From Hufsiella ginkgonis (lineage in GTDB: Bacteria > Bacteroidota > Bacteroidia > Sphingobacteriales > Sphingobacteriaceae), in assembly GCF_009834915.1 (NCBI RefSeq), contig NZ_WVHS01000001.1, positions 248,001-312,000 of the forward strand: a stretch of 64,000 nucleotides of DNA, read 5' to 3'. Positions within the stretch are counted from its first letter, which is position 1; each line of letters begins with the position of its first letter. This document shows positions 1 to 64,000 of this stretch, piece by piece. Under the pieces are notes generated by a model. That model was given only the letters and a program-made list of their open reading frames with translations. It had not been told where the DNA came from and ran no database searches. The position numbers were made by a program, and so were the translations under genes.

Positions 1-514
1 GTGCTGACCCGGGTGACGCTGCCTGCCCGGCGGGAGGCACAGGTTCCAAAGGCTTCGTAGCTCCCGCTTTAAACCGTGGCGTGAAGCCTGGTTTGGGAGC
101 CGGGGCCACAATAGGTTCCAAAGAAACTTCTGTAACCTCCTCCTGGATAATTGGCGGTTCCGTTACCGGCGTCTCTCCTGCTTGCAAGATTGATTCCTCT
201 GCCTTGGCGCTACCTGCTCCCACCCTAAACCGGGGCTTGAAAGCGGGCTTTTGCTCAATGGTAGGTGATTCCAGCGGCATTGCCTGTGTGGCAATAGGGT
301 CGGTAATAATTACCGTCGCTTTTGACGGTTTCAGCTCTTCTTTTGTGTGGTATGCCCTGCGGAGTTTGTTAAACCAGAATTTCTTGGTATGGTCGAAGCT
401 CTTCTCCCCCATCTGTTCATATTCCGATCTGAATTCTAAAAAAAGGGCAGGTTCCGCCTCCTGCAACAGGTCAGGGTCTATCTTCTTCTTTACAAAAAAC
501 TCCCGGAAATCCAT
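1..514 (-). CDS. Hypothetical protein with repeated KPxFxPRF motifs, 3' end outside window
   Basis: The first 171 codons are visible and the frame is still open at the window edge, so the C-terminus is missing. The start codon is at 514-512 and the protein begins MDFREFFVKK. The N-terminal 65 residues look like a small charged helical domain. After that comes a Pro/Glu/Ala-rich linker in which a short motif recurs, KPAFKPRFRVGAG and then KPGFTPRFKAGA, suggesting a tandem peptide repeat. There is no signal peptide. The gene ends 10 bases from the yebC-like stop and shares its strand, so the two may be co-transcribed. I do not recognise a function. Confidence 0.6.
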   Translation of the reverse strand, partial: MDFREFFVKKKIDPDLLQEAEPALFLEFRSEYEQMGEKSFDHTKKFWFNKLRRAYHTKEELKPSKATVIITDPIATQAMPLESPTIEQKPAFKPRFRVGAGSAKAEESILQAGETPVTEPPIIQEEVTEVSLEPIVAPAPKPGFTPRFKAGATKPLEPVPPAGQAASPGSA

Positions 515-524
515 GTGCGGCGTG

Positions 525-1250
525 CTACTCTGCGATATTGTAATAGACGGCCTGCACGTCGTCGTCCTCCTCCAATTTGTCGATCAGCTTAAGCACATCG
601 GCAGCTTGCTCCTCTGTTACCGCTACGGTAGATAAGGCGATCCGTTCGAGCTTGGCGCTCTTCACTTCAATCCCTTTGTCGTCGAGCGCCCGTTGCATCT
701 TCCCAAAATCCTCAAAGGAGGTATGGATCACGCCCACGTCGTTTCCTTCCTCATCCGCCTCTACGAACAGGTCCTCGAGACCGGCGTCTATCAGCTCAAG
801 CTCAAGCTCCTCCAGGTCGAGATCGCCCGGGATAAACCTGAACACAGATTTACGTACGAACACGAAGTCGAGAGACCCCGTTTTGCCCAACGTACCGTTT
901 GTTTTATTAAAATAGCTGCGCACGTTGGCCACAGTGCGATTGGTATTGTCGGTAGCCGTTTCTATCAGCACTGCTACGCCATGCGGGGCATAGCCTTCGT
1001 ATACAAACTCTTCGTAATTGCTCTCATCCTTGCTCGAAGCGCGTTTAATGGCGGCCTCCACCCGGTCTTTGGGCATATTTACCGCCTTCGCGTTCTGCAC
1101 GGCCGTGCGCAACCTGGAGTTGGTATCGATGCTGGCGCCGCCTGCTTTTACCGCCATCGCTATTTCTTTACCCAGGCGGGTAAACTGAACGGCCATTTTC
1201 GCCCAGCGTTTAAACTTTCTTTCTTTGCGGAATTCGAATGCTCTTCCCAT
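525..1250 (-). CDS. yebC: YebC/PmpR (TACO1) family protein
   Basis: The protein has 241 residues, the usual length for the YebC/TACO1 family. It opens with the family signature MGRAFEFRK, followed by a lysine-rich helical domain (residues 1-80, including KAGGASIDTN and MPKDRVEAAIKRA). The middle contains YEGYAPHGVAVLIE and the TDNTNRT motif, and the C-terminal domain is acidic and ends in LEEDDDVQAVYYNI. Known members were first described as DNA-binding regulators. More recent work on the family links them to ribosome function at polyproline stalls, so the exact role here is open. It is a single cytoplasmic gene upstream of the partial hypothetical gene on the same strand. Confidence 0.93.
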   Translation of the reverse strand: MGRAFEFRKERKFKRWAKMAVQFTRLGKEIAMAVKAGGASIDTNSRLRTAVQNAKAVNMPKDRVEAAIKRASSKDESNYEEFVYEGYAPHGVAVLIETATDNTNRTVANVRSYFNKTNGTLGKTGSLDFVFVRKSVFRFIPGDLDLEELELELIDAGLEDLFVEADEEGNDVGVIHTSFEDFGKMQRALDDKGIEVKSAKLERIALSTVAVTEEQAADVLKLIDKLEEDDDVQAVYYNIAE

Positions 1251-1313
1251 TTTTTTATTAGTTGTCAGTTATCAGCTTCAGTGGTGAGCTTTAAGCTATA
1301 AGGTCCAAAGTTA

Positions 1314-2261
1314 TCATTTCTTCAAGTTCAGCAACATGTCTGTCGTCATTTTTGCGAGGTCGAACTCCGGTTTCCAGTTCCAGTCATGCCGGGCATATGC
1401 ATCATCAATGGAGCCTGGCCAGCTGTTAGCGATCGCCTGCCTGGGATCCTCCTGTTCGGTATAGGTTAACCGGAAAGCAGGGATATGTTTCCTGATCTCG
1501 GCAGCGAGGTCCTCCGGCGTAAAGCTGGTACCAGCAAAATTGTAGCCCGACCTTATGGTTATCTTTTCTGCCGGTGATTCCATCAGCTCGATGGTACCAC
1601 GTATCGCATCGTCCATATACATCATCGGCAGCCCGGTTTGTGCATTAAGGAACGACTGGTAGCTGCCTTTCTTCAACGCATCGTGAAAAATGTGGATGGC
1701 ATAATCTGTCGTGCCGCCGCCCGGAGCCGCTTTCCAGCTGATAAGGCCGGGGTAACGCAAACCCCGGATATCGAGCCCATGTTTCTGAAAATAATATTCG
1801 CACCAGCGCTCGCCGGCGAGTTTGCTGATACCGTAAACCGTGTTCGGGTCCATGGTACAGTATTGAGGGGTATCCGCTTTGGGTGAGTTCGGTCCAAACA
1901 CCGCGATGGAACTCGGCCAGTATACTTTTTTAGCCTGGTATTCGAGGCACAGGTCGAGTACGTTAAGCAACCCATTCATGTTCAGGTCCCACGCAAGCTT
2001 CGGATTCTGCTCGCCTGTTGCGGAAAGAATGGCAGCCAGCAAATAAACCTGAGCAGGTTTATATTTCTGAAAGGTGCTCTTTAGATTTTCTTTATCAAGC
2101 ACGTTCACAAATTCGAACGGGCCCGCATTTTTGATGTCATAGTCGGGTCTGCGGATGTCACAAGCTACTACGTGACCGCTGCCATATATTCTCCGTAATT
2201 CGGTTACCAGCTCAGTTCCTATCTGGCCGTTGGCGCCTATCACTAAGATCTTTTCCTGCAT
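1314..2261 (-). CDS. tdh: SDR-type L-threonine 3-dehydrogenase
   Basis: This 315-residue extended short-chain dehydrogenase has the NAD-binding GANGQIG motif at residues 9-15 and the catalytic pair Y143/K147 in VYGISK. The segment RYPGLISWKAAPGGGTTDYA, followed by LPMMYMDDA, is characteristic of the epimerase-like threonine dehydrogenases known from Flavobacterium and animals. General UDP-sugar epimerases do not share it. The reaction is oxidation of L-threonine to 2-amino-3-ketobutyrate, which is then cleaved to glycine and acetyl-CoA. The gene lies near asd (threonine synthesis side) and gcvP (glycine cleavage), which agrees with a role in threonine-glycine metabolism. A less specific epimerase role cannot be excluded from sequence alone. 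Confidence 0.82.
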   Translation of the reverse strand: MQEKILVIGANGQIGTELVTELRRIYGSGHVVACDIRRPDYDIKNAGPFEFVNVLDKENLKSTFQKYKPAQVYLLAAILSATGEQNPKLAWDLNMNGLLNVLDLCLEYQAKKVYWPSSIAVFGPNSPKADTPQYCTMDPNTVYGISKLAGERWCEYYFQKHGLDIRGLRYPGLISWKAAPGGGTTDYAIHIFHDALKKGSYQSFLNAQTGLPMMYMDDAIRGTIELMESPAEKITIRSGYNFAGTSFTPEDLAAEIRKHIPAFRLTYTEQEDPRQAIANSWPGSIDDAYARHDWNWKPEFDLAKMTTDMLLNLKK

Positions 2262-2290
2262 ATTTCCTGGTTAGGGTGCAAAAGTAAGAA

Positions 2291-4021
2291 TTATCTGCGC
2301 AACTTCGCCGCCAGCACACATGGCTTACGGTATCTCCTGGCGGCCCCGTCCAGGTCAAATACCTCTATCGAGACCACGTATATCCCGAACGCTTGCTTCT
2401 GCTGAAGGGCGTTTAATCCATCCCAAACGATCACGCCTTCCGCGGGCAATGTTTCGTTCGTTACCAGCCGGCGAACAAGCACTCCCCGATCTGAATAAAT
2501 AGAAACGTTCGCCACCCATCCGGGGGCATTAAAGCGGAAATTGATCGTCAGCAAGTCTTCGAATCCATCGTTATCGGGCGAGAACGTAGTCGAAGAAAGG
2601 TATATGTCGTCTGCCGACCGGTTTTCCACGCTTTGCTGAGAATTTTCATAACCCGGTGTCCCGCCTCCCGACCAGGTTGCCGCCGACCTGAAGTTTCCCG
2701 CCTCAGCTGCGGGCCGCTTAAAACTGCTCCGTTCCAGGGAAATGCCTTCCGGGTTCTTTATTAGCGGGAAGTGCATTTTTTCGGAGTAACTAAACTGGTC
2801 GATCCGCGTGGTTCCCCGCACGAGTACTGCGGTACCCGCCTGGTCGTTAAATGAAGGCAGGCCGGCAACTTTCAGCAGGTTTGCAGGAAATTTCACGTTA
2901 TACTCCGCTTTTATATTAACGGGATCGACAGAAAATACGCGGTAACCACCCGGCTGAACAAATACCGATGTGTCACTCAGCTTTTTAAGGCTCGCCAGGC
3001 TATCCTTTTCGTCGGCGGAAGCCACATATAGCTCTGCGATATCGAGCACCAGGGCAGAAGCGTTATATATTTCCAGGTAGTCCGCTCCGCCCGGGCGGGG
3101 ATTGAACAGGATCTCGCTGATCAGGAGGTCCCCCTTCGCGATAGCCCCCGGCGCCACAAACACCGTGCTGCCAAGTAATGGCGGCAGCGTGGCACCGGCG
3201 CAATCGCGAATACCCGACACGGAAACCGTGTAAGTATGACCCCGTGCAATAACTGCGGAGAACTTAATATCTACCCGGGTAAACTCCGGGGCCACAGGGA
3301 CCGCCGAAACAGGAACGCCTAACCCGTTATTAAACCGGTAGTTGCCGGCATTGGCCGCCGCTGCGCTGTCCACCGCCCGGCTAAACCGGAGCCGAACGGT
3401 CACGCTATCGGTCAGTCGCGCCTCAAGCAGCGAGAGTTGCCCGGCGCCGAACCCAACTTTATATACCGCATTTAACGTCCCCGGGCTCCCTCCGCGGCCA
3501 TCTGAAGACACCGCCCAGTTCTGCGATCCGCTGCAGGCAGATAACGGGTCGATCATTTCGAGCGTCCATCCGCCCTGCTTCTTTACTGCGTCGCGGTACC
3601 AGGAATCATTAAAGTACTCCTGGCTAATAACGGTACCGCGGTCGTCGGTCAGCGTGAGCAGCTCTCCTGCGTTGTTTAAAGAAGGCCAGGGAGACAAGCC
3701 GATCACCTTGCCGTAAGCGCTGAATAAACCGGCGTCCGCTTTTGCGCAAAGGATAATAAACGCCCCCGCTTTGATCGAGTCGCCGGCAAATGTTGCCTTA
3801 GTGGCGCCATCCGTGAATTGCCATCCTTTTAGCGGAATGTCGGCACCCGACACGTTCCAGATCTCCACGAACTCCGCGCTGGGAAGACCCACCACCGGCG
3901 ACGGATCTGCGAAGATCTCGTTGATGACCACGTCGTTCCTTTTCGCCGGGTAACGGTGGCTTGCTGCTGAAACCGCAGTTTTAACAGAAAACATGACCAA
4001 AAAGAGCAAACAAATCTTCAT
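2291..4021 (-). CDS. Secreted lamin-tail-domain protein with FlgD-like C-terminus
   Basis: The protein has 576 residues with a signal peptide (about 1-19, MKICLLFLVMFSV then AVSAA). A lamin tail domain follows (about 30-150, VINEIFADPSP and FVEIWNVSG). Next come an SbsA-like Ig domain (about 195-290), a second lamin tail domain (about 295-420, LLISEILFNPRPGGADYLEIYN) and a FlgD-like Ig domain at the C-terminus (about 480-570, STTFSPDNDGFEDLL). Such mosaics are common exported or surface proteins in Bacteroidota. The C-terminal FlgD-like fold resembles the region just before type IX secretion signals, but the C-terminus here is short and I see no clear CTD. It is probably an extracellular binding or structural protein with no enzymatic motif. 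It is divergent from asd. Confidence 0.8.
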   Translation of the reverse strand: MKICLLFLVMFSVKTAVSAASHRYPAKRNDVVINEIFADPSPVVGLPSAEFVEIWNVSGADIPLKGWQFTDGATKATFAGDSIKAGAFIILCAKADAGLFSAYGKVIGLSPWPSLNNAGELLTLTDDRGTVISQEYFNDSWYRDAVKKQGGWTLEMIDPLSACSGSQNWAVSSDGRGGSPGTLNAVYKVGFGAGQLSLLEARLTDSVTVRLRFSRAVDSAAAANAGNYRFNNGLGVPVSAVPVAPEFTRVDIKFSAVIARGHTYTVSVSGIRDCAGATLPPLLGSTVFVAPGAIAKGDLLISEILFNPRPGGADYLEIYNASALVLDIAELYVASADEKDSLASLKKLSDTSVFVQPGGYRVFSVDPVNIKAEYNVKFPANLLKVAGLPSFNDQAGTAVLVRGTTRIDQFSYSEKMHFPLIKNPEGISLERSSFKRPAAEAGNFRSAATWSGGGTPGYENSQQSVENRSADDIYLSSTTFSPDNDGFEDLLTINFRFNAPGWVANVSIYSDRGVLVRRLVTNETLPAEGVIVWDGLNALQQKQAFGIYVVSIEVFDLDGAARRYRKPCVLAAKLRR

Positions 4022-4112
4022 ATTTGCATTCTGATTAACTGTTCACAACTTTATTAACTAAAAATCAAATATAATAATCATAAGTTAAATTCACAAATTA
4101 ATTAATCATCAA

Positions 4113-5126
4113 ATGAAAGTCGCAGTTGTAGGCGCAACGGGCCTGGTAGGCTCGGTAATGTTAAAAGTTTTAGCAGAGCGCAATTTTCCCGTAACAGAAT
4201 TAATTCCGGTAGCTTCTGAGAAGAGCAAGGGTAAGGAAATTGATTTCATGGGGAAGAAGTACAAGGTGGTGACTGTTGATGAAGCCATAGCCCTTAAGCC
4301 CGACGTAGCTTTATTCTCTGCAGGGGGAAGCACTTCTCTTGAGCAGGCGCCGAAATTCGCGGCGGCCGGCACTACCGTGATCGACAATTCCTCGGCCTGG
4401 CGCATGGACCCTGCCAAGAAGCTGGTGGTTCCCGAGGTAAATGCCGGTGTATTAACGGCCGATGACAAGATCATCGCCAACCCAAATTGTTCGACCATAC
4501 AGATGGTAGTGGTGTTAAAACCGCTTCACGAGAAATATAAGATCAAACGGGTGGTGGTTTCCACCTACCAGTCGGTAACCGGTACCGGTGTGAAAGCGGT
4601 AGAGCAGCTTATGAACGAGCGCAGCGGCATAGAAGGCCCGATGGCGTATGCCTACCCGATCGACCTGAACGTGATCCCGCAGATCGATGTGTTCACGGCG
4701 AACGGTTACACCAAAGAGGAGATGAAAATGATCCTCGAAACCAGGAAGATCATGGGCGACGATGCGATCCGTGTGACGGCGACCACCGTGCGGATCCCGG
4801 TTATGGGCGGCCATTCAGAATCCGTAAACATCGAGTTTGAAAACGACTTCGACCTCGCCGATGTACGCAGCCTGCTCGAGAAACAGGATGGCGTGATCGT
4901 AACCGATGATCCGGCTAACGCGAAATACCCGATGCCAAAGGATGCGCACGAGAAAGACGAAGTATTTGTAGGCCGGATCCGCCGGGATGAGTCGCAGGAC
5001 AATACCCTCAACCTTTGGATCGTGGCCGATAATCTCCGTAAAGGAGCTGCCACCAATGCCGTTCAGATCGCCGAATACCTGGTAAAAAACGGTATCCTGA
5101 AGGCAGACCTGGTTGGCAGTTACTAA
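4113..5126 (+). CDS. asd: Aspartate-semialdehyde dehydrogenase
   Basis: This 337-residue enzyme has an N-terminal NADP-binding GATGLVG motif (residues 7-13) and the active-site cysteine C126 in NPNCSTIQ. The catalytic histidine region is RIPVMGGHSE. It reduces aspartyl phosphate to aspartate semialdehyde in the lysine, threonine and methionine branch of aspartate metabolism. Length and motif order match the bacterial family with no anomalies. The ATG at 4113 starts directly at the conserved MKVAVVGATG sequence. The gene stands alone between the divergent lamin-tail gene and gcvP, with a terminator-like hairpin downstream. Confidence 0.96.
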   Translation: MKVAVVGATGLVGSVMLKVLAERNFPVTELIPVASEKSKGKEIDFMGKKYKVVTVDEAIALKPDVALFSAGGSTSLEQAPKFAAAGTTVIDNSSAWRMDPAKKLVVPEVNAGVLTADDKIIANPNCSTIQMVVVLKPLHEKYKIKRVVVSTYQSVTGTGVKAVEQLMNERSGIEGPMAYAYPIDLNVIPQIDVFTANGYTKEEMKMILETRKIMGDDAIRVTATTVRIPVMGGHSESVNIEFENDFDLADVRSLLEKQDGVIVTDDPANAKYPMPKDAHEKDEVFVGRIRRDESQDNTLNLWIVADNLRKGAATNAVQIAEYLVKNGILKADLVGSY

Positions 5127-5268
5127 CCGGTTGGACGTAATACGCTTGAAGTTTAACTCCGTCTAGCCATAAGCTGATCACCAGGATCATGATCATGCAA
5201 GTACGATCTGCGTAAACGTCCGGCGTTTCAACGCCTAACCAGGATCCTGTTCACAAGTTCCTTCCCGT

Positions 5269-5324
5269 AACACCGTTTGTAAGATTACTCAACGTAATCT
5301 TTACAATCGGTGTTATCCTTTTTT
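5269..5324 (+). terminator. Hairpin and T-run after asd
   Basis: AACACCGTTTGTAAGATTAC (5269-5288) is nearly complementary to the arm ending at 5314, separated by a TCAAC loop. After a four-base gap (ATCC) there is a run of six T residues (5319-5324). This is a plausible intrinsic terminator for asd. It lies only two bases from the gcvP promoter element, so the downstream arm may overlap the upstream promoter region of gcvP. Confidence 0.6.
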
Positions 5325-5325
5325 G

Positions 5326-5333
5326 TACCTTTG
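5326..5333 (+). promoter_or_regulatory. Bacteroidota -7 element (TACCTTTG) of gcvP
   Basis: TACCTTTG matches the TAnnTTTG consensus exactly and lies 26 bases before the gcvP ATG, giving a short leader. No clean TTTG box sits at the ideal upstream spacing. TTTA at 5300-5303 is the nearest candidate and falls inside the asd hairpin. Confidence 0.55.
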
Positions 5334-5359
5334 CATTTTAATTTTCCCCACTCGATTTA

Positions 5360-8248
5360 ATGAAGTTAGATATCAATTTCCGCGAAAAATTTGAGGATCG
5401 GCACATTGCACCGGATGCTGCCGGAACAGCAGAAATGCTCCAAATCGTTGGCGCAAGCTCGCTTGAAGAACTGATCTCGCAAACCGTCCCCGACCGCATC
5501 CGGCTAAAAAACCCGATGAATTTACCGGCCGCGAAAAGCGAAGCCGGTTACCTGGAAACCCTTAAGCAAACAGCATCAAAGAATAAGCTATTTAAATCTT
5601 ATATCGGGCAAGGCTACTATGATGTAACTGTACCCGGCGTTATCCAGCGAAACATCCTGGAGAATCCGGGCTGGTACACCCAATACACCCCTTACCAGGC
5701 CGAAATTGCACAGGGCCGGTTGCAGGCACTGCTCAATTACCAGACCATGGTGATCGATCTCACCGGCATGGAGATCGCCAATGCGTCTTTATTAGATGAA
5801 GGCACCGCGGCCGCGGAGGCGATGTTTATGCAATACAGTCTCCGTAAAAACCAGAAAGCGAACATATTCTTCGTTTCGGAGGAGCTGTTCCCGCAAACGA
5901 TCGATATCCTGCGCACCCGGTCTGCTCCTTACGGGATCGAGCTGCTGATCGGCAGCCACCAATCGGCTGAGCTGGGTACGGATATGTTCGGCGCTATCGT
6001 ACAGTATCCTTCCGGGAAGGGCGAAGTGTATGATTATACGGAATTTGCTGCTGCCGCACACGAAAAGGGCATTAAACTTACCGTGGTAGCCGACCTTATG
6101 AGCCTTGCCCTCCTTACACCTCCCGGGGAATGGGGAGCCGACATCGTGGTGGGAAGCAGCCAGCGCTTTGGCGTTCCGATGGGCTTTGGCGGCCCGCACG
6201 CGGCATTTTTCGCCACGAAAGAAGAATATAAACGCGCTATGCCCGGCCGCATTATCGGTGTAACCATCGATTCGGCAGGCAATTACGCCTTAAGAATGGC
6301 GCTGCAAACGCGTGAACAGCACATTCGCCGCGATAAAGCAACCTCTAATATCTGTACCGCACAGGCGCTGCTTGCCATTATGGCCAGCATGTATGCGGTA
6401 TACCACGGTCCGGAAGGTATCAAGGCCATCGCAAGCCGTATACATGGCCTGGCTACTTTTCTTGGAAACGCACTTAACAGCCTCGGCTACAAACAGCTGA
6501 ATACCGCTTTGTTCGACACCCTCCGTTTCGAGCTTGGCGAGCTTACCGGGCCGATCCATTCGGAAGCCCTAAACAATGACGTGAATTTCCACTATTCGGG
6601 TTCATCGGTAACCATCTCGATAGATGAGACTTCGTCTGAAGCGGACATGATCACCATCATCCGTTTATTTGCCAAAGTAAAGGGCAAAACATTAAATTAC
6701 CTTGATCTCGACGGCATTAAGGCGTCGCTTTCCACTTCCATCCCGGAAGCGCTGCACCGTACCACGCCTTATTTAACGCACCCGCTTTTTAATTCGCACC
6801 ATTCGGAGCATGAGATGCTTCGCTATATCAAATCGCTCGAGGCGAAAGACCTTTCGCTTTGCCACTCGATGATTGCGCTGGGCTCCTGCACCATGAAGCT
6901 GAACGCAACCACCGAAATGATCCCCGTTACCTGGCCCGAGTTCGGCAATATGCACCCGTTTGCACCGGCCGACCAGACAGGCGGTTATATGCAGGTGTTC
7001 GATGAACTGAACAAGTGGCTTTGTGAGATCACCGGTTTTGCCGCCATGAGCCTGCAGCCAAATGCAGGTGCGCAGGGCGAATACGCAGGGCTGATGGTGA
7101 TCCGCGCGTTCCACCAAGATCGCGGCGAAGGGCACCGGAACGTAGCGCTGATCCCTTCATCGGCGCACGGCACGAACCCCGCTTCGGCGGCCATGGCCGG
7201 AATGAAGATCATCGTCGTTAAATGCGATGAGCGCGGAAATATCGATGTAAGCGACCTCAAAACAAAGGCGGAAGAGCACCAGCATGATCTTTCCTGCCTC
7301 ATGGTAACCTATCCGTCGACCCACGGCGTATTCGAGGAATCCATCATTGAGATCTGCGAGACGATCCACCAGTACGGCGGCCAGGTATACATGGACGGCG
7401 CGAACATGAATGCACAGGTTGGATTAACCAGCCCGGCCGCTATCGGGGCCGACGTTTGTCACCTTAACCTCCATAAAACGTTCTGCATCCCGCATGGCGG
7501 AGGTGGCCCGGGAATGGGGCCCATCGGTGTAGCCAGGCACCTGGCGCCTTACCTGCCTGGACATATCGTGGTGCCTATAGGCGGCGAAAAATCCATCCCG
7601 GCGGTTTCCGCGGCACCATGGGGCTCGGCCTCTATCCTGCTTATATCGCACGCTTATATCGCCATGATGGGCGCGGAAGGGTTAACCCACGCCACGCAAT
7701 ACGCCATCCTGAACGCCAATTACATTAAAACACGCCTCGAGCAGCACTACCCGGTATTGTATGCCGGGACCAACGGCCGCTGCGCGCACGAGATGATCCT
7801 CGATTGCCGCTCGTTCAAGAACTTCGGTATCGAAGTGACCGACATTGCCAAAAGGTTGATGGATTATGGCTTCCACGCGCCCACCGTTTCATTCCCGGTG
7901 GCGGGAACGGTAATGGTGGAGCCCACAGAATCGGAACCAAAGCACGAACTCGATCGTTTCTGCGAAGCGATGATTGCCATCCGCAAGGAGATCTCGGCGG
8001 TTGAAGAAGGACGTTCAGACAAGGTGAACAACCCGCTGAAAAACGCCCCGCATACCTCGGCAGTGGTTACCGCCGATAACTGGGACCGCCCTTATTCGCG
8101 GCAGGAGGCGGCATTCCCGCTTCCATACGTGGCACATTTCAAGTTCTGGCCTTCCGTGGGACGCGTGAACGATACCCACGGCGACCGTACCCTGATCTGC
8201 TCCTGCCAGCCGCTGGAAGCATATGCAGAAGAAGTAGTAAATGCGTAA
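5360..8248 (+). CDS. gcvP: Glycine dehydrogenase (decarboxylating), P-protein
   Basis: This is a full-length single-chain P-protein of 962 residues, with N- and C-terminal halves fused as in most Gram-negative bacteria. The pyridoxal-phosphate lysine is K706 in [17 protein letters not shown]. Other family blocks include YIGQGYYD near residue 80, GSCTMKLNA, and [11 protein letters not shown]. The enzyme decarboxylates glycine and passes the aminomethyl group to the lipoyl H-protein. Other gcv genes are not in the window, as is common in this phylum. It has its own promoter-like element and a possible threonine dehydrogenase nearby. Confidence 0.97.
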
Positions 8249-8362
8249 ACGGCTGGCTGACTGAACATACCAAACAGCGGTTACGGCCGTTGAGTATAAT
8301 GTAATGACCTTCATCGTTTTGTCAAAAAACCATTAGGTGTTATAACGTATAATTTTAAGGAG

Positions 8363-8370
8363 TACTTTTG
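8363..8370 (+). promoter_or_regulatory. Bacteroidota -7 element (TACTTTTG) of the yceI-like gene
   Basis: TACTTTTG fits TAnnTTTG exactly and lies 27 bases before the ATG at 8398. Its last three bases (TTG) would be the alternative start codon at 8368. This argues that 8368 is promoter sequence and that translation begins at 8398. Confidence 0.55.
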
Positions 8371-8397
8371 CACATCGAAAAGAATAAAAAAGAAACT

Positions 8398-8982
8398 ATG
8401 AAAAAGACATTGGCATTTTTAAGCGTACTGGCGGCCCTGAGCCTGTCGGCGTTTGTTGCAAAGAAAGACGAAACCTATACGGTTGACGTAAGCAAATCAT
8501 CTATCGAATGGATCGGCAGGAAAGTAACCGGTCAGCACACCGGCACGGTTAAGATCGCTTCCGGCAACCTGATCTACAACGGCGCTACGCTGAAAGGCGG
8601 AACATTCACCATGGACATGAATTCTGTGGTTACTACCGACGGTTCCGGCGCACGACTGGAAACACACTTGAAATCACCCGATTTCTTTGGAGTAGAAAAA
8701 AATCCGACCTCTACTTTCACCGTTACTAAAGTCGCGCCCGCAGGCGGCGACCAGGTTAACATTACCGGTAATTTAACTATCAAAGGGATCACTAAACCGC
8801 TTACGTTCCCAGCAACCGTTAAAAAACAGGGTAATGCCATTGCAGCGGTTGCCAAAGGCGTGAAAGTGGACCGCACCAAATACGACATCAAGTACAACTC
8901 GAAGAGCATCTTCGCTGCAATTGGCGACAAAGCCATCGACGATGAGTTCGAGCTCGCCATTAACCTTGTGGCTACAAAATAA
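8398..8982 (+). CDS. YceI family periplasmic lipid-binding-like protein
   Basis: Using the ATG at 8398 gives 194 residues with a good signal peptide (MKKTLAFLSVLAALSLSAFVA). The longer start at 8368 would overlap the promoter element. The mature part shows the YceI pattern: YTVDVSKSSIEWIGRKVTG, then GGTFTMDMNSV, LKSPDFFGVEKNPTSTF, and NLTIKGITKPLTFPA. The family forms a lipocalin-like barrel that binds polyisoprenoids or other amphiphiles in the periplasm, and its physiological role is poorly defined. The gene is monocistronic, with a terminator directly after it. Confidence 0.93.
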   Translation: MKKTLAFLSVLAALSLSAFVAKKDETYTVDVSKSSIEWIGRKVTGQHTGTVKIASGNLIYNGATLKGGTFTMDMNSVVTTDGSGARLETHLKSPDFFGVEKNPTSTFTVTKVAPAGGDQVNITGNLTIKGITKPLTFPATVKKQGNAIAAVAKGVKVDRTKYDIKYNSKSIFAAIGDKAIDDEFELAINLVATK

Positions 8983-9010
8983 CTGAATTAGCGTTATGAG
9001 AAAAGAAGAG

Positions 9011-9045
9011 AGGCTGCTCCGTTGGGAGGAGCCTTTTTCGTTTTA
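9011..9045 (+). terminator. Intrinsic terminator after the yceI-like gene
   Basis: AGGCTGCTCC, loop GTTG and GGAGGAGCCT form a 10-bp stem with one mismatch, followed by TTTTTCGTTTT. It lies between two convergent genes. Confidence 0.75.
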
Positions 9046-9056
9046 GCGATATCCCG

Positions 9057-9827
9057 TTACCGGGGAGTGATCCGGAAAGCGCCCCCGTCATAACTAACGG
9101 TGCCGATCGAATCGCGTTTTGAATGATAGAAGAGGCAGGTCCAGTTCTCTGCCGCTGCCCTTTTGCCGTACTCCTCGCGCAGCTCCATGGCTTTGCGTCC
9201 GTCGAAATCGTATTTAGCGATAAATTTACGAAGCAATTGTTCCGGCTCGGGCAGGATATCGCCGCCAAAAAAGATCTTTTCGTTGCCGCTTTTTACCAGG
9301 AACACCTGGTGATATTCGCAGTGACCGCCGGTGAGCTCGTAACTGATCTCCGCTGTAAGCTGCCCGCTGCCTTCAATAAAACGGAGGTTCCCGCTCCGCT
9401 GCACGATGTCGAAGATCTCCGTTTTGTACGAAGATGACCGCCGGCTATAAGCCGTTTCCCATTCGCCGCGCTGGATCACGTACTCCGCATTCGGGAAGCT
9501 TAAGCCCCACTTGCCATCCTGTTCGTGCACCATGCCCCCGGCGTGGTCGAAATGCAGGTGCGACATCAGCACCTGGGTAACATCACCCGGCTCGTATCCC
9601 GCTTTGCGGAGATTGGCGTGAACCACCAGCTCACCATCGGCTTGCTTATAGCCAAGGCCGGTGTCAAATAGGATAAGCTCGGCCGGTGTTTGCACCACGA
9701 AAGGCTGTATGGAAATGAAGAGAGAGGCGGGCCGGTCTTTCGCCTGGTCCACCGCAGGATCGAAGGGGACGAATTTCTTGGACTGATCTACGGAAAAGGA
9801 ACCCTCTGTCAGGGAATGAATATTCAT
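9057..9827 (-). CDS. MBL-fold metallo-hydrolase
   Basis: The protein has 256 residues with the metal-binding HxHxDH motif at H90, H92, D94 and H95 (MSHLHFDHAGG). A further histidine lies in GGHCEYHQ and an aspartate in FFGGDILPEP. The layout, with FDTGLGY before the motif, resembles quorum-quenching lactonases and other small-molecule hydrolases of the metallo-beta-lactamase fold. There is no signal peptide, so it is cytoplasmic. The substrate cannot be told from sequence. It is divergent from recJ and convergent with the yceI-like gene. Confidence 0.85.
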   Translation of the reverse strand: MNIHSLTEGSFSVDQSKKFVPFDPAVDQAKDRPASLFISIQPFVVQTPAELILFDTGLGYKQADGELVVHANLRKAGYEPGDVTQVLMSHLHFDHAGGMVHEQDGKWGLSFPNAEYVIQRGEWETAYSRRSSSYKTEIFDIVQRSGNLRFIEGSGQLTAEISYELTGGHCEYHQVFLVKSGNEKIFFGGDILPEPEQLLRKFIAKYDFDGRKAMELREEYGKRAAAENWTCLFYHSKRDSIGTVSYDGGAFRITPR

Positions 9828-9931
9828 GCGATGAGATTTTCGAGCCGCTTGTCAACTTTCAACGGAACGCGTAATTGCGTATACGCTGTACCATTTTTAA
9901 CTTATATTTACAGATTAAACAATACAAAGAT

Positions 9932-11653
9932 ATGCAAAAAAGATGGGTGGAACAGGGAGGGATGCATCGGCCGGAAGTAGCTGACTTGCAGGGAAGTTTG
10001 CAGATCGACGCGGTACTGGCCACCCTCCTGGTGCAGCGCGGAGTATCTGGTTACGAGGAGGCGCGCCGCTTTTTCAGGCCGGAATTGGCACACCTGCACG
10101 ATCCTTTTTTGATGAAAGACATGGAAGCCGCCGTATCACGGATCGAATCTGCCGCGGCCTCCGGCGAGAAGGTAATGATCTACGGGGATTACGACGTGGA
10201 TGGTACCACTTCCGTGGCGCTTACCTATAGTTTCTTCAGGAAGTACATTCGCCACATCAGCTTTTATATTCCCGACCGGTACAAAGAAGGGTATGGGATC
10301 TCGCTCGCGGGCATCGATTTCGCTAAAGAGCATGGGTATACGCTTATTGTGGCGCTGGATTGCGGGATTAAATCCGTTGACAAGGTCGCTTACGCCAATT
10401 CACTGGGTATCGACTTTATCATTTGCGACCACCACCTCCCGGGTGATTCGCTGCCTGAAGCGGTCGCCGTGCTTGATCCCCGGAGGAAAGATTGTGATTA
10501 TCCCTATAAAGAGCTTTCCGGCTGCGGGATCGGGTTTAAGCTGATCCAGGCATTCGCCCAAAAAAACGACATTTCACTCAGCGAGATCACCTGTTACCTC
10601 GACCTGGTGGCGGTGAGCATCGCTTCGGATATCGTGCCCATTACGGGCGAAAACCGTGTGCTCGCCTGGCACGGCCTGAAACGCCTGAACGAAACGCCCT
10701 GTAACGGGCTGGCCGCATTGATGGACATCGCAGGGCGGAAGGAACAATACGGCATTTCGGATGTGGTGTTTATGATCGGGCCGCGGATAAATGCTGCCGG
10801 CCGGATAGACGATGCCAGGCATGCGGTAAACCTCCTGATCGCTGACGATAAGTACTCGGCCCGCGACCGCAGCCAGCTGATCGACCTGAAGAACACGGAA
10901 CGTAAGGAGCACGATGTGTCTATTACCGAACAGGCGCTCGAGATGCTGCGCACAGATGAATCGTCGCTGACAAAAAAGACCACGGTGGTATTTCACGAGA
11001 CATGGCATAAAGGCGTAATTGGGATCGTAGCCTCCCGCCTTACGGAAAAATACTACCGGCCAACGGTGGTGCTTACCCAAAACAACGGCCATATCTCAGG
11101 GTCTGCGCGGTCTGTGCTTGGCTTCGACCTGTATGAAGCGCTGAGCTCCTGCAGCGAGTTGCTCGACCAGTTCGGCGGACATAAATATGCCGCCGGTCTT
11201 ACCATGAAGCCCGAAAACGTGGTGGCTTTTGCCGCCCGTTTCGAAGAGGTGGTGGCTGCCAGCATTCCCGACGAGTTGCTGGTGCGGGAGATCGCTATCG
11301 ATGCCAACCTGCCCCTGGAGCGGCTCTCCCCTAAATTCGTCCGCATCCTTAACCAGTTCGCGCCGTTCGGACCGGGCAACATGGCCCCGATATTTGTGAG
11401 TAAAAATGTTTATACTTACGGTACAGCATCCGTGGTGGGCAACAATCACCTGAAAATGACGGTCCGCCAGGAAAATTCGCCGGTGTTTGAGTGCATCGGG
11501 TTCGGGTTAGGTGACCATTACGAGGAGATAAAAAAGGGCGTGCCTTTCGACATCTGTTATACGATCGAAGAAAAAACCTGGAAAGAAAAGCGGTCTTTAC
11601 AGCTAAACATAAAAGGGATCCGCTCTGTTAATGCACAGCGCTCCTTTAACTGA
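9932..11653 (+). CDS. recJ: Single-stranded-DNA-specific exonuclease RecJ
   Basis: The ATG at 9932 ([10 protein letters not shown]) gives 573 residues, the usual length. An upstream TTG at 9875 would add 19 residues unlike the family. DHH-phosphoesterase motifs are present: [11 protein letters not shown], a DCGIK segment, and [10 protein letters not shown]. They are followed by the DHHA1 domain with [10 protein letters not shown] and a C-terminal OB-fold-like region (FAPFGPGN onwards). RecJ degrades 5' ends of single-stranded DNA in recombination and mismatch repair. The stop codon is one base from the lptB start, so the two genes are translationally linked. Confidence 0.95.
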
Positions 11654-11654
11654 C

Positions 11655-12389
11655 ATGATATTAAAAGCAGAAAATCTCGTAAAAAAATACAAACAGCGCA
11701 CGGTCGTTAACGATGTTTCATTTCACGTGGAGCAGGGCGAGATCGTGGGGTTGCTGGGGCCGAACGGTGCAGGTAAAACCACTTCATTTTATATGATCGT
11801 AGGGCTTATCAAACCAAATGACGGACATGTATACCTCGAGTCGGAAGACATTACCGGCGCCCCCATGTACCGCCGCGCGCAGAAAGGCATCGGGTACCTG
11901 GCGCAGGAAGCTTCCGTTTTCAGGAAACTGAGCGTGGAAGATAACATCAAATCAGTACTGGAGATGACTAAGCTCACCAAAGCGGAGCAACACGATAAAT
12001 TGGAAGAGCTGTTAAGCGAGTTCAGCCTGCACCGCGTACGTAAGAATCGCGGCGACCTGCTTTCGGGTGGTGAACGGCGCCGCACCGAAATTGCACGCGC
12101 ATTAGCCGCCAGCCCTAACTTTATCCTGCTCGATGAACCTTTTGCCGGCGTAGACCCGATCGCGGTAGAAGAAATTCAATCGATTGTGGCCAAACTGAAG
12201 CTTCGCAACATCGGCATCCTGATCACCGACCATAACGTGCAGGAGACGCTCTCGATCACCGACCGCGCTTATTTATTAACGGAAGGAAAGATCATGCTGG
12301 CCGGCACCCCCGACGAGATCGCCGGCAATGAAATGGCCCGTAAATTTTACCTCGGACAAAACTTCGAGCTCCGAAAAAAGCGACATTAA
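11655..12389 (+). CDS. lptB: LPS export ABC transporter ATPase LptB
   Basis: From ATG 11655 the protein has 244 residues. An in-frame ATG at 11631 lies inside recJ and adds eight unsupported residues. It has Walker [10 protein letters not shown], signature [16 protein letters not shown], Walker [11 protein letters not shown] and the switch histidine in [10 protein letters not shown]. The FAGVDPIAV stretch and the [14 protein letters not shown]-loop are typical of LptB rather than other ABC ATPases. It powers extraction of lipopolysaccharide from the inner membrane with LptFG, which are not in the window. It begins one base after recJ. Confidence 0.93.
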
Positions 12390-12409
12390 TTTAACGTTAC
12401 CGTCTTCCT

Positions 12410-13933
12410 ATGACTATCGTCAATTCGATTTTTTCCTGGATCATGAAAAAGCGCATTCACCAGATCGAGCTTTTCATGAAATACCCGCATGATGTACAGG
12501 AGGAATGGTTCCAGAAACTGATCTCGTCTGCACAACATACCGAATGGGGCCGCAAATACAAGTACGAAGATATTTACACCCAAAAGCAATTTAAGGAAAG
12601 GGTCCCCGTGCAGAACTACGATACGCTGAAGCCCTATATCCAGCGAATGCTGAACGGGGAGCAGAACATTCTATGGCCCTCGGAAGTGAAATGGTACGCC
12701 AAATCGTCGGGAACCACCAGCGACCGGAGCAAGTTCATACCTGTTACCGACGAATCGATCGAAGAATGTCACTTTAAAGGGGGCAAGGACCTGTTATCGA
12801 TCTATTGTAACAACCGGCCGGATACGAAGATGTTTACCGGGAAATGCCTGGTACTGGGTGGCAGTCACCAGGTGAACCAGCTGAACTCTGAGTCGTATTA
12901 TGGCGATCTTTCGGCCGTGATCATTAAGAATCTTCCCTTCTGGGCCGAAATGATCCGCACGCCGGCGCCCTCGATCTCCCTGATGGAAAACTTCGAGGAA
13001 AAGATCGAGAAGATGGTGCATGCCACGAAAGATGTAAACGTGACCAACATGTCGGGCGTGCCCACCTGGAACCTCGTGCTGGCGAAGCGTATCCTGGAAG
13101 TTACCGGCAAGAGCAACCTGCTGGAGGTATGGCCCAACCTGGAACTGTATTCGCACGGCGCCGTGAACTTTAAGCCTTACCGGGAACAGTTCAGGAAACT
13201 GATCCCGTCCGGCGATATGTATTACCTGGAAACCTATAATGCCTCCGAAGGTTTTTTTGGGATCCAGGACCAGTCCAACTCAGAAGAGATGCTGCTGATG
13301 CTGGATTACGGGGTATTTTATGAGTTCATACCGATGGACCAGATCGACAAAGAATATCCCGAGACGTTGAGCCTCAGCGAAGCGGAGCTTGATAAAAACT
13401 ACGCGATCGTGATCTCCACGAATGCCGGTTTATGGCGTTACATGATAGGCGATACGATCAGGTTCACTTCACTTTCGCCATTCAGGATCCAGATCACGGG
13501 ACGCACCAAACATTTTATTAACGCCTTCGGCGAAGAGGTGATCATTGACAATGCAGAGAAGGCCTTAACACAGGCTTGTCGCGAAACCGGCGCCATTATC
13601 CGCGATTATACCGCCTGCCCCGTATATTTTAACGACAGCGAAGTAGGCGCACACGAATGGATCATCGAGTTTGAACAACACCCCAACAGCCTCGACAAGT
13701 TTAACGATGTACTGGACCGGAAACTACGGGAGATCAACTCAGATTACGACGCCAAAAGATTCAAAGACCTCGCCCTGCGGAGGCCCGTTATACACGCCGC
13801 TCCCGACTACACTTTCTACAAGTGGATGAAAACCAGGGGAAAACTCGGAGGACAGAATAAAGTTCCCAGGCTCTCTAACGAACGCTCGTATGTTGACGAG
13901 ATACTGGCAATGATGGGAGAGGAAAGGGGTTAG
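12410..13933 (+). CDS. GH3 auxin-responsive-promoter family protein (acyl-adenylate-forming fold)
   Basis: This 507-residue protein matches the GH3 family found widely in Bacteroidota next to lptB. The phosphate-binding loop is KSSGTTSDRSKFIP (near residue 105), followed by FGIQDQ and GLWRYMIGDTIRF, which contains the adenylate-binding motif. Plant GH3 enzymes conjugate acyl acids with amino acids. The bacterial substrates are unknown, so this is a fold-based assignment only. It is probably in one operon with recJ and lptB, starting 20 bases after lptB. Its last four bases overlap the convergent M28 peptidase gene. Confidence 0.88.
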   Translation: MTIVNSIFSWIMKKRIHQIELFMKYPHDVQEEWFQKLISSAQHTEWGRKYKYEDIYTQKQFKERVPVQNYDTLKPYIQRMLNGEQNILWPSEVKWYAKSSGTTSDRSKFIPVTDESIEECHFKGGKDLLSIYCNNRPDTKMFTGKCLVLGGSHQVNQLNSESYYGDLSAVIIKNLPFWAEMIRTPAPSISLMENFEEKIEKMVHATKDVNVTNMSGVPTWNLVLAKRILEVTGKSNLLEVWPNLELYSHGAVNFKPYREQFRKLIPSGDMYYLETYNASEGFFGIQDQSNSEEMLLMLDYGVFYEFIPMDQIDKEYPETLSLSEAELDKNYAIVISTNAGLWRYMIGDTIRFTSLSPFRIQITGRTKHFINAFGEEVIIDNAEKALTQACRETGAIIRDYTACPVYFNDSEVGAHEWIIEFEQHPNSLDKFNDVLDRKLREINSDYDAKRFKDLALRRPVIHAAPDYTFYKWMKTRGKLGGQNKVPRLSNERSYVDEILAMMGEERG

Positions 13934-15405
13934 TCCTTCCACCTCCATTCCCCTTCCAGCACCAGTGGCTCCTTCAGGTTATGCGACAATAAGAACTCTT
14001 TCGTTTCCTCATCATTCAGCTTTTTGGCGGTGATCACATCGGTATCTGCTATGCCATAAATAAGCATACTTACAAAGCGTACCGTGTTGCGCATGCCTTG
14101 CTGGTTGTTAATGAGGCTCAGTACATCGCAGTCTGCATGGTAGCACCCTGCCGGCCCGTTGCCGGCCCCGGGTCCTCTTCCACCGCCGCCGCCGCCTGTG
14201 GGCACACCCTGCAGCATAAAGGGCTGGTTATCGCTATGCAGGCCGGCGCCCGTAGAGAACCCGTTTTTAAACGTGGTATCGATACTCGCCGCGATGCTGC
14301 CTACAGACTGGAACAGGTCTTTAGACTCAGGCGCGCTGGAGGAGAAGTTCCGCACATCGCCGGTCATATCGAAATTAAGCATGTAGCGCAGGTTATCGAT
14401 CGACTTATCGGCTATTGCCGCATTTACGTAAGCCCGCGAGCCCAGTAAGCCTTGCTCTTCTCCCATGAACATAACGAACTCTACGGTACGTTTAGGAGCC
14501 AGTTTTAGCTTCTTAAAGGTACGGGCCATGTCCAACACAGAGAAAGATCCGATGCCGTTGTCGATCGCGCCCGTGGCAAGGTCCCAGCTATCCAGGTGAC
14601 CGCCGATTACGATCTTTTCGTTCGGGATGCCGCTCCCTTTGATGGTAGCCACTACGTTGCGTGCTTTTATCGGGCCGGAAAAATTCGTCATATTAATGCG
14701 GCTGTAAAGCTTGCCTGTTTTAAGCTGCTCTTTTAGCTTCATGCCGTCTTCCTTGCCGATACACACGGCAGGGATAGGGATCAGCTTTCCCGTTACCGAG
14801 GCCGTGCCGGTAAGCAGGGTACCGCCATCCACCGTATTTATTACGATGATGCCTTTGGCGCCATATTTTATCGCGATCGCGGTTTTCTCCGAACGGTGCA
14901 GCGAGCGCCCGGTGGTGCCTGGTAAAATGCCAAGGTACACGAGCGCGAACTTATCCTTTACCAGTGCGGGATTTGCCTGGTAATCAACCTCCAGCCCGTT
15001 GCCCATATCCACCACTTCCAACGTAAGATCAACCTTAACCGGCGAGTGCGCCAGCGACACCGACTTCACCGGCTGCAATGCGCCTGCGGTGCTTCCAACG
15101 CTTACGGCAAGTGTTCCGCGACTCCAGCTTTCTACGGTAAACGGCTGGTATTTTACATCAGTAAATCCATAGGATTTTAACAGGTTGAAGGCATATTCTT
15201 CCGCTTTGGCGCCATTTTTAGAGCCGGTTAGCCGGTGACCGATGGTTTCCGTAGCCTCTTTCAGGGTGGCATATGCCTGTGAATGCTGCTGGACTTCGGT
15301 GTTGATGGATTCGAAAACCTTCCGCCATTGCGGATTTTGCTGCGCTGCAGCGGTAAAACCGGTAAGGGCGACTAACGACGTGAGGAAAAACTTATTCATA
15401 CGCAT
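13930..15405 (-). CDS. Secreted M28 family zinc aminopeptidase-like protein
   Basis: The protein has 491 residues with a signal peptide (MNKFFLTSLVALTGFTAAA, from the internal ATG at 15399 or the first at 15405). A PA-like insert spans roughly 130-250. The M28 zinc-ligand set is visible as GGHLDSWDLATGAIDNG, MGEEQGLLGS, NFDMTGD and a C-terminal GCYHADCD. The family removes N-terminal amino acids from peptides in the periplasm or outside the cell. A glycine-rich loop (PTGGGGGGRGPGAG) precedes the last histidine motif. The gene is convergent with the GH3-family gene. Confidence 0.9.
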   Translation of the reverse strand: MRMNKFFLTSLVALTGFTAAAQQNPQWRKVFESINTEVQQHSQAYATLKEATETIGHRLTGSKNGAKAEEYAFNLLKSYGFTDVKYQPFTVESWSRGTLAVSVGSTAGALQPVKSVSLAHSPVKVDLTLEVVDMGNGLEVDYQANPALVKDKFALVYLGILPGTTGRSLHRSEKTAIAIKYGAKGIIVINTVDGGTLLTGTASVTGKLIPIPAVCIGKEDGMKLKEQLKTGKLYSRINMTNFSGPIKARNVVATIKGSGIPNEKIVIGGHLDSWDLATGAIDNGIGSFSVLDMARTFKKLKLAPKRTVEFVMFMGEEQGLLGSRAYVNAAIADKSIDNLRYMLNFDMTGDVRNFSSSAPESKDLFQSVGSIAASIDTTFKNGFSTGAGLHSDNQPFMLQGVPTGGGGGGRGPGAGNGPAGCYHADCDVLSLINNQQGMRNTVRFVSMLIYGIADTDVITAKKLNDEETKEFLLSHNLKEPLVLEGEWRWKD

Positions 15406-15481
15406 GGGATTGATTGCGGGAAAATAGGCATTTTCAGCTGTAAGATTTGCAACAATTGCGTTAATCCCTTAGCAGCTAAGT

Positions 15482-16525
15482 TCACGTACGCTTTTTGGGG
15501 AAAACCAGGGAGGCTACGATACTCACCGTCAGGATCAACACAATAACTACGAGCGAGTGCATAGTAGTAAACCCCCACCTTTCGAGCCAATGATGGCCTA
15601 ACATTTTGATCCCTATAAATACCAGCAGGAAAGCAAGCCCTGTTTTAAGGTAATGGAACTTGTGAATGATGTTCACCAGGAGAAAAAACATAGACCGCAG
15701 TCCCAAAATCGCGAAGATATTGGAGAAGAATACGATGTAAGGGTCTTTGGTTACGGAGAAGATCGCCGGAATAGAGTCTACGGCAAATACGAGGTCGGTA
15801 AATTCCACGATCAGCAGCACGATGAACAATGGCGTTACGAATCGCTGTCCCTTTACCCGCAGGAAAAACCGGTTGCCATGAAAGTCCGGGAGTACCCGGA
15901 AGTTACGGGCTGCAAATTTCACCACTTTATGGTTCTCGGTATCGATCTTTTCCTCCTGGTCGCGCTTAATGAACATCATGATCCCGGTGTATACCAGGAA
16001 AGCACCGAACAGGTAAATGATCCACCCGAAACGCCCGATGAGCGTTGCACCTACGAAAATGAACAGGAAACGCATGATGAGCGCCCCGATGATACCCCAG
16101 AACAGCACCCGGTGATAATAACGCTCTTCAACCTTAAACGAGCTGAAAATGAGCACCATCACGAAGATATTATCTACAGACAGCGCATATTCTACGAGAT
16201 ATCCCGTTAAAAACTCGAGGCCAAGGTTTTGTTGATAGGTTTTAATACTTTCGGGAAAGTTCCCCGGCGAGAGCGTGATGTTGTGCAGGTGCTTTTTGGT
16301 GATCTCAACCAGCGAAGCGTAATCGGCAATGCCATGCAGCTCGCGGCCTTCGGTGATCAGTATCACGTAAAAGACCATGGCAAAACAAACCCAAACGGCG
16401 CTCATTACCGATGCCTGTTTAAGGCTTACCACGTGGTCTTTTTTGTTAAAAACGCCCAGGTCAATGGCCAGCATCAGCACGATGAACAACAGGAAACCGC
16501 CAAAAAAAAGGATTTCGTTAGGCAT
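15482..16525 (-). CDS. TerC/Alx family integral membrane protein
   Basis: The protein has 347 residues with about nine hydrophobic segments. The family core appears as LEFLTGYLVEYALSVDNIFV, with an acidic pair in a membrane helix, and as IVEFTDLVFAVDSIPAIF later on. Alx and TerC proteins are linked to manganese export and to tellurite or alkaline-pH responses. Recent work on the family supports metal export, including loading of exported metalloenzymes. No ter operon partners are nearby, so the housekeeping Alx-type role is more likely than tellurite resistance. Confidence 0.9.
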   Translation of the reverse strand: MPNEILFFGGFLLFIVLMLAIDLGVFNKKDHVVSLKQASVMSAVWVCFAMVFYVILITEGRELHGIADYASLVEITKKHLHNITLSPGNFPESIKTYQQNLGLEFLTGYLVEYALSVDNIFVMVLIFSSFKVEERYYHRVLFWGIIGALIMRFLFIFVGATLIGRFGWIIYLFGAFLVYTGIMMFIKRDQEEKIDTENHKVVKFAARNFRVLPDFHGNRFFLRVKGQRFVTPLFIVLLIVEFTDLVFAVDSIPAIFSVTKDPYIVFFSNIFAILGLRSMFFLLVNIIHKFHYLKTGLAFLLVFIGIKMLGHHWLERWGFTTMHSLVVIVLILTVSIVASLVFPKKRT

Positions 16526-16605
16526 CTATTTATTTGGTCATGTGTTTATATGAATGAGAAGCTGCCGGGTGGTGTGCCAGGCTCACAAGATAATGATAAA
16601 TCGTG

Positions 16606-16746
16606 TTAGTTCCTTCGGCAAGCTCAGGATGACACGCCAACGGGTGACTCCTTGGCAGGCTCAGGATGGCACGCTTCCGTGAATTGCGGCCAAACCGGGT
16701 TAACTCCTTATCATGTTAGCTTATCATCCGGGCTTGCCGAAGCGTA
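16606..16746. repeat. REP-like short repeats with inverted copy
   Basis: Two direct copies read TTCCTTCGGCAAGCTCAGGA and CTCCTTGGCAGGCTCAGGAT, each followed by TGACACGCC or GGCACGCTT (near 16610 and 16648). A shorter inverted copy, GGGCTTGCCGAAGC, lies near 16730. The set could fold into a stem-loop in the gap between the divergently read 5' end of terC and the 3' end of the prenyl synthase gene. It resembles dispersed extragenic palindromes. Confidence 0.5.
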
Positions 16747-16771
16747 TCACAGTAACAAATATATAATTACC

Positions 16772-17743
16772 CTATTTATTCCGTTCTGTGGTAAACCGCA
16801 CGAGCTGTTCCAGTCCGGTACGGGCTTCGTGGTCGGGAAACGATTTCAGGATATCGAACGCTTCTTCCTGGAACCGGTGCATTTGCATCTCGGCATAAGC
16901 CATGCCGCCGGTGTTGCGCACAAAGTGAATCACTTCCGATACTTTTTCAGGCTCCTCGTTATGATTTTTCACAAGGTTAATAATGCGGTGCTTTTCGCTC
17001 CGCGATACCTTGTTGAGCGAATAGATGAGCGGAAGAGTAATCTTCTTCTCCTTGATATCGATGCCGAGCGGTTTGCCCACGTCATCGGTTCCGAAGTCGA
17101 ACAGGTCGTCCTTGATCTGGAAAGCGATGCCGATCTTTTCGCCGAACAGGCGCATACGCTCGATGGTGCCCGCATCGGTACCCGAAGACGCCGCGCCGCA
17201 AGCACAGCAGGAGGCAATGAGGGAAGCCGTTTTGCGGCGGATCACCTCGTAGTAAACTCCTTCGTCGGTATCTACCTTACGCGCTTTTTCCATCTGGAGC
17301 AACTCCCCCTCGCTCATTTGCTGTACCGCATCATTTACGATGCTTAACAGGTTGAGGTCGTTATTATTGATGGACAGGTGCATCCCACGGGCGAGCAAAA
17401 AATCGCCGACCAATACCGCGATCTTATTTTTCCAGAGCGCGTTGATGGAGAAAAAGCCGCGGCGCTCGAAAGAATTATCCACCACATCGTCATGCACCAG
17501 CGAGGCGGTATGCAGCAACTCCACCAATACCGCGCCGCGATAAGTGGCTTCTGTAATGCCGCCGCAAAGACTTGCCGAAAAGAACACGAACATGGGCCGC
17601 ATCTGCTTCCCCTTTCGTTTTACGATGTAGTGCGTAACGCGGTCGAGCAGCGGGACCGAACTCTGCATGGAAGCTTTGAACTTTTCTTCAAACACATTCA
17701 GTTCTCGTTCTATGGGTCTTTTAATCTCGTCGAGGTTCGGCAT
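16772..17743 (-). CDS. Trans-polyprenyl diphosphate synthase
   Basis: This 323-residue prenyltransferase has both aspartate-rich motifs: DDVVD in SLVHDDVVDNSFERRG and DDLFD in FQIKDDLFDFG. The conserved KGKQMRP segment lies near residue 45. It elongates isoprenoid diphosphates, probably to the menaquinone side chain in this phylum. Chain length cannot be read safely from the sequence. Small residues precede the first motif, which fits a long-chain (C30-C40) product. Confidence 0.92.
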   Translation of the reverse strand: MPNLDEIKRPIERELNVFEEKFKASMQSSVPLLDRVTHYIVKRKGKQMRPMFVFFSASLCGGITEATYRGAVLVELLHTASLVHDDVVDNSFERRGFFSINALWKNKIAVLVGDFLLARGMHLSINNNDLNLLSIVNDAVQQMSEGELLQMEKARKVDTDEGVYYEVIRRKTASLIASCCACGAASSGTDAGTIERMRLFGEKIGIAFQIKDDLFDFGTDDVGKPLGIDIKEKKITLPLIYSLNKVSRSEKHRIINLVKNHNEEPEKVSEVIHFVRNTGGMAYAEMQMHRFQEEAFDILKSFPDHEARTGLEQLVRFTTERNK

Positions 17744-17876
17744 CCGCTGAATTTATTCCAGTAATTTTAAGTTGCAAACATAGTTAAAAAGCGATAAATC
17801 GCGCCCAAACGCTGAACACTAACAACAAGCGGAGGTAACAGGCCGTTATCGTAGCCGGTAACGGCAAAAAACAACA

Positions 17877-17905
17877 AAGAACGGTCTTCTTAAAAGATCG
17901 TTCTT
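17877..17905. terminator. Bidirectional hairpin between prenyl synthase and trxA regions
   Basis: AAGAACGGTCTT and AAGATCGTTCTT form a 12-bp stem with one G-T-type mismatch and a short loop, in an A-rich then T-rich setting. It probably terminates transcription from trxA, which reads leftward into it. Confidence 0.55.
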
Positions 17906-18009
17906 GTTATTTAATTGACCGGCGGCTACCGGGGGTGAGGTCAATAAGCCTGGAAGCTTTATACTTTTACCTTTCAGCGACCGTCTCCCTTCGAAGCAGG
18001 ATCGATCCG

Positions 18010-18306
18010 CTACATATAGTTATTGATCACCGTCTCCAGCTGACCGGCAGGCACCACGCCCGATTGGCGCCACCTTGCTTCCCCGTCTTTAAACAGGATC
18101 AGCGTAGGCACGCCCTGTACCCGGAACGCGGCTGCAGCCTGCGGATTTTTGTCGATATCCACCTTCACGATAGTGGCTTTATCACCTACCGAATGTTTTA
18201 CCTGGTCGAGGATGGGCGCCATCGCCTTGCAAGGACCGCACCAGGTAGCGAAAAAATCGACCAGCACGGGTTTACCGGAATTTATGAGGTCTTTGAAATT
18301 GGCCAT
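18010..18306 (-). CDS. trxA: Thioredoxin
   Basis: The protein has 98 residues with the redox motif WCGPCK (C23, C26) in [16 protein letters not shown]. The cis-proline follows in [14 protein letters not shown]. It lacks a signal peptide, so it acts in the cytoplasm as a general protein disulfide reductase. It is slightly shorter than E. coli TrxA but complete. The gene is monocistronic, with a hairpin downstream. Confidence 0.95.
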
Positions 18307-18423
18307 AATACATGGGTTTAAGGGATAACAAATTTAAGGAAAAGAGGTTTCTGCCGGGGCCACGTTCGCGCTATTGCGAGGGTGTAGAAATTATTACCTC
18401 GCGTCGAATATTTTTTATAAGTT

Positions 18424-19540
18424 GTGTCGCCCCATATCGTTAAGATGATCGACTCCATAACAAACTACGCACGCAATCCGGGTGACGCATATCTAAACAA
18501 AACGCTCCTGTTTATGTGGATCGCGCTACTCTTTCCTTTCACGGCATCGGCGCAAAGTTCATTTGAATCGATAACCAGGGCGGTAAAGGCAGGCGATTAT
18601 CAGAATATCCACAGTATACTTATCCAAAAGCAAGGGAAAAATGTGTACGAGCGATACTTTAACGGTTATACCCGGGATTCCCTTCACGACACGCGTTCAG
18701 CGTTCAAATCTGTTACCAGTTTGCTGGTTGGTATCGCCGTTGACAAAGGGCTTATATCCAATATTGATCAACCTGTGTATCAGTTCTTCCCGGAAAACAA
18801 GGCGTTCGCAGCGGATCCACTGAAGCGACAGATCAGGATCAAAGATCTGCTGGAAATGCGGGCAGGGTTTGACTGCGAAGAGTGGAACGACGGCAAAGAT
18901 TGCGAATCGGAGATGGAACAACAGCGTGACTGGGTAAAGTTCTCACTGTCACTGCCGATGAAACATAAGCCGGGTACGGTTTGGGCATACACGTCGTGTG
19001 ATCCGATGATCCTCAGCGGCGTAATCGAAAAAGCAAGCGGCATGTCAGTAATGGATTTTGCCGGCAAATATCTTTTTACCCCCCCTGGGGATGGCGCGAT
19101 ACCGCTGGACAATTGACCCGGCGGGGCACGGCATGACGGCTGGTTCCTTCTTTATGCGTCCTGCTGATATGGCAAAGATAGGTCAGCTGGTACTAAACGG
19201 CGGGGTCTGGAACGGCAAGCGGATCATTTCAAAAAAATGGCTGGATAAATCAACGAAATGCGACATCCCAATACAGGATGCTTCCTTTATGAAAACCAGC
19301 CAATCAAACGCAGGCATCCCGCAGCCTACGTACTATGGCTTTTACTGGTATCGCGAAGTGATAAAGACTTCATCAGGGTCATATCCTGTTATACTGGCAT
19401 CCGGCAATGGCGGCCAATACATCATGATCCTCGAATCACTCGATATGGTGGTTGTGTTTACACAGGGGAATTACAGAAGCTGGAAGGCAAAACAGGCTTT
19501 TGACATGATGGCCAGGTATATCGTACAGGCGGGTAAATAA
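18424..19540 (+). pseudogene. Serine hydrolase (class C beta-lactamase family), frameshifted at a C7 tract
   Basis: Two overlapping frames (18424-19116 and 19058-19540) together make one beta-lactamase-related serine hydrolase. The first frame has a signal peptide ending TASAQ, the SxxK nucleophile motif in RSAFKS and a YTS motif in WAYTSCDP. The second frame continues with PLGMARYRW, then DPAGHGMTAGS and the C-terminal GNGGQYIM. The break lies at seven C residues (19079-19085), and six C would restore TPLGM. It may be a true mutation, a sequencing error in the homopolymer, or slippage. The start could be GTG 18424 or ATG 18445. Confidence 0.8.
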
Positions 19541-19618
19541 TTCTTTCCCCGGGGGGACATGAAATGGGATAAATTGTCGGATCTCCCAAGAAATTCAAAG
19601 CTTTATCTGGCAGGTAAC

Positions 19619-22054
19619 CTATTTCACCTGCAGAACGATCAGTTGCTCCGCCAGCCCTGGTGAAGTTAACCCCACCCGCACCGTTCCAGCCGCACCCGTC
19701 GCCTGTACATAAGCCAGCAACTTCCCGTGCCAGGCCTTCCGCTTTGGTGATTGATAATCTTCATGACTTACAGGGTTCGCACTTTCCAGGCCGAGCAATT
19801 TCGCCGGGCCTTCTACGGTGACTGTGATTTCGTTTTGGCCGCTGAAAACCGGCAACCCGTCTTTATCCACGAGCCCGATCTCTATATGCGCCAATCCTTT
19901 CGCGGCAGCACTGAGCGTTTTACGGTCGGCTGAAGTCTGTATACCGTAAACATCGCCGCTGGTTTTTAAGGTATGTGAACCGGCGACCTTGCCTTCTTTA
20001 AACCCCTTTATCGTAAGCTCCCCCGGCTGATAAACGGCGCTCCAGGTGATCACACCCTCGATGGCTTCCGCCGATGACTTACGTCCCAGCGATCTCCCGT
20101 TCAGGAAAAGCTCTGTTTCGGTTAAATTGGTAAACGCGCTTACCCTGACGGTATCGCCGGCTTTGTAGTTCCAGGTGGGGAAGATCGCCCTTTTACTGGT
20201 GCTTGCCGCGGCCCTCCCGGGTGGCATGGAAGTGCCGATCACAACCACCGGCTTTTCCGACCATAGGCTTTGACGGAAGTAGTACTCCGCTTTCGGGAAG
20301 CCCGCGAGGTCGATCAAACCAGCCTGGTTGCTCCGTACGGGCCAGCGTCCGGCTTCGCCGAGGTAATCGATCCCTGTCCAGAGAAACTGCCCGGCGATAT
20401 AATCGTTATCGGTAACTGCTTTCCAGGCGCTAAAGCCCATGCCGTTCTCGCTGCCATAAATTACCCGTTCAGGGTATTGCTTATGATCACCGGGGTACCG
20501 GTATTCCTGGTAATTATAGCCGGCGATGTCCATCATCTGGGGAGCGCCCACCGCGTTAGACATTACCACACCTGCGAAAGCCGCGGTAACGGGGCGCGTG
20601 CGGTCATATTTTTTAACCACCGCTACGAGCTGCCCGGCGATCTCCTTGATCCTGCTTGCCGGCGGGTAAGCTGGCTGGTAGCCCTTCCCAAAGATCTGGG
20701 GGTTGGGGCCGTCACCGTTAAGTACCTCGTGGCTGTACGGGTCGTTCGGGTAGTCCACCTCGTTGCCGATGCTCCACAAAATAATCGACGGGTGGTTATA
20801 GTTACGCTTCACCATGTCGGCCAGGTCGCGTTCCGCCCATTCCTTAAAGTAAGTATGATACCCGTCTTTTCCCGGTGTGCCCACGTTCCAGCCTTCTATC
20901 CATTTGTTTTTGCCGAATTCCCATTCATCGAACGCTTCATCCATCACCAGGAAACCAAGACTGTCCATAAGGTCGTAAAGGTAATCGGCATGGGGATTAT
21001 GGCTGAGGCGGATGGCATTACAACCGCCGTCTTTCAGGATCTTTAACCGGCGTTCCCATACCTCCGGAGGCACCGCAACGCCTAATGCACCGGCATCATC
21101 GTGGATGCAAACGCCTTTGAGCTTCATGCTCGTTCCGTTCAGCGAGAAGCCTTTATCGGCCTCAAATTTGTACGACCTGATGCCTACCTGGTGCTTCACC
21201 TCATCTGTTTTCTTCCCGTTAACCACCAGCGAAACCGCCAGTTCATACAGCGCAGGCTGGTCTACCGACCATAAAACCGGATCGGCTACGCTGAAGGATA
21301 AGGAAGCGCTTCCGCGCGATGCGGCATCGAGCTTAATTACACGCGATGTGCCCGCGGCGCCCTTTTTTCCCGAGAGCTTTGCCCATACACTAACGGATTT
21401 CGCTGCCGCGGATTGGTTCAGCACGGCCACATCGACGTTTACGAGCGCACTTTTCTCAGATACCTGCGGCGTGCTGAATTTTACCCCCCACTGCTCGATA
21501 TGAACCGGGTCAGCGGCAACCAGGTACACGTTGCGATAAATCCCTGAACCGGTGTACCAGCGGGAATCGGCAAAATCCGTATGGTCGGCTTTTACCGCGA
21601 CGGTGTTTTTCCCGCTATTGAGGTACCTGGTGATCTCGTACCGGAAAGACGCAAAACCGCTGGGACGCTTCCCGAGGAAATTGCCGTTGACCCACACCTC
21701 GCTATTTTTGTACACGCCATCAAAATACAGGAAAATTTTCTTCCCCGTCATATCGTGCGGCAGCGTAAAAGTTTTGCGGTACCAGCCGATGCCGCCCGGC
21801 AGGAACCCGGTACCGCTTGCCCATTTCGAATCGAACGGGCCTTCGATGCTCCAGTCGTGGGGCAGGTCCACCGTCTGCCAACCGCTATCGTTAAAGGCCG
21901 CGGCCTGCGCGTTTACTGCCTCTCCCTTATGGAATTTCCAGTTATCGTTAAATAAACGGGTTGTCCCGCCATGCTGGGCCGGGGCGGCAAATGCGGCCAA
22001 TAACAGCATCACAGTAAAAAAACACCTGGTATAATTCATGTTGTGTACGTTCAT
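19619..22054 (-). CDS. Glycoside hydrolase family 2, beta-galactosidase-like
   Basis: This 811-residue secreted enzyme has a signal peptide (to about AAPAQ). The sugar-binding jelly-roll domain contains LPHDWSIEGPF and WYRKTF. An Ig-like domain and the TIM barrel follow. The acid/base is probably E432 in WSIGNEVDYP and the nucleophile E536 in IYGSENGMG. Extra C-terminal Ig-like domains with FNG-type motifs complete the usual Bacteroidota layout. Substrate could be beta-galactoside, glucuronide or mannoside, so only the family is firm. No SusC/SusD pair is adjacent, so it is not in a visible polysaccharide utilisation locus. Confidence 0.9.
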   Translation of the reverse strand: MNVHNMNYTRCFFTVMLLLAAFAAPAQHGGTTRLFNDNWKFHKGEAVNAQAAAFNDSGWQTVDLPHDWSIEGPFDSKWASGTGFLPGGIGWYRKTFTLPHDMTGKKIFLYFDGVYKNSEVWVNGNFLGKRPSGFASFRYEITRYLNSGKNTVAVKADHTDFADSRWYTGSGIYRNVYLVAADPVHIEQWGVKFSTPQVSEKSALVNVDVAVLNQSAAAKSVSVWAKLSGKKGAAGTSRVIKLDAASRGSASLSFSVADPVLWSVDQPALYELAVSLVVNGKKTDEVKHQVGIRSYKFEADKGFSLNGTSMKLKGVCIHDDAGALGVAVPPEVWERRLKILKDGGCNAIRLSHNPHADYLYDLMDSLGFLVMDEAFDEWEFGKNKWIEGWNVGTPGKDGYHTYFKEWAERDLADMVKRNYNHPSIILWSIGNEVDYPNDPYSHEVLNGDGPNPQIFGKGYQPAYPPASRIKEIAGQLVAVVKKYDRTRPVTAAFAGVVMSNAVGAPQMMDIAGYNYQEYRYPGDHKQYPERVIYGSENGMGFSAWKAVTDNDYIAGQFLWTGIDYLGEAGRWPVRSNQAGLIDLAGFPKAEYYFRQSLWSEKPVVVIGTSMPPGRAAASTSKRAIFPTWNYKAGDTVRVSAFTNLTETELFLNGRSLGRKSSAEAIEGVITWSAVYQPGELTIKGFKEGKVAGSHTLKTSGDVYGIQTSADRKTLSAAAKGLAHIEIGLVDKDGLPVFSGQNEITVTVEGPAKLLGLESANPVSHEDYQSPKRKAWHGKLLAYVQATGAAGTVRVGLTSPGLAEQLIVLQVK

Positions 22055-22417
22055 ACTAAACGAAAAGGTAATCGGTCGTCGTAAATCTCGTCATTCAGGC
22101 TGATTTTCCGTCGCCGGCGATGTAACATGCATGCTATTTTACATAACCGGAAAGCCGGTAAGCGCTGCGAACCAGTCCGAAAATCCATTGTCACAACAAA
22201 TCAGGTCATTGTTGACTCCATAAAATATTTGTTTATTTTTTTGAAATTTCATAGTAATTAAACAATCTAATATTTATCTTAGACAGCCCGGTAATCAAGA
22301 GTTTGAACTAAACCGAAATATTTTGATTTATCATAGCTGCTCCACTTCGCTCTCCTTCCGGCTGTTGCAACCAATTATAACTAGTCATACTTTTTTTCCT
22401 AAACCTCAATCGCTTTT
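22055..22417. other. Intergenic region upstream of the oxidase/MNIO cluster
   Basis: This 363-base gap lies between the divergent GH2 and amine-oxidase genes. Its central part (about 22210-22300) is very AT-rich, unlike the surroundings, and should hold promoters for both directions. I found no exact TAnnTTTG element there and no small gene. Confidence 0.4.
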
Positions 22418-24394
22418 ATGTCACATTTTACTTCTCTTCAATTAAAATCTGCGGGGGCAACGATTCCCGCCTATGTAAGTACACTTATTGTGGGGGCGGG
22501 CATGTCGGGCCTTTACAGTGCCTGGCGCATCCTTGACAACGACCCGCAGGCCGACCTGGTTATCCTCGAACAGTCAGGCCGTACCGGCGGACGCCTGGAT
22601 TCCGACCTGATCGAGTTCAGCGACGGCGAAACAGTGAAGGAAGAAGAAGGCGGGATGCGCTTCACCTTCGATTCCATGGATAACCTGATGGCCCTTTTTA
22701 TGATCCTGGATATCGATGGCGACATCGTTCCCTTCCCAATGAGCACCGGTGGCAACAACCGCCTGTGTTTCCGCGGTGCGAGTTTTAACAACACCATCTC
22801 TGCGGAAAATAATTACGCCATCTGGAAAGAGCTATACAACCTGGCGCCAAGCGAGCAAGGTATCAATCCTACTTCCATTATCGACACGGTTTTTAACCGC
22901 ATCCTGGCAGCCAACCCGCAGTTTACCGACCGGCCCAAAGTGCGCACACCCGAATTCTGGCAAAAGTTCAGGTTGGAATGTAAATGGAACGGCGTAGGGC
23001 TCATCAATTGGACACTGTGGAACCTGTACACCGAAATGGGTTATTCTAAAGAATGCATCAACATGCTTTATGGACTGGCGGGCTTTAACGGCACCTTCCT
23101 GTCGACCATGAATGCCGGCGAAGCTTACCAGCTGCTCGAAGATTTCCCGGCGGATCCTGATTTTAAAACGCTGAAAGAGGGATTCAGTACACTGCCTAAC
23201 GCGCTGGTGAAGCAGATCGAAAAGGACGGTAAAGGACGTATTTTCCTGGACACCATGGTAGCCAGTATCGACGAATACGCACAAGATGGCTATGTGGTCT
23301 CCTATCGTTATCAAACCAGCGACAACACCCTCGAAGAAGGGAGAATAAAAGCCGGCCGGGTCATTCTGGGTATCCCGCGCCTGCCGCTCGAAAAATTGTT
23401 CAACCGCTCTAACGCCCTCAATAAGCTGCCGTTAAAAGACGCTGAATACCTTTGGGATACCCTTCAAACCACCACCAACCAGGCGTTGCTTAAAATCAAC
23501 CTTTACTTCGACCACGCGTGGTGGGGCACCAATCTTACCGGTCAGCCATCGGTGGGTTACGGGCCAAATTTTTCAGACCTGCCTACCGGGGCCGTATACC
23601 CATTTTATGCGATAGACGAACCTACCATCGCCTCGCTGGAATACGAGAAATTTATGCAGCAAGCTAAGAAACCTATTCCCGAACATTTGCGCAGTAAATT
23701 AGAAAATATCGCCAATTCCAAATTCAACAAACCAGCCGCACTTACTATCTACTGCGATTACCTGAACATCAATTTCTGGAAAGCATTGCAGAATAACGGC
23801 GCAATGTTTACCTCGCCTATGCAGGAAGAGTTTAACCAACAGGTGCCGCAAAAGGTATTTGCCGCCAGCGAAGCCGTGGTAGAGGCCGCCATCGGCTTTT
23901 TCAAACAACTGTTTAATACCAATTACATCCCGACGCCGGTACTTACCAGCGCACGTATCTGGGAAGGTTCCAGCCTGTTTAACCTGAAACCCAGCGAGCA
24001 GTTTGATTACGGTGTGCACCAGTGGGGATTAAATGCGGATGATAAAACGGTGATGGCCTACCTGGCCGAGCCGATGCCTAACCTGCATATTTGCGGCGAA
24101 GCTTATTCTGATTACCAGGGATGGGTAGAAGGCGCCCTGCGCTCCGCCAACCTGGTACTGGAAAAAGCTTTCGGCCTTAAGCCTGTTAACGAGGTCTACC
24201 AGCAGGAGCACGGCCAGACCCCCACCGAAGCGGTTACCCTGAGCTATGCCAACTATGCCGGGGCGCTGATCAAAGAATACATCGATCCCGATTTTAACCT
24301 CCCTGCCGATACAGGGCAACTGGTGGCCGCTGAAAGTAAGAAAGAAAGCCCGCTGTTCGGCATCAACCTCACCTATTTTGACCAACCCGAATAA
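22418..24394 (+). CDS. FAD-dependent L-amino-acid-oxidase-like enzyme (flavin amine oxidase family)
   Basis: The protein has 658 residues. The Rossmann motif GAGMSG (26-31) is followed by the second flavin motif, RTGGRLDSD. EEEGGMRF places R81 where amino acid oxidases of the LAAO/tryptophan-monooxygenase group bind the substrate carboxylate. The C-terminal FAD motif is ICGEAYSDYQGWVEGALRSA. There is no signal peptide. Known relatives oxidise L-amino acids to imino or 2-oxo acids, and RebO and VioA do this for tryptophan before a ferritin-like dimerising enzyme acts. It is the first gene of the cluster, 26 bases before the ThDP decarboxylase. The substrate is not known. Confidence 0.8.
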   Translation: MSHFTSLQLKSAGATIPAYVSTLIVGAGMSGLYSAWRILDNDPQADLVILEQSGRTGGRLDSDLIEFSDGETVKEEEGGMRFTFDSMDNLMALFMILDIDGDIVPFPMSTGGNNRLCFRGASFNNTISAENNYAIWKELYNLAPSEQGINPTSIIDTVFNRILAANPQFTDRPKVRTPEFWQKFRLECKWNGVGLINWTLWNLYTEMGYSKECINMLYGLAGFNGTFLSTMNAGEAYQLLEDFPADPDFKTLKEGFSTLPNALVKQIEKDGKGRIFLDTMVASIDEYAQDGYVVSYRYQTSDNTLEEGRIKAGRVILGIPRLPLEKLFNRSNALNKLPLKDAEYLWDTLQTTTNQALLKINLYFDHAWWGTNLTGQPSVGYGPNFSDLPTGAVYPFYAIDEPTIASLEYEKFMQQAKKPIPEHLRSKLENIANSKFNKPAALTIYCDYLNINFWKALQNNGAMFTSPMQEEFNQQVPQKVFAASEAVVEAAIGFFKQLFNTNYIPTPVLTSARIWEGSSLFNLKPSEQFDYGVHQWGLNADDKTVMAYLAEPMPNLHICGEAYSDYQGWVEGALRSANLVLEKAFGLKPVNEVYQQEHGQTPTEAVTLSYANYAGALIKEYIDPDFNLPADTGQLVAAESKKESPLFGINLTYFDQPE

Positions 24395-24420
24395 TCACCC
24401 GCCAGCAGCTTATCATCCAT

Positions 24421-26220
24421 ATGATCAATTCAACACAAATGACGGTTGCCCTGTACCTGAAGCAGCGTCTGGAGCAGCTCGGCCTCGACCGCATGTTCGG
24501 TGTGGCCGGTAACTATACCGCGCCCTTACTTAATACCATCCTGGAGGATAAAACCTCGCCCATTACTATTTCGCGCAATGTAAACGAAATGTGCGCGGGG
24601 TATGCCGCCGACGGCTACGCCAGGTTAAAAGGCCTCAGCGCGCTGCATGTAACGTACAGCGTCGGTGCTTTTAGTTTATTAAATACCATTGCCGGTTCGT
24701 ATACCGAGCAAGTGTCGCTCATCCTCATCAACGGGGCGCCTACCAATAAAGAGGATGCCGTAGAACGATACGCCGGCCTGATGTACGCGCATACCACCGG
24801 CGATATGGTCCCAGATATCGAACTGTTCAGGTCGATAACGGTAGGTGCCGAACGCATCACCAACGCGGTGCAGGCTTGTTTCCAGATAGATTCCGTGCTC
24901 ACCGCCATGCTTACCTATAAACGACCCGTTTATATAGAAGTAACCGAAGACGTATGGCGCGCGCCGTGCAACCCGCCACAAGGCACGTTAAGCTCGGGTG
25001 CGGGTGCCATTATCACTGCCAGCGTAACCAACCAGGCCGTAACGGCTACCATGCAGCTTTTACAGCAATGTAACGAACTGATATTGTGGGCCGGCATAGA
25101 GCTGCAGCGCTTCGGCCTGGAAAATAGCTTTTTACAATTGCTGGAAACCATTAACGACACCTACGGCATCAGCAATGACCAGCCGGTACATTTCGTGACC
25201 TCCCCGCTCAGCAAATCAGTTATTTCAGAGAACCATGCATGGTTTGAGGGCTGCGTGACCTTAACGCAAAGCGAGATCCAATCGCTTGTTGGCACCGGGG
25301 GCTGCGTGATCGGCCTGGGCGCCTGGACCACCGGTAAAGACACCGGCAACCAGAACATCAGGAGCAGCAATACCATTTTTGCCGCGCATGACGGTGTTTG
25401 GGTAGGTGCCGTGTTTTATCCCCTGGTAACCCTGGAATCCTATATGGGGGCACTTCGCGTTGCGTTTATCAATGCCGTCCCCGGCAATACCGCTCAGCTA
25501 AAAGGCTTGCGGCTTACCAGTCCCAAACTGCTGCTGCAAAAATCGGTGCATGCGGCGACCGACCTGAACTACGACAGTTTTTTCAGTACGCTCCAGGACT
25601 GGATCACCGAACAGCATACCCTGGTGGTCGATGCCGGTTTCCCGCTGGTGGGCGCACAAGGTGTAAAAGTACCCGCGCGGGACGGCTTCGTAGCCCAGGC
25701 ATCATGGTTGGCCATCGGCTATTCCGTGGCGGCAGCTACCGGGGTTAAACTGGCCCAGCCCGATCAGCGGATAGCGGTAGTGATGGGCGACGGCGCTTTC
25801 CATGAAACCTGCCAGGCAGTGGCCGATCATTATGCCTACGGGCAAAACAACGTGGTGTTTGTACTGGTAAACGGCATTTATGGCATCGAGCAGGAAATTG
25901 TTAACCCTAACGTATTCAGAACGCAGCCGGTTAACTACCCTGACCGGCAGCTGGACAGCGTTTACCCTTATAACATATTGCCCTCATGGCAATACAGCAA
26001 AATAACCGACGCTTTTGGCGGCGAGGGCAGAAAAGCCACTACCGTAGCCGAACTGCAGCAAATTATGCAGGAGATTGATCGGCGGACGGACATCAACTTC
26101 GTGGTGGAAGTGACCATCCCGCAAACCGCAGTGCCTGCGGCCATCGCCAGGGCGATAGGTACTGCTGTAGGTGAAGACGAAATCGAAAATCCCGCCTGGC
26201 CGCCCGTGGGCGTCTATTAA
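24421..26220 (+). CDS. ThDP-dependent 2-oxoacid decarboxylase (pyruvate/indolepyruvate decarboxylase-like)
   Basis: The protein has 599 residues with the three-domain ThDP fold. The N-terminus carries FGVAGNYTAPLL, and the cofactor-activating glutamate is E56 in NVNEMCAGYAADGYAR. The C-terminal ThDP/Mg motif is GDG at 456-458 (VVMGDGAFHETCQ) and ends in VFVLVNGIYGIEQ. Pyruvate and indolepyruvate decarboxylases share this organisation. It follows an amino acid oxidase gene that would supply a 2-oxo acid, which supports a decarboxylase role on an aromatic or branched 2-oxo acid. Carboligation is an alternative. There are no signal or membrane segments. Confidence 0.82.
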   Translation: MINSTQMTVALYLKQRLEQLGLDRMFGVAGNYTAPLLNTILEDKTSPITISRNVNEMCAGYAADGYARLKGLSALHVTYSVGAFSLLNTIAGSYTEQVSLILINGAPTNKEDAVERYAGLMYAHTTGDMVPDIELFRSITVGAERITNAVQACFQIDSVLTAMLTYKRPVYIEVTEDVWRAPCNPPQGTLSSGAGAIITASVTNQAVTATMQLLQQCNELILWAGIELQRFGLENSFLQLLETINDTYGISNDQPVHFVTSPLSKSVISENHAWFEGCVTLTQSEIQSLVGTGGCVIGLGAWTTGKDTGNQNIRSSNTIFAAHDGVWVGAVFYPLVTLESYMGALRVAFINAVPGNTAQLKGLRLTSPKLLLQKSVHAATDLNYDSFFSTLQDWITEQHTLVVDAGFPLVGAQGVKVPARDGFVAQASWLAIGYSVAAATGVKLAQPDQRIAVVMGDGAFHETCQAVADHYAYGQNNVVFVLVNGIYGIEQEIVNPNVFRTQPVNYPDRQLDSVYPYNILPSWQYSKITDAFGGEGRKATTVAELQQIMQEIDRRTDINFVVEVTIPQTAVPAAIARAIGTAVGEDEIENPAWPPVGVY

Positions 26221-26253
26221 CCACTAATTTTTATTAACCTAATATTAATCACA

Positions 26254-27369
26254 ATGACAGAAAACTTAGACCGTTTTGGCATGGGCGCACGTTTTGTGCC
26301 TGCCGACAAATTATCAGAAGCTAATCTGGGACCGCTGCAGCAACTGGTAGGCGAATGGGAAACCGTTGGAAACTTAACCTTTACCGAAAAAGATGAATCT
26401 GGCGCCGAGGTAACTAAACCCGTAGCCGCCGGTTGGAATACGATCTCGGTACCTGGCGGCGGCGGCTTCATATTTGAGGTAATCCCTTACAAAGAGAACC
26501 TCAAATTTTCTGCGGTAGCCGTACAGGCGGGCAACAGGGGGCCGGTGATCAACGGTACACAGTTTGACCAGGAGATCTTCGGCCTGTTCTATGAGCAGCA
26601 GGTTATCAGCGTTTGTAACACCACTGAATGCGTTAGTATGGGTTTCGGCGCCGGCAAGGTGATCCATGCGGAAACCGGCTTGTTCCTTTATATTACCAAT
26701 TATAACGGCAATTTTACTATTGCCCGTTTAGGCACTGTACCACATGGCAACGCATTACTGGCTTTGGGTAAGTCGTTCGATGTAGCCGACCCCGTTTTCG
26801 AGCCGATCAGCACCCTACCGACGCTTATCGGCGGAGGCCAGGTTTCCCGGTTGGGCTATAACGAACAAATCACTCTTTATAAAAATTTTAAAGAGTTCGA
26901 CAAGGTTAATCCAAACAGTTTCCTGGAAACAAGCCTGGCGCAGGTGCTTGGCCAGGATAAACTGACCGGGGTAACGGTGCTTGATATGGCTACCAACCAC
27001 GCCGACGCTACCGGCGGCATCCTGAACATTCCGTTCATCCAGAGCAACGTTACCGCCACCAACCTGAAGGCAACCTTTTGGCTGGAAACCATCAATAACA
27101 GCCCGCAGGCCGATTTCCTCCAATATTCGCAAACCGTTAACCTGGTATTCCCGGCGGTAAATACCATAGACCCGGTTGTATGGCCGCATATTACCATCGC
27201 TACCTTAAAACGCATGCCGCCTAAACCAGCGCCCGTACCAAAACAGGCAGAAAATACTAACGACCTGGCGCAGCCCGCCACAGCGCAGCCTGTAAGTCCG
27301 GCAGCGGAGCCGGAAGGCAAGGCGTTCAGCGCCGACCTTGATTCAACTCCCGGCGTGCCGCAGCTATAA
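26254..27369 (+). CDS. Heme-binding-protein-like (FABP/nitrobindin-type barrel) protein
   Basis: The protein has 371 residues. Residues 25-200 begin with LQQLVGEWE, a G-x-W opening typical of lipocalin/FABP/nitrobindin barrels. The block VIHAETGLFLYI and the later ARLGTVPHGNALLALG recall proteins annotated as heme-binding in other bacteria, but this is from memory. Residues 200-325 form a second, less clear domain (ITLYKNF, WLETI). The C-terminal 45 residues are a Pro/Ala/Gln-rich tail. There is no signal peptide. It lies between the decarboxylase and the ferritin-like gene, so it may carry a cofactor or an intermediate. Confidence 0.5.
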   Translation: MTENLDRFGMGARFVPADKLSEANLGPLQQLVGEWETVGNLTFTEKDESGAEVTKPVAAGWNTISVPGGGGFIFEVIPYKENLKFSAVAVQAGNRGPVINGTQFDQEIFGLFYEQQVISVCNTTECVSMGFGAGKVIHAETGLFLYITNYNGNFTIARLGTVPHGNALLALGKSFDVADPVFEPISTLPTLIGGGQVSRLGYNEQITLYKNFKEFDKVNPNSFLETSLAQVLGQDKLTGVTVLDMATNHADATGGILNIPFIQSNVTATNLKATFWLETINNSPQADFLQYSQTVNLVFPAVNTIDPVVWPHITIATLKRMPPKPAPVPKQAENTNDLAQPATAQPVSPAAEPEGKAFSADLDSTPGVPQL

Positions 27370-27378
27370 AAAAAGCGT

Positions 27379-27419
27379 CATTAGAGGCTCTCCGCATTAA
27401 ATACGGAGAACCTCTAATG
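27379..27419. other. Strong stem-loop inside the cluster
   Basis: CATTAGAGG-CTCTCCG and CGGAGA-ACCTCTAATG pair almost completely around a nine-base loop. An A7 run precedes it, and no T-run follows on the plus strand. On the plus strand it therefore looks like an RNA-processing or stabilising hairpin, or a weak attenuator, rather than a classical terminator. Confidence 0.6.
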
Positions 27420-27469
27420 GTTTGCATCGGTACTTTATATCATAACACACTCCTCAAACAACCTGAATT

Positions 27470-29749
27470 ATGTTGCAAGCACAAAAACCGATTACCGACA
27501 GGCCGCTTTCCTTCGTGGAAACAGACAAGTCGGCACTTAACGCCATCGCACAGGCGTCGGTAAATGTGGAGCTTTTTACCATCCCGCTTTACATGACCTC
27601 CCTTTATTCTATTTACGGCACCCACCAGGTTAACGGCCAGAACGACTTTTACGAGGGCCGTTTGTGGCCTGGTATGTCAACTTCCGTTATCAGGAAAAAA
27701 GACCCTGCAGACCCGGACCCGGATGCACGAAAAAACCTCACTCCCTATGATACCCAGGGCAATAAAGAGGCCTTCAACGGCATCTTCAGCGTTTTTATTG
27801 CCGAGATGCTGCACCTGCAGCTAGCCTCTAATCTTTGCAATGCCATTGGGGTAAAACCTACCTATACCGGCGCGCCCCTTCAGAATGAAAACTTCGGCTG
27901 GGATTGCTATGCGGGTTCTTCTGTCATTCCGCATATTCTCGATTTCCAGGATTGCAAGCCGTGGGAACAGATCAAAGCAGAACGCGAAAAAAAAGGAGAC
28001 GATAAAAAACACATACCGATTGACTACCGGGCGATAAAAGTAATGCTCGGCCCCGTCGACCAGAACCAGGTAGACCTCTTTTTAGCCATCGAAGAAACCG
28101 AAGAGGATGCCCATGAGATATTGATCGATCCGGACAAATACTTCCCGACAGTTCCTTTTGCGAACTGGACGGCGAAAAGCAAAGCCGCAGACCTGCCCAT
28201 GTTCGGTTCCATCGGCTATATGTACCTCTGCCTGTTCACCTATCTTTCTATTGAATATACCGACGGGCAAACGCTTTGGGACAAGGTATTTAAAGCCAAA
28301 AGCCTGCAGCAAGACCTGTTTAATACCGACACCGATACCCATAAACCGGAGTATCCGCTGATGAGCGCCACCATCGACGCCAACGAAGCCGCCGCGGCAT
28401 TAACACAGGCGATCGACATGATAGACGGAATTACCGACCAGGGCGAAGGCAAGGGCGTGGTACCCGTCATCCGCCAGATTGCCCACCAGATGCTCCTTAA
28501 CAAAAAAGCAAAATTACAGAACGCGGCAAACAGCGAAACCAACGATCACGGTAAACTGGATGAAGCGATTGCCCGGCTTGCCGCGCTGACGGCTGTAGCG
28601 CACCAATACCAGCCGAATGCCGACAACCTCGAAAAAGACTACCCGAGCTACAATGATAAAGGCATACAGCAAAAACAATCAAGGGATGCTTACGCCCGGG
28701 TTAGTTTTGGCAGCGTAGATCATTATGCAACCTTCGCCAAGGTAAGGGAGTTGCTGCTGGACGGGCAGATCAAAACCTGGGCCGACTGGCATGCCGATCC
28801 ACAGAACGTTTGGACAGCCTCGATGCTTAAAACCAAAGACCACGTGGCCGATAAATACCCCATCCCATCAGCACAGGATGTGGCAGGTGCACTTAATAAC
28901 TTGAAACAGAAAGATCCCGACAAAAATTACCAGATGCTGAGCCACGTGGTGGCCGGCGCCATCAAAGGCGTTACCAGCGTATTGAATGACTACTTCAACA
29001 AACCGGGCACCTCGTTCCCTTTCCCGTCTATGAGCGGTTCTGGCGACAGGATGGCACTATGTTGGGCTGTTTTCGGTAAGGCGCCAGCCTTGTCTATCGG
29101 TGTAGAGAGCAAGGTATCGGGCTTGCTGTACCACGCCTGCCAGGGCCTCAGCCTGGATCCGAATAACCCGGGCAAACCCAACTCATGCGCGCCGGTGGCC
29201 GTTTTCCATACCTGCAAAGGTTCTAATACCTGCGCCGCCGAGGGCGGATGCGGCTTTGTACAGAGCGTACAGGGTGGCGGCAGTTGCGGCGGCGGCGGTT
29301 CATCATGTACAAGTTCAGGCAAGCCGTCTCCCAAGGGGATAGCCAGCAAGCACGCCATGCTGAATGCCACTAAAGGCCATGCATTACACGGGGCTGCTCC
29401 TAATATCCCCAATCCGTTTACCAAGCCGCGGTCGCCTGCGTATTACAGCGCCCCGTCTGATAATCGCTGCATGTCATATGGCGGCTGCGCAGTACCCATT
29501 TCGGCGTCGCAGATCTTCCCTGCGCCTGATTCAACCGATCCTGAACAACCCGGCCAGATGGAGCTCTACAACTTCCTGGGCTCACAGTTTCAGCCTATGC
29601 CGGTCAATACCATGAGCTACCAGGCGGGCGACCTGGTGTACGACGTGGCCTGGAACGCGTATATTGCCGTATTGCAGGAACGCAACCGGCCCATACCGCC
29701 GAAACCGAAACCCAGCGATATCCGTTTGGCATTTCCTCCTTCTACCTGA
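27470..29749 (+). CDS. VioB/RebD-type ferritin-like enzyme with cysteine-rich C-terminal tail
   Basis: The protein has 759 residues. The N-terminal ~330 residues match the ferritin-like domain of iminophenylpyruvate-dimer-synthase proteins (VioB/RebD): [34 protein letters not shown] with Exx[10 protein letters not shown], and a [10 protein letters not shown] loop. Residues 330-560 are helical with no clear match. The last 190 residues are cysteine-rich: C573, C582, C588, C594, C606, C613, C667 and C673, including CKGSNTC and [11 protein letters not shown]. Such C-x-G-x-N-x-C segments resemble peptides modified by MNIO enzymes. An MNIO gene starts five bases downstream. The cysteines could also bind metal unmodified. 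Confidence 0.7.
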
Positions 29750-29754
29750 TCTAT

Positions 29755-30678
29755 ATGAGCAACATCCCGAACACCCCGCGCCTTGGCCTGCCAAACCTGG
29801 GCCTTGGCGTGGGTTTACGCAGCAAACATTATCAGCACCTGCTTCGTGAGCCTTTGCAGGTAGACTGGTTTGAGATCATTAGTGAGAACTACATCGACGA
29901 CTATGGCTTTTCCCGCCACGTGCTCGATCATGTGCGGGCCCAGGTACCCGTAGTAATGCACGGCGTATCCCTGTCTATTGGCAGTACGGATCCTTTAAAC
30001 CTGGATTACCTGGCTAAGCTTAAACAACTGGCGGATGAAATAGAACCAGCCTGGATATCAGACCACCTTTGCTGGACGGGCGTCCTGGGCGCCAACACGC
30101 ACGACCTGCTGCCCATGCCACTCACCGTAAAAAGCCTGAAGCACGTAACCGAACGTGTGGGGCAGGTGCAGGATATGCTGAAGCGACCGCTTGTGCTCGA
30201 AAATCCGTCTACTTATATCGAGTTCAGGAATAACGAGATGGCAGAATGGGAGTTTCTTTCCCAACTGGCAATTACCACGGGTTGCGGCTTGCTGCTGGAT
30301 GTGAACAATGTTTTTGTATCGGCCCACAACCACGGCTTTGATGCGGAGCAGTATATCAGCCACCTGCCTCATCATCACATTGTGCAAATACATTTGGCGG
30401 GCCCTACTGATTATGGTGATTTGCTGGTAGACACGCATGATCAGCCCGTACCGCACCAGGTATGGCAGCTTTACCAGCTGGCGCATCGTTTAACCGGCGG
30501 GGTAAGCACGCTACTGGAATGGGACGCCCGTATACCCGACTACCCCGACCTGGTAGCGGAGGTGTTTAAGGCCAGGCTGGTTTGGAACGGCAATATGCCC
30601 GCCACGCCGGTAAAGGCGTCGTCACAACCGCCGGTGGCACACCCGCTTAACGTTCTTGCTGCCACGGTTTATGAATGA
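29755..30678 (+). CDS. DUF692 family multinuclear non-heme iron oxidase (MNIO)
   Basis: The protein has 307 residues with a TIM-barrel DUF692 pattern and intact putative iron ligands: H69 in VMHGVSLS, D103-H104 in ISDHLCW, E149 in LVLENPS, D182/N184 in [10 protein letters not shown]213 in IHLAG, D226-H228 in DTHD and E255 in LLEWD. Characterised members (MbnB, TglH, ChrH) oxidise cysteine or related residues in ribosomal peptides. Here the nearest cysteine-rich partner is the preceding ferritin-like protein. The gene overlaps the DUF2063 start by eight bases, giving strong translational coupling. It carries a short N-terminal extension before the GVGLR motif. Confidence 0.92.
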
Positions 30679-31525
30679 TGAAACACAGATACTGCAATGC
30701 TGGCTGGGTGAGATCATCTTAGCCCCCGGCAACCTCGACCAGAAGCTGGAGAGCGTTAGGGCACGCTACCAGGTACATGAACAGCAAGTAGTGGTCGGAA
30801 GCAGAGGAATACCGGCCTATTCGCGCCTGCATGTTTACACCTCCGGTTACGTAGCACGTCTTAAAGAATGCCTATCGGCCGATTTCCCGATACTCAAAAA
30901 GTTCCTGGGCGACGAGGTTTTTGACCGCTTTGTATCCGCGACGCTTATGTTTAGTCCATCGCGGTCCTATTCGTTATACGACCTGGGCTTAAACTTTCTC
31001 AGGTTCCTCGAAAATACCCGTCCCCGGCGTACCGATATGAGCCCGGAGCAACAAGTATTACTTGAGCTTCCACTGGCCATTGCCCGCGTGGAGCGCGCAC
31101 GCCAGGAGGTGCAACGGGCGCCCGGCACCGAGAAGATACCTCTCCCGCTGATCTCCGCCGCCGACCTGATGTTCCAGGATGCTGGCCTAAAGCTTGTTTT
31201 GCCCGCATCGGTGAAGGTCTTTCAGCTTAACTTCACCCTTAAAGATATGCTGGTTAAGCTTCAGAACGACCAGCCTTTTGAGCTCCCCGCCGCGCAAACG
31301 AGCTATATGGCCGTAGTCCGCGCAGACTATCGCCTCTACCTGCACGAGCTGGAAGCGTGGCAGTTCCATTTTCTTACCGCTACCGAGCATCACGTTAACT
31401 TTTACGAAGCCGCCCGCGACACCGCCGCTAAGGTGCAAAGACCTTCCGGCGAACTGCTGGCTGATCTTTGGATATGGCTATCTATCGCGGTAGCGCAGCG
31501 GTTGCTTATCGTTCAGGGATTGTAG
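30671..31525 (+). CDS. DUF2063 (HvfC/BufC-like) partner of the MNIO
   Basis: From ATG 30671 the protein has 284 residues. An upstream TTG at 30656 is less likely because 30671 gives the usual 8-base overlap with the MNIO stop. The N-terminal half shows the DUF2063 signature: [24 protein letters not shown], then [20 protein letters not shown]. The C-terminal half is variable. In known systems this protein forms a complex with the MNIO and helps peptide recognition. No metal or catalytic motif is evident. Confidence 0.85.
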
Positions 31526-31611
31526 CATAAGTACCGGAATTGCCACGAACCGGGGTTAGGTTACGTCATTTCTTCCGGCGACGGCTCAAATCTATCTGGT
31601 ATATTTATCCC

Positions 31612-32439
31612 GTGCCCAGGAAAACCTCACGCATCACCAAAAGGAAAAACGGCTTAAAATTTCCGTGGCGCGCCGTATTGATGATCGCGCTGGTGCTGCT
31701 GTCGCCCCTCTACTACGGCTATATTCTCAGCTTCTTTAGCGGGACCATCAGTTGGGTAAAAGATATCGGCGAACCCATGCATTACCGTATTTACCGCAGT
31801 TTCCAGATCCGCATCCCCACAAAACATACGGTACATGGCATCGATGTTTCTTATGCCCAGGGCCATATCGACTGGAAACGCGTAAGGCAAATGGAAGAAA
31901 ATAATGTACGTGTCAGCTTTGCTTTTATAAAAGCTACGGAGGGAGTTCTTCTTGTCGACCCGTATTTTAAACGCAACTGGCGCGAGGCGCCAAAAAACGG
32001 CATTACCTGCGGCGCCTATCATTTCTTCCGTCCGCAGAAAAACGGGACGTGGCAGGCGCGCTTCTTTATGCAAAATGTGCAATTTGAGAAAGGGGATCTG
32101 CCACCGGTAGTAGACGTAGAACGATTGGATGGCGCCACTCCCACAGTCATGCGTAAAGAGCTGCAGCGGTTCTTAACCCACGTAGAGCGCAAAACGGGTG
32201 TACGCCCCATAATTTATACCGGGTTGAGTTACTATAAAGATTACCTGGCCGGCCATTTTAACGACTACCCGCTGTGGATAGCGCACTATAACCAGCCCGT
32301 TCCCCGCCTCAGCAAGCAGGTAAAGTGGCATTTCTGGCAGCACTCCGAAACTGCCCGCGTAAATGGCATTAACCACGCAGTGGATTTCGACGCGTTTAAC
32401 GGGGATAGTGTGAAGTTTAGGGAAATGTTGATCAGGTGA
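31612..32439 (+). CDS. GH25 lysozyme-like protein, membrane-anchored
   Basis: Start chosen at GTG 31612 (MPRKTSRITKRKNG), which gives 275 residues; a TTG at 31540 would add residues unlike the family. One membrane segment lies at about residues 22-43 (AVLMIALVLLSPLYYGYIL), after a basic cytoplasmic head. The GH25 catalytic domain follows: HGIDVSYAQGHIDW, FAFIKATEG, GAYHFF, the catalytic DVE in PPVVDVERLDG and WIAHYNQP. It cleaves the beta-1,4 bond of peptidoglycan after MurNAc. It starts 86 bases after the DUF2063 gene, so it may share the transcript. Its role in the cluster is unclear. Confidence 0.85.
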   Translation: MPRKTSRITKRKNGLKFPWRAVLMIALVLLSPLYYGYILSFFSGTISWVKDIGEPMHYRIYRSFQIRIPTKHTVHGIDVSYAQGHIDWKRVRQMEENNVRVSFAFIKATEGVLLVDPYFKRNWREAPKNGITCGAYHFFRPQKNGTWQARFFMQNVQFEKGDLPPVVDVERLDGATPTVMRKELQRFLTHVERKTGVRPIIYTGLSYYKDYLAGHFNDYPLWIAHYNQPVPRLSKQVKWHFWQHSETARVNGINHAVDFDAFNGDSVKFREMLIR

Positions 32440-32475
32440 CAGTTATTGGTTGACGGCTAACAGTTTAATAATGTT

Positions 32476-33080
32476 AAGATGCTCTCGGGTCTACAGTTAC
32501 CAAGAGTTCGGCTAAGGGCATATTCCACTACTTGTGAGTCTTTATATTTACATAGCAGTATGCCGATGCCCGGATTCTCTTTATCTTTTTTATGTCCCGA
32601 TAAGAGCTTCCAGGTAAAAATTAAGTTGACCCAAGTGTTCTGGCTTAAACTTGTCAGCTTTCAACTCGAAAGTTGCAAGACATCGCAAATCACGATGGTA
32701 AAACAGAAGATCAATATGGAAGTCGCTGTTCCCTACCTGTACTTTGTATACCTGATTTCCTTCGTTATTCCGGTATTTTGTAGGCGTTTGTAATTGTGTC
32801 ATCGGTGATAACACAATTTGAAGGTCTTATAAGCTCATAGAATTGCCTCATCCGATACAAACCCATTCTATCAAACCCTTTCAGTTCCGGATGCTTAGCT
32901 GAAATGTATAAGGCCAGCTCATCGACGGCTTTATCACCCCAGTTGGCGTTACCTATCCGCGCACTAATGTATTCATCAACATGCCAAAAAGGTTAATTAA
33001 CTTAGTGTTCACCGTTTTTACCGCATTATTTCTAGCCTTATAATAAGCCCGGCGATCTCCTTGAATTGCTCTTCTTTTAT
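32476..33080 (-). pseudogene. DUF1016 (YhcG-type PDDEXK) nuclease, decayed
   Basis: The fragments lie in order on the minus strand but in different frames. They are QFKEIAGLI and KARNNAVKTVNTKLINLF (about 33070-32995), WHVDEYISARIGNANWGDKA to GLYRMRQFYELIRPS (about 32990-32840), then FHIDLLFYHRDLRC, FELKADKFKPEHLGQLNFYLEAL (32814-32590) and NPGIGILLCKYKDSQVVEYA. The last shows the PDDEXK core of the family. At least three frameshifts and an apparent deletion of the middle show that the gene is not functional. Intact homologues are common accessory nucleases in mobile regions. Confidence 0.75.
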
Positions 33081-33263
33081 AATATAGATAGCTAGAGTGG
33101 TATCTGTCGGGCTCCTTTGGGGCTAGATTTAACGATACCAGCAACCCACATTGCGCCAGCTTGAATAAGGTCATCATTCCTGTTTTTGATTTGACGAAAC
33201 AATTCCTATTTTAGTCTAAAACTAAAAGATGCCCGTAATCAAAAACAACCTCATACTGACGGC

Positions 33264-33529
33264 ATGAGCGGACAGCTAAATAAACAGCTGGTGATAAAAC
33301 AATACGGCGACCGTACCGTGGTAACCCATACCCGGATATGAGCAAAGTGAAACTGAGCGACAGACAGATCTCGGCAAACATCGATTTTACGCGGGCTGTA
33401 GATTTTGCCCGGCGCGTAAAAGAAAGTCCTGAACTAACTGCCTGGATAATAGCCACTGCAAAAAAGGTCAACTTCTTTACTGTGCGGCAATCGCCTACTT
33501 CCGGACGAAAAAAGGGAAAGCTGGACTAG
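33264..33529 (+). pseudogene. Small split ORF, MSGQLNKQLVIKQYGDRTVV family remnant
   Basis: Frame one reads MSGQLNKQLVIKQYGDRTVVTH and stops at 33339-33341. The next frame begins at 33338 as MSKVKLSDRQISANIDFTRAVDFA. Joined, they look like a small Bacteroidota protein family of unknown function whose members have a (P)DMSKVK motif right after VVT. One or two indels near 33330 separate the halves. The C-terminal end is probably also altered. I regard it as a remnant. Confidence 0.45.
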
Positions 33530-33747
33530 CCCTACCGGGTCCCGCGAGGCTCCGCACGGGCACCCGTAACGCACAACGGAAGATCAAGGCGGGACGAAGG
33601 ACTGATGGAAAGTGGGATTGCTAAGACAAGCTACATTGGATATAGAAGCTTGAAAGACGCACGGTAAGGTGAACATCCAATGAAAAAACGCAGAATATAA
33701 ACTAAAAAACTATTCCTGTAAATAAAAACTTGTCTCATACGGAATAA
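33530..33747. other. Intergenic, no gene recognised
   Basis: The first 60 bases are GC-rich with short complementary stretches around GGGTCCCGCGAGG. The rest turns AT-rich toward the beta-helix gene, where its promoter should lie. I see no RNA or protein gene with support. Confidence 0.4.
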
Positions 33748-35730
33748 ATGGTCGAAAATGAATACACTATGAGTAAATCTTGGCAGTCTTGCCGGGTAAG
33801 GAAAAATGCAAACGATGCACTTGAATATTTCCCGGATAATTACGGCAATATTATACCAGATTTCGGTGACGTAGGGTGCCATTATGACGGCAATAGAACG
33901 ATACCTTTATTTCCGGTTGTCATGGTGTTAACGGCGCTAGCGGGCGATAATACATTATTGATCCAGGACGCAATTGACGAACTTTCACTAAGGGATCCAA
34001 ATGCCGACGGAACCAGGGGAGCAATACTTCTTACCCGTGGAACTTATTCGATAGCTGGCGAAATCCAGATAACGGCAAACGGTATAGTTTTGAGAGGCGA
34101 AGGATGCGGAACCAGGCTTGTAGCGACTGGTAGCCCTAAATCCTTGATAGCTATATGCGGATCCGGATCGAGAGAACAATATAGCGGTTCATACAAAAAT
34201 GTTGTTGACGAATTTGTACCGATTGGAAGCTTAGTGGTATGCCTCGACAATACAACGGGTTTAATAGAAGGGGACCAGGTATTACTAACCGTACAGGCGA
34301 CAGACTCATGGTTGACGGCGATCGGAATGAACCAAATTCCTGCACGAATGGGCACTAAACAATGGACACCGGAAAATTACCGCCTGGATTTTGAAAGAAG
34401 CGTGGTAGCAATTCGAGGCAATGCCGTTGAACTTAACTACCCGATCGTTATGGAAATAGATCAGCGATTTGGCGGTGTAACGTTGGTAAAATGTACTTTT
34501 AACAACAGGGTGAACTTTTCGGGCATTGAGTCGCTGCAACTCGAAGCGGTTACTGAACCACTACTTGCTAACATATCCCCTTGCGTCGCCATCAGCATAG
34601 ACAAAGCGGAGTATTGTTGGATTACCAGTATTACGGCGCTAAATTTTTCCGGTAGTGCGGTAAAAGCCGATCACCTGGCCAAAAACATCACGGTTAGGGA
34701 TGCCGTCTGCATCAATGCTGAAACGACAAGCGATACGGGCCGGCGCTATTCGTTCCAGAATAACGGGCAATTAAACCTTTTTATGAATCTTGTTGCTCTC
34801 CGCGGTCGGCATGACTATGTAACAGGAGCAAAGACCCTCGGTCCCAATGTATTTTTTAACTGTACATCGATACTCGCAAACAGTGATATCGGCCCTCATG
34901 AAAGATGGTCAGCCGGCACTTTATATGACAACGTGACAACAGATTATAAGATTAATGTGCAAAACCGAGGTAATTGGGGAACCGGGCAGGGCTGGACGGG
35001 TGTTACCCAAGTCCTTTGGAATTGTAAAGGACTGAGTGCGAGCGTTGAGTCACCGCCTGTCTCCGGGAAAAATTATGCGATAGGTTTCTTCGGCCAACGG
35101 TCATTCGGTCGTAATTTTCAGGAAAAATTAATTGGTGATTACAATGCGCTGCCGCATGGCGAATGGGAGGGACTTAATGTGCCGGGGTTAGATCCGTGGT
35201 CATTATACCTGGCTCAATCAGTTCCAGGAGGTAACCAACCAGCACCTCCCGGTAAGAAAAACGCTTATGCCGTGGTTTCGCGTATTATGATCAATTTGGC
35301 GACCACAGCGGCATCGGATATGGACTTGATCAACACGATCGCAGTGTACCTGGTGGCAATTGCATGCAAAGCTTATATTGAGGGCGGTCAGGTATTCGGG
35401 CCGGGGAATAGCTTGCTTAACGCTTATTTAGCGGGCGGTCACCCAGCGGACGCCCCTATGGATGATTATGGTATGGGTGAAATCATTACGGAAGTATGGC
35501 ACGAAAGTTATACTAACCATCATGCCGGCTGGAAAGCCTGGCAACAATTATGCTCACAAGAAATAAATGACAGCGATAATGGCGGTCTCACCCTTATCAG
35601 GTTAATTGGGGTGATCTTCGATTCACTGGAAATTTCGGCCCAAAACGCGCAGATAATAAATTCCGGCATTTACACGGATCTTTTAGCCAGGGTAATGAAT
35701 GACGGGGTTATTGATCAGGGGCAATCCTGA
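33748..35730 (+). CDS. Right-handed beta-helix (pectate-lyase-like) protein
   Basis: The protein has 660 residues without a clear signal peptide. Residues 90-400 carry the repeating short beta-strand pattern of pectin-lyase-fold proteins: RGTYSIAGEIQITANGIVLRGEG, then INYPIVMEID-like coils, GVTLVKCTFNN and AKNITVRDAV. A region near residues 335-420 ends in GPHERWSAGTLYDNV, a segment found in several beta-helix carbohydrate-active proteins. The C-terminal 150 residues are of another kind and mostly helical. Substrate is unknown. The start could also be ATG 33769. The 3' end overlaps the convergent glycosyltransferase by 23 bases. Confidence 0.65.
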   Translation: MVENEYTMSKSWQSCRVRKNANDALEYFPDNYGNIIPDFGDVGCHYDGNRTIPLFPVVMVLTALAGDNTLLIQDAIDELSLRDPNADGTRGAILLTRGTYSIAGEIQITANGIVLRGEGCGTRLVATGSPKSLIAICGSGSREQYSGSYKNVVDEFVPIGSLVVCLDNTTGLIEGDQVLLTVQATDSWLTAIGMNQIPARMGTKQWTPENYRLDFERSVVAIRGNAVELNYPIVMEIDQRFGGVTLVKCTFNNRVNFSGIESLQLEAVTEPLLANISPCVAISIDKAEYCWITSITALNFSGSAVKADHLAKNITVRDAVCINAETTSDTGRRYSFQNNGQLNLFMNLVALRGRHDYVTGAKTLGPNVFFNCTSILANSDIGPHERWSAGTLYDNVTTDYKINVQNRGNWGTGQGWTGVTQVLWNCKGLSASVESPPVSGKNYAIGFFGQRSFGRNFQEKLIGDYNALPHGEWEGLNVPGLDPWSLYLAQSVPGGNQPAPPGKKNAYAVVSRIMINLATTAASDMDLINTIAVYLVAIACKAYIEGGQVFGPGNSLLNAYLAGGHPADAPMDDYGMGEIITEVWHESYTNHHAGWKAWQQLCSQEINDSDNGGLTLIRLIGVIFDSLEISAQNAQIINSGIYTDLLARVMNDGVIDQGQS

Positions 35731-37033
35731 CCAATTTAAACGGGAGATTGCGTGCGTGTACGGCAAGCGACGAGTGCTTGATATCCAATTTATTTTCTTG
35801 AATAAGCCGAAAATCAATTGTCCATCGCCACATTAAAAAATCTCTTAGTTTGCTGCCGATCATGGTGTCGGGGTGTGTGGTCAGAGAGTTAGGTCTCTTA
35901 AACCTGATGTAGAAAAAATCGTCCGCGTTTCCCGATCTAAGGTAAAAATAGGACCTCAGGAGAAATTGACTGTCGTAACCGAATTTCCTGTCGGTCGAAA
36001 ACCCGCCTGTTCTCAAATAAGATTCCCTGGTAATTAATGCAGTTGGATGATAAAGTGAATGAAAATATCTTTTCTCTAATGATTGGGACGCATCGAACGG
36101 GAACCGTATCGCCTCAACACATTTATCAAACTGGTTAATTCTTAACTCATGGCAGCCGATCATATCAAGTTTCCTGGAATGCAGCTCTTCCATTTGTCTG
36201 CTGAACCGACCGTCGAGTGAGATATCATCAGAATCCTGGAAAAACACGAACCTCGCTGTAGCTGTGCTGATGGACTCGTGTCGTGCGGGATAGGGTCCTG
36301 TGTTCAACGGCGTGTTCTTAAAAACATTCAGCGTGCAACAAAGATCCGGCACCGCTTGATTGAAGGGTTTGTAACTGCGGTCGTCAAAACACAAATTGAT
36401 TGAAGCTGGTACGACCTTATTACCCTCAAAAGACGAAAGACAACGTTTCAGCAAATTAAGTGGGCCTTTATGGGGAATCACCACCAGGCTATCGCACAGA
36501 TGCCGTTCGGTATCGGTGCCCGAATCGGCTTTTGTTAAAGGCTTACCGATCTGCAAAACAGAAATCCCGCCTGGCCGGCTTCCATTCACTTTAGCCGTGA
36601 CGACCCTGTAAAGCAAGTTTATGAAACTATTTCCGATACTAAAAGCAAATGATTTTACTCCCGCACTTTCATGGAGAATAAAAGAACCGATCCTGCCATC
36701 CTGTCTGGGGCCGAATAGCGGCGGAGCGAGGTAAGGGATAATGATCGTGAGCGGGCTGCCGGTTTCGCTTTTTAATTCATCTGCCAGAGAGGTGGTTTCA
36801 AAATTATTCGATTGAGAGATGAACGCCAGTTTATACACGCTATGCGCTTTTACAACCTTATGGAGATATTTTCTTACGCCTCTGTAATGCAGCGTGGTCT
36901 CAGTGTGCCGGCAGTTTTCGCCGAGCAGCACGATGGTGTTTAGCGGGGTATCCAAGTCCCGGGCGTTAAAATGGGCGCGGGAGGTGAGGATAACCAACAA
37001 TCGAGGATCGTCTTTCGCCACCTTCATAAACAC
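35708..37033 (-). CDS. GT2 family glycosyltransferase with extra N-terminal domain
   Basis: The protein has 441 residues. The C-terminal part (about 185-400) is a GT-A fold family 2 domain: VVIPHKGPLNLLKRCLSS, the metal-binding FFQDSDD, and the later ITRESYLRTGGFS. The N-terminal 180 residues (VILTSRAHFNARDLD) do not match a family I know. It is the last gene of the minus-strand operon that also encodes the C39 exporter. It overlaps the upstream unknown gene by ten bases. Glycosylation of the exported peptide or of a surface sugar are both possible. Confidence 0.75.
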   Translation of the reverse strand: MFMKVAKDDPRLLVILTSRAHFNARDLDTPLNTIVLLGENCRHTETTLHYRGVRKYLHKVVKAHSVYKLAFISQSNNFETTSLADELKSETGSPLTIIIPYLAPPLFGPRQDGRIGSFILHESAGVKSFAFSIGNSFINLLYRVVTAKVNGSRPGGISVLQIGKPLTKADSGTDTERHLCDSLVVIPHKGPLNLLKRCLSSFEGNKVVPASINLCFDDRSYKPFNQAVPDLCCTLNVFKNTPLNTGPYPARHESISTATARFVFFQDSDDISLDGRFSRQMEELHSRKLDMIGCHELRINQFDKCVEAIRFPFDASQSLEKRYFHSLYHPTALITRESYLRTGGFSTDRKFGYDSQFLLRSYFYLRSGNADDFFYIRFKRPNSLTTHPDTMIGSKLRDFLMWRWTIDFRLIQENKLDIKHSSLAVHARNLPFKLVRIAPDQ

Positions 37034-37872
37034 TGATCCCCGTGATTAACCTGGCAGGCTGCCAGTGCGTTATTTAAAAAGCAGTTCAGCAGCATCTTCG
37101 ATTCTTCGCCGAGCCCAACCTGTTCATTTATTATTTGTACCAGGTGACTGTCATGAGCGGTTTCGGGCGAACCAATCGTTAATGGTTCACAAAGCGCCAG
37201 CCAGGCGCCCATCCATGATGTACTCTTCGCTACTATTATTTCATCACTTAGCATAACCTCCCGGGCTATTTCTACCAGGAGATCCTCTTGTAGTAAATAT
37301 TCATTAAACAAGTCTTCCTCGTGTTTTACAGACGGTTTCGTTAGTTGGTGAACGGCCGCATAATTGTAATTGCGATGGGAGAAGTGCACAATTCTCCTTT
37401 TCCGGATCATCCCAAGATATAGATAAAAAGCAAAGGTGATGATCGATTCGTCATCGATCTCGTTACTGCCCATGGCTTCGATGAGAATTGCTGAAAATTT
37501 TGTCCGCAACGGGTCCCGGTCTTTGGCGATATGGAGCCCGTACCGGACAGTATTAGCAGGAAATGGCATAAAAATGCCAGGCACGGGCAGCACGATCTCA
37601 TCTACCGTGAAGTTATAGCTGATAAAAAAATCTTTGAAAAACAGGTCGGCGTTTTTAGCAATTGTCCTGGCTTGCTGATTATCACACCATAGCACCAGGA
37701 GAATATGTTCGCCGCGAATATCGCTGAGCCGTATTTCCAGGTCGTGCACCTGTGACATATGACGTTCCAGGAAAACCTCCACCCCTTTTTTCAGTAAATG
37801 GTGGAAGTGCCGCTTAACACAAAACAGGGAAACAGATACCCCTACTATATCTGTCGTCATACCAGCCCGCAT
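37024..37872 (-). CDS. Unknown protein in exporter/glycosyltransferase operon
   Basis: The protein has 282 residues with no signal peptide or membrane segment. The first 100 residues (VSLFCVKRHFHHLLKKGVEV, then LLVLWCDNQQ) and the VRYGLHIAK stretch faintly resemble the thiopeptide-type/SpaB C-terminal domain that performs glutamyl elimination in lanthipeptide dehydratases. This is only a weak, remembered pattern. The gene overlaps both neighbours (10 and 16 bases), so it is a firm part of the operon. I assign no function. Confidence 0.55.
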   Translation of the reverse strand: MRAGMTTDIVGVSVSLFCVKRHFHHLLKKGVEVFLERHMSQVHDLEIRLSDIRGEHILLVLWCDNQQARTIAKNADLFFKDFFISYNFTVDEIVLPVPGIFMPFPANTVRYGLHIAKDRDPLRTKFSAILIEAMGSNEIDDESIITFAFYLYLGMIRKRRIVHFSHRNYNYAAVHQLTKPSVKHEEDLFNEYLLQEDLLVEIAREVMLSDEIIVAKSTSWMGAWLALCEPLTIGSPETAHDSHLVQIINEQVGLGEESKMLLNCFLNNALAACQVNHGDQCL

Positions 37873-38966
37873 ACATTAAGTTGTTCCCATTGGCCAAATC
37901 CATGCGGATTGACTACAATGATCCTTTCACGCAGGTTCCTCTCCATAATACATCTGTTTGGATAGAAATAAATAAATTCGGCCATCCCCGCCTCTGCTTG
38001 CGGATCAGCCATCCTGTAAAAAACATGCCCTGAGCCTGCGGCGTTCAACCTGCGGCCATGGTCTGAAATACTTAATGAAAGACTTCCGCCAAAGTCATCC
38101 AACAAGAAAAAGTCACCACCGGTATTCTGCCAACTCCCCATTAACAACCTGTCGCCGTTCAGTTTATGAGCAAATTTATGCTTGGGTTTTTGATAAGCCT
38201 GCCTATAATCGCCGGAGGCTGCCGTATTACGATCTATCAATATTCCGCGTTCGAACCTGCCGCTTTCATACAGCCTGATGAATTCAGACATGGATGGCGT
38301 AATAAAATGCATGAACCATCCGAAAAGCGCCGATCCATCTTTTAAAGTATAGCGTTCCTCGTCTGTATGGGCAATAAATTCCAGATAGGCGGGATCGTCT
38401 ATGAAAACTCGCTTATTTCCAGCCATCTCTACCCTGTTAACTAAATCCCAATCTTCGAACCCGTAATCCGTCATTGTCTCATCAAATCCCCCTGCCTGCA
38501 TGAAGGTATTCTTTCTGAGGCAAACTTTTCCGTACACATCTTTCGCAGGATGATAATCTGGCCGGGTTTTAAAATAATCTACCGTAGTTAAAATGATGTT
38601 CTTATCTTTAACGAACTCGTCGTTCACATACTTTGCAAAGTTTTCGCCGGTATAGTGATCTGCATTGATATTGCAAACGATCTCGCCTTTGGCGAGCTTA
38701 AAGGCCATGTTTTTGGCATGGCTATGGCTGAACTTTTGAGGTTCCACTGTGTGATAGTAGCTTACTTTTCCGTTCGCGAGGTATGGCTGCATATTTCCGA
38801 TCATCCATTCATGCATACCATCCTGGGAATTATAATTGAGCACAACAAACTCAAGCTCTTCATAACCTGAATTATTATTAATATTTCGCAGCAAAGTTTC
38901 TTTGAGCTGGTTCAAGCGGTTCATGCAAACGATACAGAAGGAGATCCGGTAGTTTATCATTCTCAC
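37857..38966 (-). CDS. GT2 family glycosyltransferase (galactosyltransferase-like)
   Basis: This 369-residue GT-A enzyme begins ISFCIVCMNRLNQLKETL, with the family 2 nucleotide-binding start. NINADHYTGENF contains the DxD-like pair, and FDETMTDYGFEDWDLVNR is the typical acceptor-side ED motif of polypeptide or chondroitin-type galactosyltransferases. No membrane segment is seen. It sits directly between the HlyD adaptor and the unknown protein in the operon. Confidence 0.85.
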   Translation of the reverse strand: MRMINYRISFCIVCMNRLNQLKETLLRNINNNSGYEELEFVVLNYNSQDGMHEWMIGNMQPYLANGKVSYYHTVEPQKFSHSHAKNMAFKLAKGEIVCNINADHYTGENFAKYVNDEFVKDKNIILTTVDYFKTRPDYHPAKDVYGKVCLRKNTFMQAGGFDETMTDYGFEDWDLVNRVEMAGNKRVFIDDPAYLEFIAHTDEERYTLKDGSALFGWFMHFITPSMSEFIRLYESGRFERGILIDRNTAASGDYRQAYQKPKHKFAHKLNGDRLLMGSWQNTGGDFFLLDDFGGSLSLSISDHGRRLNAAGSGHVFYRMADPQAEAGMAEFIYFYPNRCIMERNLRERIIVVNPHGFGQWEQLNVCGLV

Positions 38967-38968
38967 TA

Positions 38969-40249
38969 TTATTCTATAGCCCTGATCACGTTTCTCATCA
39001 ATCTTTTCAACACGCTGGCTTCTTGTGTGATGATCTCAGCATCTGCTATCATGCCGGTTTTCAGGTTTACAGCCTGCCGGAGATGGTTATCTTCAAGGCT
39101 GAATTTCACCCTGGCGGTAAAAATGCTGTCTCTGAAAGGCACTTCGTTGATATAGGAGATATGGCCATGAATAATGCCATATTCTTCATAAGGAAACCCC
39201 TTTAACTTAATCAGAACCTCCTGTCCTTTCCTTACTTTTCCCATACTGAACTGTGGAATCCTCAATATCCCGAAGAATGCCGAATTGCCCGGAGTTATAT
39301 AAAAGAGCGATTGTCCTTCGTTAACCACCTGGTTTTCCTGTACTACCTCCGAAAATTCCAGTCGACCGGCCTGGGTGGCGACAACCATAAACCTGTTCTT
39401 CCATTTTTCGATTTCGCTAACCTCCCTGTTCACTGCCTGGAAAAAAGTCGATTTAACGAGGCTCACCTCCTCCTCGAGCTCCATGATCTCCTTTTCTTTA
39501 GTATATCGATCCACCCGGTTAGCTGATAACGCTGCCCTTGTTTGACGGACGGGGTACTGGGTTGCTAAGAATTTAGCTTCTTCCCGCTTAAACTCCATAC
39601 GGGCTTCTACTTTTTCGTCCAGAAGCTTCTTATGCATCTCAAACTCCTGTACTGCGAGGTCGTATTCTTTTTCCTGCAGCGCCAATTGAGCAACCAGGAA
39701 CTTTTGATGATTGTCTATGCTTTGAATGTCTTTTGCAAGGAAAGCCTTCTTTTTTTGACGAAAGCCTTCGTTAACGGCCGACTTATAATCAAGGAATGAC
39801 TGATAAAACTCCTGGTAGGAGGCTTGTAATTCGCCCAGTTCAAAATTTCCATGATCATCCAGGAAGGTGGTCGATAAGTTTTCCCCGTTTACCAACTGTT
39901 TCTGAAGCGAGGTCAGCTGTGTATAGAGCGTTAATATCTTTTCGGGGTTGCCATCGCTTTCCAGGAAGGCAAGTGGCTGGTTACGCTTTACAGCTGCATT
40001 GTCTGCCACCAACAGCCTTACCAGCTTCCCGGTTACCTTTGCAACAACGGGCTTAGGAGCATCTTCCGCATTTATCTTCAAATCTGATCGTACCACGTCA
40101 GGGTACCTGATCATTGCCGACAAACCTACGAACATAATGATCATCAGGAACAGGATCGTCATGCTCCACTGCACCAGCCACGGTGGTTGAGCTGCAATGA
40201 TCTCCTGCATCTCACTCTGGTATTCTGCCTGTTCTTCCGTTACTTCCAT
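38969..40249 (-). CDS. HlyD family periplasmic adaptor of bacteriocin exporter
   Basis: The protein has 426 residues. A short cytoplasmic head is followed by one membrane helix at about 27-48 (TILFLMIIMFVGLSAMI). A biotinyl-lipoyl-like half-domain follows (KPVVAKVTGKLVRLLV), then a long coiled coil (about 110-275, rich in Lys/Glu/Gln) and the beta-barrel C-terminus (GQEVLIKLKGFPYEEYG). It links the inner-membrane ABC exporter to an outer-membrane channel. The gene is immediately adjacent to the C39 ABC transporter gene (its start codon at 40249 follows directly after the transporter stop at 40250). Confidence 0.93.
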   Translation of the reverse strand: MEVTEEQAEYQSEMQEIIAAQPPWLVQWSMTILFLMIIMFVGLSAMIRYPDVVRSDLKINAEDAPKPVVAKVTGKLVRLLVADNAAVKRNQPLAFLESDGNPEKILTLYTQLTSLQKQLVNGENLSTTFLDDHGNFELGELQASYQEFYQSFLDYKSAVNEGFRQKKKAFLAKDIQSIDNHQKFLVAQLALQEKEYDLAVQEFEMHKKLLDEKVEARMEFKREEAKFLATQYPVRQTRAALSANRVDRYTKEKEIMELEEEVSLVKSTFFQAVNREVSEIEKWKNRFMVVATQAGRLEFSEVVQENQVVNEGQSLFYITPGNSAFFGILRIPQFSMGKVRKGQEVLIKLKGFPYEEYGIIHGHISYINEVPFRDSIFTARVKFSLEDNHLRQAVNLKTGMIADAEIITQEASVLKRLMRNVIRAIE

Positions 40250-42430
40250 TTAAGTTCCCAGTTCAAGTTGGTTTTGCACTAAGCGATAATAGGCGCCTTT
40301 TGTTGCGGTCAGCACATCATGCGAACCCTGTTCAACCACCCTGCCGTTGTCCATAACAATAATATTATCCGCGTTTCTCACGGTACTAAGGCGGTGTGCT
40401 ACTATGATCACAGTCCTCCCGGCAAAAAATTCCTGGAGGTTATTAATGATCATTTTTTCATTATTGGCATCCAGGGAATTGGTGGCCTCATCAAAAAAGA
40501 TGTAATGAGGGTTTTTATAAACCGCCCTGGCGATAAATAAACGCTGTTTTTGCCCTTGGCTAACGCCGTTCCCCCCGGCACCGATCATGGTATTAAACCC
40601 AAGTGGCAGGGCGTCGATAAATGCGTTGATATTTGCCACCTTCGCTGCATTCTCCAACCGCTCCGTCTCCGGATAGTCGTCGCCCAGTCCGATATTGCCT
40701 GCAATGGTATCTGAGAAAATAAACCCTTCCTGCATCACCATGCCGCATTGACTTCGCCATTCTTTAACGCTCAACTGATCTAACCTGACATCACCAATCC
40801 TGATCTCTCCTTTCTCAGCTTTATAAAAACGCAGAAGCAGTTTTAGCAGCGTAGTTTTCCCGCTACCGCTCATCCCTACAATTGCCGTTGTTTTCCCTTC
40901 AGGTATCCGGATACTAATATCGGCTAGTACCGGATCATTTCCAGCTCCGGGATAACGAAAAGTAAGTTGTTCGATCGTGATCGTTTTGTTCTTAGGCAGC
41001 GCATGGGTAAAGGGCTTGTTGTCCGGTTCTTCATTTTCCATTTCATGTACTTCGTTCAACCGCTCAAGACTGATCTTCGCATCCTGGTAGCCTTGTATCA
41101 GGCCAAGCAACTGTTCGATTGGAGCGTTTAGCATAGCGGTCATATATTGAAGAGCCATCATTCCGCCCAATGTGAGGTAGCCTTCCACTACCGCTTTTGC
41201 GCTTAGGTAGGTAATCAGGATGTTTTTGCCCTGGTTAATAAAGCTTGCGCCCGCCTGCTGGTATTGATTAAGTGCAAGCCCCTGTAGTCTAAACTTAAAC
41301 ACATTTGCCTGTATGTTCTCCCACTTCCATCGTTTTTGCTGTTCACAAGTATGTAATTTTATTTCGTTTATACCGGTGATCAGCTCCACCACAGTGCTTT
41401 GGTTATTTGCTGCATTTCCAAATTGCCGTTGATCAAGCTCCCGCCGTCTTTGCATGAATAAGTATATCCAAAAGGAATACATCCCGCTGCTGATCAGAAA
41501 TATCACGAGGATAGCAGAGTTATAATAACTAATGATGACGGCGTAAACTATCATATTGACCAGTGAGAAAAGCGTATTTAATGTCGTTCCTGTTAAAAAG
41601 CTCTCTACGCGCCGATGGTCGTTCATACGTTCCATGATATCCCCCGTTCTCCTCGAATCGAAAAAACTCATCGGAAGCCGCATCATCTTAGCGAGGTAAT
41701 CGGTAAGAATCGCCACATTTATGCGGGTAGACATGTGCAGCAGTATCCAAGACCTGACGAATCCTACGCTCAACGATCCCACGAAAAGCATTACCTGTGC
41801 GATAAGTATCAGGTTGATAAGGCTTAGATTCTGCGTACTGATGCCGATGTCGACAATTGCCTGCGTTAAGAACGGGCCGATCAGTTGTATGACACTGCCA
41901 ACGCAAAGCCCTAAAAAGAGCTGGAGGATCAGCCTGCTGTAGGCTCGCCGGTAGTTAAAAAGGATCGACCAATTTAGACCCTTACTTTTATCGTCATCTT
42001 CTTCGTAAAACCGGGGGGTAGGCGACAGAAACAGCACCACGCCCTCGCGTGAGCGACCGTTGTTCAGCCAGTGATCTCTCAGTTCCCTTTCGGAATATGT
42101 CAGCAGTCCTTTTTCCGGATCCGACACATAATATTTGTCCTTCTTTATCTTATAGAGTACCACGAAATGGCGGCTGTGCCAATGCAAAATGCAGGGCAGC
42201 TGCGACTTTGTCAATTCGTCGGGTTCGATCTTTACACCCAGTGAACGCAGTCCGATCTTTTCCGCAGCTTCGCTGATCCCCAGCAATGAAACACCTACCT
42301 TGCTGATGTTGCAAAGGTCGCGTAACCGCTGTATGGCATACGAGCGCCCATAATGTTTTGCGATGATACGCAGACAGGTAGGACCGCAATCCATCCTGTC
42401 ATGCTGTTTATAAAAAGGGAACGATTTCAA
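40250..42430 (-). CDS. C39-peptidase ABC exporter (PCAT) for double-glycine peptides
   Basis: The protein has 726 residues. The N-terminal C39 domain has the catalytic cysteine C15 in RMDCGPTCLR, a histidine in SRHFVVLYKI and an aspartate in VSDPEKGL, so it looks active and should cut after GG. Six membrane helices follow (about 165-430). The ATPase domain has Walker A GMSGSGKTTL, signature GVSQGQKQRL (SQGQ variant of SGGQ) and Walker B FFDEATNSLD. It exports peptides with double-glycine leaders such as the one at 45396-45620. It is the second gene in the operon. Confidence 0.93.
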   Translation of the reverse strand: MKSFPFYKQHDRMDCGPTCLRIIAKHYGRSYAIQRLRDLCNISKVGVSLLGISEAAEKIGLRSLGVKIEPDELTKSQLPCILHWHSRHFVVLYKIKKDKYYVSDPEKGLLTYSERELRDHWLNNGRSREGVVLFLSPTPRFYEEDDDKSKGLNWSILFNYRRAYSRLILQLFLGLCVGSVIQLIGPFLTQAIVDIGISTQNLSLINLILIAQVMLFVGSLSVGFVRSWILLHMSTRINVAILTDYLAKMMRLPMSFFDSRRTGDIMERMNDHRRVESFLTGTTLNTLFSLVNMIVYAVIISYYNSAILVIFLISSGMYSFWIYLFMQRRRELDQRQFGNAANNQSTVVELITGINEIKLHTCEQQKRWKWENIQANVFKFRLQGLALNQYQQAGASFINQGKNILITYLSAKAVVEGYLTLGGMMALQYMTAMLNAPIEQLLGLIQGYQDAKISLERLNEVHEMENEEPDNKPFTHALPKNKTITIEQLTFRYPGAGNDPVLADISIRIPEGKTTAIVGMSGSGKTTLLKLLLRFYKAEKGEIRIGDVRLDQLSVKEWRSQCGMVMQEGFIFSDTIAGNIGLGDDYPETERLENAAKVANINAFIDALPLGFNTMIGAGGNGVSQGQKQRLFIARAVYKNPHYIFFDEATNSLDANNEKMIINNLQEFFAGRTVIIVAHRLSTVRNADNIIVMDNGRVVEQGSHDVLTATKGAYYRLVQNQLELGT

Positions 42431-42452
42431 TAAAAACTATTTAGTATGCTGA

Positions 42453-44096
42453 TCAATTGTCCGACCATTTTACGGGGTGATATAGTACCCGCTCTCCTAT
42501 TTCCTCGTGTGTGATAACAGGTCTGAATCTTAGTGATCCGGTACGCAGCTCTCCAAATGGATCCGGGGCTGCGGACGTGTAAAACTTGCCTGCACATCCG
42601 GGTAATACGTACTTCCCGGTGCCACCAATATCATGGATCAGGAAGCCGCCGTTATTCAACAGAGTGGGGATAAGTACTTCATGATGTCCGCTCCATCCTT
42701 CCATTAGCATTTTATGAATAAAAGCCAATGCGGCGTTCGATATTCTAAAGATGGGATTAAAGGATCGCATTTTATCCAGGCTTCGTTGTTTTCCGTCGGG
42801 GTGCCTTAGCGTGTTCCACCAATACCAGGCGGGAATATCAACGCGGTCGGTTACATGGGAGGCCAGGAAATCTGTTTCGATACCCTGGGAAGAAAAGAAA
42901 CGAAAGAAATCGCACCACTCTCCATTATAATAAACATCCTCCTCTACGTACCAATAATAATCAAACCCGGGATGGTGCAGATAAAATTTTAATATTGGGA
43001 AATGATTGCTTCCGGGAATAAGCCTATTACAAATTGGAATGTAACCCAGGTCATAAAGGATACTGTCCGTAAATTCCACCGTGCCGGTATTATTTCCCCC
43101 GAACCCGTTTTCTGCATCAGTATGCCGGAGTAAAAAAAACTGCTGATCACGGTCCGCATGCTGTTTCAACGAATCGAATCTGGCAGCGATTAACGCATCC
43201 TTTTTATTGGTTAACATTAATACCGCTGTTCCTCCAGCCCGGGCGGGCAGCGTTTTGTCGTTCACAAGTCTTACCTTATTAACTGTATTGCCAGCTGGCA
43301 GTGCTTTCAGCAACTGGTTATCCACCCGGTCCAGTAGCTCATTATCCGCCAATGATTCAAACGGGCCGGAGAACAAGTAACCAGTACTGTTCAAAGACCG
43401 CAGCGAATTGACATCAACCTCCGCAATATTTTTCAATTCGGTTTTACCGACATGCATCCTGGTATTGATTAATTGGCTGCGGATCTCCTCTGCTCCGCAG
43501 TTCATCAATAGTGTTTGAAAAAAGCTTTCTATCGGAAAATTGACCTGTCGGAAATAGGTTATAAAATCCGGGTTTATTTTTAAAAAGGCAAAGATCATCT
43601 TAACCACTTGCAGCGGGAAAGACATGCATTCGGAACCGATGCGGAGCGTCATTACCCTTTTTGTTTCCTCATAACCCGGAAACCGGTCGACCCCTCCCTC
43701 ATATAGCCGGCCGTCCGGGACATTAAAATGCTCCAGGAACGTTTTACCCGGATTGCGCCTAAAATGGTTTGCAATATCTTCTGCAGGCTTAACCGGGTAG
43801 TCGTGGCCATTGATGACTACGATATGTTCAGCCTCTTTAAATTTATTCTTAACAAACCTGAGCGCATTTAATGTCGCCTCTACTACTCCAAACGACCCGC
43901 GGCCGGCAGTGCACCTGTTCCGTATAAAATGTATATCATTCCATTTTTCTTTAATAAATGCGTTTTTGAATGCTGCCAGAGACGCCCTTTTATCTACATG
44001 AACAACGAATTTCGTCCCGCCGTCGTTAAGCATATTAATGAGACGAACCAAATGGGCAGGATCCCTATCGGCGCGAATCACATAAGTGATGGTCAT
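42453..44096 (-). CDS. Two-domain glycosyltransferase (core-2/I-branching GT14-like plus second domain)
   Basis: From ATG 44096 (MTITYVIRADRDP) the protein has 547 residues. Eleven more from 44129 are possible but unlike the family. Residues 1-260 match the core-2/I-branching beta-1,6-N-acetylglucosaminyltransferase type (FVVHVDKRASL, VINGHDYPVKP, NFPIESFFQTLLMN). Residues 290-540 form a second GT-like domain with YWYVEEDVYYNGEW and SHHEVLIPTLL, a type found in sugar-transferring proteins of unknown specificity. It is the first gene of the exporter operon, divergent from the peptide maturation genes. Confidence 0.75.
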   Translation of the reverse strand: MTITYVIRADRDPAHLVRLINMLNDGGTKFVVHVDKRASLAAFKNAFIKEKWNDIHFIRNRCTAGRGSFGVVEATLNALRFVKNKFKEAEHIVVINGHDYPVKPAEDIANHFRRNPGKTFLEHFNVPDGRLYEGGVDRFPGYEETKRVMTLRIGSECMSFPLQVVKMIFAFLKINPDFITYFRQVNFPIESFFQTLLMNCGAEEIRSQLINTRMHVGKTELKNIAEVDVNSLRSLNSTGYLFSGPFESLADNELLDRVDNQLLKALPAGNTVNKVRLVNDKTLPARAGGTAVLMLTNKKDALIAARFDSLKQHADRDQQFFLLRHTDAENGFGGNNTGTVEFTDSILYDLGYIPICNRLIPGSNHFPILKFYLHHPGFDYYWYVEEDVYYNGEWCDFFRFFSSQGIETDFLASHVTDRVDIPAWYWWNTLRHPDGKQRSLDKMRSFNPIFRISNAALAFIHKMLMEGWSGHHEVLIPTLLNNGGFLIHDIGGTGKYVLPGCAGKFYTSAAPDPFGELRTGSLRFRPVITHEEIGERVLYHPVKWSDN

Positions 44097-44235
44097 TGTC
44101 AAATTTAAAACCAAATAGCTCGCAAACAAAATAAGAATGACGATAAAGAGAATTATTTACTAGTTTTGGTTATAGCGGTATAACAACTGATTTTCCGTAA
44201 ACGATCCACTCTACAGATGTCCCCAGTATAAGCAT

Positions 44236-45273
44236 ATGAAACTACGCATTCTTTTGACCTCAGTTGTTCTTGCCTGGAGTGTTGCGGCGATCGCACAAAC
44301 GCCGAACGCTTATGATTTGAATGTAAAGCTTGCGGAACAATATTATCGAAGCGGGGACTTTCTAAAAGCGGCGCAATCCTATTCTCAAGCTTTTTTTTCG
44401 AATAAAAACCTGGGCCTGATAACTGATCGATATAAAGCCGCATGTTGCTGGGCGATGACAAATGAAGTGGACTCATCCTTTTACCAATTGGAAAAAATTG
44501 TTAAAACGGGATTTTACACTAATTACCATGAGATAGTAACCGAACCGGATTTGATCGTGCTCCATAATGATTCAAGGTGGAAAAATATTATTATGACAAT
44601 AAAAGCCCTAAAAGACAAGGAAAGAGAAAATTTGAATCTGCCAGTGGTCGCCGCATTGGACAGCGTATATGTCGATGACCAGTTTCCCCGGCGTGTATTG
44701 ATGAGTATCGAAAAAAGCGGCGGTCTGAGATCCGCCCGGTGGGAAGCCAAGGCGAAAGAGATTATGCGTCAAGATTCGTTAAATCTGCCACGAATTACGA
44801 AAATCCTGGATCAGTACGGCTGGTTGGGTAAAGAAGAGATCGGTATTGAGGGCAACCGTACGTTATTCCTTGTCATACAACATGCGGATATTAAAACCCA
44901 GGAAAAATACCTGCCTATGTTGCGTGCCGCTGTCATCAGCGGGAAAGCGAGTGCTTCCAGCCTGGCATTATTGGAGGACAGGGTCTCGCTGAGACAGATC
45001 AATAAACAGATCTATGGCAGCCAGATCGGCCAGAATTATTTCACAGGCGCTTATTATGTACTCCCCATGGACGATCCGGAAAATGTAAATAAGCGGCGTG
45101 CAGCCGTTGGATTGGAGCCTTTGGAAGGTTACGTTAAACAGTGGGGGATTGCCTGGAGCATTGAACATTATTACAAAGACCTGGAAATGAATAAAGTTCC
45201 ATCATCGCCGGGAATCCGAAGACTAACTCCAATCAAAGATAAGGTAACAAGGCCGTTTCCCGCGGTAAATTAG
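44236..45273 (+). CDS. Exported DUF6624-family protein in peptide locus
   Basis: The protein has 345 residues with a signal peptide (MKLRILLTSVVLAWSVAAIAQ). Residues 25-130 look like TPR-type helices (EQYYRSGDFLKAAQSYSQAFF). Residues 165-300 carry the DUF6624 pattern QYGWLGKEEIG then NRTLFLVIQHAD and KYLPMLRAAV. Function is unknown. Because it is the first gene on the maturation side and exported, it may be a receptor or immunity-type partner for the peptide, but that is inference. Confidence 0.7.
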   Translation: MKLRILLTSVVLAWSVAAIAQTPNAYDLNVKLAEQYYRSGDFLKAAQSYSQAFFSNKNLGLITDRYKAACCWAMTNEVDSSFYQLEKIVKTGFYTNYHEIVTEPDLIVLHNDSRWKNIIMTIKALKDKERENLNLPVVAALDSVYVDDQFPRRVLMSIEKSGGLRSARWEAKAKEIMRQDSLNLPRITKILDQYGWLGKEEIGIEGNRTLFLVIQHADIKTQEKYLPMLRAAVISGKASASSLALLEDRVSLRQINKQIYGSQIGQNYFTGAYYVLPMDDPENVNKRRAAVGLEPLEGYVKQWGIAWSIEHYYKDLEMNKVPSSPGIRRLTPIKDKVTRPFPAVN

Positions 45274-45362
45274 GAAGATCACTTTCGAAGTGTTGTATTT
45301 TATTTAACCAAAATAATTCTACACAGATTATTGATCTATACTGCAGGGTAATTCTAAAATAG

Positions 45363-45370
45363 TATCTTTA
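45363..45370 (+). promoter_or_regulatory. Possible -7 element of the precursor peptide gene
   Basis: TATCTTTA differs from TAnnTTTG only at the last base and lies 25 bases before the precursor ATG, a spacing like that at gcvP. No clear TTTG box is seen upstream. It would give the peptide gene its own promoter, separate from the DUF6624 gene. Confidence 0.3.
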
Positions 45371-45395
45371 TCACGAACGGTTAACCTAATTAGAT

Positions 45396-45620
45396 ATGAA
45401 AAAACTACAGAAACTTAAATTCGTTGAGCTCGGAAAACAACAGATGACACATGTCATTGGCGGAGGTTATGGTGAAGAAACTTATCGTGATATTCCCACG
45501 GAAACTCCGACCAACATTTTGGAACACACTTTCGTTTATGGCTCCATAAATGGAATCACGGACCGTATTCCAGATACTGAGACCGGTCCTGACCACGTTA
45601 GCGATTTACATTACGCCTAG
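45396..45620 (+). CDS. Double-glycine-leader precursor peptide (grasp-with-spasm type)
   Basis: This 74-residue peptide starts MKKLQKLKFVELGKQQMTHV and has a GGG at residues 22-24, the pattern of Bacteroidota GG-leader natural-product precursors. The predicted core (about 24-74) is rich in Thr, Glu and Asp, with two related elements: YRDIPTETPT (30-39) and DRIPDTETGP (56-65). Such residues could be donor and acceptor in ester or amide macrocycles made by ATP-grasp ligases. A terminator-like hairpin follows and then the maturase genes. The C39 exporter in the divergent operon would cut after the GG. Confidence 0.8.
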   Translation: MKKLQKLKFVELGKQQMTHVIGGGYGEETYRDIPTETPTNILEHTFVYGSINGITDRIPDTETGPDHVSDLHYA

Positions 45621-45644
45621 CTTGCACTGCTAACAACAGGTTCC

Positions 45645-45687
45645 AAATCATTTAGCGTATTCCTGAAGGCCACGCTAAATGATTTTT
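45645..45687 (+). terminator. Attenuator-like terminator between precursor and maturases
   Basis: AAATCATTTAGCGT (45645-45658) and ACGCTAAATGATTT (45672-45685) form a perfect 14-bp stem with a 13-base loop and end in five T residues. It would limit read-through into the ATP-grasp gene, so the peptide would be made in excess over the enzymes. Confidence 0.75.
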
Positions 45688-45707
45688 CTGTTACAAATCC
45701 TTGCACC

Positions 45708-46685
45708 TTGGGCATCTTAATTATTTCCCACAATGAAGATCAATCGACCTGCAATGTTATCGGTTGGATCAGGCATTATAATAAAAGTTATCATAGGATT
45801 AACTGCCAGCCTTCCGTAGAAATCCATTCGATGGAGATTGCCGATCAATGCCGCATGCTTCTACGGGTAGGTGATCAGGAAATTGACATTAATGAGATCG
45901 AGGCGTTTTGGCATAGGAACGGACACATTACTATTGACTTCCCGGCAACGCTTATTTCGGATGATTTCCCCTATAAAAAGGACCTGTTTTCTCATTTCCG
46001 AAATGAAAAGCGAAAAACAAGCGAATATCTGCATCACCAGTTCAGGAAGAAAAAAAGCCTTGGAAACTACTTCCAGGCAGATTTAAATAAGCTTATCGCG
46101 CTGGAGCAGGCCAGGGCGCTTTCGATTCCAGTTCCACCTACCCTGGTCACCACTTCAAAGAAGACGCTGGTGAGCTTCCTGACGAAATATGGTAAGGCCA
46201 TCTGCAAACCGATATCCGACGCATTGATGTTAACCGATATCGACGAAGGTACAGTGGCCTACTATACTAATGTGCTTACAGACGAAAACGTAAATAGTCT
46301 GGGAGACCATTTTCCCCTTTCACTGTTCCAGCAGCGTATTATAAAAAAGTATGAATTGCGAATATTTTACTTGGATGGCGAGTTCTACAGCATGGCAATT
46401 TTTTCGCAATCTGACGAACAAACGATGGTAGACTTTCGAAAGTACAATCACCGAAAACCAAACAGGACCGTTCCTTATTCATTGCCCCCCGATATACAGG
46501 ATAAATTGAGGCAGTTGATGAAACAATTGGACCTTAATATCGGGTCTATCGACATGGCTGTCACTCCGGAAAATGAATATGTATTTTTTGAGGTTAACCC
46601 GGTGGGACAATTCGGAATGACCTCTTTCCCCTGTAACTATTACCTTGAAAAGAAAATCGCTCAATATTTAGCGCAAACCATATGA
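45708..46685 (+). CDS. gwsG: Grasp-with-spasm ATP-grasp peptide maturase
   Basis: The protein has 325 residues from a TTG start. No ATG occurs before residue 42 and the frame begins with the family-like ILIISHNED, so TTG is accepted. FWHRNGHITID lies near residue 63. The ATP-grasp core shows KAICKPISDALM, SLFQQRIIKKYELRIFYL and the metal-binding end YVFFEVNPVGQFG. Such enzymes join Asp/Glu side chains to Thr, Ser or Lys in peptides. The stop overlaps the next gene by four bases (ATGA). Confidence 0.85.
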   Translation: MGILIISHNEDQSTCNVIGWIRHYNKSYHRINCQPSVEIHSMEIADQCRMLLRVGDQEIDINEIEAFWHRNGHITIDFPATLISDDFPYKKDLFSHFRNEKRKTSEYLHHQFRKKKSLGNYFQADLNKLIALEQARALSIPVPPTLVTTSKKTLVSFLTKYGKAICKPISDALMLTDIDEGTVAYYTNVLTDENVNSLGDHFPLSLFQQRIIKKYELRIFYLDGEFYSMAIFSQSDEQTMVDFRKYNHRKPNRTVPYSLPPDIQDKLRQLMKQLDLNIGSIDMAVTPENEYVFFEVNPVGQFGMTSFPCNYYLEKKIAQYLAQTI

Positions 46686-46897
46686 CGAAAATTAAGGAGC
46701 TTGATAAAATAAAACAGTATATCGAGACTGAATTGCTGCCCGATCTGCCCGCCGGATTTCAAAACCTTGAATACCTGCCATTCACACCCGAAACGGTTAT
46801 CAGCAGAAAGGCAGTGCCTGTAGATAGTTATATCACCACGAAATATTTTATCAACAGGTATCATAAACCGATCTCCAAATGCTTAACCGATCTGTAG
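46682..46897 (+). CDS. Small conserved-position protein in grasp-with-spasm operon
   Basis: A 71-residue protein, mildly charged and without signal peptide or membrane segment. It overlaps the ATP-grasp gene by four bases and the SPASM gene by 19 bases, which supports real translation. Content such as KQYIETELLPDLPAGFQNLEY and a C-terminal KCLTDL gives no family match. It could be a peptide-binding helper for the maturases. Confidence 0.6.
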   Translation: MTKIKELDKIKQYIETELLPDLPAGFQNLEYLPFTPETVISRKAVPVDSYITTKYFINRYHKPISKCLTDL

Positions 46898-47916
46898 ATC
46901 GCAATCATTTTAGATTGTTTGCAAACTGCGTTCCTGTGAAGGGCGCTTCGCGATCGCTGATTTGCGATATACAACGAGCAGTATATCATTTTATTCCAAA
47001 CGATCTTTTTGATATCCTGACGACACAGGCAAACATGTCAGTAGACAGCCTGCTCGCCTTTTATGAGGATGAGAATAACAGTGACACGATCAAAGAATAC
47101 TTCGATTTTCTTTATACGGAGGAGTATATATTTTTTTGCACCGCTGATGAGCTTGCGCTTTTCCCTGAGCTCAACCTCGATTGGGACCATCCTTCTGCGA
47201 TTACCAATGCCATCATCGATATAAACCAAAGCTCTGAACACGATTTTCCCCAACTGTTCAACCAACTGGAGGAATTGGGCTGCAGGGCGTTGCAACTACG
47301 TTTTTTCTCCGACATATCCCTGCAGAATTTATCTGAAATAATACGCCTGCTAGATCGTAGCGTAATAACGGCCATTGAAATTCTACTGCCCGACCCCGGA
47401 AATCTGCGGGATGAAGAAGTAATTTCCCTAATTACGCTAAACCTGAGAATTTCGGTTATCTGTTTCCATTCGTCAGCGTTGACCCGGGAATTAAGAACAT
47501 TTTCTGATCTGCCTACCACCATTAGCTTTTCTACTAACGCCATCACAGATGAATCACATTGCGGGGTTATATCAAGCAAGTACTTTGCGTTGGGTATCGA
47601 GTTATTCACCGAAGGTCAAAAATACAATACCTGCCTGAACAGGAAGCTTTCCGTAGACAAATCCGGTTTTATCAAAAATTGCCCCTCTATGAAGGCAACA
47701 TTCGGCAATGTTAAGACTACCCAACTGAAAACCGCCATTGCTGCTGCCGGATTTAAAGATCCCTGGGGTATTTCTAAAGACCAGATATATATCTGTAGGG
47801 ACTGTGAATTCAGATATATTTGTACCGATTGCAGGGCCTATACGGTTAATAACGGCATATACAATAAACCTCTTAAATGTAAATATGACCCGTACTCCAT
47901 CGCTTGGAGTGAGTAA
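46879..47916 (+). CDS. gwsS: Grasp-with-spasm SPASM-domain protein
   Basis: The protein has 345 residues. The C-terminal SPASM domain is clear: C252-x10-G-x4-C268, then C306-x2-C309-x5-C315-x2-C318 and C334, enough for two auxiliary iron-sulfur clusters. The N-terminal ~240 residues lack a CxxxCxxC motif, so no radical-SAM cluster can be bound in the usual way; their fold may still be barrel-like. Family knowledge pairs such proteins with the ATP-grasp maturase to modify GG-leader peptides. The reaction of the SPASM partner is unknown. Confidence 0.82.
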   Translation: MLNRSVDRNHFRLFANCVPVKGASRSLICDIQRAVYHFIPNDLFDILTTQANMSVDSLLAFYEDENNSDTIKEYFDFLYTEEYIFFCTADELALFPELNLDWDHPSAITNAIIDINQSSEHDFPQLFNQLEELGCRALQLRFFSDISLQNLSEIIRLLDRSVITAIEILLPDPGNLRDEEVISLITLNLRISVICFHSSALTRELRTFSDLPTTISFSTNAITDESHCGVISSKYFALGIELFTEGQKYNTCLNRKLSVDKSGFIKNCPSMKATFGNVKTTQLKTAIAAAGFKDPWGISKDQIYICRDCEFRYICTDCRAYTVNNGIYNKPLKCKYDPYSIAWSE

Positions 47917-47956
47917 AAAATGACAAACACATAAAAACTTTGTGAAAAGTAAGTGA

Positions 47957-48190
47957 GTGATTTGGCAGGGACACTCGCCCTCGATCGAGGTGATCGCCAG
48001 GCTGGCAAAAGCCTTTGAGGTATCGGTGGATTATTTACTGGGCGAAGGGCTGAACGCCTCCTATGATAAAGAGATGATCAAGCGGCTGGACGAGCTGGAA
48101 AGCCTGCCCGAAGAGGAAAAGAGGCGCATATTCGAGTATATAGACCTCATTATACGGGATTATAAGACAAAGAAGAACTACGGTAAATAA
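47957..48190 (+). pseudogene. Truncated XRE regulator, left remnant of the repeat unit
   Basis: Codons from SPSIEVIARLAKAFEVSVDY to the end correspond to residues 42-112 of the intact XRE gene at 54945, with changes such as LESLPEEEKRR for LETLPDDEKKR. The N-terminal helix-turn-helix helices are missing, replaced by unrelated sequence near 47960. It marks the left edge of the Rhs array as an older, partly diverged copy. It is unlikely to be functional. Confidence 0.8.
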
Positions 48191-48218
48191 CAAAGGCCGG
48201 CGGATCCGCCGGCCTTTG
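48191..48218. terminator. Perfect palindromic terminator
   Basis: CAAAGGCCGGCGG and its complement around ATCC form a strong symmetric stem, with TT and ATTTT on the plus side. It sits between the convergent XRE remnant and the first immunity-like gene and probably serves both. Confidence 0.75.
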
Positions 48219-48722
48219 TTATTTTCTTATATACCAATTTCCTTTATAAGCTTTGAATAAGCCTATATCCCCAGGAGGTGAACTCGATGATTTTCGAAGC
48301 AAGATAGGCAGATCAGACCTGTCAGGGTTGATGTATACATTTCCTTCATTATCGACCTGTATCAAGCATAAATTATACAGCACATACTTTTCGAGTATTT
48401 TTTCTATTTCTGCTCTGCTCAAGTAGTCTTTTCCACAACTTTTAAGAACTAACTTGTTGCTGATTTCAACAATTGCTTTACTGTCATCATTAAGCTCGAC
48501 AACATAAGGAGAACACTTTCCCCTATAAATATTTACAAAGTATATCGAAGTGTTATCCTGATTGCCAAGACTTCTGCGGTATACTGAAGCATTCTTTAAC
48601 CCGCTAAAGTCTGTATGGTCATATTTTGCGATGACACTGTCCAGGTCATTGCTTTGACTATGACAAGACTGAAGCATAATCATGAAAATCCCTGTTAGCC
48701 ATATTTTTATTGCTTTTTTCAT
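48219..48722 (-). CDS. Lipoprotein, candidate immunity protein for Rhs tip 1
   Basis: The protein has 167 residues with a lipoprotein signal peptide ([10 protein letters not shown], cysteine 20). The mature part is acidic and polar with no recognised domain. The gene overlaps the end of the Rhs tip by four bases (ATGA), the usual position of an immunity gene. Function as immunity is inferred from position only. An exported lipoprotein would match a toxin acting outside the cytoplasm. Confidence 0.6.
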
Positions 48723-49588
48723 CTTCTCTTAGTTGTAACTGGTGATAGTCCACCCGTTGGAGTCCATGTTCGCGATCCTAGCTGCTGTGTTCGAGAGAAA
48801 TTGATCCCTCGACTTATTGACAATTGATCGTCTTTTGAATCGAGTTGAGAAGGGTAGCCATTAGAAACAGAGTTCTTTAAACTGTTATAGTGAGCTCCTA
48901 ACTTTAGCGTCGTCTCACCAAACCCCAAGGAATGTCCCGCTGCACCCCATAGATAATTCCCAAAGTTCATCTGATTATGTACGTAGCCATCTCCTTGAGG
49001 AATAAAGAGCGTCGAAGCAGGGGTATTTAACGGGTCATTGCTCGCTCCAGCTTCTCCAAACTCGGTTGGAAGTGTGGTATATGAGAAATCCAAAGCTCCA
49101 CCTCCTTTGCTTTCTTTACTTAGATATCCCCAACTATCTCTGTTTTCGGGATCTAGAGCTCCGGCATTCCCCAGCATATCTGTCATCTTCTTAGAACTTA
49201 CAAACGTTACCCGTTTAATGGTGCCGTTTTCAATGTCTCTTGTGTCTGACTCCGGATCCGCAAACTTATATGATTGCCTGGAGCCTGTTTTTGAATTTTC
49301 AACTACCAGCTTATCGGGCTTGTTATTTCTCTCAACGCGATTGTAATTTCCTTCTTCATCAAAAATATAATCATCCCTGGCCCCTGTTGGGTCGGTGCGG
49401 GTAATAGGATTGTTCTGAACATAGTTGTAGGGAGACAGCCAGTCTCTTTGATTTGCAAGCGGATCTACACTCGTAAAACGTCCAATCACAGGGTCATAGA
49501 ACCGCGCCCCGTAATCGTACTGCCCGTCCAGTTCCTCCTGTAACTCCTTCCCGTTATACAGGTACTTATTCCCTCCCGAACCGGTTTT
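48719..49588 (-). pseudogene. Orphan Rhs 3' end with Ntox44-like toxin tip (tip 1)
   Basis: The open frame shows the Rhs core end ([20 protein letters not shown], then [20 protein letters not shown], then [10 protein letters not shown]) followed by a 220-residue tip. The tip segment [20 protein letters not shown] resembles polymorphic toxin type 44 domains, from memory. Upstream of about 49588 the Rhs gene is replaced by the mobile cassette, so most of the Rhs shell is missing and no proper start is seen. It would need recombination with an intact rhs gene to be expressed. An immunity-like gene follows. Confidence 0.65.
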
Positions 49589-49660
49589 CCAGGCGATTTT
49601 CAGCGTCTCGCACGCCTTTTTTCGCCGGAGTTTCTTTGCCTTGAAGGTAGGATTTTTATT

Positions 49661-49792
49661 TTCAGTTGAAAGAAAGAAGAACAGGATTTCAGATTCAGTT
49701 GAAAGAAAAAAGACCGGTGGCAGGTTCAGTTAAAGGGGATCAGGTATTTTTTTTAGCTGAAAGAAGAAGATTATTCAATTGAAAGAAAGAAG
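49661..49792. repeat. Five short iteron-like repeats (copy 1)
   Basis: TTCAGTTGAAAGAAA-type units begin at 49661, 49694, 49725, 49753 and 49774. Variants include TTCAGTTAAAG, TTAGCTGAAAGAAG and TTCAATTGAAAGAAA, spaced 21-33 bases. The core TTCARYTGAA is palindromic. Two more copies occur inside the primase-like gene near 53502 and 53517. They might be binding sites for the recombinase or a replication protein. Confidence 0.6.
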
Positions 49793-50544
49793 TGCGCGTG
49801 TTCTGGATCAGTATCCCGGTTCCATTCACGGCAGGAAAAGCGGCATTCGTCTTCGTCAGTCAGCGCAAAAGCCACGCCAGCCCGTCCGGCACTTTGAAGT
49901 ATCGTTTACCCATCAGGCAATCGTTCAGCGCCTACCGTGCTGTCATGTCTTTCGCCTTCCTTCCTCGTCCTCATAGTCGGCTCCTCTGTCTGCTCGTTCC
50001 TCGCATCCAGCCGCCGCCTTATTGCTTGGCTCGCCTGCGGGTCGCTCGGGCTTCGGGCGACCTTGTTTTGTTGCCTGCGGCAGCATGGCCGCCCTCGTGT
50101 AGTTCGCCCGGGCCGGGACGATCCGTTTACCCTTGAAGTCCTCGTTCGGCCCGGCCTCCTACATATGCGCCGGTCGCGCTCGTGCCTCGCGCTTCTCCCG
50201 GCTCACCCTCGCTCCACTCGCAGGACGGCTCGCGAAGATCCTGCCCTTAACCAATGATCGTTTCCCTTTGAAGATCCACCCGGGCGCTTTAGGGGCAGTG
50301 CCAGCCTGGCCGGGGAGAACAACGGCATCCTCCGAAGCAGGGACACTGCACCCGTCCAACCCTGCCATGAGGACAAGGGCCTGCACGATCCGTTTTCACC
50401 ATCACGTTAGTGCTTTTCGGCCCTTATCCTCATAGCCGGGCAGCAGGCGAAAAGGCCGTACACAAAAAGAGGAAGATGATATATCCTTTGCCTCCGCACC
50501 AACGGCAGTGGGGAACTTCGGACACTGCAATTAAAGCCTGTAGT
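49793..50544. other. GC-rich non-coding part of cassette, with CGTTTACCC-type repeats
   Basis: No reading frame on either strand shows believable protein composition. The motif (GA)TC(C)GTTTaCCCtTGAAG recurs near 49901, 50119, 50255 and 50386, spaced 130-220 bases. The rest is GC-rich with short inverted segments. It could be a structured or recombination region. The same sequence is in copy 2. Confidence 0.5.
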
Positions 50545-51411
50545 TCACTTCATCGGGTGCCGTGCCTGGATGATGCTGTGCAAAGCTTGCACCTGGTCCT
50601 GCCGGTACTTTTCAGTCGCGCTGATCTTTCGGTGACCGGCAAACACCTGTACCGCCCGCAGTTCCTTTTCTGCTTTAAGAAGGTTTGTGATCACGCTGGC
50701 CCGGATCGTCCGGCAGCTCACTTTGCGGGGATGGAACAGGCTGCCGTAATGGCTCGTTACATGTTTGATTATGTCGGCGGCGAGCAGGTGGCCACCCCGC
50801 AATCCGACCAGGAAGCGATCACTTTGCCTGCCATCAAGAAGCTGTTTCCGGATCACCTGCAGGTAGTTCAGCATCAGCAGTACTTGGGCGGCCCTCAGCG
50901 ACAGCGTTCGCCCGTTAGTATTCGCCTGCGCCCGGACCCGGACCGTTCCCGCTTCCAGATCGATATCTTCTGTACGAAGATCTTCCAGTTCGCGGGGCTG
51001 CAAAGCCTGGTGAATGAGCAGGCCCATAAGTACTTTATTTCGTGTGGCCAACAGGGTATACCGTTCTTCTTTGTGAAGTAATTGCCCGAGCTCGTCCGGG
51101 GTTAACAGGTCCTGCAGCTGGATATCTGTGCTGATGGGATCGCGCAAACGTACAGATACCGCCGGGTTGTCCGTGCGTTTTCCGGCCAGGGTCAGGTACT
51201 GGTAATACGCTTTCAGGCTGCACAGGATCCGGCGAACCGTGCCGGCATTGGGGTAACGTTTGCGAAGCCGGCCGATATAGGTCATCACCTCCTTAAAGCC
51301 GGCCTGGTCTGCACCAGGGCAATTACTTCGGTAGATCTCAATTTCACGGGCGTACAGCCGGGCCGTCGGTGCTGCGTAGCGCTCCGACAGGTAATCATGT
51401 AGTTCATTCAT
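50545..51411 (-). CDS. Tyrosine recombinase 2 (copy 1)
   Basis: The protein has 288 residues with an N-terminal SAM-like core-binding domain (1-95) and a catalytic domain. The first arginine is in LQPRELEDL and the C-terminal HxxxxxxY region is FAGHRKISATEKY. The box II motif is CRTIRAS instead of HxLRH, so one conserved histidine is absent. Activity may be weak or depend on the partner recombinase gene just upstream (frameshifted). Starts three bases from that gene's stop. Confidence 0.85.
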   Translation of the reverse strand: MNELHDYLSERYAAPTARLYAREIEIYRSNCPGADQAGFKEVMTYIGRLRKRYPNAGTVRRILCSLKAYYQYLTLAGKRTDNPAVSVRLRDPISTDIQLQDLLTPDELGQLLHKEERYTLLATRNKVLMGLLIHQALQPRELEDLRTEDIDLEAGTVRVRAQANTNGRTLSLRAAQVLLMLNYLQVIRKQLLDGRQSDRFLVGLRGGHLLAADIIKHVTSHYGSLFHPRKVSCRTIRASVITNLLKAEKELRAVQVFAGHRKISATEKYRQDQVQALHSIIQARHPMK

Positions 51412-51413
51412 CG

Positions 51414-52261
51414 TTAAAGGGTTAAGAGTTGCTGCCGGCTTATCCCGGCATAGATCTGCGTGGTTTCCAAACAGGAGTGGCCCAGGAACTCCCGGAGCAG
51501 TTCCATGCTCACGCCCGAGGCCAGCAGGTGCGTAGCGATCGAGTGACGCAGGTGGTGCAGCGTAGTGCCTGGCGGCAAACCCGCTCTTTCGAGCAGTTCC
51601 GAAAGAACGCCCTGGTAACCCTGGCCGCTCATTCTTCCGCCGGTTTTGTTCAGCATAAAGGCACGTTCCTGGTGATCTGCACGCTCCTGCATATAGTAGT
51701 TCTCCAGGTCGGCGGCCACCTGGGCAGGCATCGGCACCACGCGCCGTTTGGCTCCCTTACCCGAACGGACGTACAGCAATCGCTGTGCAAAGTGTACGTC
51801 TCTTGCATTCAGTGCTTCGCCCTCGTTTCTGCGCAGGCCACAGCTGTAGAACAGGTGCAGTACCGCACGTTCCTGCATCGTCCGGCAGGCGGCAAAGAGC
51901 TTTTCTATAGCATCGGGAGCAAGCGGTTTCCGGCTACTTCTTTCGGGCCTGGGGAAGCGGATCGCGCTGATCGGGTTATGATCGATCCCGCCCGTTTCTT
52001 CCAGCCAGGCAAGAGCACCCGCAGGGCGTAAACGTGGTGGTGGATATACGTTTCGCTTAGCCCGCCTGAACGGTGTTTGCCTGGCCGCTCGCCCAGGTGA
52101 TGATGATAAAGATGAACGTGGTGAGGCTCGGTCAACTGGATATCAGTAAGTGCGCAGTGTTCCAGGAAGTCGGAGGCAATGGCCGGCAACAGCGACACGC
52201 TGCCTTTGCCATAACCGGCGCTGGTTAGGTAAGCCTTAAAGTCAGTGATCAGCGGCATCAT
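51414..52261 (-). pseudogene. Tyrosine recombinase 1, frameshifted (copy 1)
   Basis: The N-terminal frame starts MMPLITDFKAYLTSAGYG at 52261 and contains the core-binding domain. After HVYALRVLL the frame must shift to continue as AWLEETGGIDHNP, KPLAPDAIEKLF and then the catalytic domain (51878-51414): CGLRRNEGEAL, HHLRHSIATHLL, LGHSCLE and TTQIYAG, all catalytic residues present. The same shift is in copy 2, so it predates duplication or is used as programmed frameshifting, though no slippery site is seen. Its start overlaps the primase-like gene by 20 bases. Confidence 0.75.
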
Positions 52262-54590
52262 AGGTGATAGGTGTATGACGGTTTGTAAAGGCTCCCTTGC
52301 ACATATTCCTGGAACTTGGAACGCTAGCGACAAAAACGGCCTTTACATGCTCCATTATGCGTTTTTTATCAGTTCTGGTGTTCCGTGGTGTTCCAGCTTT
52401 CAGCGCGTCCAGTTGGTTCTCCAGGTGCGCCCGGATCTTTTCCCGGATCGCCAGGTAGTTGTCCCAGTACACGATCCGGTATTTAAAGCCCCGGTTGGCG
52501 TAACCGCCGGACTGGCGCAGGTATTCTAAGGCAGTCAGTTCATTCACATAGCGGAACAGCTGCGTCTTGCTCAGGGCCAACGCCTGCCGCACTTCCAGCA
52601 AACTGAACTCCGCTTTTTGGTGGTTACCCGGATACGTTTTTTCAAGGTAACCTTTCAATCGCTCAAAGAAGGCGCGTAGCGATCCGTCCAGCTCGTCCAC
52701 TTTCAGCACGATGCTTTCAAACAAGATCAGCTCGCCATTGCTCTGCAGCTCGCGGAAGGCCAGGCCCGCTTCCTCGGGCAGCCCGTCCATGTCTTCCAGG
52801 CACAGCAGGCGGTTGATCAGGAAGTTTTTCGGGTAGTTGTACAGCGCCTTATCGCTCACGCGGGTCAACCGGGTCACTTTTTCGGGCGGCATGCAGTCGG
52901 AGATCTGCCGGAGCAAACGCGTCTTGCCGCTGCCGGAGCTGCCCTGGATCAGCGCGTGAAGGGGCTCAGCCATCTTATAGCTGGCGGCGATCAGGAACAG
53001 CAGCAACCGGCTGTTTTCTTCGCCTACGATACCCGTTTTGCCAAGCAGCTCGCTTAACTCCGTGATCAGCGACGGGCTTTTCGCCAAGGCTTCGGCCTGC
53101 TCGCGTTCCAGCGCGGTTAAAGGCGTCAGTACTTCTTCGCCCGGATCCGTTTCACGATTTTTAAGGAGTTCCTGTTCGCGGTAGCTTTCTAATAGATCGG
53201 TCAGCTTGTGCAGGTCGGTTTCCATCTGGTAAGTATCTATGTGGAGTTTTTCGGCCGCTTCCCTTGCCGTCTTTTCCACCTGTTTATCTTCGTACAGGTC
53301 GAGCTTTACGCGGCTCTTGCCGCTTTCGGTTTCGATGGCCAAAGTAACTTTCAGGCTGTCGGGCAGTTTGGAGATGCCGCCCAGGATATAGTAGCGGGCG
53401 GTATCCGTCCGGAAGCTTAGCTTCCAGGGGTTTTCCACGTTCAGGGCGGGGGCTTCTTTGGGCGGTTCGGGAACTGGTTGGAAAGGGGCAGGTTTTTCTT
53501 TTTCAGCTGATAGATTTTCAGTTGAAAGAAAAAGATCCGTGCGCTCGGCCAGCAGCTGGCTGAACAGGGCTTGATCCTGGTGAGCCAGTGCCGTTTCGTT
53601 CACGTCTTTACACGGCAGGGCAAGGGTCGAGATTTTAAGGGCGGGCAGTTCCCCGTGCAGTTCTGCGGCGTATTTCCGGGCGGCAGCTTGTCCGGCATCA
53701 TCGCTGTCGAAGGCGAAGATGAGTTCTTGCAGATCGGCAAGTGCTTTAATGGCCGCCCGGTGTTCTTCGTTCAGCCCGTTGGTACCGTAGGCGGCAAGGA
53801 CGCTATAGGTTGCCGTAACCGGGTCAAGCTGCAATAGCGTGGCGGCATCGATGACGCTTTCGGTCAGGATCAGCTTTTTCGTCGCCGGATCCGGGTAGCC
53901 CGGGTAGAGCCCGCTCCGCTCTTTTAAGTAAAAGTGTTTAGCGTGGTCGTTATTCACGGTACTGCGGAAGTATAGGCCGCTGATCTGGTGCTGATTATTT
54001 CGCAGGGCGAACACCAGGCAGCATTTACCGAAGGGCTGGTAAGCTTTTTCGCCGGTACGGCTATTGGTCAGGTTCTTATCGATCAGCAGGCCGTATTTCA
54101 AACAGCTTTGCACCAGGTGTTCTTCCTTGCGCGTCCCGTGGTGGAACTGCCCGGCGTTGTAGCCGATCTCCGTTTTTCGGAAGTCCAGACCGCGCCCGGC
54201 GATATAATCCTGGGCAGGTTTTGAGTTATGCACCGCGTTTTTGAAGTAGGTGAACTGCCGGGTCAGTACCGCCGTTCTGGTCAGCTCGGCGGCAGGGTGT
54301 ACCTGGACTGCGCTGTCTCCGCCGATCAGGGTTTTGCATTTCTCCAAAGCCTCGTGTTTGGTCAGCTTTTCCAGGCGCTGAACCAGCTCGATCACGTCCA
54401 TACTATGGCCGTGCGTGGGGCAGTTCCCGCTGAAACAGTATGCCGTATGCGTCTTGTAATAAAGCTGCATGCTCGGCGTTTTGTCATCATGGAACGGGCA
54501 GTGCAGCCGGTTCTGCTTGTCGGCTTTCAGGCCGTAATGGCGCAGCACTTCGGCAAGGGTAAGCTGCTGCTTGATCTCGGCGATGGTCAT
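52242..54590 (-). CDS. CHC2 zinc-finger/Toprim/ATPase primase-helicase-like protein (copy 1)
   Basis: The protein has 782 residues. The CHC2 zinc finger is C31-x2-H34 ... C52-x4-C57 (CPFHDDKTPS, YCFSGNCPTHG). The Toprim part has ILTESVIDAATLL and FAFDSDDAGQAAARKYA. The ATPase domain has K556 in GSSGSGKTRLLRQ and LCLEDMDGLPEEAG as Walker B region. The C-terminal 120 residues suggest a winged helix. Such primase-like proteins serve replication of small mobile elements. The stop codon region and start overlap both neighbours. Confidence 0.85.
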   Translation of the reverse strand: MTIAEIKQQLTLAEVLRHYGLKADKQNRLHCPFHDDKTPSMQLYYKTHTAYCFSGNCPTHGHSMDVIELVQRLEKLTKHEALEKCKTLIGGDSAVQVHPAAELTRTAVLTRQFTYFKNAVHNSKPAQDYIAGRGLDFRKTEIGYNAGQFHHGTRKEEHLVQSCLKYGLLIDKNLTNSRTGEKAYQPFGKCCLVFALRNNQHQISGLYFRSTVNNDHAKHFYLKERSGLYPGYPDPATKKLILTESVIDAATLLQLDPVTATYSVLAAYGTNGLNEEHRAAIKALADLQELIFAFDSDDAGQAAARKYAAELHGELPALKISTLALPCKDVNETALAHQDQALFSQLLAERTDLFLSTENLSAEKEKPAPFQPVPEPPKEAPALNVENPWKLSFRTDTARYYILGGISKLPDSLKVTLAIETESGKSRVKLDLYEDKQVEKTAREAAEKLHIDTYQMETDLHKLTDLLESYREQELLKNRETDPGEEVLTPLTALEREQAEALAKSPSLITELSELLGKTGIVGEENSRLLLFLIAASYKMAEPLHALIQGSSGSGKTRLLRQISDCMPPEKVTRLTRVSDKALYNYPKNFLINRLLCLEDMDGLPEEAGLAFRELQSNGELILFESIVLKVDELDGSLRAFFERLKGYLEKTYPGNHQKAEFSLLEVRQALALSKTQLFRYVNELTALEYLRQSGGYANRGFKYRIVYWDNYLAIREKIRAHLENQLDALKAGTPRNTRTDKKRIMEHVKAVFVASVPSSRNMCKGAFTNRHTPITYDAADH

Positions 54591-54805
54591 TTTTTACGGG
54601 ATTTCTTTGCAGGCTGTTCCGGCACCCACTTGGTACGTGACAGGGTCAGTTTGCCTTCTTCTACCTCGATGTTCACATAATCGCCGGGTTTAAAGTCCGC
54701 CTGCTCAAGCCATAAACCGGTCATGGTCACATGAGGGCGCTGCTGGTTGGTGGCGCCGTATTTCTTGTACACGCGGATGGTTCGGGTGGTGAGTTCGGGC
54801 TTCAT
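54587..54805 (-). CDS. SymE-like toxin/regulator (copy 1)
   Basis: The protein has 72 residues from ATG 54805 (MKPELTTRTIRVYKKYG). Longer starts upstream lie within the promoter. The pattern GLWLEQADFKPGDYVNIEV and a basic tail (EQPAKKSRKK) fit the SymE family, an AbrB-like fold, known in E. coli as an SOS-linked RNA- or DNA-associated toxin. It overlaps the primase-like start by four bases. A toxin role is not shown here; it may simply be a DNA-binding component of the cassette. Confidence 0.7.
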   Translation of the reverse strand: MKPELTTRTIRVYKKYGATNQQRPHVTMTGLWLEQADFKPGDYVNIEVEEGKLTLSRTKWVPEQPAKKSRKK

Positions 54806-54835
54806 AATAAAAAGTTTTATGATAAACATGTGGAA

Positions 54836-54867
54836 CAAATGTAGCGGATGTTTTTCATTGTTGCAAA
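54836..54867 (-). promoter_or_regulatory. Canonical promoter of SymE-like gene (copy 1)
   Basis: On the minus strand TTTG (54867-54864) is followed by 20 bases and TACATTTG (54843-54836), an ideal Bacteroidota promoter. It excludes the longer SymE start at 54838 and implies a 5' leader of roughly 25 bases. Confidence 0.8.
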
Positions 54868-54900
54868 CAATACTTATTTCTTTTGATAAACACCTTTGCC

Positions 54901-54908
54901 TATTTTTG
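54901..54908 (+). promoter_or_regulatory. -7 element of XRE gene (copy 1)
   Basis: TATTTTTG matches TAnnTTTG and lies 37 bases before the XRE start. The SymE promoter lies only 33 bases away on the other strand, so XRE could repress both genes from this region. Confidence 0.5.
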
Positions 54909-54944
54909 CCTCATAACCCAATAAAGCAGTAACATTAGATAACA

Positions 54945-55283
54945 ATGGTTAACATCGGGGATCGTATTATACAGCTGAGAAAGGCCAGGAACTGGTCACA
55001 GGATGATCTTGCCAAAGCTATTGAAGCCTCCAGGGTGATGATCGGAAAGTATGAGCGCGGCGACAACTCGCCCTCGATCGAGGTGATCGCAAGGCTTGCC
55101 AAAGCCTTTGAGGTGTCGGTGGATTATTTGTTGGGGGAAGGGCTGAACGCCTCCTACGATAAGGAGATGATCAAACGCCTGGACGAGCTGGAAACGCTGC
55201 CGGATGATGAAAAGAAGCGCATATTCGAGTATATGGACCTCATTATCCGCGATTACAAGACAAAGAAGAACTACGGTAAATAA
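54945..55283 (+). CDS. XRE family transcriptional regulator (copy 1)
   Basis: The protein has 112 residues. The HTH_3 domain covers 4-62 (IIQLRKARNWSQDDLAKAIE, then IGKYERGDNSPSIEVIARLAKAFEVSVDYL). The C-terminal helices are charged (MIKRLDELETLPDDEKKRIF). It is divergent from the SymE-like gene and probably represses the cassette promoters. The copy at 61959-62297 is identical and the left remnant at 47957 is diverged. Confidence 0.9.
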   Translation: MVNIGDRIIQLRKARNWSQDDLAKAIEASRVMIGKYERGDNSPSIEVIARLAKAFEVSVDYLLGEGLNASYDKEMIKRLDELETLPDDEKKRIFEYMDLIIRDYKTKKNYGK

Positions 55284-55286
55284 GTT

Positions 55287-55805
55287 CTAATTTACTTTTC
55301 TTAACTCGAACTTGCCTATAACATTCTTGGAGTAACTCTTTGATAAATAGCGGCCCTGCTGGACCTTCCAAGTAAGCACGCTATCGCTCGGTAGTGTCTC
55401 AAAGTCTGTAATCATCGCATCATTAGCTGCAGGCCTAAAGTAACTCTCAGAAGTAAGGCCAATGGTCCACGTCTCGTATAACCCTTTCAGATTTTTATTG
55501 TCAGAGATAACTATTAATTGATACCCATTATCCTCAATTTGAGATTTTTCGCTAAACAACCCCTTATATCGCCATTGGTGTTCCAACCACGCGGATCTGA
55601 CGGGAATAGAAAGCGTGTCATTGATCCGATAAGGGTTCGTAGGAGATGTATATTCGCATACGAACACCTCTCGTTTCTTAGCATCGTTAATATCCTTGCT
55701 TGCGCCAAGGTGGCCATTTGTCAGGGCCAGGTTACAAGAACAGAGGCAGGAAGCAAAGACAAATATCAATGCGTAAAAATTGACATGATTTAATGCTGTT
55801 TTCAT
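55287..55805 (-). CDS. Lipoprotein, candidate immunity protein for Rhs tip 2
   Basis: The protein has 172 residues with a signal peptide ending in a lipobox-like FASCLCSC. The mature part has no recognised domain. It begins at the stop codon of the Rhs tip (one base overlap) and ends three bases from the convergent XRE. Immunity function is inferred from position. It differs in sequence from the immunity candidate of tip 1. Confidence 0.6.
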   Translation of the reverse strand: MKTALNHVNFYALIFVFASCLCSCNLALTNGHLGASKDINDAKKREVFVCEYTSPTNPYRINDTLSIPVRSAWLEHQWRYKGLFSEKSQIEDNGYQLIVISDNKNLKGLYETWTIGLTSESYFRPAANDAMITDFETLPSDSVLTWKVQQGRYLSKSYSKNVIGKFELRKVN

Positions 55806-56602
55806 TATTTCCCTTGTCCTGGTATACCATTTAATTTTTTCATTTCTTCTATATCAACGGTAGCGGTACCATTTGGCATCTGTCCGAATTTAGTAGGTAA
55901 TGTAAGCAATCGTCCCCCTGCGTTATTCGTCATTATTCTAACAAATCGATCATTAGGAACCGGTGGCAACACTTTTTGAAAGTTTGTTCGAGGGGTTAAC
56001 GGCATATAGCCAGGATCTAATTTCGCGGTTTTCAACGCATCGCTAGCAACATCTATACAGCTTGCACAAAAAACATTATAATCACCTTTCACTTGCTCAG
56101 CTGCCGCTTTCCTCATTTCTTCATCCTTCTTTTCATCTGTTTTGATTTCGTACCCTTTTTTATAAACGGTTGCACCATTCTCATCTTTATTATCTTTACT
56201 GTTCAAAAAATCATGTAACGTATCATAATGACGTGCGACTACTGGGTTCTTGTTGGAAGGGCCAACCATCCCAGCATTCTCATTGGTGCCATTTTTAGAA
56301 TAGAAATCATACCCCGTATTTGTATTTCCAATGAGTACAGCAGCATGTCCCAAACGGTATACATGGGATGGGGCGCTTAGGACGATAAGATCTCTGCCAT
56401 CAGGATCAATGCTGTTCAGCGGATTGTTCTTCACGTATACATAGGGCGACGTGTTTTTATAACTGGTTGCACTTGGATCCACCACATTCCACCTCCCCGT
56501 TACCGGATCATAGAACCTCGCCCCGTAATCATACTGCCCGTCCAGTTCCTCCTGTATCTCCTTCCCATTATAAAGGTACTTATTCCCTCCCGAACCGGTT
56601 TT
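55805..56602 (-). pseudogene. Orphan Rhs 3' end with permuted papain-like tip (tip 2)
   Basis: The Rhs core end reads [20 protein letters not shown], then [14 protein letters not shown] and [13 protein letters not shown]. The tip (about 220 residues) has GHAAVLIGN early and [12 protein letters not shown] later, a His-then-Cys order like circularly permuted NlpC/P60 or LRAT-type papain folds. This would suit a peptidase or amidase toxin, but the fold is inferred. The upstream Rhs shell is missing because the second cassette lies there. Confidence 0.6.
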
Positions 56603-56674
56603 CCAGGCGATTTTCAGCGTCTCGCACGCCTTTTTTCGCCGGAGTTTCTTTGCCTTGAAGGTAGGATTTTTATT

Positions 56675-56806
56675 TTCAGTTGAAAGAAAGAAGAACAGGA
56701 TTTCAGATTCAGTTGAAAGAAAAAAGACCGGTGGCAGGTTCAGTTAAAGGGGATCAGGTATTTTTTTTAGCTGAAAGAAGAAGATTATTCAATTGAAAGA
56801 AAGAAG
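56675..56806. repeat. Five short iteron-like repeats (copy 2)
   Basis: Same TTCAGTTGAAAGAAA-type units as in copy 1, starting at 56675, 56708, 56739, 56767 and 56788. Two more lie in the primase-like gene near 60516 and 60531. Confidence 0.6.
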
Positions 56807-57558
56807 TGCGCGTGTTCTGGATCAGTATCCCGGTTCCATTCACGGCAGGAAAAGCGGCATTCGTCTTCGTCAGTCAGCGCAAAAGCCACGCCAGCCCGTC
56901 CGGCACTTTGAAGTATCGTTTACCCATCAGGCAATCGTTCAGCGCCTACCGTGCTGTCATGTCTTTCGCCTTCCTTCCTCGTCCTCATAGTCGGCTCCTC
57001 TGTCTGCTCGTTCCTCGCATCCAGCCGCCGCCTTATTGCTTGGCTCGCCTGCGGGTCGCTCGGGCTTCGGGCGACCTTGTTTTGTTGCCTGCGGCAGCAT
57101 GGCCGCCCTCGTGTAGTTCGCCCGGGCCGGGACGATCCGTTTACCCTTGAAGTCCTCGTTCGGCCCGGCCTCCTACATATGCGCCGGTCGCGCTCGTGCC
57201 TCGCGCTTCTCCCGGCTCACCCTCGCTCCACTCGCAGGACGGCTCGCGAAGATCCTGCCCTTAACCAATGATCGTTTCCCTTTGAAGATCCACCCGGGCG
57301 CTTTAGGGGCAGTGCCAGCCTGGCCGGGGAGAACAACGGCATCCTCCGAAGCAGGGACACTGCACCCGTCCAACCCTGCCATGAGGACAAGGGCCTGCAC
57401 GATCCGTTTTCACCATCACGTTAGTGCTTTTCGGCCCTTATCCTCATAGCCGGGCAGCAGGCGAAAAGGCCGTACACAAAAAGAGGAAGATGATATATCC
57501 TTTGCCTCCGCACCAACGGCAGTGGGGAACTTCGGACACTGCAATTAAAGCCTGTAGT
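56807..57558. other. GC-rich non-coding part of cassette (copy 2)
   Basis: Identical in content to 49793-50544, with the same CGTTTACCC-type motif near 56915, 57133, 57269 and 57400. No credible gene on either strand. Confidence 0.5.
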
Positions 57559-58425
57559 TCACTTCATCGGGTGCCGTGCCTGGATGATGCTGTGCAAAGC
57601 TTGCACCTGGTCCTGCCGGTACTTTTCAGTCGCGCTGATCTTTCGGTGACCGGCAAACACCTGTACCGCCCGCAGTTCCTTTTCTGCTTTAAGAAGGTTT
57701 GTGATCACGCTGGCCCGGATCGTCCGGCAGCTCACTTTGCGGGGATGGAACAGGCTGCCGTAATGGCTCGTTACATGTTTGATTATGTCGGCGGCGAGCA
57801 GGTGGCCACCCCGCAATCCGACCAGGAAGCGATCACTTTGCCTGCCATCAAGAAGCTGTTTCCGGATCACCTGCAGGTAGTTCAGCATCAGCAGTACTTG
57901 GGCGGCCCTCAGCGACAGCGTTCGCCCGTTAGTATTCGCCTGCGCCCGGACCCGGACCGTTCCCGCTTCCAGATCGATATCTTCTGTACGAAGATCTTCC
58001 AGTTCGCGGGGCTGCAAAGCCTGGTGAATGAGCAGGCCCATAAGTACTTTATTTCGTGTGGCCAACAGGGTATACCGTTCTTCTTTGTGAAGTAATTGCC
58101 CGAGCTCGTCCGGGGTTAACAGGTCCTGCAGCTGGATATCTGTGCTGATGGGATCGCGCAAACGTACAGATACCGCCGGGTTGTCCGTGCGTTTTCCGGC
58201 CAGGGTCAGGTACTGGTAATACGCTTTCAGGCTGCACAGGATCCGGCGAACCGTGCCGGCATTGGGGTAACGTTTGCGAAGCCGGCCGATATAGGTCATC
58301 ACCTCCTTAAAGCCGGCCTGGTCTGCACCAGGGCAATTACTTCGGTAGATCTCAATTTCACGGGCGTACAGCCGGGCCGTCGGTGCTGCGTAGCGCTCCG
58401 ACAGGTAATCATGTAGTTCATTCAT
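57559..58425 (-). CDS. Tyrosine recombinase 2 (copy 2)
   Basis: 288 residues, identical to the copy 1 protein, including the unusual CRTIRAS box II in place of HxLRH and the retained GHRKISATEKY end. It starts three bases after the frameshifted recombinase 1. Two identical recombinases in the same locus allow recombination between the flanking cassettes. Confidence 0.85.
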   Translation of the reverse strand: MNELHDYLSERYAAPTARLYAREIEIYRSNCPGADQAGFKEVMTYIGRLRKRYPNAGTVRRILCSLKAYYQYLTLAGKRTDNPAVSVRLRDPISTDIQLQDLLTPDELGQLLHKEERYTLLATRNKVLMGLLIHQALQPRELEDLRTEDIDLEAGTVRVRAQANTNGRTLSLRAAQVLLMLNYLQVIRKQLLDGRQSDRFLVGLRGGHLLAADIIKHVTSHYGSLFHPRKVSCRTIRASVITNLLKAEKELRAVQVFAGHRKISATEKYRQDQVQALHSIIQARHPMK

Positions 58426-58427
58426 CG

Positions 58428-59275
58428 TTAAAGGGTTAAGAGTTGCTGCCGGCTTATCCCGGCATAGATCTGCGTGGTTTCCAAACAGGAGTGGCCCAGG
58501 AACTCCCGGAGCAGTTCCATGCTCACGCCCGAGGCCAGCAGGTGCGTAGCGATCGAGTGACGCAGGTGGTGCAGCGTAGTGCCTGGCGGCAAACCCGCTC
58601 TTTCGAGCAGTTCCGAAAGAACGCCCTGGTAACCCTGGCCGCTCATTCTTCCGCCGGTTTTGTTCAGCATAAAGGCACGTTCCTGGTGATCTGCACGCTC
58701 CTGCATATAGTAGTTCTCCAGGTCGGCGGCCACCTGGGCAGGCATCGGCACCACGCGCCGTTTGGCTCCCTTACCCGAACGGACGTACAGCAATCGCTGT
58801 GCAAAGTGTACGTCTCTTGCATTCAGTGCTTCGCCCTCGTTTCTGCGCAGGCCACAGCTGTAGAACAGGTGCAGTACCGCACGTTCCTGCATCGTCCGGC
58901 AGGCGGCAAAGAGCTTTTCTATAGCATCGGGAGCAAGCGGTTTCCGGCTACTTCTTTCGGGCCTGGGGAAGCGGATCGCGCTGATCGGGTTATGATCGAT
59001 CCCGCCCGTTTCTTCCAGCCAGGCAAGAGCACCCGCAGGGCGTAAACGTGGTGGTGGATATACGTTTCGCTTAGCCCGCCTGAACGGTGTTTGCCTGGCC
59101 GCTCGCCCAGGTGATGATGATAAAGATGAACGTGGTGAGGCTCGGTCAACTGGATATCAGTAAGTGCGCAGTGTTCCAGGAAGTCGGAGGCAATGGCCGG
59201 CAACAGCGACACGCTGCCTTTGCCATAACCGGCGCTGGTTAGGTAAGCCTTAAAGTCAGTGATCAGCGGCATCAT
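58428..59275 (-). pseudogene. Tyrosine recombinase 1, frameshifted (copy 2)
   Basis: Same two-frame structure as in copy 1: the N-terminal core-binding part (59275-58919) and the catalytic part with full R-H-R-H-Y set (58892-58428). The shift after HVYALRVLL is at the equivalent place, so both copies share the lesion. If not programmed, mobility must come from recombinase 2 or another element. Confidence 0.75.
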
Positions 59276-61604
59276 AGGTGATAGGTGTATGACGGTTTGT
59301 AAAGGCTCCCTTGCACATATTCCTGGAACTTGGAACGCTAGCGACAAAAACGGCCTTTACATGCTCCATTATGCGTTTTTTATCAGTTCTGGTGTTCCGT
59401 GGTGTTCCAGCTTTCAGCGCGTCCAGTTGGTTCTCCAGGTGCGCCCGGATCTTTTCCCGGATCGCCAGGTAGTTGTCCCAGTACACGATCCGGTATTTAA
59501 AGCCCCGGTTGGCGTAACCGCCGGACTGGCGCAGGTATTCTAAGGCAGTCAGTTCATTCACATAGCGGAACAGCTGCGTCTTGCTCAGGGCCAACGCCTG
59601 CCGCACTTCCAGCAAACTGAACTCCGCTTTTTGGTGGTTACCCGGATACGTTTTTTCAAGGTAACCTTTCAATCGCTCAAAGAAGGCGCGTAGCGATCCG
59701 TCCAGCTCGTCCACTTTCAGCACGATGCTTTCAAACAAGATCAGCTCGCCATTGCTCTGCAGCTCGCGGAAGGCCAGGCCCGCTTCCTCGGGCAGCCCGT
59801 CCATGTCTTCCAGGCACAGCAGGCGGTTGATCAGGAAGTTTTTCGGGTAGTTGTACAGCGCCTTATCGCTCACGCGGGTCAACCGGGTCACTTTTTCGGG
59901 CGGCATGCAGTCGGAGATCTGCCGGAGCAAACGCGTCTTGCCGCTGCCGGAGCTGCCCTGGATCAGCGCGTGAAGGGGCTCAGCCATCTTATAGCTGGCG
60001 GCGATCAGGAACAGCAGCAACCGGCTGTTTTCTTCGCCTACGATACCCGTTTTGCCAAGCAGCTCGCTTAACTCCGTGATCAGCGACGGGCTTTTCGCCA
60101 AGGCTTCGGCCTGCTCGCGTTCCAGCGCGGTTAAAGGCGTCAGTACTTCTTCGCCCGGATCCGTTTCACGATTTTTAAGGAGTTCCTGTTCGCGGTAGCT
60201 TTCTAATAGATCGGTCAGCTTGTGCAGGTCGGTTTCCATCTGGTAAGTATCTATGTGGAGTTTTTCGGCCGCTTCCCTTGCCGTCTTTTCCACCTGTTTA
60301 TCTTCGTACAGGTCGAGCTTTACGCGGCTCTTGCCGCTTTCGGTTTCGATGGCCAAAGTAACTTTCAGGCTGTCGGGCAGTTTGGAGATGCCGCCCAGGA
60401 TATAGTAGCGGGCGGTATCCGTCCGGAAGCTTAGCTTCCAGGGGTTTTCCACGTTCAGGGCGGGGGCTTCTTTGGGCGGTTCGGGAACTGGTTGGAAAGG
60501 GGCAGGTTTTTCTTTTTCAGCTGATAGATTTTCAGTTGAAAGAAAAAGATCCGTGCGCTCGGCCAGCAGCTGGCTGAACAGGGCTTGATCCTGGTGAGCC
60601 AGTGCCGTTTCGTTCACGTCTTTACACGGCAGGGCAAGGGTCGAGATTTTAAGGGCGGGCAGTTCCCCGTGCAGTTCTGCGGCGTATTTCCGGGCGGCAG
60701 CTTGTCCGGCATCATCGCTGTCGAAGGCGAAGATGAGTTCTTGCAGATCGGCAAGTGCTTTAATGGCCGCCCGGTGTTCTTCGTTCAGCCCGTTGGTACC
60801 GTAGGCGGCAAGGACGCTATAGGTTGCCGTAACCGGGTCAAGCTGCAATAGCGTGGCGGCATCGATGACGCTTTCGGTCAGGATCAGCTTTTTCGTCGCC
60901 GGATCCGGGTAGCCCGGGTAGAGCCCGCTCCGCTCTTTTAAGTAAAAGTGTTTAGCGTGGTCGTTATTCACGGTACTGCGGAAGTATAGGCCGCTGATCT
61001 GGTGCTGATTATTTCGCAGGGCGAACACCAGGCAGCATTTACCGAAGGGCTGGTAAGCTTTTTCGCCGGTACGGCTATTGGTCAGGTTCTTATCGATCAG
61101 CAGGCCGTATTTCAAACAGCTTTGCACCAGGTGTTCTTCCTTGCGCGTCCCGTGGTGGAACTGCCCGGCGTTGTAGCCGATCTCCGTTTTTCGGAAGTCC
61201 AGACCGCGCCCGGCGATATAATCCTGGGCAGGTTTTGAGTTATGCACCGCGTTTTTGAAGTAGGTGAACTGCCGGGTCAGTACCGCCGTTCTGGTCAGCT
61301 CGGCGGCAGGGTGTACCTGGACTGCGCTGTCTCCGCCGATCAGGGTTTTGCATTTCTCCAAAGCCTCGTGTTTGGTCAGCTTTTCCAGGCGCTGAACCAG
61401 CTCGATCACGTCCATACTATGGCCGTGCGTGGGGCAGTTCCCGCTGAAACAGTATGCCGTATGCGTCTTGTAATAAAGCTGCATGCTCGGCGTTTTGTCA
61501 TCATGGAACGGGCAGTGCAGCCGGTTCTGCTTGTCGGCTTTCAGGCCGTAATGGCGCAGCACTTCGGCAAGGGTAAGCTGCTGCTTGATCTCGGCGATGG
61601 TCAT
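59256..61604 (-). CDS. CHC2 zinc-finger/Toprim/ATPase primase-helicase-like protein (copy 2)
   Basis: 782 residues, identical to copy 1, with CHC2 zinc finger, Toprim, Walker A GSSGSGKT and C-terminal winged-helix-like part. It overlaps the SymE-like gene by four bases at its start and recombinase 1 by 20 bases at its end, so the whole set reads as one operon from the SymE promoter. Confidence 0.85.
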   Translation of the reverse strand: MTIAEIKQQLTLAEVLRHYGLKADKQNRLHCPFHDDKTPSMQLYYKTHTAYCFSGNCPTHGHSMDVIELVQRLEKLTKHEALEKCKTLIGGDSAVQVHPAAELTRTAVLTRQFTYFKNAVHNSKPAQDYIAGRGLDFRKTEIGYNAGQFHHGTRKEEHLVQSCLKYGLLIDKNLTNSRTGEKAYQPFGKCCLVFALRNNQHQISGLYFRSTVNNDHAKHFYLKERSGLYPGYPDPATKKLILTESVIDAATLLQLDPVTATYSVLAAYGTNGLNEEHRAAIKALADLQELIFAFDSDDAGQAAARKYAAELHGELPALKISTLALPCKDVNETALAHQDQALFSQLLAERTDLFLSTENLSAEKEKPAPFQPVPEPPKEAPALNVENPWKLSFRTDTARYYILGGISKLPDSLKVTLAIETESGKSRVKLDLYEDKQVEKTAREAAEKLHIDTYQMETDLHKLTDLLESYREQELLKNRETDPGEEVLTPLTALEREQAEALAKSPSLITELSELLGKTGIVGEENSRLLLFLIAASYKMAEPLHALIQGSSGSGKTRLLRQISDCMPPEKVTRLTRVSDKALYNYPKNFLINRLLCLEDMDGLPEEAGLAFRELQSNGELILFESIVLKVDELDGSLRAFFERLKGYLEKTYPGNHQKAEFSLLEVRQALALSKTQLFRYVNELTALEYLRQSGGYANRGFKYRIVYWDNYLAIREKIRAHLENQLDALKAGTPRNTRTDKKRIMEHVKAVFVASVPSSRNMCKGAFTNRHTPITYDAADH

Positions 61605-61819
61605 TTTTTACGGGATTTCTTTGCAGGCTGTTCCGGCACCCACTTGGTACGTGACAGGGTCAGTTTGCCTTCTTCTACCTCGATGTTCACATAATCGCCG
61701 GGTTTAAAGTCCGCCTGCTCAAGCCATAAACCGGTCATGGTCACATGAGGGCGCTGCTGGTTGGTGGCGCCGTATTTCTTGTACACGCGGATGGTTCGGG
61801 TGGTGAGTTCGGGCTTCAT
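61601..61819 (-). CDS. SymE-like toxin/regulator (copy 2)
   Basis: 72 residues from ATG 61819, identical to the protein of copy 1. The promoter at 61850-61881 has the same ideal spacing. It is first in the operon with the primase-like and recombinase genes. Confidence 0.7.
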   Translation of the reverse strand: MKPELTTRTIRVYKKYGATNQQRPHVTMTGLWLEQADFKPGDYVNIEVEEGKLTLSRTKWVPEQPAKKSRKK

Positions 61820-61849
61820 AATAAAAAGTTTTATGATAAACATGTGGAA

Positions 61850-61881
61850 CAAATGTAGCGGATGTTTTTCATTGTTGCAAA
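61850..61881 (-). promoter_or_regulatory. Canonical promoter of SymE-like gene (copy 2)
   Basis: TTTG, 20 bases, TACATTTG on the minus strand, as in copy 1. Confidence 0.8.
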
Positions 61882-61914
61882 CAATACTTATTTCTTTTGA
61901 TAAACACCTTTGCC

Positions 61915-61922
61915 TATTTTTG
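61915..61922 (+). promoter_or_regulatory. -7 element of XRE gene (copy 2)
   Basis: TATTTTTG, 37 bases before the XRE start. In this copy it may also drive the immunity-like gene at 62306, which starts eight bases after XRE on the same strand. Confidence 0.5.
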
Positions 61923-61958
61923 CCTCATAACCCAATAAAGCAGTAACATTAGATAACA

Positions 61959-62297
61959 ATGGTTAACATCGGGGATCGTATTATACAGCTGAGAAAGGCC
62001 AGGAACTGGTCACAGGATGATCTTGCCAAAGCTATTGAAGCCTCCAGGGTGATGATCGGAAAGTATGAGCGCGGCGACAACTCGCCCTCGATCGAGGTGA
62101 TCGCAAGGCTTGCCAAAGCCTTTGAGGTGTCGGTGGATTATTTGTTGGGGGAAGGGCTGAACGCCTCCTACGATAAGGAGATGATCAAACGCCTGGACGA
62201 GCTGGAAACGCTGCCGGATGATGAAAAGAAGCGCATATTCGAGTATATGGACCTCATTATCCGCGATTACAAGACAAAGAAGAACTACGGTAAATAA
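61959..62297 (+). CDS. XRE family transcriptional regulator (copy 2)
   Basis: 112 residues, identical to copy 1, with HTH_3 at 4-62. Here the next gene (62306) lies in the same direction eight bases downstream, so XRE and the candidate immunity gene may form one transcript, unlike copy 1, where the immunity gene is convergent. Confidence 0.9.
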   Translation: MVNIGDRIIQLRKARNWSQDDLAKAIEASRVMIGKYERGDNSPSIEVIARLAKAFEVSVDYLLGEGLNASYDKEMIKRLDELETLPDDEKKRIFEYMDLIIRDYKTKKNYGK

Positions 62298-62305
62298 CAA
62301 AAGCA

Positions 62306-62995
62306 ATGCCTGCAACAACCTATTATATTCTCAACTTCCCATCTTCTTCAAAGGAGACCGGCCTGGTTTATCCGCAGGTACAAAAGATGTCAGAAGGGTA
62401 TGATACAAAAGGCCCCAATGCAACCAGGCAATTGTTCAGGTGTTGGCAGGAGTTCCCCGATTTTACTCCCGATCTCGATAGTTTCGTACTGCATGCAAAG
62501 AGTAAACCAACTGACTTTTTAAGCAACGCATTATCAGCCCGGGGCATGATCGTGAGTGACAAGGTGAAGACGATTTTTGAAGCAGCAAACACCTGCCCGA
62601 TACGGTTTTATCCTGCAGGACTGAAGTACAAAGGAAAGTCATTGGAAGGGTATTACTGGATGCATATTATCTCCGATTATACCGGATTTGTCGATTATCC
62701 CAATTCCTCTTTTTTTATATACAAGACGTTTACCCACAACATCGGATATATCAAGATCGACTCAAAGGAAGACCTGCTAAATAAGGAAGAACGACTTAAA
62801 AAGGATAACCCTCAACACACGCTGGCTATCTGGGCAGAGAAGATCAAACTGCTGCCTGAATTTGATGCAGCCCTGGATTTCTTTCAGATCGGCAAGTTTA
62901 CTTCCGATACTTACGTAAGCAAACGCCTGCAAACGCGCTTAGAGAAAGAACAGGTTAGTGGCTATGATCTCTCACCAGCCACTAACCTTGTCTAA
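62306..62995 (+). CDS. Candidate immunity protein for the AHH-type Rhs tip (DUF1629/Imm11-like)
   Basis: The protein has 229 residues, with no signal peptide, so it is cytoplasmic, fitting a nuclease toxin. The pattern TYYILNFPSS at the start and RFYPAGLKYKGKSLEGYYWM, then SFFIYKTF resembles DUF1629/Imm11-type immunity proteins, from memory. Its end overlaps the convergent Rhs tip stop by four bases. It is separated from XRE by eight bases. The immunity role is inferred from neighbourhood and resemblance. Confidence 0.6.
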   Translation: MPATTYYILNFPSSSKETGLVYPQVQKMSEGYDTKGPNATRQLFRCWQEFPDFTPDLDSFVLHAKSKPTDFLSNALSARGMIVSDKVKTIFEAANTCPIRFYPAGLKYKGKSLEGYYWMHIISDYTGFVDYPNSSFFIYKTFTHNIGYIKIDSKEDLLNKEERLKKDNPQHTLAIWAEKIKLLPEFDAALDFFQIGKFTSDTYVSKRLQTRLEKEQVSGYDLSPATNLV

Positions 62996-64000
62996 TTATA
63001 ATAGGGATTGTAAGGCCTTTCTTCTTCTTCCTCTTTTTTTGCGGGAAGTATTTTAGGCTGTATCACTTTTGTATTATCAGAAGGAGCAATTGATTTTACT
63101 TTAAAGAGCTCGTTGACCTTTACTGCGGGATTATTTTCGATCATTTGCCGCATTTCCTGGGTTAACCCTCTTACGAATTTCAGAGCGTCAGTTGTACTAT
63201 ATTCAGGATTGTTTTTCACAAAGTCAGCTAGTTTTTGGCCAATAGTCTCATTATAACTCGGGTGATTTCCGTGCTGCCCTTCACCTGTTGCACGGCTAAA
63301 TTTCTCAAGAGAGATCTTATTCTCTGCGCCCTCGAATTTAAACCCGCCTTCTCTCGCTGCATCGATTACCTCATTTCCCTTAAACTCCTTCGGCATTAAA
63401 TGATGTTCTTCGGTTTTTACGGCCCTTTCCGCTGTTTTGATAAGTTCGCCAACTGCTTTTCCAGCAACCTCACCACCCGCTTTAGCTAAATTCCGTAGTC
63501 CTCCCGGAATCCTGGAAGCCTCGGCCATAGGGGCCATCCTCGGAACCCAGGACGAGTTGCCGAACATTAAAGCAGGTTCCATAAAGGGAAACAACCCCTC
63601 TAAACCATCAAGATCTATTTTCGAAGAAGGGTTATTAGATGCATACTGGTACGATGTCATCCAGGGGAAATGCTCTGCAATAGGGTCTACGCTTGTAAAA
63701 CGACCTATCACAGGGTCATAGAAACGCCTCTTATAGTCATACTGCCCCAACTCCTCCTGTAACTCCTTCCCGTTATACAGGTACTTGTTGCTGCCTCCCG
63801 CCGCAACTTTCCGCATCCCGAAAGGGAAGTAATTATCTGCCTGGGTGCTTTCGGCTAATCCGGTAGTTGGGTTTTTGTAAAAGCTAACACGGACGTTGCC
63901 TAAATGGTCTTCCAAGTCGTAGTAATAGCTATAAGTATTGCTGCTGTTGAGCGCACGACCTTCCTCCGTCTGCACGAAATCGAGGGTGCCGCCGGTGTAT
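62992..64000 (-). CDS. Rhs repeat protein with AHH-nuclease-like tip, 5' end outside window (tip 3)
   Basis: The frame is open at the right edge (FVQTEEGRA), so this is the 3' end of an rhs gene that may be intact outside the window. Rhs core motifs are [42 protein letters not shown] and [15 protein letters not shown]. The tip has EEHHLMPKEFKGNEV, AENKISLEKFSR and QHGNHPSYNETIG, the arrangement of AHH/HNH-endonuclease VII toxins. A convergent immunity-like gene meets it at the 3' end. It is the most likely expressed of the three tips. Confidence 0.8.
   Translation of the reverse strand, partial: YTGGTLDFVQTEEGRALNSSNTYSYYYDLEDHLGNVRVSFYKNPTTGLAESTQADNYFPFGMRKVAAGGSNKYLYNGKELQEELGQYDYKRRFYDPVIGRFTSVDPIAEHFPWMTSYQYASNNPSSKIDLDGLEGLFPFMEPALMFGNSSWVPRMAPMAEASRIPGGLRNLAKAGGEVAGKAVGELIKTAERAVKTEEHHLMPKEFKGNEVIDAAREGGFKFEGAENKISLEKFSRATGEGQHGNHPSYNETIGQKLADFVKNNPEYSTTDALKFVRGLTQEMRQMIENNPAVKVNELFKVKSIAPSDNTKVIQPKILPAKKEEEEERPYNPYYN

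Follow-up and report, generated by a model that had tools for sequence, protein, structure and literature searches.

The locus described here raises the question of what an L-amino-acid oxidase (LAAO), a ThDP-dependent 2-oxoacid decarboxylase, a heme-binding protein, a ferritin-like protein, an MNIO (DUF692) and a DUF2063 protein might have to do with one another. Their genes lie side by side in the window, the stretch of 64,000 nucleotides of Hufsiella ginkgonis DNA that was analyzed, and a sequence-only reading had taken them as an operon-like unit in which amino-acid oxidation is coupled with modification of the enzyme itself or of an attached peptide.

Organization of the cluster

The cluster occupies positions 22418-31525 and comprises six intact open reading frames (ORFs), all on the + strand, separated by intergenic gaps of 26, 33, 100, 5 and -8 bases when the ATG at 30671 is taken as the DUF2063 start. 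Both the close same-strand arrangement reported earlier and the family annotation of the six genes were borne out, the latter by Pfam and NCBIfam profile searches. The features are as follows:

22418..24394, + strand: FAD L-amino-acid oxidase (LAAO; PF01593, 63 bits); accessory
24421..26220, + strand: ThDP-dependent 2-oxoacid decarboxylase, indolepyruvate/pyruvate decarboxylase-like (PF02776 and PF02775); accessory
26254..27369, + strand: FMP-type heme-binding protein (NF040572, 231 bits, cut-off 150); accessory
27375..27425, + strand: stable RNA hairpin between the FMP and ferritin-like genes (-25.5 kcal/mol, z -4.9)
27470..29749, + strand: ferritin-like protein bearing a Cys-rich domain at its C-terminal end; proposed substrate of the MNIO (PF12902, 70 bits)
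27470..29095, + strand: ferritin-like domain, residues 1-542 (fold match to 3hl1; invariant E34, E112xxH115, E208 and E326)
29117..29539, + strand: Cys-rich tail, residues 550-690 (seven conserved Cys; the standalone Cys-rich protein of split loci is a homolog)
29755..30678, + strand: MNIO (DUF692), BufB-like, with LLEWDA motif (PF05114, 350 bits; NF050167, 358 bits)
30671..31525 (ATG 30671, or TTG 30656), + strand: DUF2063 partner (PF09836, 49.8 bits, cut-off 27.2)

Two of these features, the conserved Cys-rich domain of the ferritin-like protein and the hairpin upstream of its gene, had been missed in the initial annotation. The hairpin has no T-run and is present as a single copy in the genome, which rules it out as a genome repeat; it is a possible processing or attenuation site, and its stability makes it uncertain that all six genes share a single transcript. 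A GH25 gene begins at 31540, 15 bases past the DUF2063 gene, and is not among the conserved neighbors.

A three-gene core across bacterial phyla

We scanned 84,980 species genomes with alignment patterns taken from the ferritin-like domain only, and hence with no selection for the tail or the MNIO. The scan returned 80 loci, with no viral contigs among the matches; an earlier scan using the single window protein as query had yielded no match. Together with the window, two Pseudoalteromonas loci (L013, L014) and one from a genome of the window's family (L015), these make up 84 long-form loci, distributed over the Bacteroidota, Ignavibacteria, Acidobacteriota, Actinomycetota and the α-, β- and γ-Pseudomonadota. 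The examination of neighborhoods of DUF692 and PF12902-type ferritin-like genes, suggested beforehand as a check, revealed complete linkage: the ferritin-like, MNIO and DUF2063 genes are adjacent, in this order and on one strand, in 81 of the 81 loci with enough flank, L023, L064 and L073 having been left out because the contig edge was reached. In L013, L014 and L015 the trio occurs in the same order, with no LAAO, ThDP or FMP gene nearby. In a similar vein, the evolutionary distances of the three core proteins are correlated (Mantel r 0.63-0.81, 0/999 permutations, 57 non-redundant loci), and seven PF12902 proteins without the tail, among them the second copy of the window genome (L016), have neither an MNIO nor a DUF2063 gene in the flanks examined. 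No conserved fourth core gene was found among the tallied neighbor families, the other neighbors being lineage-bound. The six-gene unit hence divides into a core (ferritin-like protein, MNIO and DUF2063) and an accessory set (LAAO, ThDP enzyme and FMP).

The ferritin-like protein and its Cys-rich tail

The window ferritin-like protein had been assigned to the VioB/RebD type. Its membership in PF12902 stands (cut-off 22.3), but the VioB equivalog TIGR04492 gave no match to it at an E-value of 0.01. In an AlphaFold2 model of the protein (pLDDT 83, pTM 0.88), residues 1-542 resemble 3hl1 (VIA-align Z 28.8, rmsd 2.4 over 277 residues), and E34, E112, H115, E208 and E326 are conserved in all 84 sequences. 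Judging from the predicted fold, this E / ExxH / E / E set would be fit for a two-metal site. The tail is modeled with low confidence, and its Cys residues 557, 582, 588, 594, 606, 667 and 673 are conserved in 83-84 of the 84 sequences. Beyond it lies a conserved C-terminus (residues 697-759) ending in RLAFPPST. A simple hydropathy scan found no hydrophobic, signal-peptide-like N-terminus in the window protein or in four of the standalone proteins described below.

In six Bacteroidota genomes (L017, L018, L110, L111, L112 and L113) the same elements are split: the short ferritin-like gene encodes no tail, and between it and the MNIO gene lies one for a Cys-rich protein of ~190-230 aa. Tail and standalone protein align with their Cys in matching order (hhalign 97%, E=1.1e-10), and the tail model scores five of the six standalone proteins at 16-26 bits, the highest score among 3000 shuffles being 11.2. 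The standalone protein is in turn related to BufA2, matching NF050166 at E=7.5e-5 (22.9 bits, under the cut-off of 60), while a model built from it scores the true BufA2 of L134 at 27.5 bits (best of 1000 shuffles, 1.3). The tail itself gave no match to NF050166, and direct homology between tail and BufA2 is unsupported, its score being no better than that of shuffles; the link to bufferins is therefore a two-step one, via the standalone protein.

The window genome encodes exactly one MNIO, a tail profile matches one protein only in that genome, and the ORFs of the cluster include no other small Cys-rich one on the + strand. Taken together with the homology of tail and standalone protein and the lack of an MNIO beside tail-less PF12902 proteins, this indicates that the ferritin-like protein is likely the MNIO substrate; judged from sequence, the window protein most likely unites an enzyme and the substrate of its MNIO in one polypeptide. 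The evidence hence favors the earlier suggestion that the enzyme or a peptide attached to it is modified: in the window the Cys-rich part belongs to the ferritin-like protein, and at split loci it is encoded as a protein of its own.

The MNIO and its partner

The window MNIO exceeds the cut-offs of both PF05114 (25) and the BufB model NF050167 (310). Its candidate metal-site residues, identified by alignment to 3bww (H69, H104, E149, N184, H213, D226, H228, E255 and D257), are present in all 84 MNIOs. All 84 also carry Trp (LLEWD) at a site occupied by Arg (ERD) in 3bww and in the BufB2-type enzyme of L134, and the residue following LLEWD is Ala in 78 of them; the L134 enzyme reads ERDD. On the strength of this Trp in place of Arg, followed mostly by Ala, the 84 enzymes are classed by sequence as a separate MNIO subgroup, possibly with a specificity of its own. 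The DUF2063 partner is recognized by PF09836 in the window and, at 57-68 bits, in six relatives.

Accessory genes

The window LAAO matches 7c4k with 823 bits and 7og2 with 807 bits, and keeps in alignment the residues equivalent to 7c4k R89, F231, Y447, V535, Q537, G570 and W571, the catalytic residues being taken as named in PMC9814856. With VioA (NF053546) it scores 37.9 bits, not reaching the cut-off of 600, and by these comparisons it is of the broad-range Pseudoalteromonas type, nearer to those enzymes than to VioA/RebO. For the ThDP enzyme the best NCBIfam match is indolepyruvate decarboxylase (TIGR03393, 205 bits, far under the cut-off of 946), and its solved structural relatives are 5tma and 8zk6. 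The FMP protein reaches 86 bits with the FMP-type peroxidase equivalog NF040571, below the cut-off of 300.

Among long-form loci, LAAO and ThDP genes accompany the core in two (the window and L029) and are absent from the examined flanks of the other 82, which means that the six genes do not necessarily occur as one unit. The split core is flanked by both in L017, L113 and L018, and by FMP in L017, L113 and L112, the last without LAAO or ThDP. All six families are found together in L017 and L113, two split-form genomes of one genus; in a third genome (L110) FMP and LAAO are reduced to fragments, and five of the six families recur in L018 and L029. The idea that FMP is a window-only gene was rejected, as a one-sequence model had missed the FMP genes that NCBIfam finds in L017 and L113. 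The union of six does recur, then; the MNIO and DUF2063 genes are tied to the ferritin-like gene, and LAAO and ThDP are not. Even so, the other LAAOs and ThDP enzymes share only 25-30% and 28-34% identity, respectively, with those of the window, and the gene orders differ, which argues for a repeated or old functional coupling.

Other genes are found beside the core as well. A DyP-type peroxidase-like gene adjoins it in nine loci, and a PsiD-like decarboxylase gene in five loci of three phyla (upstream in four, downstream in one); the combination of PF12588 and PF02666 is what we take to be the mark of PsiD-like amino-acid decarboxylases.

Proposed function and alternative explanations

Gene content, order and conservation, the fusion or fission of tail and protein, and the predicted ferritin-like fold are what the analysis shows; we infer that the modification takes place and by what chemistry, as well as metal, substrate and product. 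In the reading that we regard as reasonably probable, the core encodes a ferritin-like metalloprotein that is self-maturing and acts as an oxidative enzyme, with the modified tail as a second metal or redox center. The cytosolic MNIO and DUF2063 would recognize the ferritin-like protein and oxidize cysteines in its Cys-rich C-terminal domain, probably to rings of the 5-thiooxazole type known from bufferins (by analogy with PMC13097082). The modified tail would then bind a metal, most likely copper, beside the ferritin-like domain, and this center would serve the ferritin-like site of the enzyme. The LAAO would convert an amino acid to a 2-oxo acid and H2O2, and the ThDP enzyme the 2-oxo acid to an aldehyde or acyloin, so that the LAAO, ThDP and heme-protein genes might supply an amino-acid-derived substrate or peroxide to the ferritin-like enzyme; in other lineages, a gene for a DyP-type peroxidase or a PsiD-like decarboxylase takes a place beside the core. 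We put forward tentatively that MNIO chemistry here does not yield a copper-binding peptide but equips a ferritin-like oxidative enzyme, active in amino-acid metabolism, with a protein-derived metal or redox cofactor of thiooxazole type, carried by the fused tail or by a separate protein.

Several observations count against a self-maturing enzyme of this kind. LAAO and ThDP genes are rare at core loci, and in genome G245 an LAAO-ThDP pair is present and the MNIO absent; in G099 such a pair lies on a different contig from the core. The tail does not score with BufA2 above shuffles, and its structure is predicted with low confidence. Furthermore, DUF2063 (PME-type 1) partners are reported to accompany precursors with signal peptides (PMC12452194), and none was seen in the window protein or the standalone proteins inspected.

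The main rival is a metal buffer with no enzymatic role, in which the tail would buffer copper in the manner of bufferins, with the ferritin-like domain storing or oxidizing metal, making the trio a metal homeostasis system and the LAAO, ThDP and FMP genes unrelated neighbors. Bufferins do protect against copper (PMC12452194), the MNIO is of BufB type, the standalone Cys-rich protein is BufA2-like, and in four Mucilaginibacter-like loci the core is immediately preceded by genes for RND efflux pumps. Nevertheless, LAAO and ThDP genes recur with the core despite highly divergent sequences and gene orders, PsiD-like decarboxylase genes adjoin it in three phyla, and the protein, lacking a signal peptide, is probably cytosolic, all of which leads us to consider a mere buffer somewhat unlikely.

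A pathway like that of VioA/VioB or RebO/RebD, with an LAAO-made imine coupled by the ferritin-like enzyme, appears improbable. PF12902 is shared with those systems, the LAAO of L018 has VioA as its best NCBIfam match (80.9 bits), and the ferritin-like protein of the same locus matches VioB weakly. In the window, though, the lack of a VioB match and an LAAO nearest to the broad-range Pseudoalteromonas enzymes mean that a bis-indole type reaction, to which the comparison with VioB/RebD had pointed, is not indicated, and most long ferritin-like genes have no LAAO in the flanks examined. Release of the tail as a RiPP, modified, cleaved and exported, with the ferritin-like part as leader or further tailoring enzyme, would fit the precursor-MNIO-partner order of bufferin clusters (PMC12452194) and the independent coding of the Cys domain in split loci; we deem it quite improbable, given that the conserved C-terminus comes after the tail and that the families found repeatedly beside the core yielded no protease or exporter. 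Finally, MNIO genes are not always genetically associated with their precursor genes (PMC12452194), but the single MNIO, the single tail match, the absence of another small Cys-rich + strand ORF from the cluster and the invariable linkage make it very unlikely that the MNIO works on an unlinked substrate and adjoins the ferritin-like gene for some other reason.

Whether MNIOs modify proteins as well as peptides is an open question, for which this ferritin-like family provides a clear test case. The protein is large and folded, an MNIO and a partner of its own are encoded next to it in several phyla, and nature itself offers the comparison between a lineage with the Cys domain fused and one with it separate. 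MNIO, an iron enzyme, and its helper ordinarily convert such cysteines to rings that bind copper; here the trio suggests that a built-in chemical modification is given to an enzyme and not to a small peptide, and the accessory genes point past copper buffering, to amino-acid chemistry. If true, this would add substrates that lack a signal peptide to those served by DUF2063 partners.

Comparison with known systems

No described system with this six-gene set, as had been surmised, and no paper joining an MNIO/DUF692 with an LAAO were found in the literature searched, subscription papers lying outside its scope. The MNIO landscape paper foresees protein substrates but makes no mention of ferritin (PMC12452194). 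The VioB/RebD dimer synthases share the PF12902 ferritin-like domain and, in some loci, an LAAO neighbor; they differ in that here the VioB model is unmatched, the LAAO is of another type and an MNIO tail is present. The ferritin-like protein 3hl1 (Caulobacter CC_0557) shares the fold of residues 6-542, but is far shorter (317 aa). The LAAO of Pseudoalteromonas luteoviolacea (7og2) and AncLAAO-N5 (7c4k) match the window LAAO along its whole length with >800 bits and catalytic residues kept, and the available parts of their reports describe no MNIO or ferritin-like genes alongside (PMC9814856, PMC9331233).

The description of the adjamnio-I family (122-293 aa, 8-21 Cys, no signal peptide, encoded ahead of an MNIO, with PME-type 2 partners; PMC12452194) resembles the standalone Cys-rich protein in size, Cys number, position and absence of a signal peptide. 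Compared by that description, the standalone protein may belong to this family, although its partners here are PF09836 proteins.

The nearest likeness in gene order is to the bufferin clusters bufABC, composed of the substrate BufA1/BufA2, the MNIO BufB and the DUF2063 protein BufC (PMC12452194), with which the core shares the substrate-MNIO-DUF2063 arrangement and an MNIO above the BufB cut-off; BufA2 and the standalone protein of split loci also have a CxGxNxCKGH stretch in common. In contrast, the proposed substrate here is either of ferritin-like type (~620-775 aa) or a protein lacking a signal peptide, accessory redox enzymes are present, and the catalytic Asp of the MNIO is mostly followed by Ala, as opposed to Phe in Lys-Cys MNIOs and Asp in Cys-Lys MNIOs (PMC13097082). 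Fusions of bufferin-type domains to larger proteins have also been described, such as MerC-Buf and Cytochrome c-FGE-Buf1 (PMC12452194), but these are few and carry recognized bufferin domains, whereas the arrangement reported here recurs in more than 80 loci of several phyla, on a ferritin-like fold and without a signal peptide.

Accessory genes and the conserved core

The LAAO and ThDP decarboxylase genes form a unit of their own, since in genome G099 the pair sits apart from the core (the ferritin-like gene with its Cys-rich tail, MNIO and DUF2063) and in G245 it is found in a genome without MNIO (the pair lies on stretches L131 and L132 of G099 and G245). At locus L110, where a tail-less ferritin-like gene and a separate gene for a Cys-rich protein precede MNIO, the accessory genes appear to have been deleted and the core left behind, given that short gene fragments lie ahead of this intact split core:

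L110 8076-8578: short FMP and LAAO gene fragments, upstream of the split core

Within the six-gene unit, a hairpin that occurs only once in the genome may divide the genes into two transcripts:

Window 27375-27425: hairpin that lacks a T-run but is stable (z -4.9), between the FMP and ferritin-like genes

Gene neighborhoods in relatives and the window

A PsiD-like decarboxylase gene (PF12588+PF02666) directly adjoins the core trio at five loci from Alphaproteobacteria, Actinomycetota and Bacteroidota (L060, L062, L082, L085 and L086); it lies upstream of the trio at four of these loci and downstream at the fifth. In Mucilaginibacter and relatives, a DyP-type peroxidase-like gene adjoins the trio or lies near it (L021, L024-L027, L029, L031, L037 and L061).

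Elsewhere in the window, a 5.8-kb direct repeat, with a tyrosine integrase gene and a CHC2/Toprim primase-like gene in each copy and an Rhs-like gene with an AHH nuclease domain close by, looks like the recent duplication of a mobile element:

Window 49488-55283: first copy
Window 56502-62297: second copy, 99.9% identical to the first

Tail-less genes of the ferritin-like family PF12902 are also found in other settings. On Rhizobium plasmids (L115 and L118), such a gene directly follows a GMC oxidoreductase gene, and at L108 and L109 the ebo gene set (EboA, TatD-like, UbiA-like and EboE) lies directly 3' of one, which is a further puzzling context of the ferritin-like fold.

Follow-up and report, generated by a model that had tools for sequence, protein, structure and literature searches.

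Genes of the two divergent operons

The window analysed here, a stretch of 64,000 nucleotides of the Hufsiella ginkgonis genome, contains a group of grasp-with-spasm (gws) genes on the forward strand, which, according to profile searches, is divergent from an export/glycosyltransferase (GT) operon on the reverse strand. Profile matches located every gene that the first-pass annotation had named at this locus, and two further genes were added to its list: a 71 aa ORF in the gap between gwsG and gwsS, and a DUF6624/TPR gene upstream. On the forward strand, the DUF6624/TPR gene (44236-45273; PF20329, 77.7 bits) encodes a protein with a signal peptide-like N-terminus, which may belong to the "cluster 23" lipoprotein family with conserved His and Arg described in the graspetide survey (PMC8939145). 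It is followed by the gene for the 74 aa precursor peptide (45396-45620), the leader of which, MKKLQKLKFVELGKQQMTHVIGG, contains a canonical VIGG site and matches TIGR04149 with 22.8 bits, slightly below the cut-off of 25. The ATP-grasp peptide ligase GwsG (45708-46685, with a TTG start; TIGR04192, 336 bits for a cut-off of 230), the small gap protein (46682-46897), which ends in NRYHKPISK, and the SPASM-only protein GwsS (46879-47916; TIGR04193, 341 bits for a cut-off of 175) complete this group. With both models above their cut-offs and a GG-leader precursor upstream of gwsG, the assignment of the locus to the grasp-with-spasm class, already made in the first-pass annotation, is confirmed.

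The reverse-strand operon starts with GT1 (42453-44096), which carries a Branch (GT14-type) domain (PF02485, 38.2 bits) and a DUF3405-like C-terminus; its start is probably the ATG at 44096 instead of the TTG at 44129 to which the listed ORF extends. The next two genes encode a C39 peptidase-ABC exporter (40250-42430; Peptidase_C39, 115 bits) and a HlyD-type periplasmic adaptor (38969-40249; HlyD_3, 46.5 bits, and TIGR01843, 83 bits, which is under the cut-off of that model). GT2 (37857-38966) combines a GT2 fold with a GT7C-type GGFDE...FEDWD motif (PF10111, 47.2 bits; PF02709, 26.9 bits), and it adjoins the gene of a 282 aa protein (37024-37872), whose family relatives match PF14028 and which resembles SpaB_C/Lant_dehydr_C domains. 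The operon ends with GT3 (35708-37033), a divergent GT2-type glycosyltransferase with a weak match to PF00535 (22.2 bits for a cut-off of 23.3).

In the whole genome, which is 99.99% complete, a single GwsS, a single C39 exporter and a single TIGR04149-like peptide are found, and all three are at this locus. As these sole copies coincide, the locus is far beyond chance, and the presence of the only C39 exporter together with the only TIGR04149-like peptide ties the two divergent operons to each other. With regard to promoters, a match to a Bacteroidota pattern at 44100-44130 is too near the ATG and weakly above chance, and sigma-70-type matches are no commoner than in shuffled sequence. Elsewhere in the window, two identical 32 bp Bacteroidota promoter-like matches on the reverse strand (54836-54867 and 61850-61881) suggest a repeated element with copies about 7 kb apart. 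Just downstream of the locus, the regions 47957-49489 and 50545-52333 contain a truncated RstR-like regulator, a fragment of an Rhs core and two or three tyrosine-recombinase-like ORFs next to one another; this is a recombination-prone neighbourhood.

Peptide maturation by GwsG and GwsS

GwsG retains the invariant residues K167, D282, E295 and N297 of its alignment, and a PDB search showed that it resembles solved microviridin-type ligases and CdnC (solved relatives 5ig9, 7m4s and 7mgv). Ligases of this family yield products with side-chain ester or amide rings. The core of the H. ginkgonis precursor is devoid of cysteine and comprises about 20% Ser/Thr and about 20% Asp/Glu, so that both graspetide donors (Thr/Ser/Lys) and acceptors (Asp/Glu) are available. 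Cys-free cores are not peculiar to loci with GTs, as 30 of 97 precursor candidates are without cysteine.

The alignment of 38 GwsS sequences reveals that the SPASM cysteines are kept, these being C228, C252, C268, C306, C309, C315, C318 and C334 in the H. ginkgonis protein, and that none of the 38, H. ginkgonis included, exhibits the CX3CX2C motif of radical-SAM enzymes. Judging by its sequence, GwsS is thus not a canonical radical-SAM enzyme. The SPASM domain of GwsS and the graspetide survey, which classes this family as a radical-SAM enzyme (Makarova et al. 2022, PMC8939145), would favour a peptide cross-linked by radical-SAM chemistry, through thioether or C-C bonds, and such chemistry was also implied by the SPASM maturase and the cross-linked peptide named in the first-pass annotation. 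Nevertheless, the motif is missing from all aligned GwsS and the core offers no cysteine, which makes this chemistry extremely improbable; we have rejected it for GwsS because of the missing motif. Since GwsS has no CX3CX2C motif and the core no cysteine, the cross-links are likely ATP-grasp esters or amides, and rings of this kind would be expected in the H. ginkgonis peptide by analogy with the products of the GwsG ligase family. A PDB search with GwsS gave no informative match.

Accessory genes were counted in a comparison set of 112 gws loci, 34 of which come from genomes of the host family and most of the others from public genomes; these counts are lower bounds, because contigs stop early at many loci. 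A small ORF occupies the gap between gwsG and gwsS in 100 of 117 pairs, often with a YKPISK-like C-terminus. Its recurrence at the same position, together with its description in the survey, rules out a frameshifted gwsS. The gap protein is not new, since it is on record as an "LPL family" protein or as unrelated small proteins, for which a PqqD-like helper role has been put forward (Makarova et al. 2022, PMC8939145). The DUF6624 family occurs in 42 of the 112 loci. We also observed gwsG and gwsS, or gwsS, on contigs labelled as Blastocatellia, Gemmatimonadetes, Acidobacteria and Thermoanaerobaculum MAGs (L147, L148, L155, L166, L181), which may reflect spread beyond Bacteroidota or mis-binning.

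Glycosyltransferases and the SpaB_C-like partner of GT2

The 282 aa protein had been listed as an unknown protein in the first-pass annotation. Taken by itself it indeed has no family match in profile searches, but it can now be placed, through its relatives, in the superfamily of the SpaB_C/Lant_dehydr_C domains (LanB elimination, TbtD). Among these relatives, PF14028 (Lant_dehydr_C) is matched with 35.6 bits at L127 (cut-off 24.4), 18.4 bits at L108, 16.4 bits at L248 and 12.6 bits at L111. The relatives also match NF045556, a model of thiopeptide pyridine synthases, with an E value of 4e-4. Profile-profile alignment (hhalign) of the family to LanB C-terminal domains, which spans the first ~80 residues, gave 83-90% probability (P 8e-6 to 2e-6), compared with at most 0.3% for five other families aligned to it as controls. 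The family profile also finds ORFs of ~940-1090 aa, at least one of which (G060:C59) coincides with a PF14028 match. A PDB search with the SpaB_C-like profile was uninformative. The LanB domains compared here exhibit HIRxR and HMxxNR motifs; the second Arg is present in 0 of 19 members of the 282 aa family, and the H. ginkgonis protein lacks both Args. Owing to this loss, the 282 aa protein is, as far as its sequence tells, a degenerate relative of the superfamily, and a role in binding the peptide for GT2 is more likely than one as an eliminase. Glutamate elimination is disfavoured for the same reason. Two LanB-type genes (PF14028) occur elsewhere in the H. ginkgonis genome (G000:C12; L250:9674-12568 and L251:6815-9862), with no recognisable leader peptide near them.

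At C39/HlyD exporters that have no gws genes beside them, GT2 is accompanied by a member of the 282 aa family at L108, L111-L116 and L127-L136; these loci frequently also encode a C39-like/VKOR/thioredoxin protein and small GG-leader peptides rich in Cys. In a held-out test, 360 genomes of the host's order were searched with the 282 aa family profile and eight new loci were fetched, with GT2 not used as a criterion. A GT2 relative was present at all eight, directly adjacent and on the same strand at seven, and a complete or partial C39 exporter was present at seven of the eight. Overall, the pair occurs in 28 loci, all from one taxonomic family; at 24 of these, the two genes share a strand and lie within 1 kb of each other. 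These 28 loci comprise 23 with C39, 22 with HlyD, nine with a VKOR-type protein, three with a LanB gene and two with gws genes, and this mixture indicates that the pair is common to several kinds of GG-leader peptide clusters. In one genome (G094, L137:8902-10794), GT2 and the SpaB_C-like protein are fused in a single 630 aa ORF.

Several further arrangements of this family were observed. One 814 aa ORF (G295, L135:10037-12481) carries a SpaB_C-like domain. GG-leader proteins of 240-270 aa with a Gly/Tyr-rich stretch adjoin the pair and C39 at L242:8272-9081, L246:8669-9439, L248:5938-6693 and L132:10998-11726; these are possibly large exported glycoproteins, not small peptides. At L244, L249 and L139, the pair stands beside LanB genes, with an additional LanM/LanC-like protein at L249, and the products could possibly be glycosylated lanthipeptides.

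At the gws loci themselves, GTs are rare. They were detected at about 4 of the 112 loci and not at about 96%, a figure to which a wider neighbour screen with a limited seed set contributes and which may therefore be an undercount. GTs thus form an accessory module and not a part of the class. The GT2/282 aa pair is present at two of the 112 loci (H. ginkgonis and L053), as are relatives of GT1 (H. ginkgonis and L205); the wider screen added a GT4-like gene at L169 and doubtful cases elsewhere. Whether related loci have GTs at all had been left as a check on the initial proposal, and they do: at L053 the GT2 and SpaB_C-like pair lies within the gws operon, and at L205 the gws operon includes a Branch-type GT adjoining gwsS as well as a GT4. 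The precursor cores of both loci, YTANTLTIPGGTDDGDDGIKND for L053 and NGLDESLSASSTVTSTGYTAGDDWDFHFES for L205, are Cys-free and rich in Ser/Thr and acidic residues. Outside gws loci, full-length relatives of GT1 are found at L105 and L106, next to C39/HlyD, and the single good relative of GT3 among 301 genomes is at L116, with GT2, a 282 aa-family protein and HlyD. In GT2, the acidic residues conserved across its family are intact (D49, D103, E171 and D172); the only PDB match obtained with it is one of 42 residues to chondroitin sulfate synthase 3. As the relatives of these GTs are found at GG-peptide exporters, a polysaccharide island is a disfavoured explanation of the operon.

In a rapid maximum-likelihood analysis of 88 C39 exporters, the H. 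ginkgonis exporter falls within a nine-row group (SH-aLRT 95) whose other members are six exporters from GT clusters and two from gws clusters. The tree also contains a larger mixed group, in which 11 rows are GT and 9 are gws, as well as a distinct gws-only group of 47 rows. The grouping could be biased because the GT loci all come from one family, but many of the gws-only rows are supplied by that family too. The three loci combining gws genes and GTs correspond to three changes on the exporter tree, at least two of which are forced, and the combination therefore probably arose more than once.

Predicted pathway and comparison with known systems

Based on these observations, we interpret the locus as a grasp-with-spasm cluster (graspetide "branch 5") with an accessory module for peptide glycosylation in its export operon, the product being a glycosylated graspetide; we assign this reading a probability of about 0.5. 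In such a pathway, the GG-leader precursor would be made and GwsG would join Thr/Ser to Asp/Glu side chains of the Cys-free core, with GwsS and the small gap protein acting as substrate-handling or accessory subunits of the ligase. Sugar would then be added to the precursor by at least one of the three GTs, and the SpaB_C-like protein may present the precursor to GT2. C39-ABC/HlyD would finally cleave the leader after GG and secrete the product, the use of which is probably inter-bacterial. The neighbourhood alone points to the peptide as the GT target. The earlier suggestion of GTs dedicated to the exported peptide is nevertheless plausible, given that the sole C39 exporter and the sole such peptide share the locus and that clusters for GG-peptide export repeatedly contain these GT families. 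More tentatively, GT2 and the SpaB_C-like protein could constitute a new peptide-modifying enzyme of two components, with a degenerate LanB-type domain presenting the precursor to the glycosyltransferase. This enzyme would be portable across graspetide, lanthipeptide and disulfide-peptide clusters sharing one type of C39 exporter, giving here a glycosylated graspetide.

Part of the evidence counts against a glycosylated graspetide: the GTs and the peptide are encoded on opposite strands, the GT3 match is weak, and most grasp-with-spasm peptides, with GTs at about 4/112 loci, do without them. The rarity of GTs and their orientation, together with the fact that sequence does not predict GT targets, would agree with a plain, non-glycosylated graspetide and GTs acting elsewhere, on a surface glycan or in self-protection. 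We consider this rather unlikely, as the same GTs recur at GG-peptide exporters and not in polysaccharide islands, the partner of GT2 is a member of a peptide-modifying superfamily, and GTs lie inside the gws operons of L053 and L205. Alternatively, the GT/exporter operon could serve a different peptide encoded elsewhere in the genome, the gws peptide borrowing only its export function. This could be supported by the GT cassette of relatives, which accompanies other, Cys-rich GG peptides, and by the two LanB-type genes of the genome, near which there is no C39 exporter. However, the genome contains no further TIGR04149-like peptide, a search for class I lanthipeptide leaders in it gave nothing convincing (best E 0.24), and the operon is without a VKOR-type gene, which leaves this reading with little probability.

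The homology of the 282 aa protein with LanB elimination and thiopeptide TbtD domains, and its constant pairing with GT2, including the fusion, would also be compatible with a two-step dehydratase, in which sugar is added to Ser/Thr and then eliminated to give dehydroamino acids. As HIRxR and HMxxNR are not kept in the family, the second Arg being lost throughout and both Args in H. ginkgonis, we regard such an activity as very unlikely. The glycosylated graspetide remains our preferred reading. The presence at a graspetide locus of a GT kit that relatives use on quite different peptides suggests that this kit is a portable peptide-modification module, undescribed to date.

Grasp-with-spasm is the largest poorly characterised group of graspetides in the survey (Makarova et al. 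2022, PMC8939145), and the string "glycosyl" occurs nowhere in the text of that survey. We found no description of a glycosylated graspetide or of a GT/SpaB_C pair in the open-access literature, which is no proof of absence. Two assumptions regarding this group become testable: that the SPASM protein is a radical-SAM enzyme, given the missing motif, and that the products carry rings only, given that certain of them probably bear sugar. If our reading is true, a GT combined with a LanB-type domain in several RiPP classes would represent a new transferable tool for peptide glycosylation, and glycosylated products would be predicted for many Bacteroidota clusters now annotated as bacteriocin-like.

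With regard to known systems, the locus resembles the "branch 5" grasp-with-spasm loci of Bacteroidota (PMC8939145) in its ATP-grasp ligase, SPASM protein, gap protein, GG-leader precursor, C39 and HlyD, and differs from them in its divergent exporter operon with three GTs and a SpaB_C-like protein. It shares the GT2, SpaB_C-like, C39 and HlyD families, and the closest exporters, with L108, L111-L114, L129-L134 and L242-L249, but in those loci the place of gwsG/gwsS is taken by Cys-rich peptides together with a VKOR/thioredoxin protein, by long GG-leader proteins rich in Gly/Tyr, or by LanB genes. Like glycocins and other glycosylated RiPPs, it places a GT beside an exported GG-leader peptide; in contrast to glycocins, the core is Cys-free and an ATP-grasp ligase is present, and the H. 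ginkgonis GTs match none of the glycocin GT models in NCBIfam. The 282 aa protein is distantly homologous to LanB elimination (SpaB_C) and TbtD/PbtD pyridine-synthase domains, best in its first ~80 residues, but it is without HIRxR and HMxxNR and is free-standing next to a GT, with no glutamylation domain. Among the ten locus proteins there is no match to the LanB or LanC families of class I lanthipeptide clusters. The gws core belongs to a known class, and what is new is the GT/SpaB_C-like module on a graspetide.

Follow-up and report, generated by a model that had tools for sequence, protein, structure and literature searches.

The locus lies in a 64,000-nucleotide stretch of Hufsiella ginkgonis DNA, referred to here as the window, and is built around a 74-residue open reading frame with an ATG start (MKKLQKLKFVELGKQQMTHVIGGGYGEETYRDIPTETPTNILEHTFVYGSINGITDRIPDTETGPDHVSDLHYA). 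The gap between its end and the ATP-grasp ligase gene gwsG is 87 bp; a small LPL-type frame and gwsS follow on the same strand (Table 1). The translated frame comprises a leader (residues 1–24, with a GG site at 22–24) and a core spanning about residues 24–74. The leader scored 22.8 bits against TIGR04149, the curated cut-off being 25 bits. Graspetide cores are defined by Ser, Thr or Lys donors and Asp or Glu acceptors, and the core here offers the conserved T35, T39 and T45 together with D56, D60, E62, D66 and D70; a ligase of the graspetide-synthetase type adjoins the gene. Both are features of a graspetide precursor. The frame and its two TET-containing elements were found exactly as the preliminary description had given them.

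Table 1. Features of the graspetide locus and its surroundings in the window.
Feature	Coordinates	Strand	Evidence and remarks
GT2-like glycosyltransferase	35708..37033	-	Weak Glycos_transf_2 match; possible tailoring gene, role uncertain
HlyD-type adaptor of exporter	38969..40249	-	HlyD families
Peptidase C39 ABC exporter	40250..42430	-	Peptidase_C39, ABC_membrane, ABC_tran; likely leader protease and exporter
Exported TPR-DUF6624 protein, system-associated	44236..45273	+	PF20329, E 1e-21; signal-like N terminus; beside the system in L170 and L171
Graspetide precursor gene	45396..45620	+	TIGR04149, E 6.4e-5; orthologues in L170 and L171
First element, YRDIPTETPT	45483..45512	+	Predicted Thr donors T35, T39; E36 not conserved; alignment and half-by-half test
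Second element, DRIPDTETGP	45561..45590	+	Part of conserved acid (acceptor) block: D56, D60, E62, then D66, D70; alignment and half-by-half test
Hairpin between precursor and gwsG	45645..45686	+	14 bp, U-rich tail; z -5.4; possible partial terminator
gwsG, graspetide synthetase (ATP-grasp)	45708..46685	+	TTG start; TIGR04192, 336 bits (cut-off 230)
Small LPL-type protein	46682..46897	+	71 aa; overlaps both neighbours; 48% and 47% identical to same-place frames in L170 and L171
gwsS	46879..47916	+	Predicted RRE (residues 9–97), barrel without SAM-cluster cysteines, SPASM; TIGR04193, 341 bits (cut-off 175)

GwsG and GwsS both scored above the curated cut-offs of their families and are encoded side by side, and the LPL protein is encoded immediately 5' of the SPASM gene, as in Makarova's branch 5 of the 2022 survey (PMC8939145). 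The locus belongs to the known Bacteroidota grasp-with-spasm system of that branch. It probably also corresponds to graspetide group 14 of the RODEO classification (PMC13097080), for which that paper describes a SPASM protein alongside every member and, in many cases, an NHLM-type exporter as well. The SPASM protein and the peptidase-ABC exporter found together at the window locus agree with this assignment. GwsG matched graspetide synthetases of solved structure (MdnC, AMdnB and CdnC), and its residues D242 and R244 were invariant across 50 homologues. GwsS is encoded beside GwsG in 101 of 102 systems. The literature searched yielded no characterised product of the large grasp-with-spasm group, which is apparently uncharacterised.

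Several features surround this core set of genes. Of 20 sampled grasp-with-spasm loci, 15 had a relative of the C39 exporter nearby, as against none of 20 control windows; at the two closest relatives, L170 and L171, no exporter occurred within the 18–19 kb read. The gap between precursor and gwsG carries a hairpin in the window and different hairpins in L170 (z -3.7) and L171 (z -5.9). The window hairpin did not appear in the output of a simple terminator scan; it would fit an attenuator that leaves precursor transcripts in excess. No Rfam family was matched in the operon, and no similar DNA was found on plasmids. Downstream of gwsS, a short frame (47957–48190) matched HTH_3 in part (E 0.0036), may represent a truncated regulator, and is followed by a terminator-like 18-bp stem at 48185–48224. 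About 3 kb from gwsS, a possible mobile element (50545–54590) comprises integrase-like frames at 50545–51411 and 51414–52333 and a large primase-like frame at 52242–54590, all recognised by eye. Cas1- and Cas9-like frames, also recognised by eye, lie at 3053–8346 of L171, about 3.4 kb upstream of its precursor. The window contains a second RiPP-like cluster at 26254–31525, with an MNIO enzyme (29755–30678; PF05114, E 8e-105), a DUF2063 partner (30656–31525) and a 759-residue frame (27470–29749) that bears a Cys-rich stretch.

Of the 102 systems, 25 had a homologue of the DUF6624 protein encoded within 2.5 kb on the same strand; none of 20 control windows had one. A simple rule detected a signal-like N terminus in 25 of 30 distinct members, and a fold search returned matches for the TPR half only. 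The domain has been named for graspetide groups 18, 20, 23 and 42 (PMC13097080), and the family may be identical with 'cluster 23', an exported family in PMC8939145. As an exported protein, it is unlikely to form rings in the cytoplasm. In L171, the region directly 3' of the DUF6624 gene (15275–17994) encodes a cytidylyltransferase-like protein, followed in the list by a GT4 glycosyltransferase whose N terminus gave a weak LanC-like match.

GwsS was analysed through an AlphaFold2 model (mean pLDDT 92.7). A sequence search against solved structures returned nothing useful; the fold comparison alone was informative. In the model, residues 9–97 adopt a PqqD-like fold that superimposes on the RREs of TbiB1 (Z 9.2, rmsd 3.0, 81 residues), TruD (Z 8.0, rmsd 2.9, 87 residues) and MccB (Z 7.1, rmsd 2.9, 78 residues), so that GwsS is predicted to be an RRE-containing protein; such a fold match suggests leader binding but is no proof of it. 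Most of the remaining model resembles the radical-SAM/SPASM enzymes TigE (Z 12.2, rmsd 7.1, 298 residues) and PqqE (Z 11.5, rmsd 5.6, 184 residues). The SPASM cysteines C306, C309, C315 and C334 were invariant in a 60-member alignment.

Relatives of the precursor were sought in 399, 400 and 395 genomes of the family, order and class, respectively (overlapping draws); a separate search of genome contigs added one distant locus only. The closest ligases were those of L170 (53% identical) and L171 (50%; the same locus as L089), and the precursors beside them are MKKLRKLQFIEIIQNAINYMGGIVTNPNPYATVKPTIFVGETFHEGGASTPDNFSDTETVNDYELDQG and MKKLRKLSFTELTKSEMKQVTGGFTDPRPYSTTSSTTIVGITFVDGKENKQDHYTDDETTNDYQMDYA. 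These orthologues come from two other genera and are placed alike within the system, which speaks strongly against a chance or decayed reading frame next to a ligase that acts on a different peptide. That reading draws on the leader score slightly under the TIGR04149 cut-off; the genome, however, contains no further copy of the precursor, and we regard it as highly improbable. The TIGR04149-like leader, the nearby ligase and the orthologues make the graspetide class proposed in the preliminary description very probable, and we assign the frame with high confidence as the precursor of a grasp-with-spasm-type graspetide, a real and well-placed gene in a known group. The same description had also proposed two similar small rings, one within each TET element. 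Inside the window core the elements are indeed alike, since shuffled cores aligned as well in only 0.7–1.4% of cases when gaps were cheap (84% with standard gap costs), and two TETs occurred in 0.26% of shuffled cores; the motif was picked post hoc, so the true significance lies below these figures. Repeat-bearing graspetides are also known, e.g., plesiocin and the TxxKxxDD peptide Gra-4 (PMC9576775). The comparison with the relatives pointed in the other direction. The cores of L170 and L171 contained no internal repeat (shuffle fractions 0.55–0.92), so that a conserved multi-core precursor was rejected, and the double TET was unique to the window among 135 candidate grasp-with-spasm cores. 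The third base differed in every matched P, T, E and T codon of the two elements, so a recent DNA duplication is unlikely. Neither E36 nor R31–P34, including the first IP, was kept in the two relatives, and the same was true of D32. In a half-by-half test, the first element alone did not outperform shuffles when aligned with the relatives (p 0.76 and 0.99), whereas the second half did (p 0.012 and 0.017). No acid follows a first-element Thr at a known ring spacing except for the adjacent E36, and a Thr bonded to a neighbouring Glu would give a ring smaller than any graspetide ring known to us. Two such rings are therefore improbable.

The identity of GwsS as an active enzyme was weighed in the same way. 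The 2022 survey calls the SPASM protein of grasp-with-spasm systems a radical SAM enzyme (PMC8939145), and such an enzyme could add a second crosslink to the peptide. The C-terminal part of the model does fold like PqqE, CteB and SuiB, and the SPASM cysteines are kept. The CX3CX2C motif, which in radical SAM/SPASM enzymes holds the SAM-binding cluster, was nevertheless absent from all 100 distinct homologues, none of which has a three-Cys cluster in residues 90–170 either. Pfam SPASM was matched by 41 of 60 members, and the radical SAM family was not among the 25 families listed. The window core, moreover, has no Cys for a thioether. We consider a second crosslink by GwsS a very slim prospect; without CX3CX2C, SAM cleavage is not expected. 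The most economical reading is a leader-binding partner on a radical-SAM scaffold that has lost the SAM cluster, rather than a second modifying enzyme, which the name given by NCBIfam, 'SPASM domain peptide maturase', may already take into account. A further alternative keeps the graspetide as proposed and adds a sugar, with nearby glycosyltransferases decorating the peptide. Glycosyltransferase genes do lie near the systems of the window, L170 and L171, and the GT2-like protein of the window shares 32% identity across 365 residues with one encoded close to the L170 system. On the other hand, only about 2 of 20 other sampled loci had such a gene nearby, so that glycosyltransferases do not belong to the system in general. 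In the window, these genes lie on the opposite strand and could be part of a polysaccharide locus next to the system. Glycosylation of the product is rather unlikely.

The positions conserved between the window precursor and its orthologues define the ring layout that we favour. In the alignment of this subgroup, which consists of three precursors only, the invariant core positions were Y30, T35, T39, T45, F46, G49, D56, D60, E62, T63, D66 and D70 (window numbering). The second element accordingly retains the pattern D60-x-E62-T63-x2-D66, and the first retains its Thr positions only. Across the 135 candidate cores, which were chosen by a loose pattern and include some false ones, acids lay C-terminal of Thr/Ser (offset 0.087, as against 0.000 with an sd of 0.015 for shuffles). 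The order in the window core itself was neutral (-0.006), owing to the additional N-terminal acids E26, E27, D32 and E36. Donors usually precede acids in the graspetides known so far, and on this basis T35, T39 and T45 are the predicted donors and D56, D60, E62, D66 and D70 the predicted acceptors. As the conserved Thr block precedes the acid block, the links most likely span the two elements. The TET elements would be ring partners, not copies of one ring; the preliminary description named the correct class but probably not the correct layout.

The LPL protein carries an LP-x-GF motif and ends in KPIS. Its family was described in PMC8939145 and proposed to be a PqqD-like chaperone; the same work noted that the LPL motif resembles a leader motif missing from branch 5 precursors, so that the protein might act on the ATP-grasp enzyme. 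This second role is the more attractive since GwsS appears to have its own RRE. A loose P-hydrophobic pattern, chosen after the sequences had been seen, occurred in 75 of 86 LPL frames and in 5 of 120 leaders, and the LP-hydrophobic motif of the LPL protein is similar to the leader motif of microviridins. We tentatively suggest that leader recognition could be split in trans, with the RRE of GwsS holding the leader and the LPL protein filling the leader site of the ligase as an activating mimic, although we give this less than even odds. If this is true, graspetide synthesis throughout the group would depend on a partner protein built on a radical-SAM scaffold put to new use.

Taken as a whole, the following pathway is the one we favour, with moderate confidence. 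GwsG would use ATP to activate the Asp and Glu side chains of the C-terminal acid block and join them to Thr hydroxyls, mainly those of the N-terminal block. About two to four macrolactones spanning the two elements would result. T63 and D66 could form a small extra ring; their i to i+3 spacing equals that of the smallest microviridin ring. During these steps the RRE of GwsS would probably hold the leader, GwsS serving as a partner protein rather than a radical SAM enzyme. Cleavage after GG and export of the product would then probably fall to the C39 peptidase-ABC exporter.

The locus provides a compact, Cys-free core with a clear donor and acceptor prediction, which makes both its ring connectivity and the part played by the SPASM partner testable. 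Should GwsS prove to be a leader-binding pseudo-enzyme, the extra radical-SAM crosslink expected in the literature would have to be dropped for the entire group. We consider the SAM-less RRE-SPASM partner a more interesting point than the ring layout.

Compared with the Bacteroidota grasp-with-spasm graspetides defined by TIGR04192 and TIGR04193, the window shares the GG-leader precursor, GwsG, the LPL-type frame before the SPASM gene and a C39 exporter nearby. Its core is Cys-free and dissimilar to most others, and even the closest ligases are just 50–53% identical. The SPASM protein is taken here as SAM-less, contrary to the survey (PMC8939145). In its predicted architecture of RRE, barrel and SPASM domain, GwsS resembles PqqD–PqqE, CteB and SuiB, but it has no CX3CX2C. 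With the microviridin and chryseoviridin systems, the window shares the ligase fold and the conserved D-x-R of MdnC, AMdnB and CdnC. Their products place Thr donors before Asp/Glu acceptors, as predicted here. The leader motif to which these ligases bind is part of the precursor, whereas the window precursor lacks the P-hydrophobic motif and its system has a SPASM partner. The rosaritide system (MirA/MirB/MirC; PMC13097080) likewise pairs its graspetide synthetase with a partner protein, the two co-occurring strictly. MirC is SurA/PpiC-like, in contrast to the RRE-SPASM protein GwsS, and the dependence on a partner that has been demonstrated for MirC (PMC13097080) is what we propose for GwsS.
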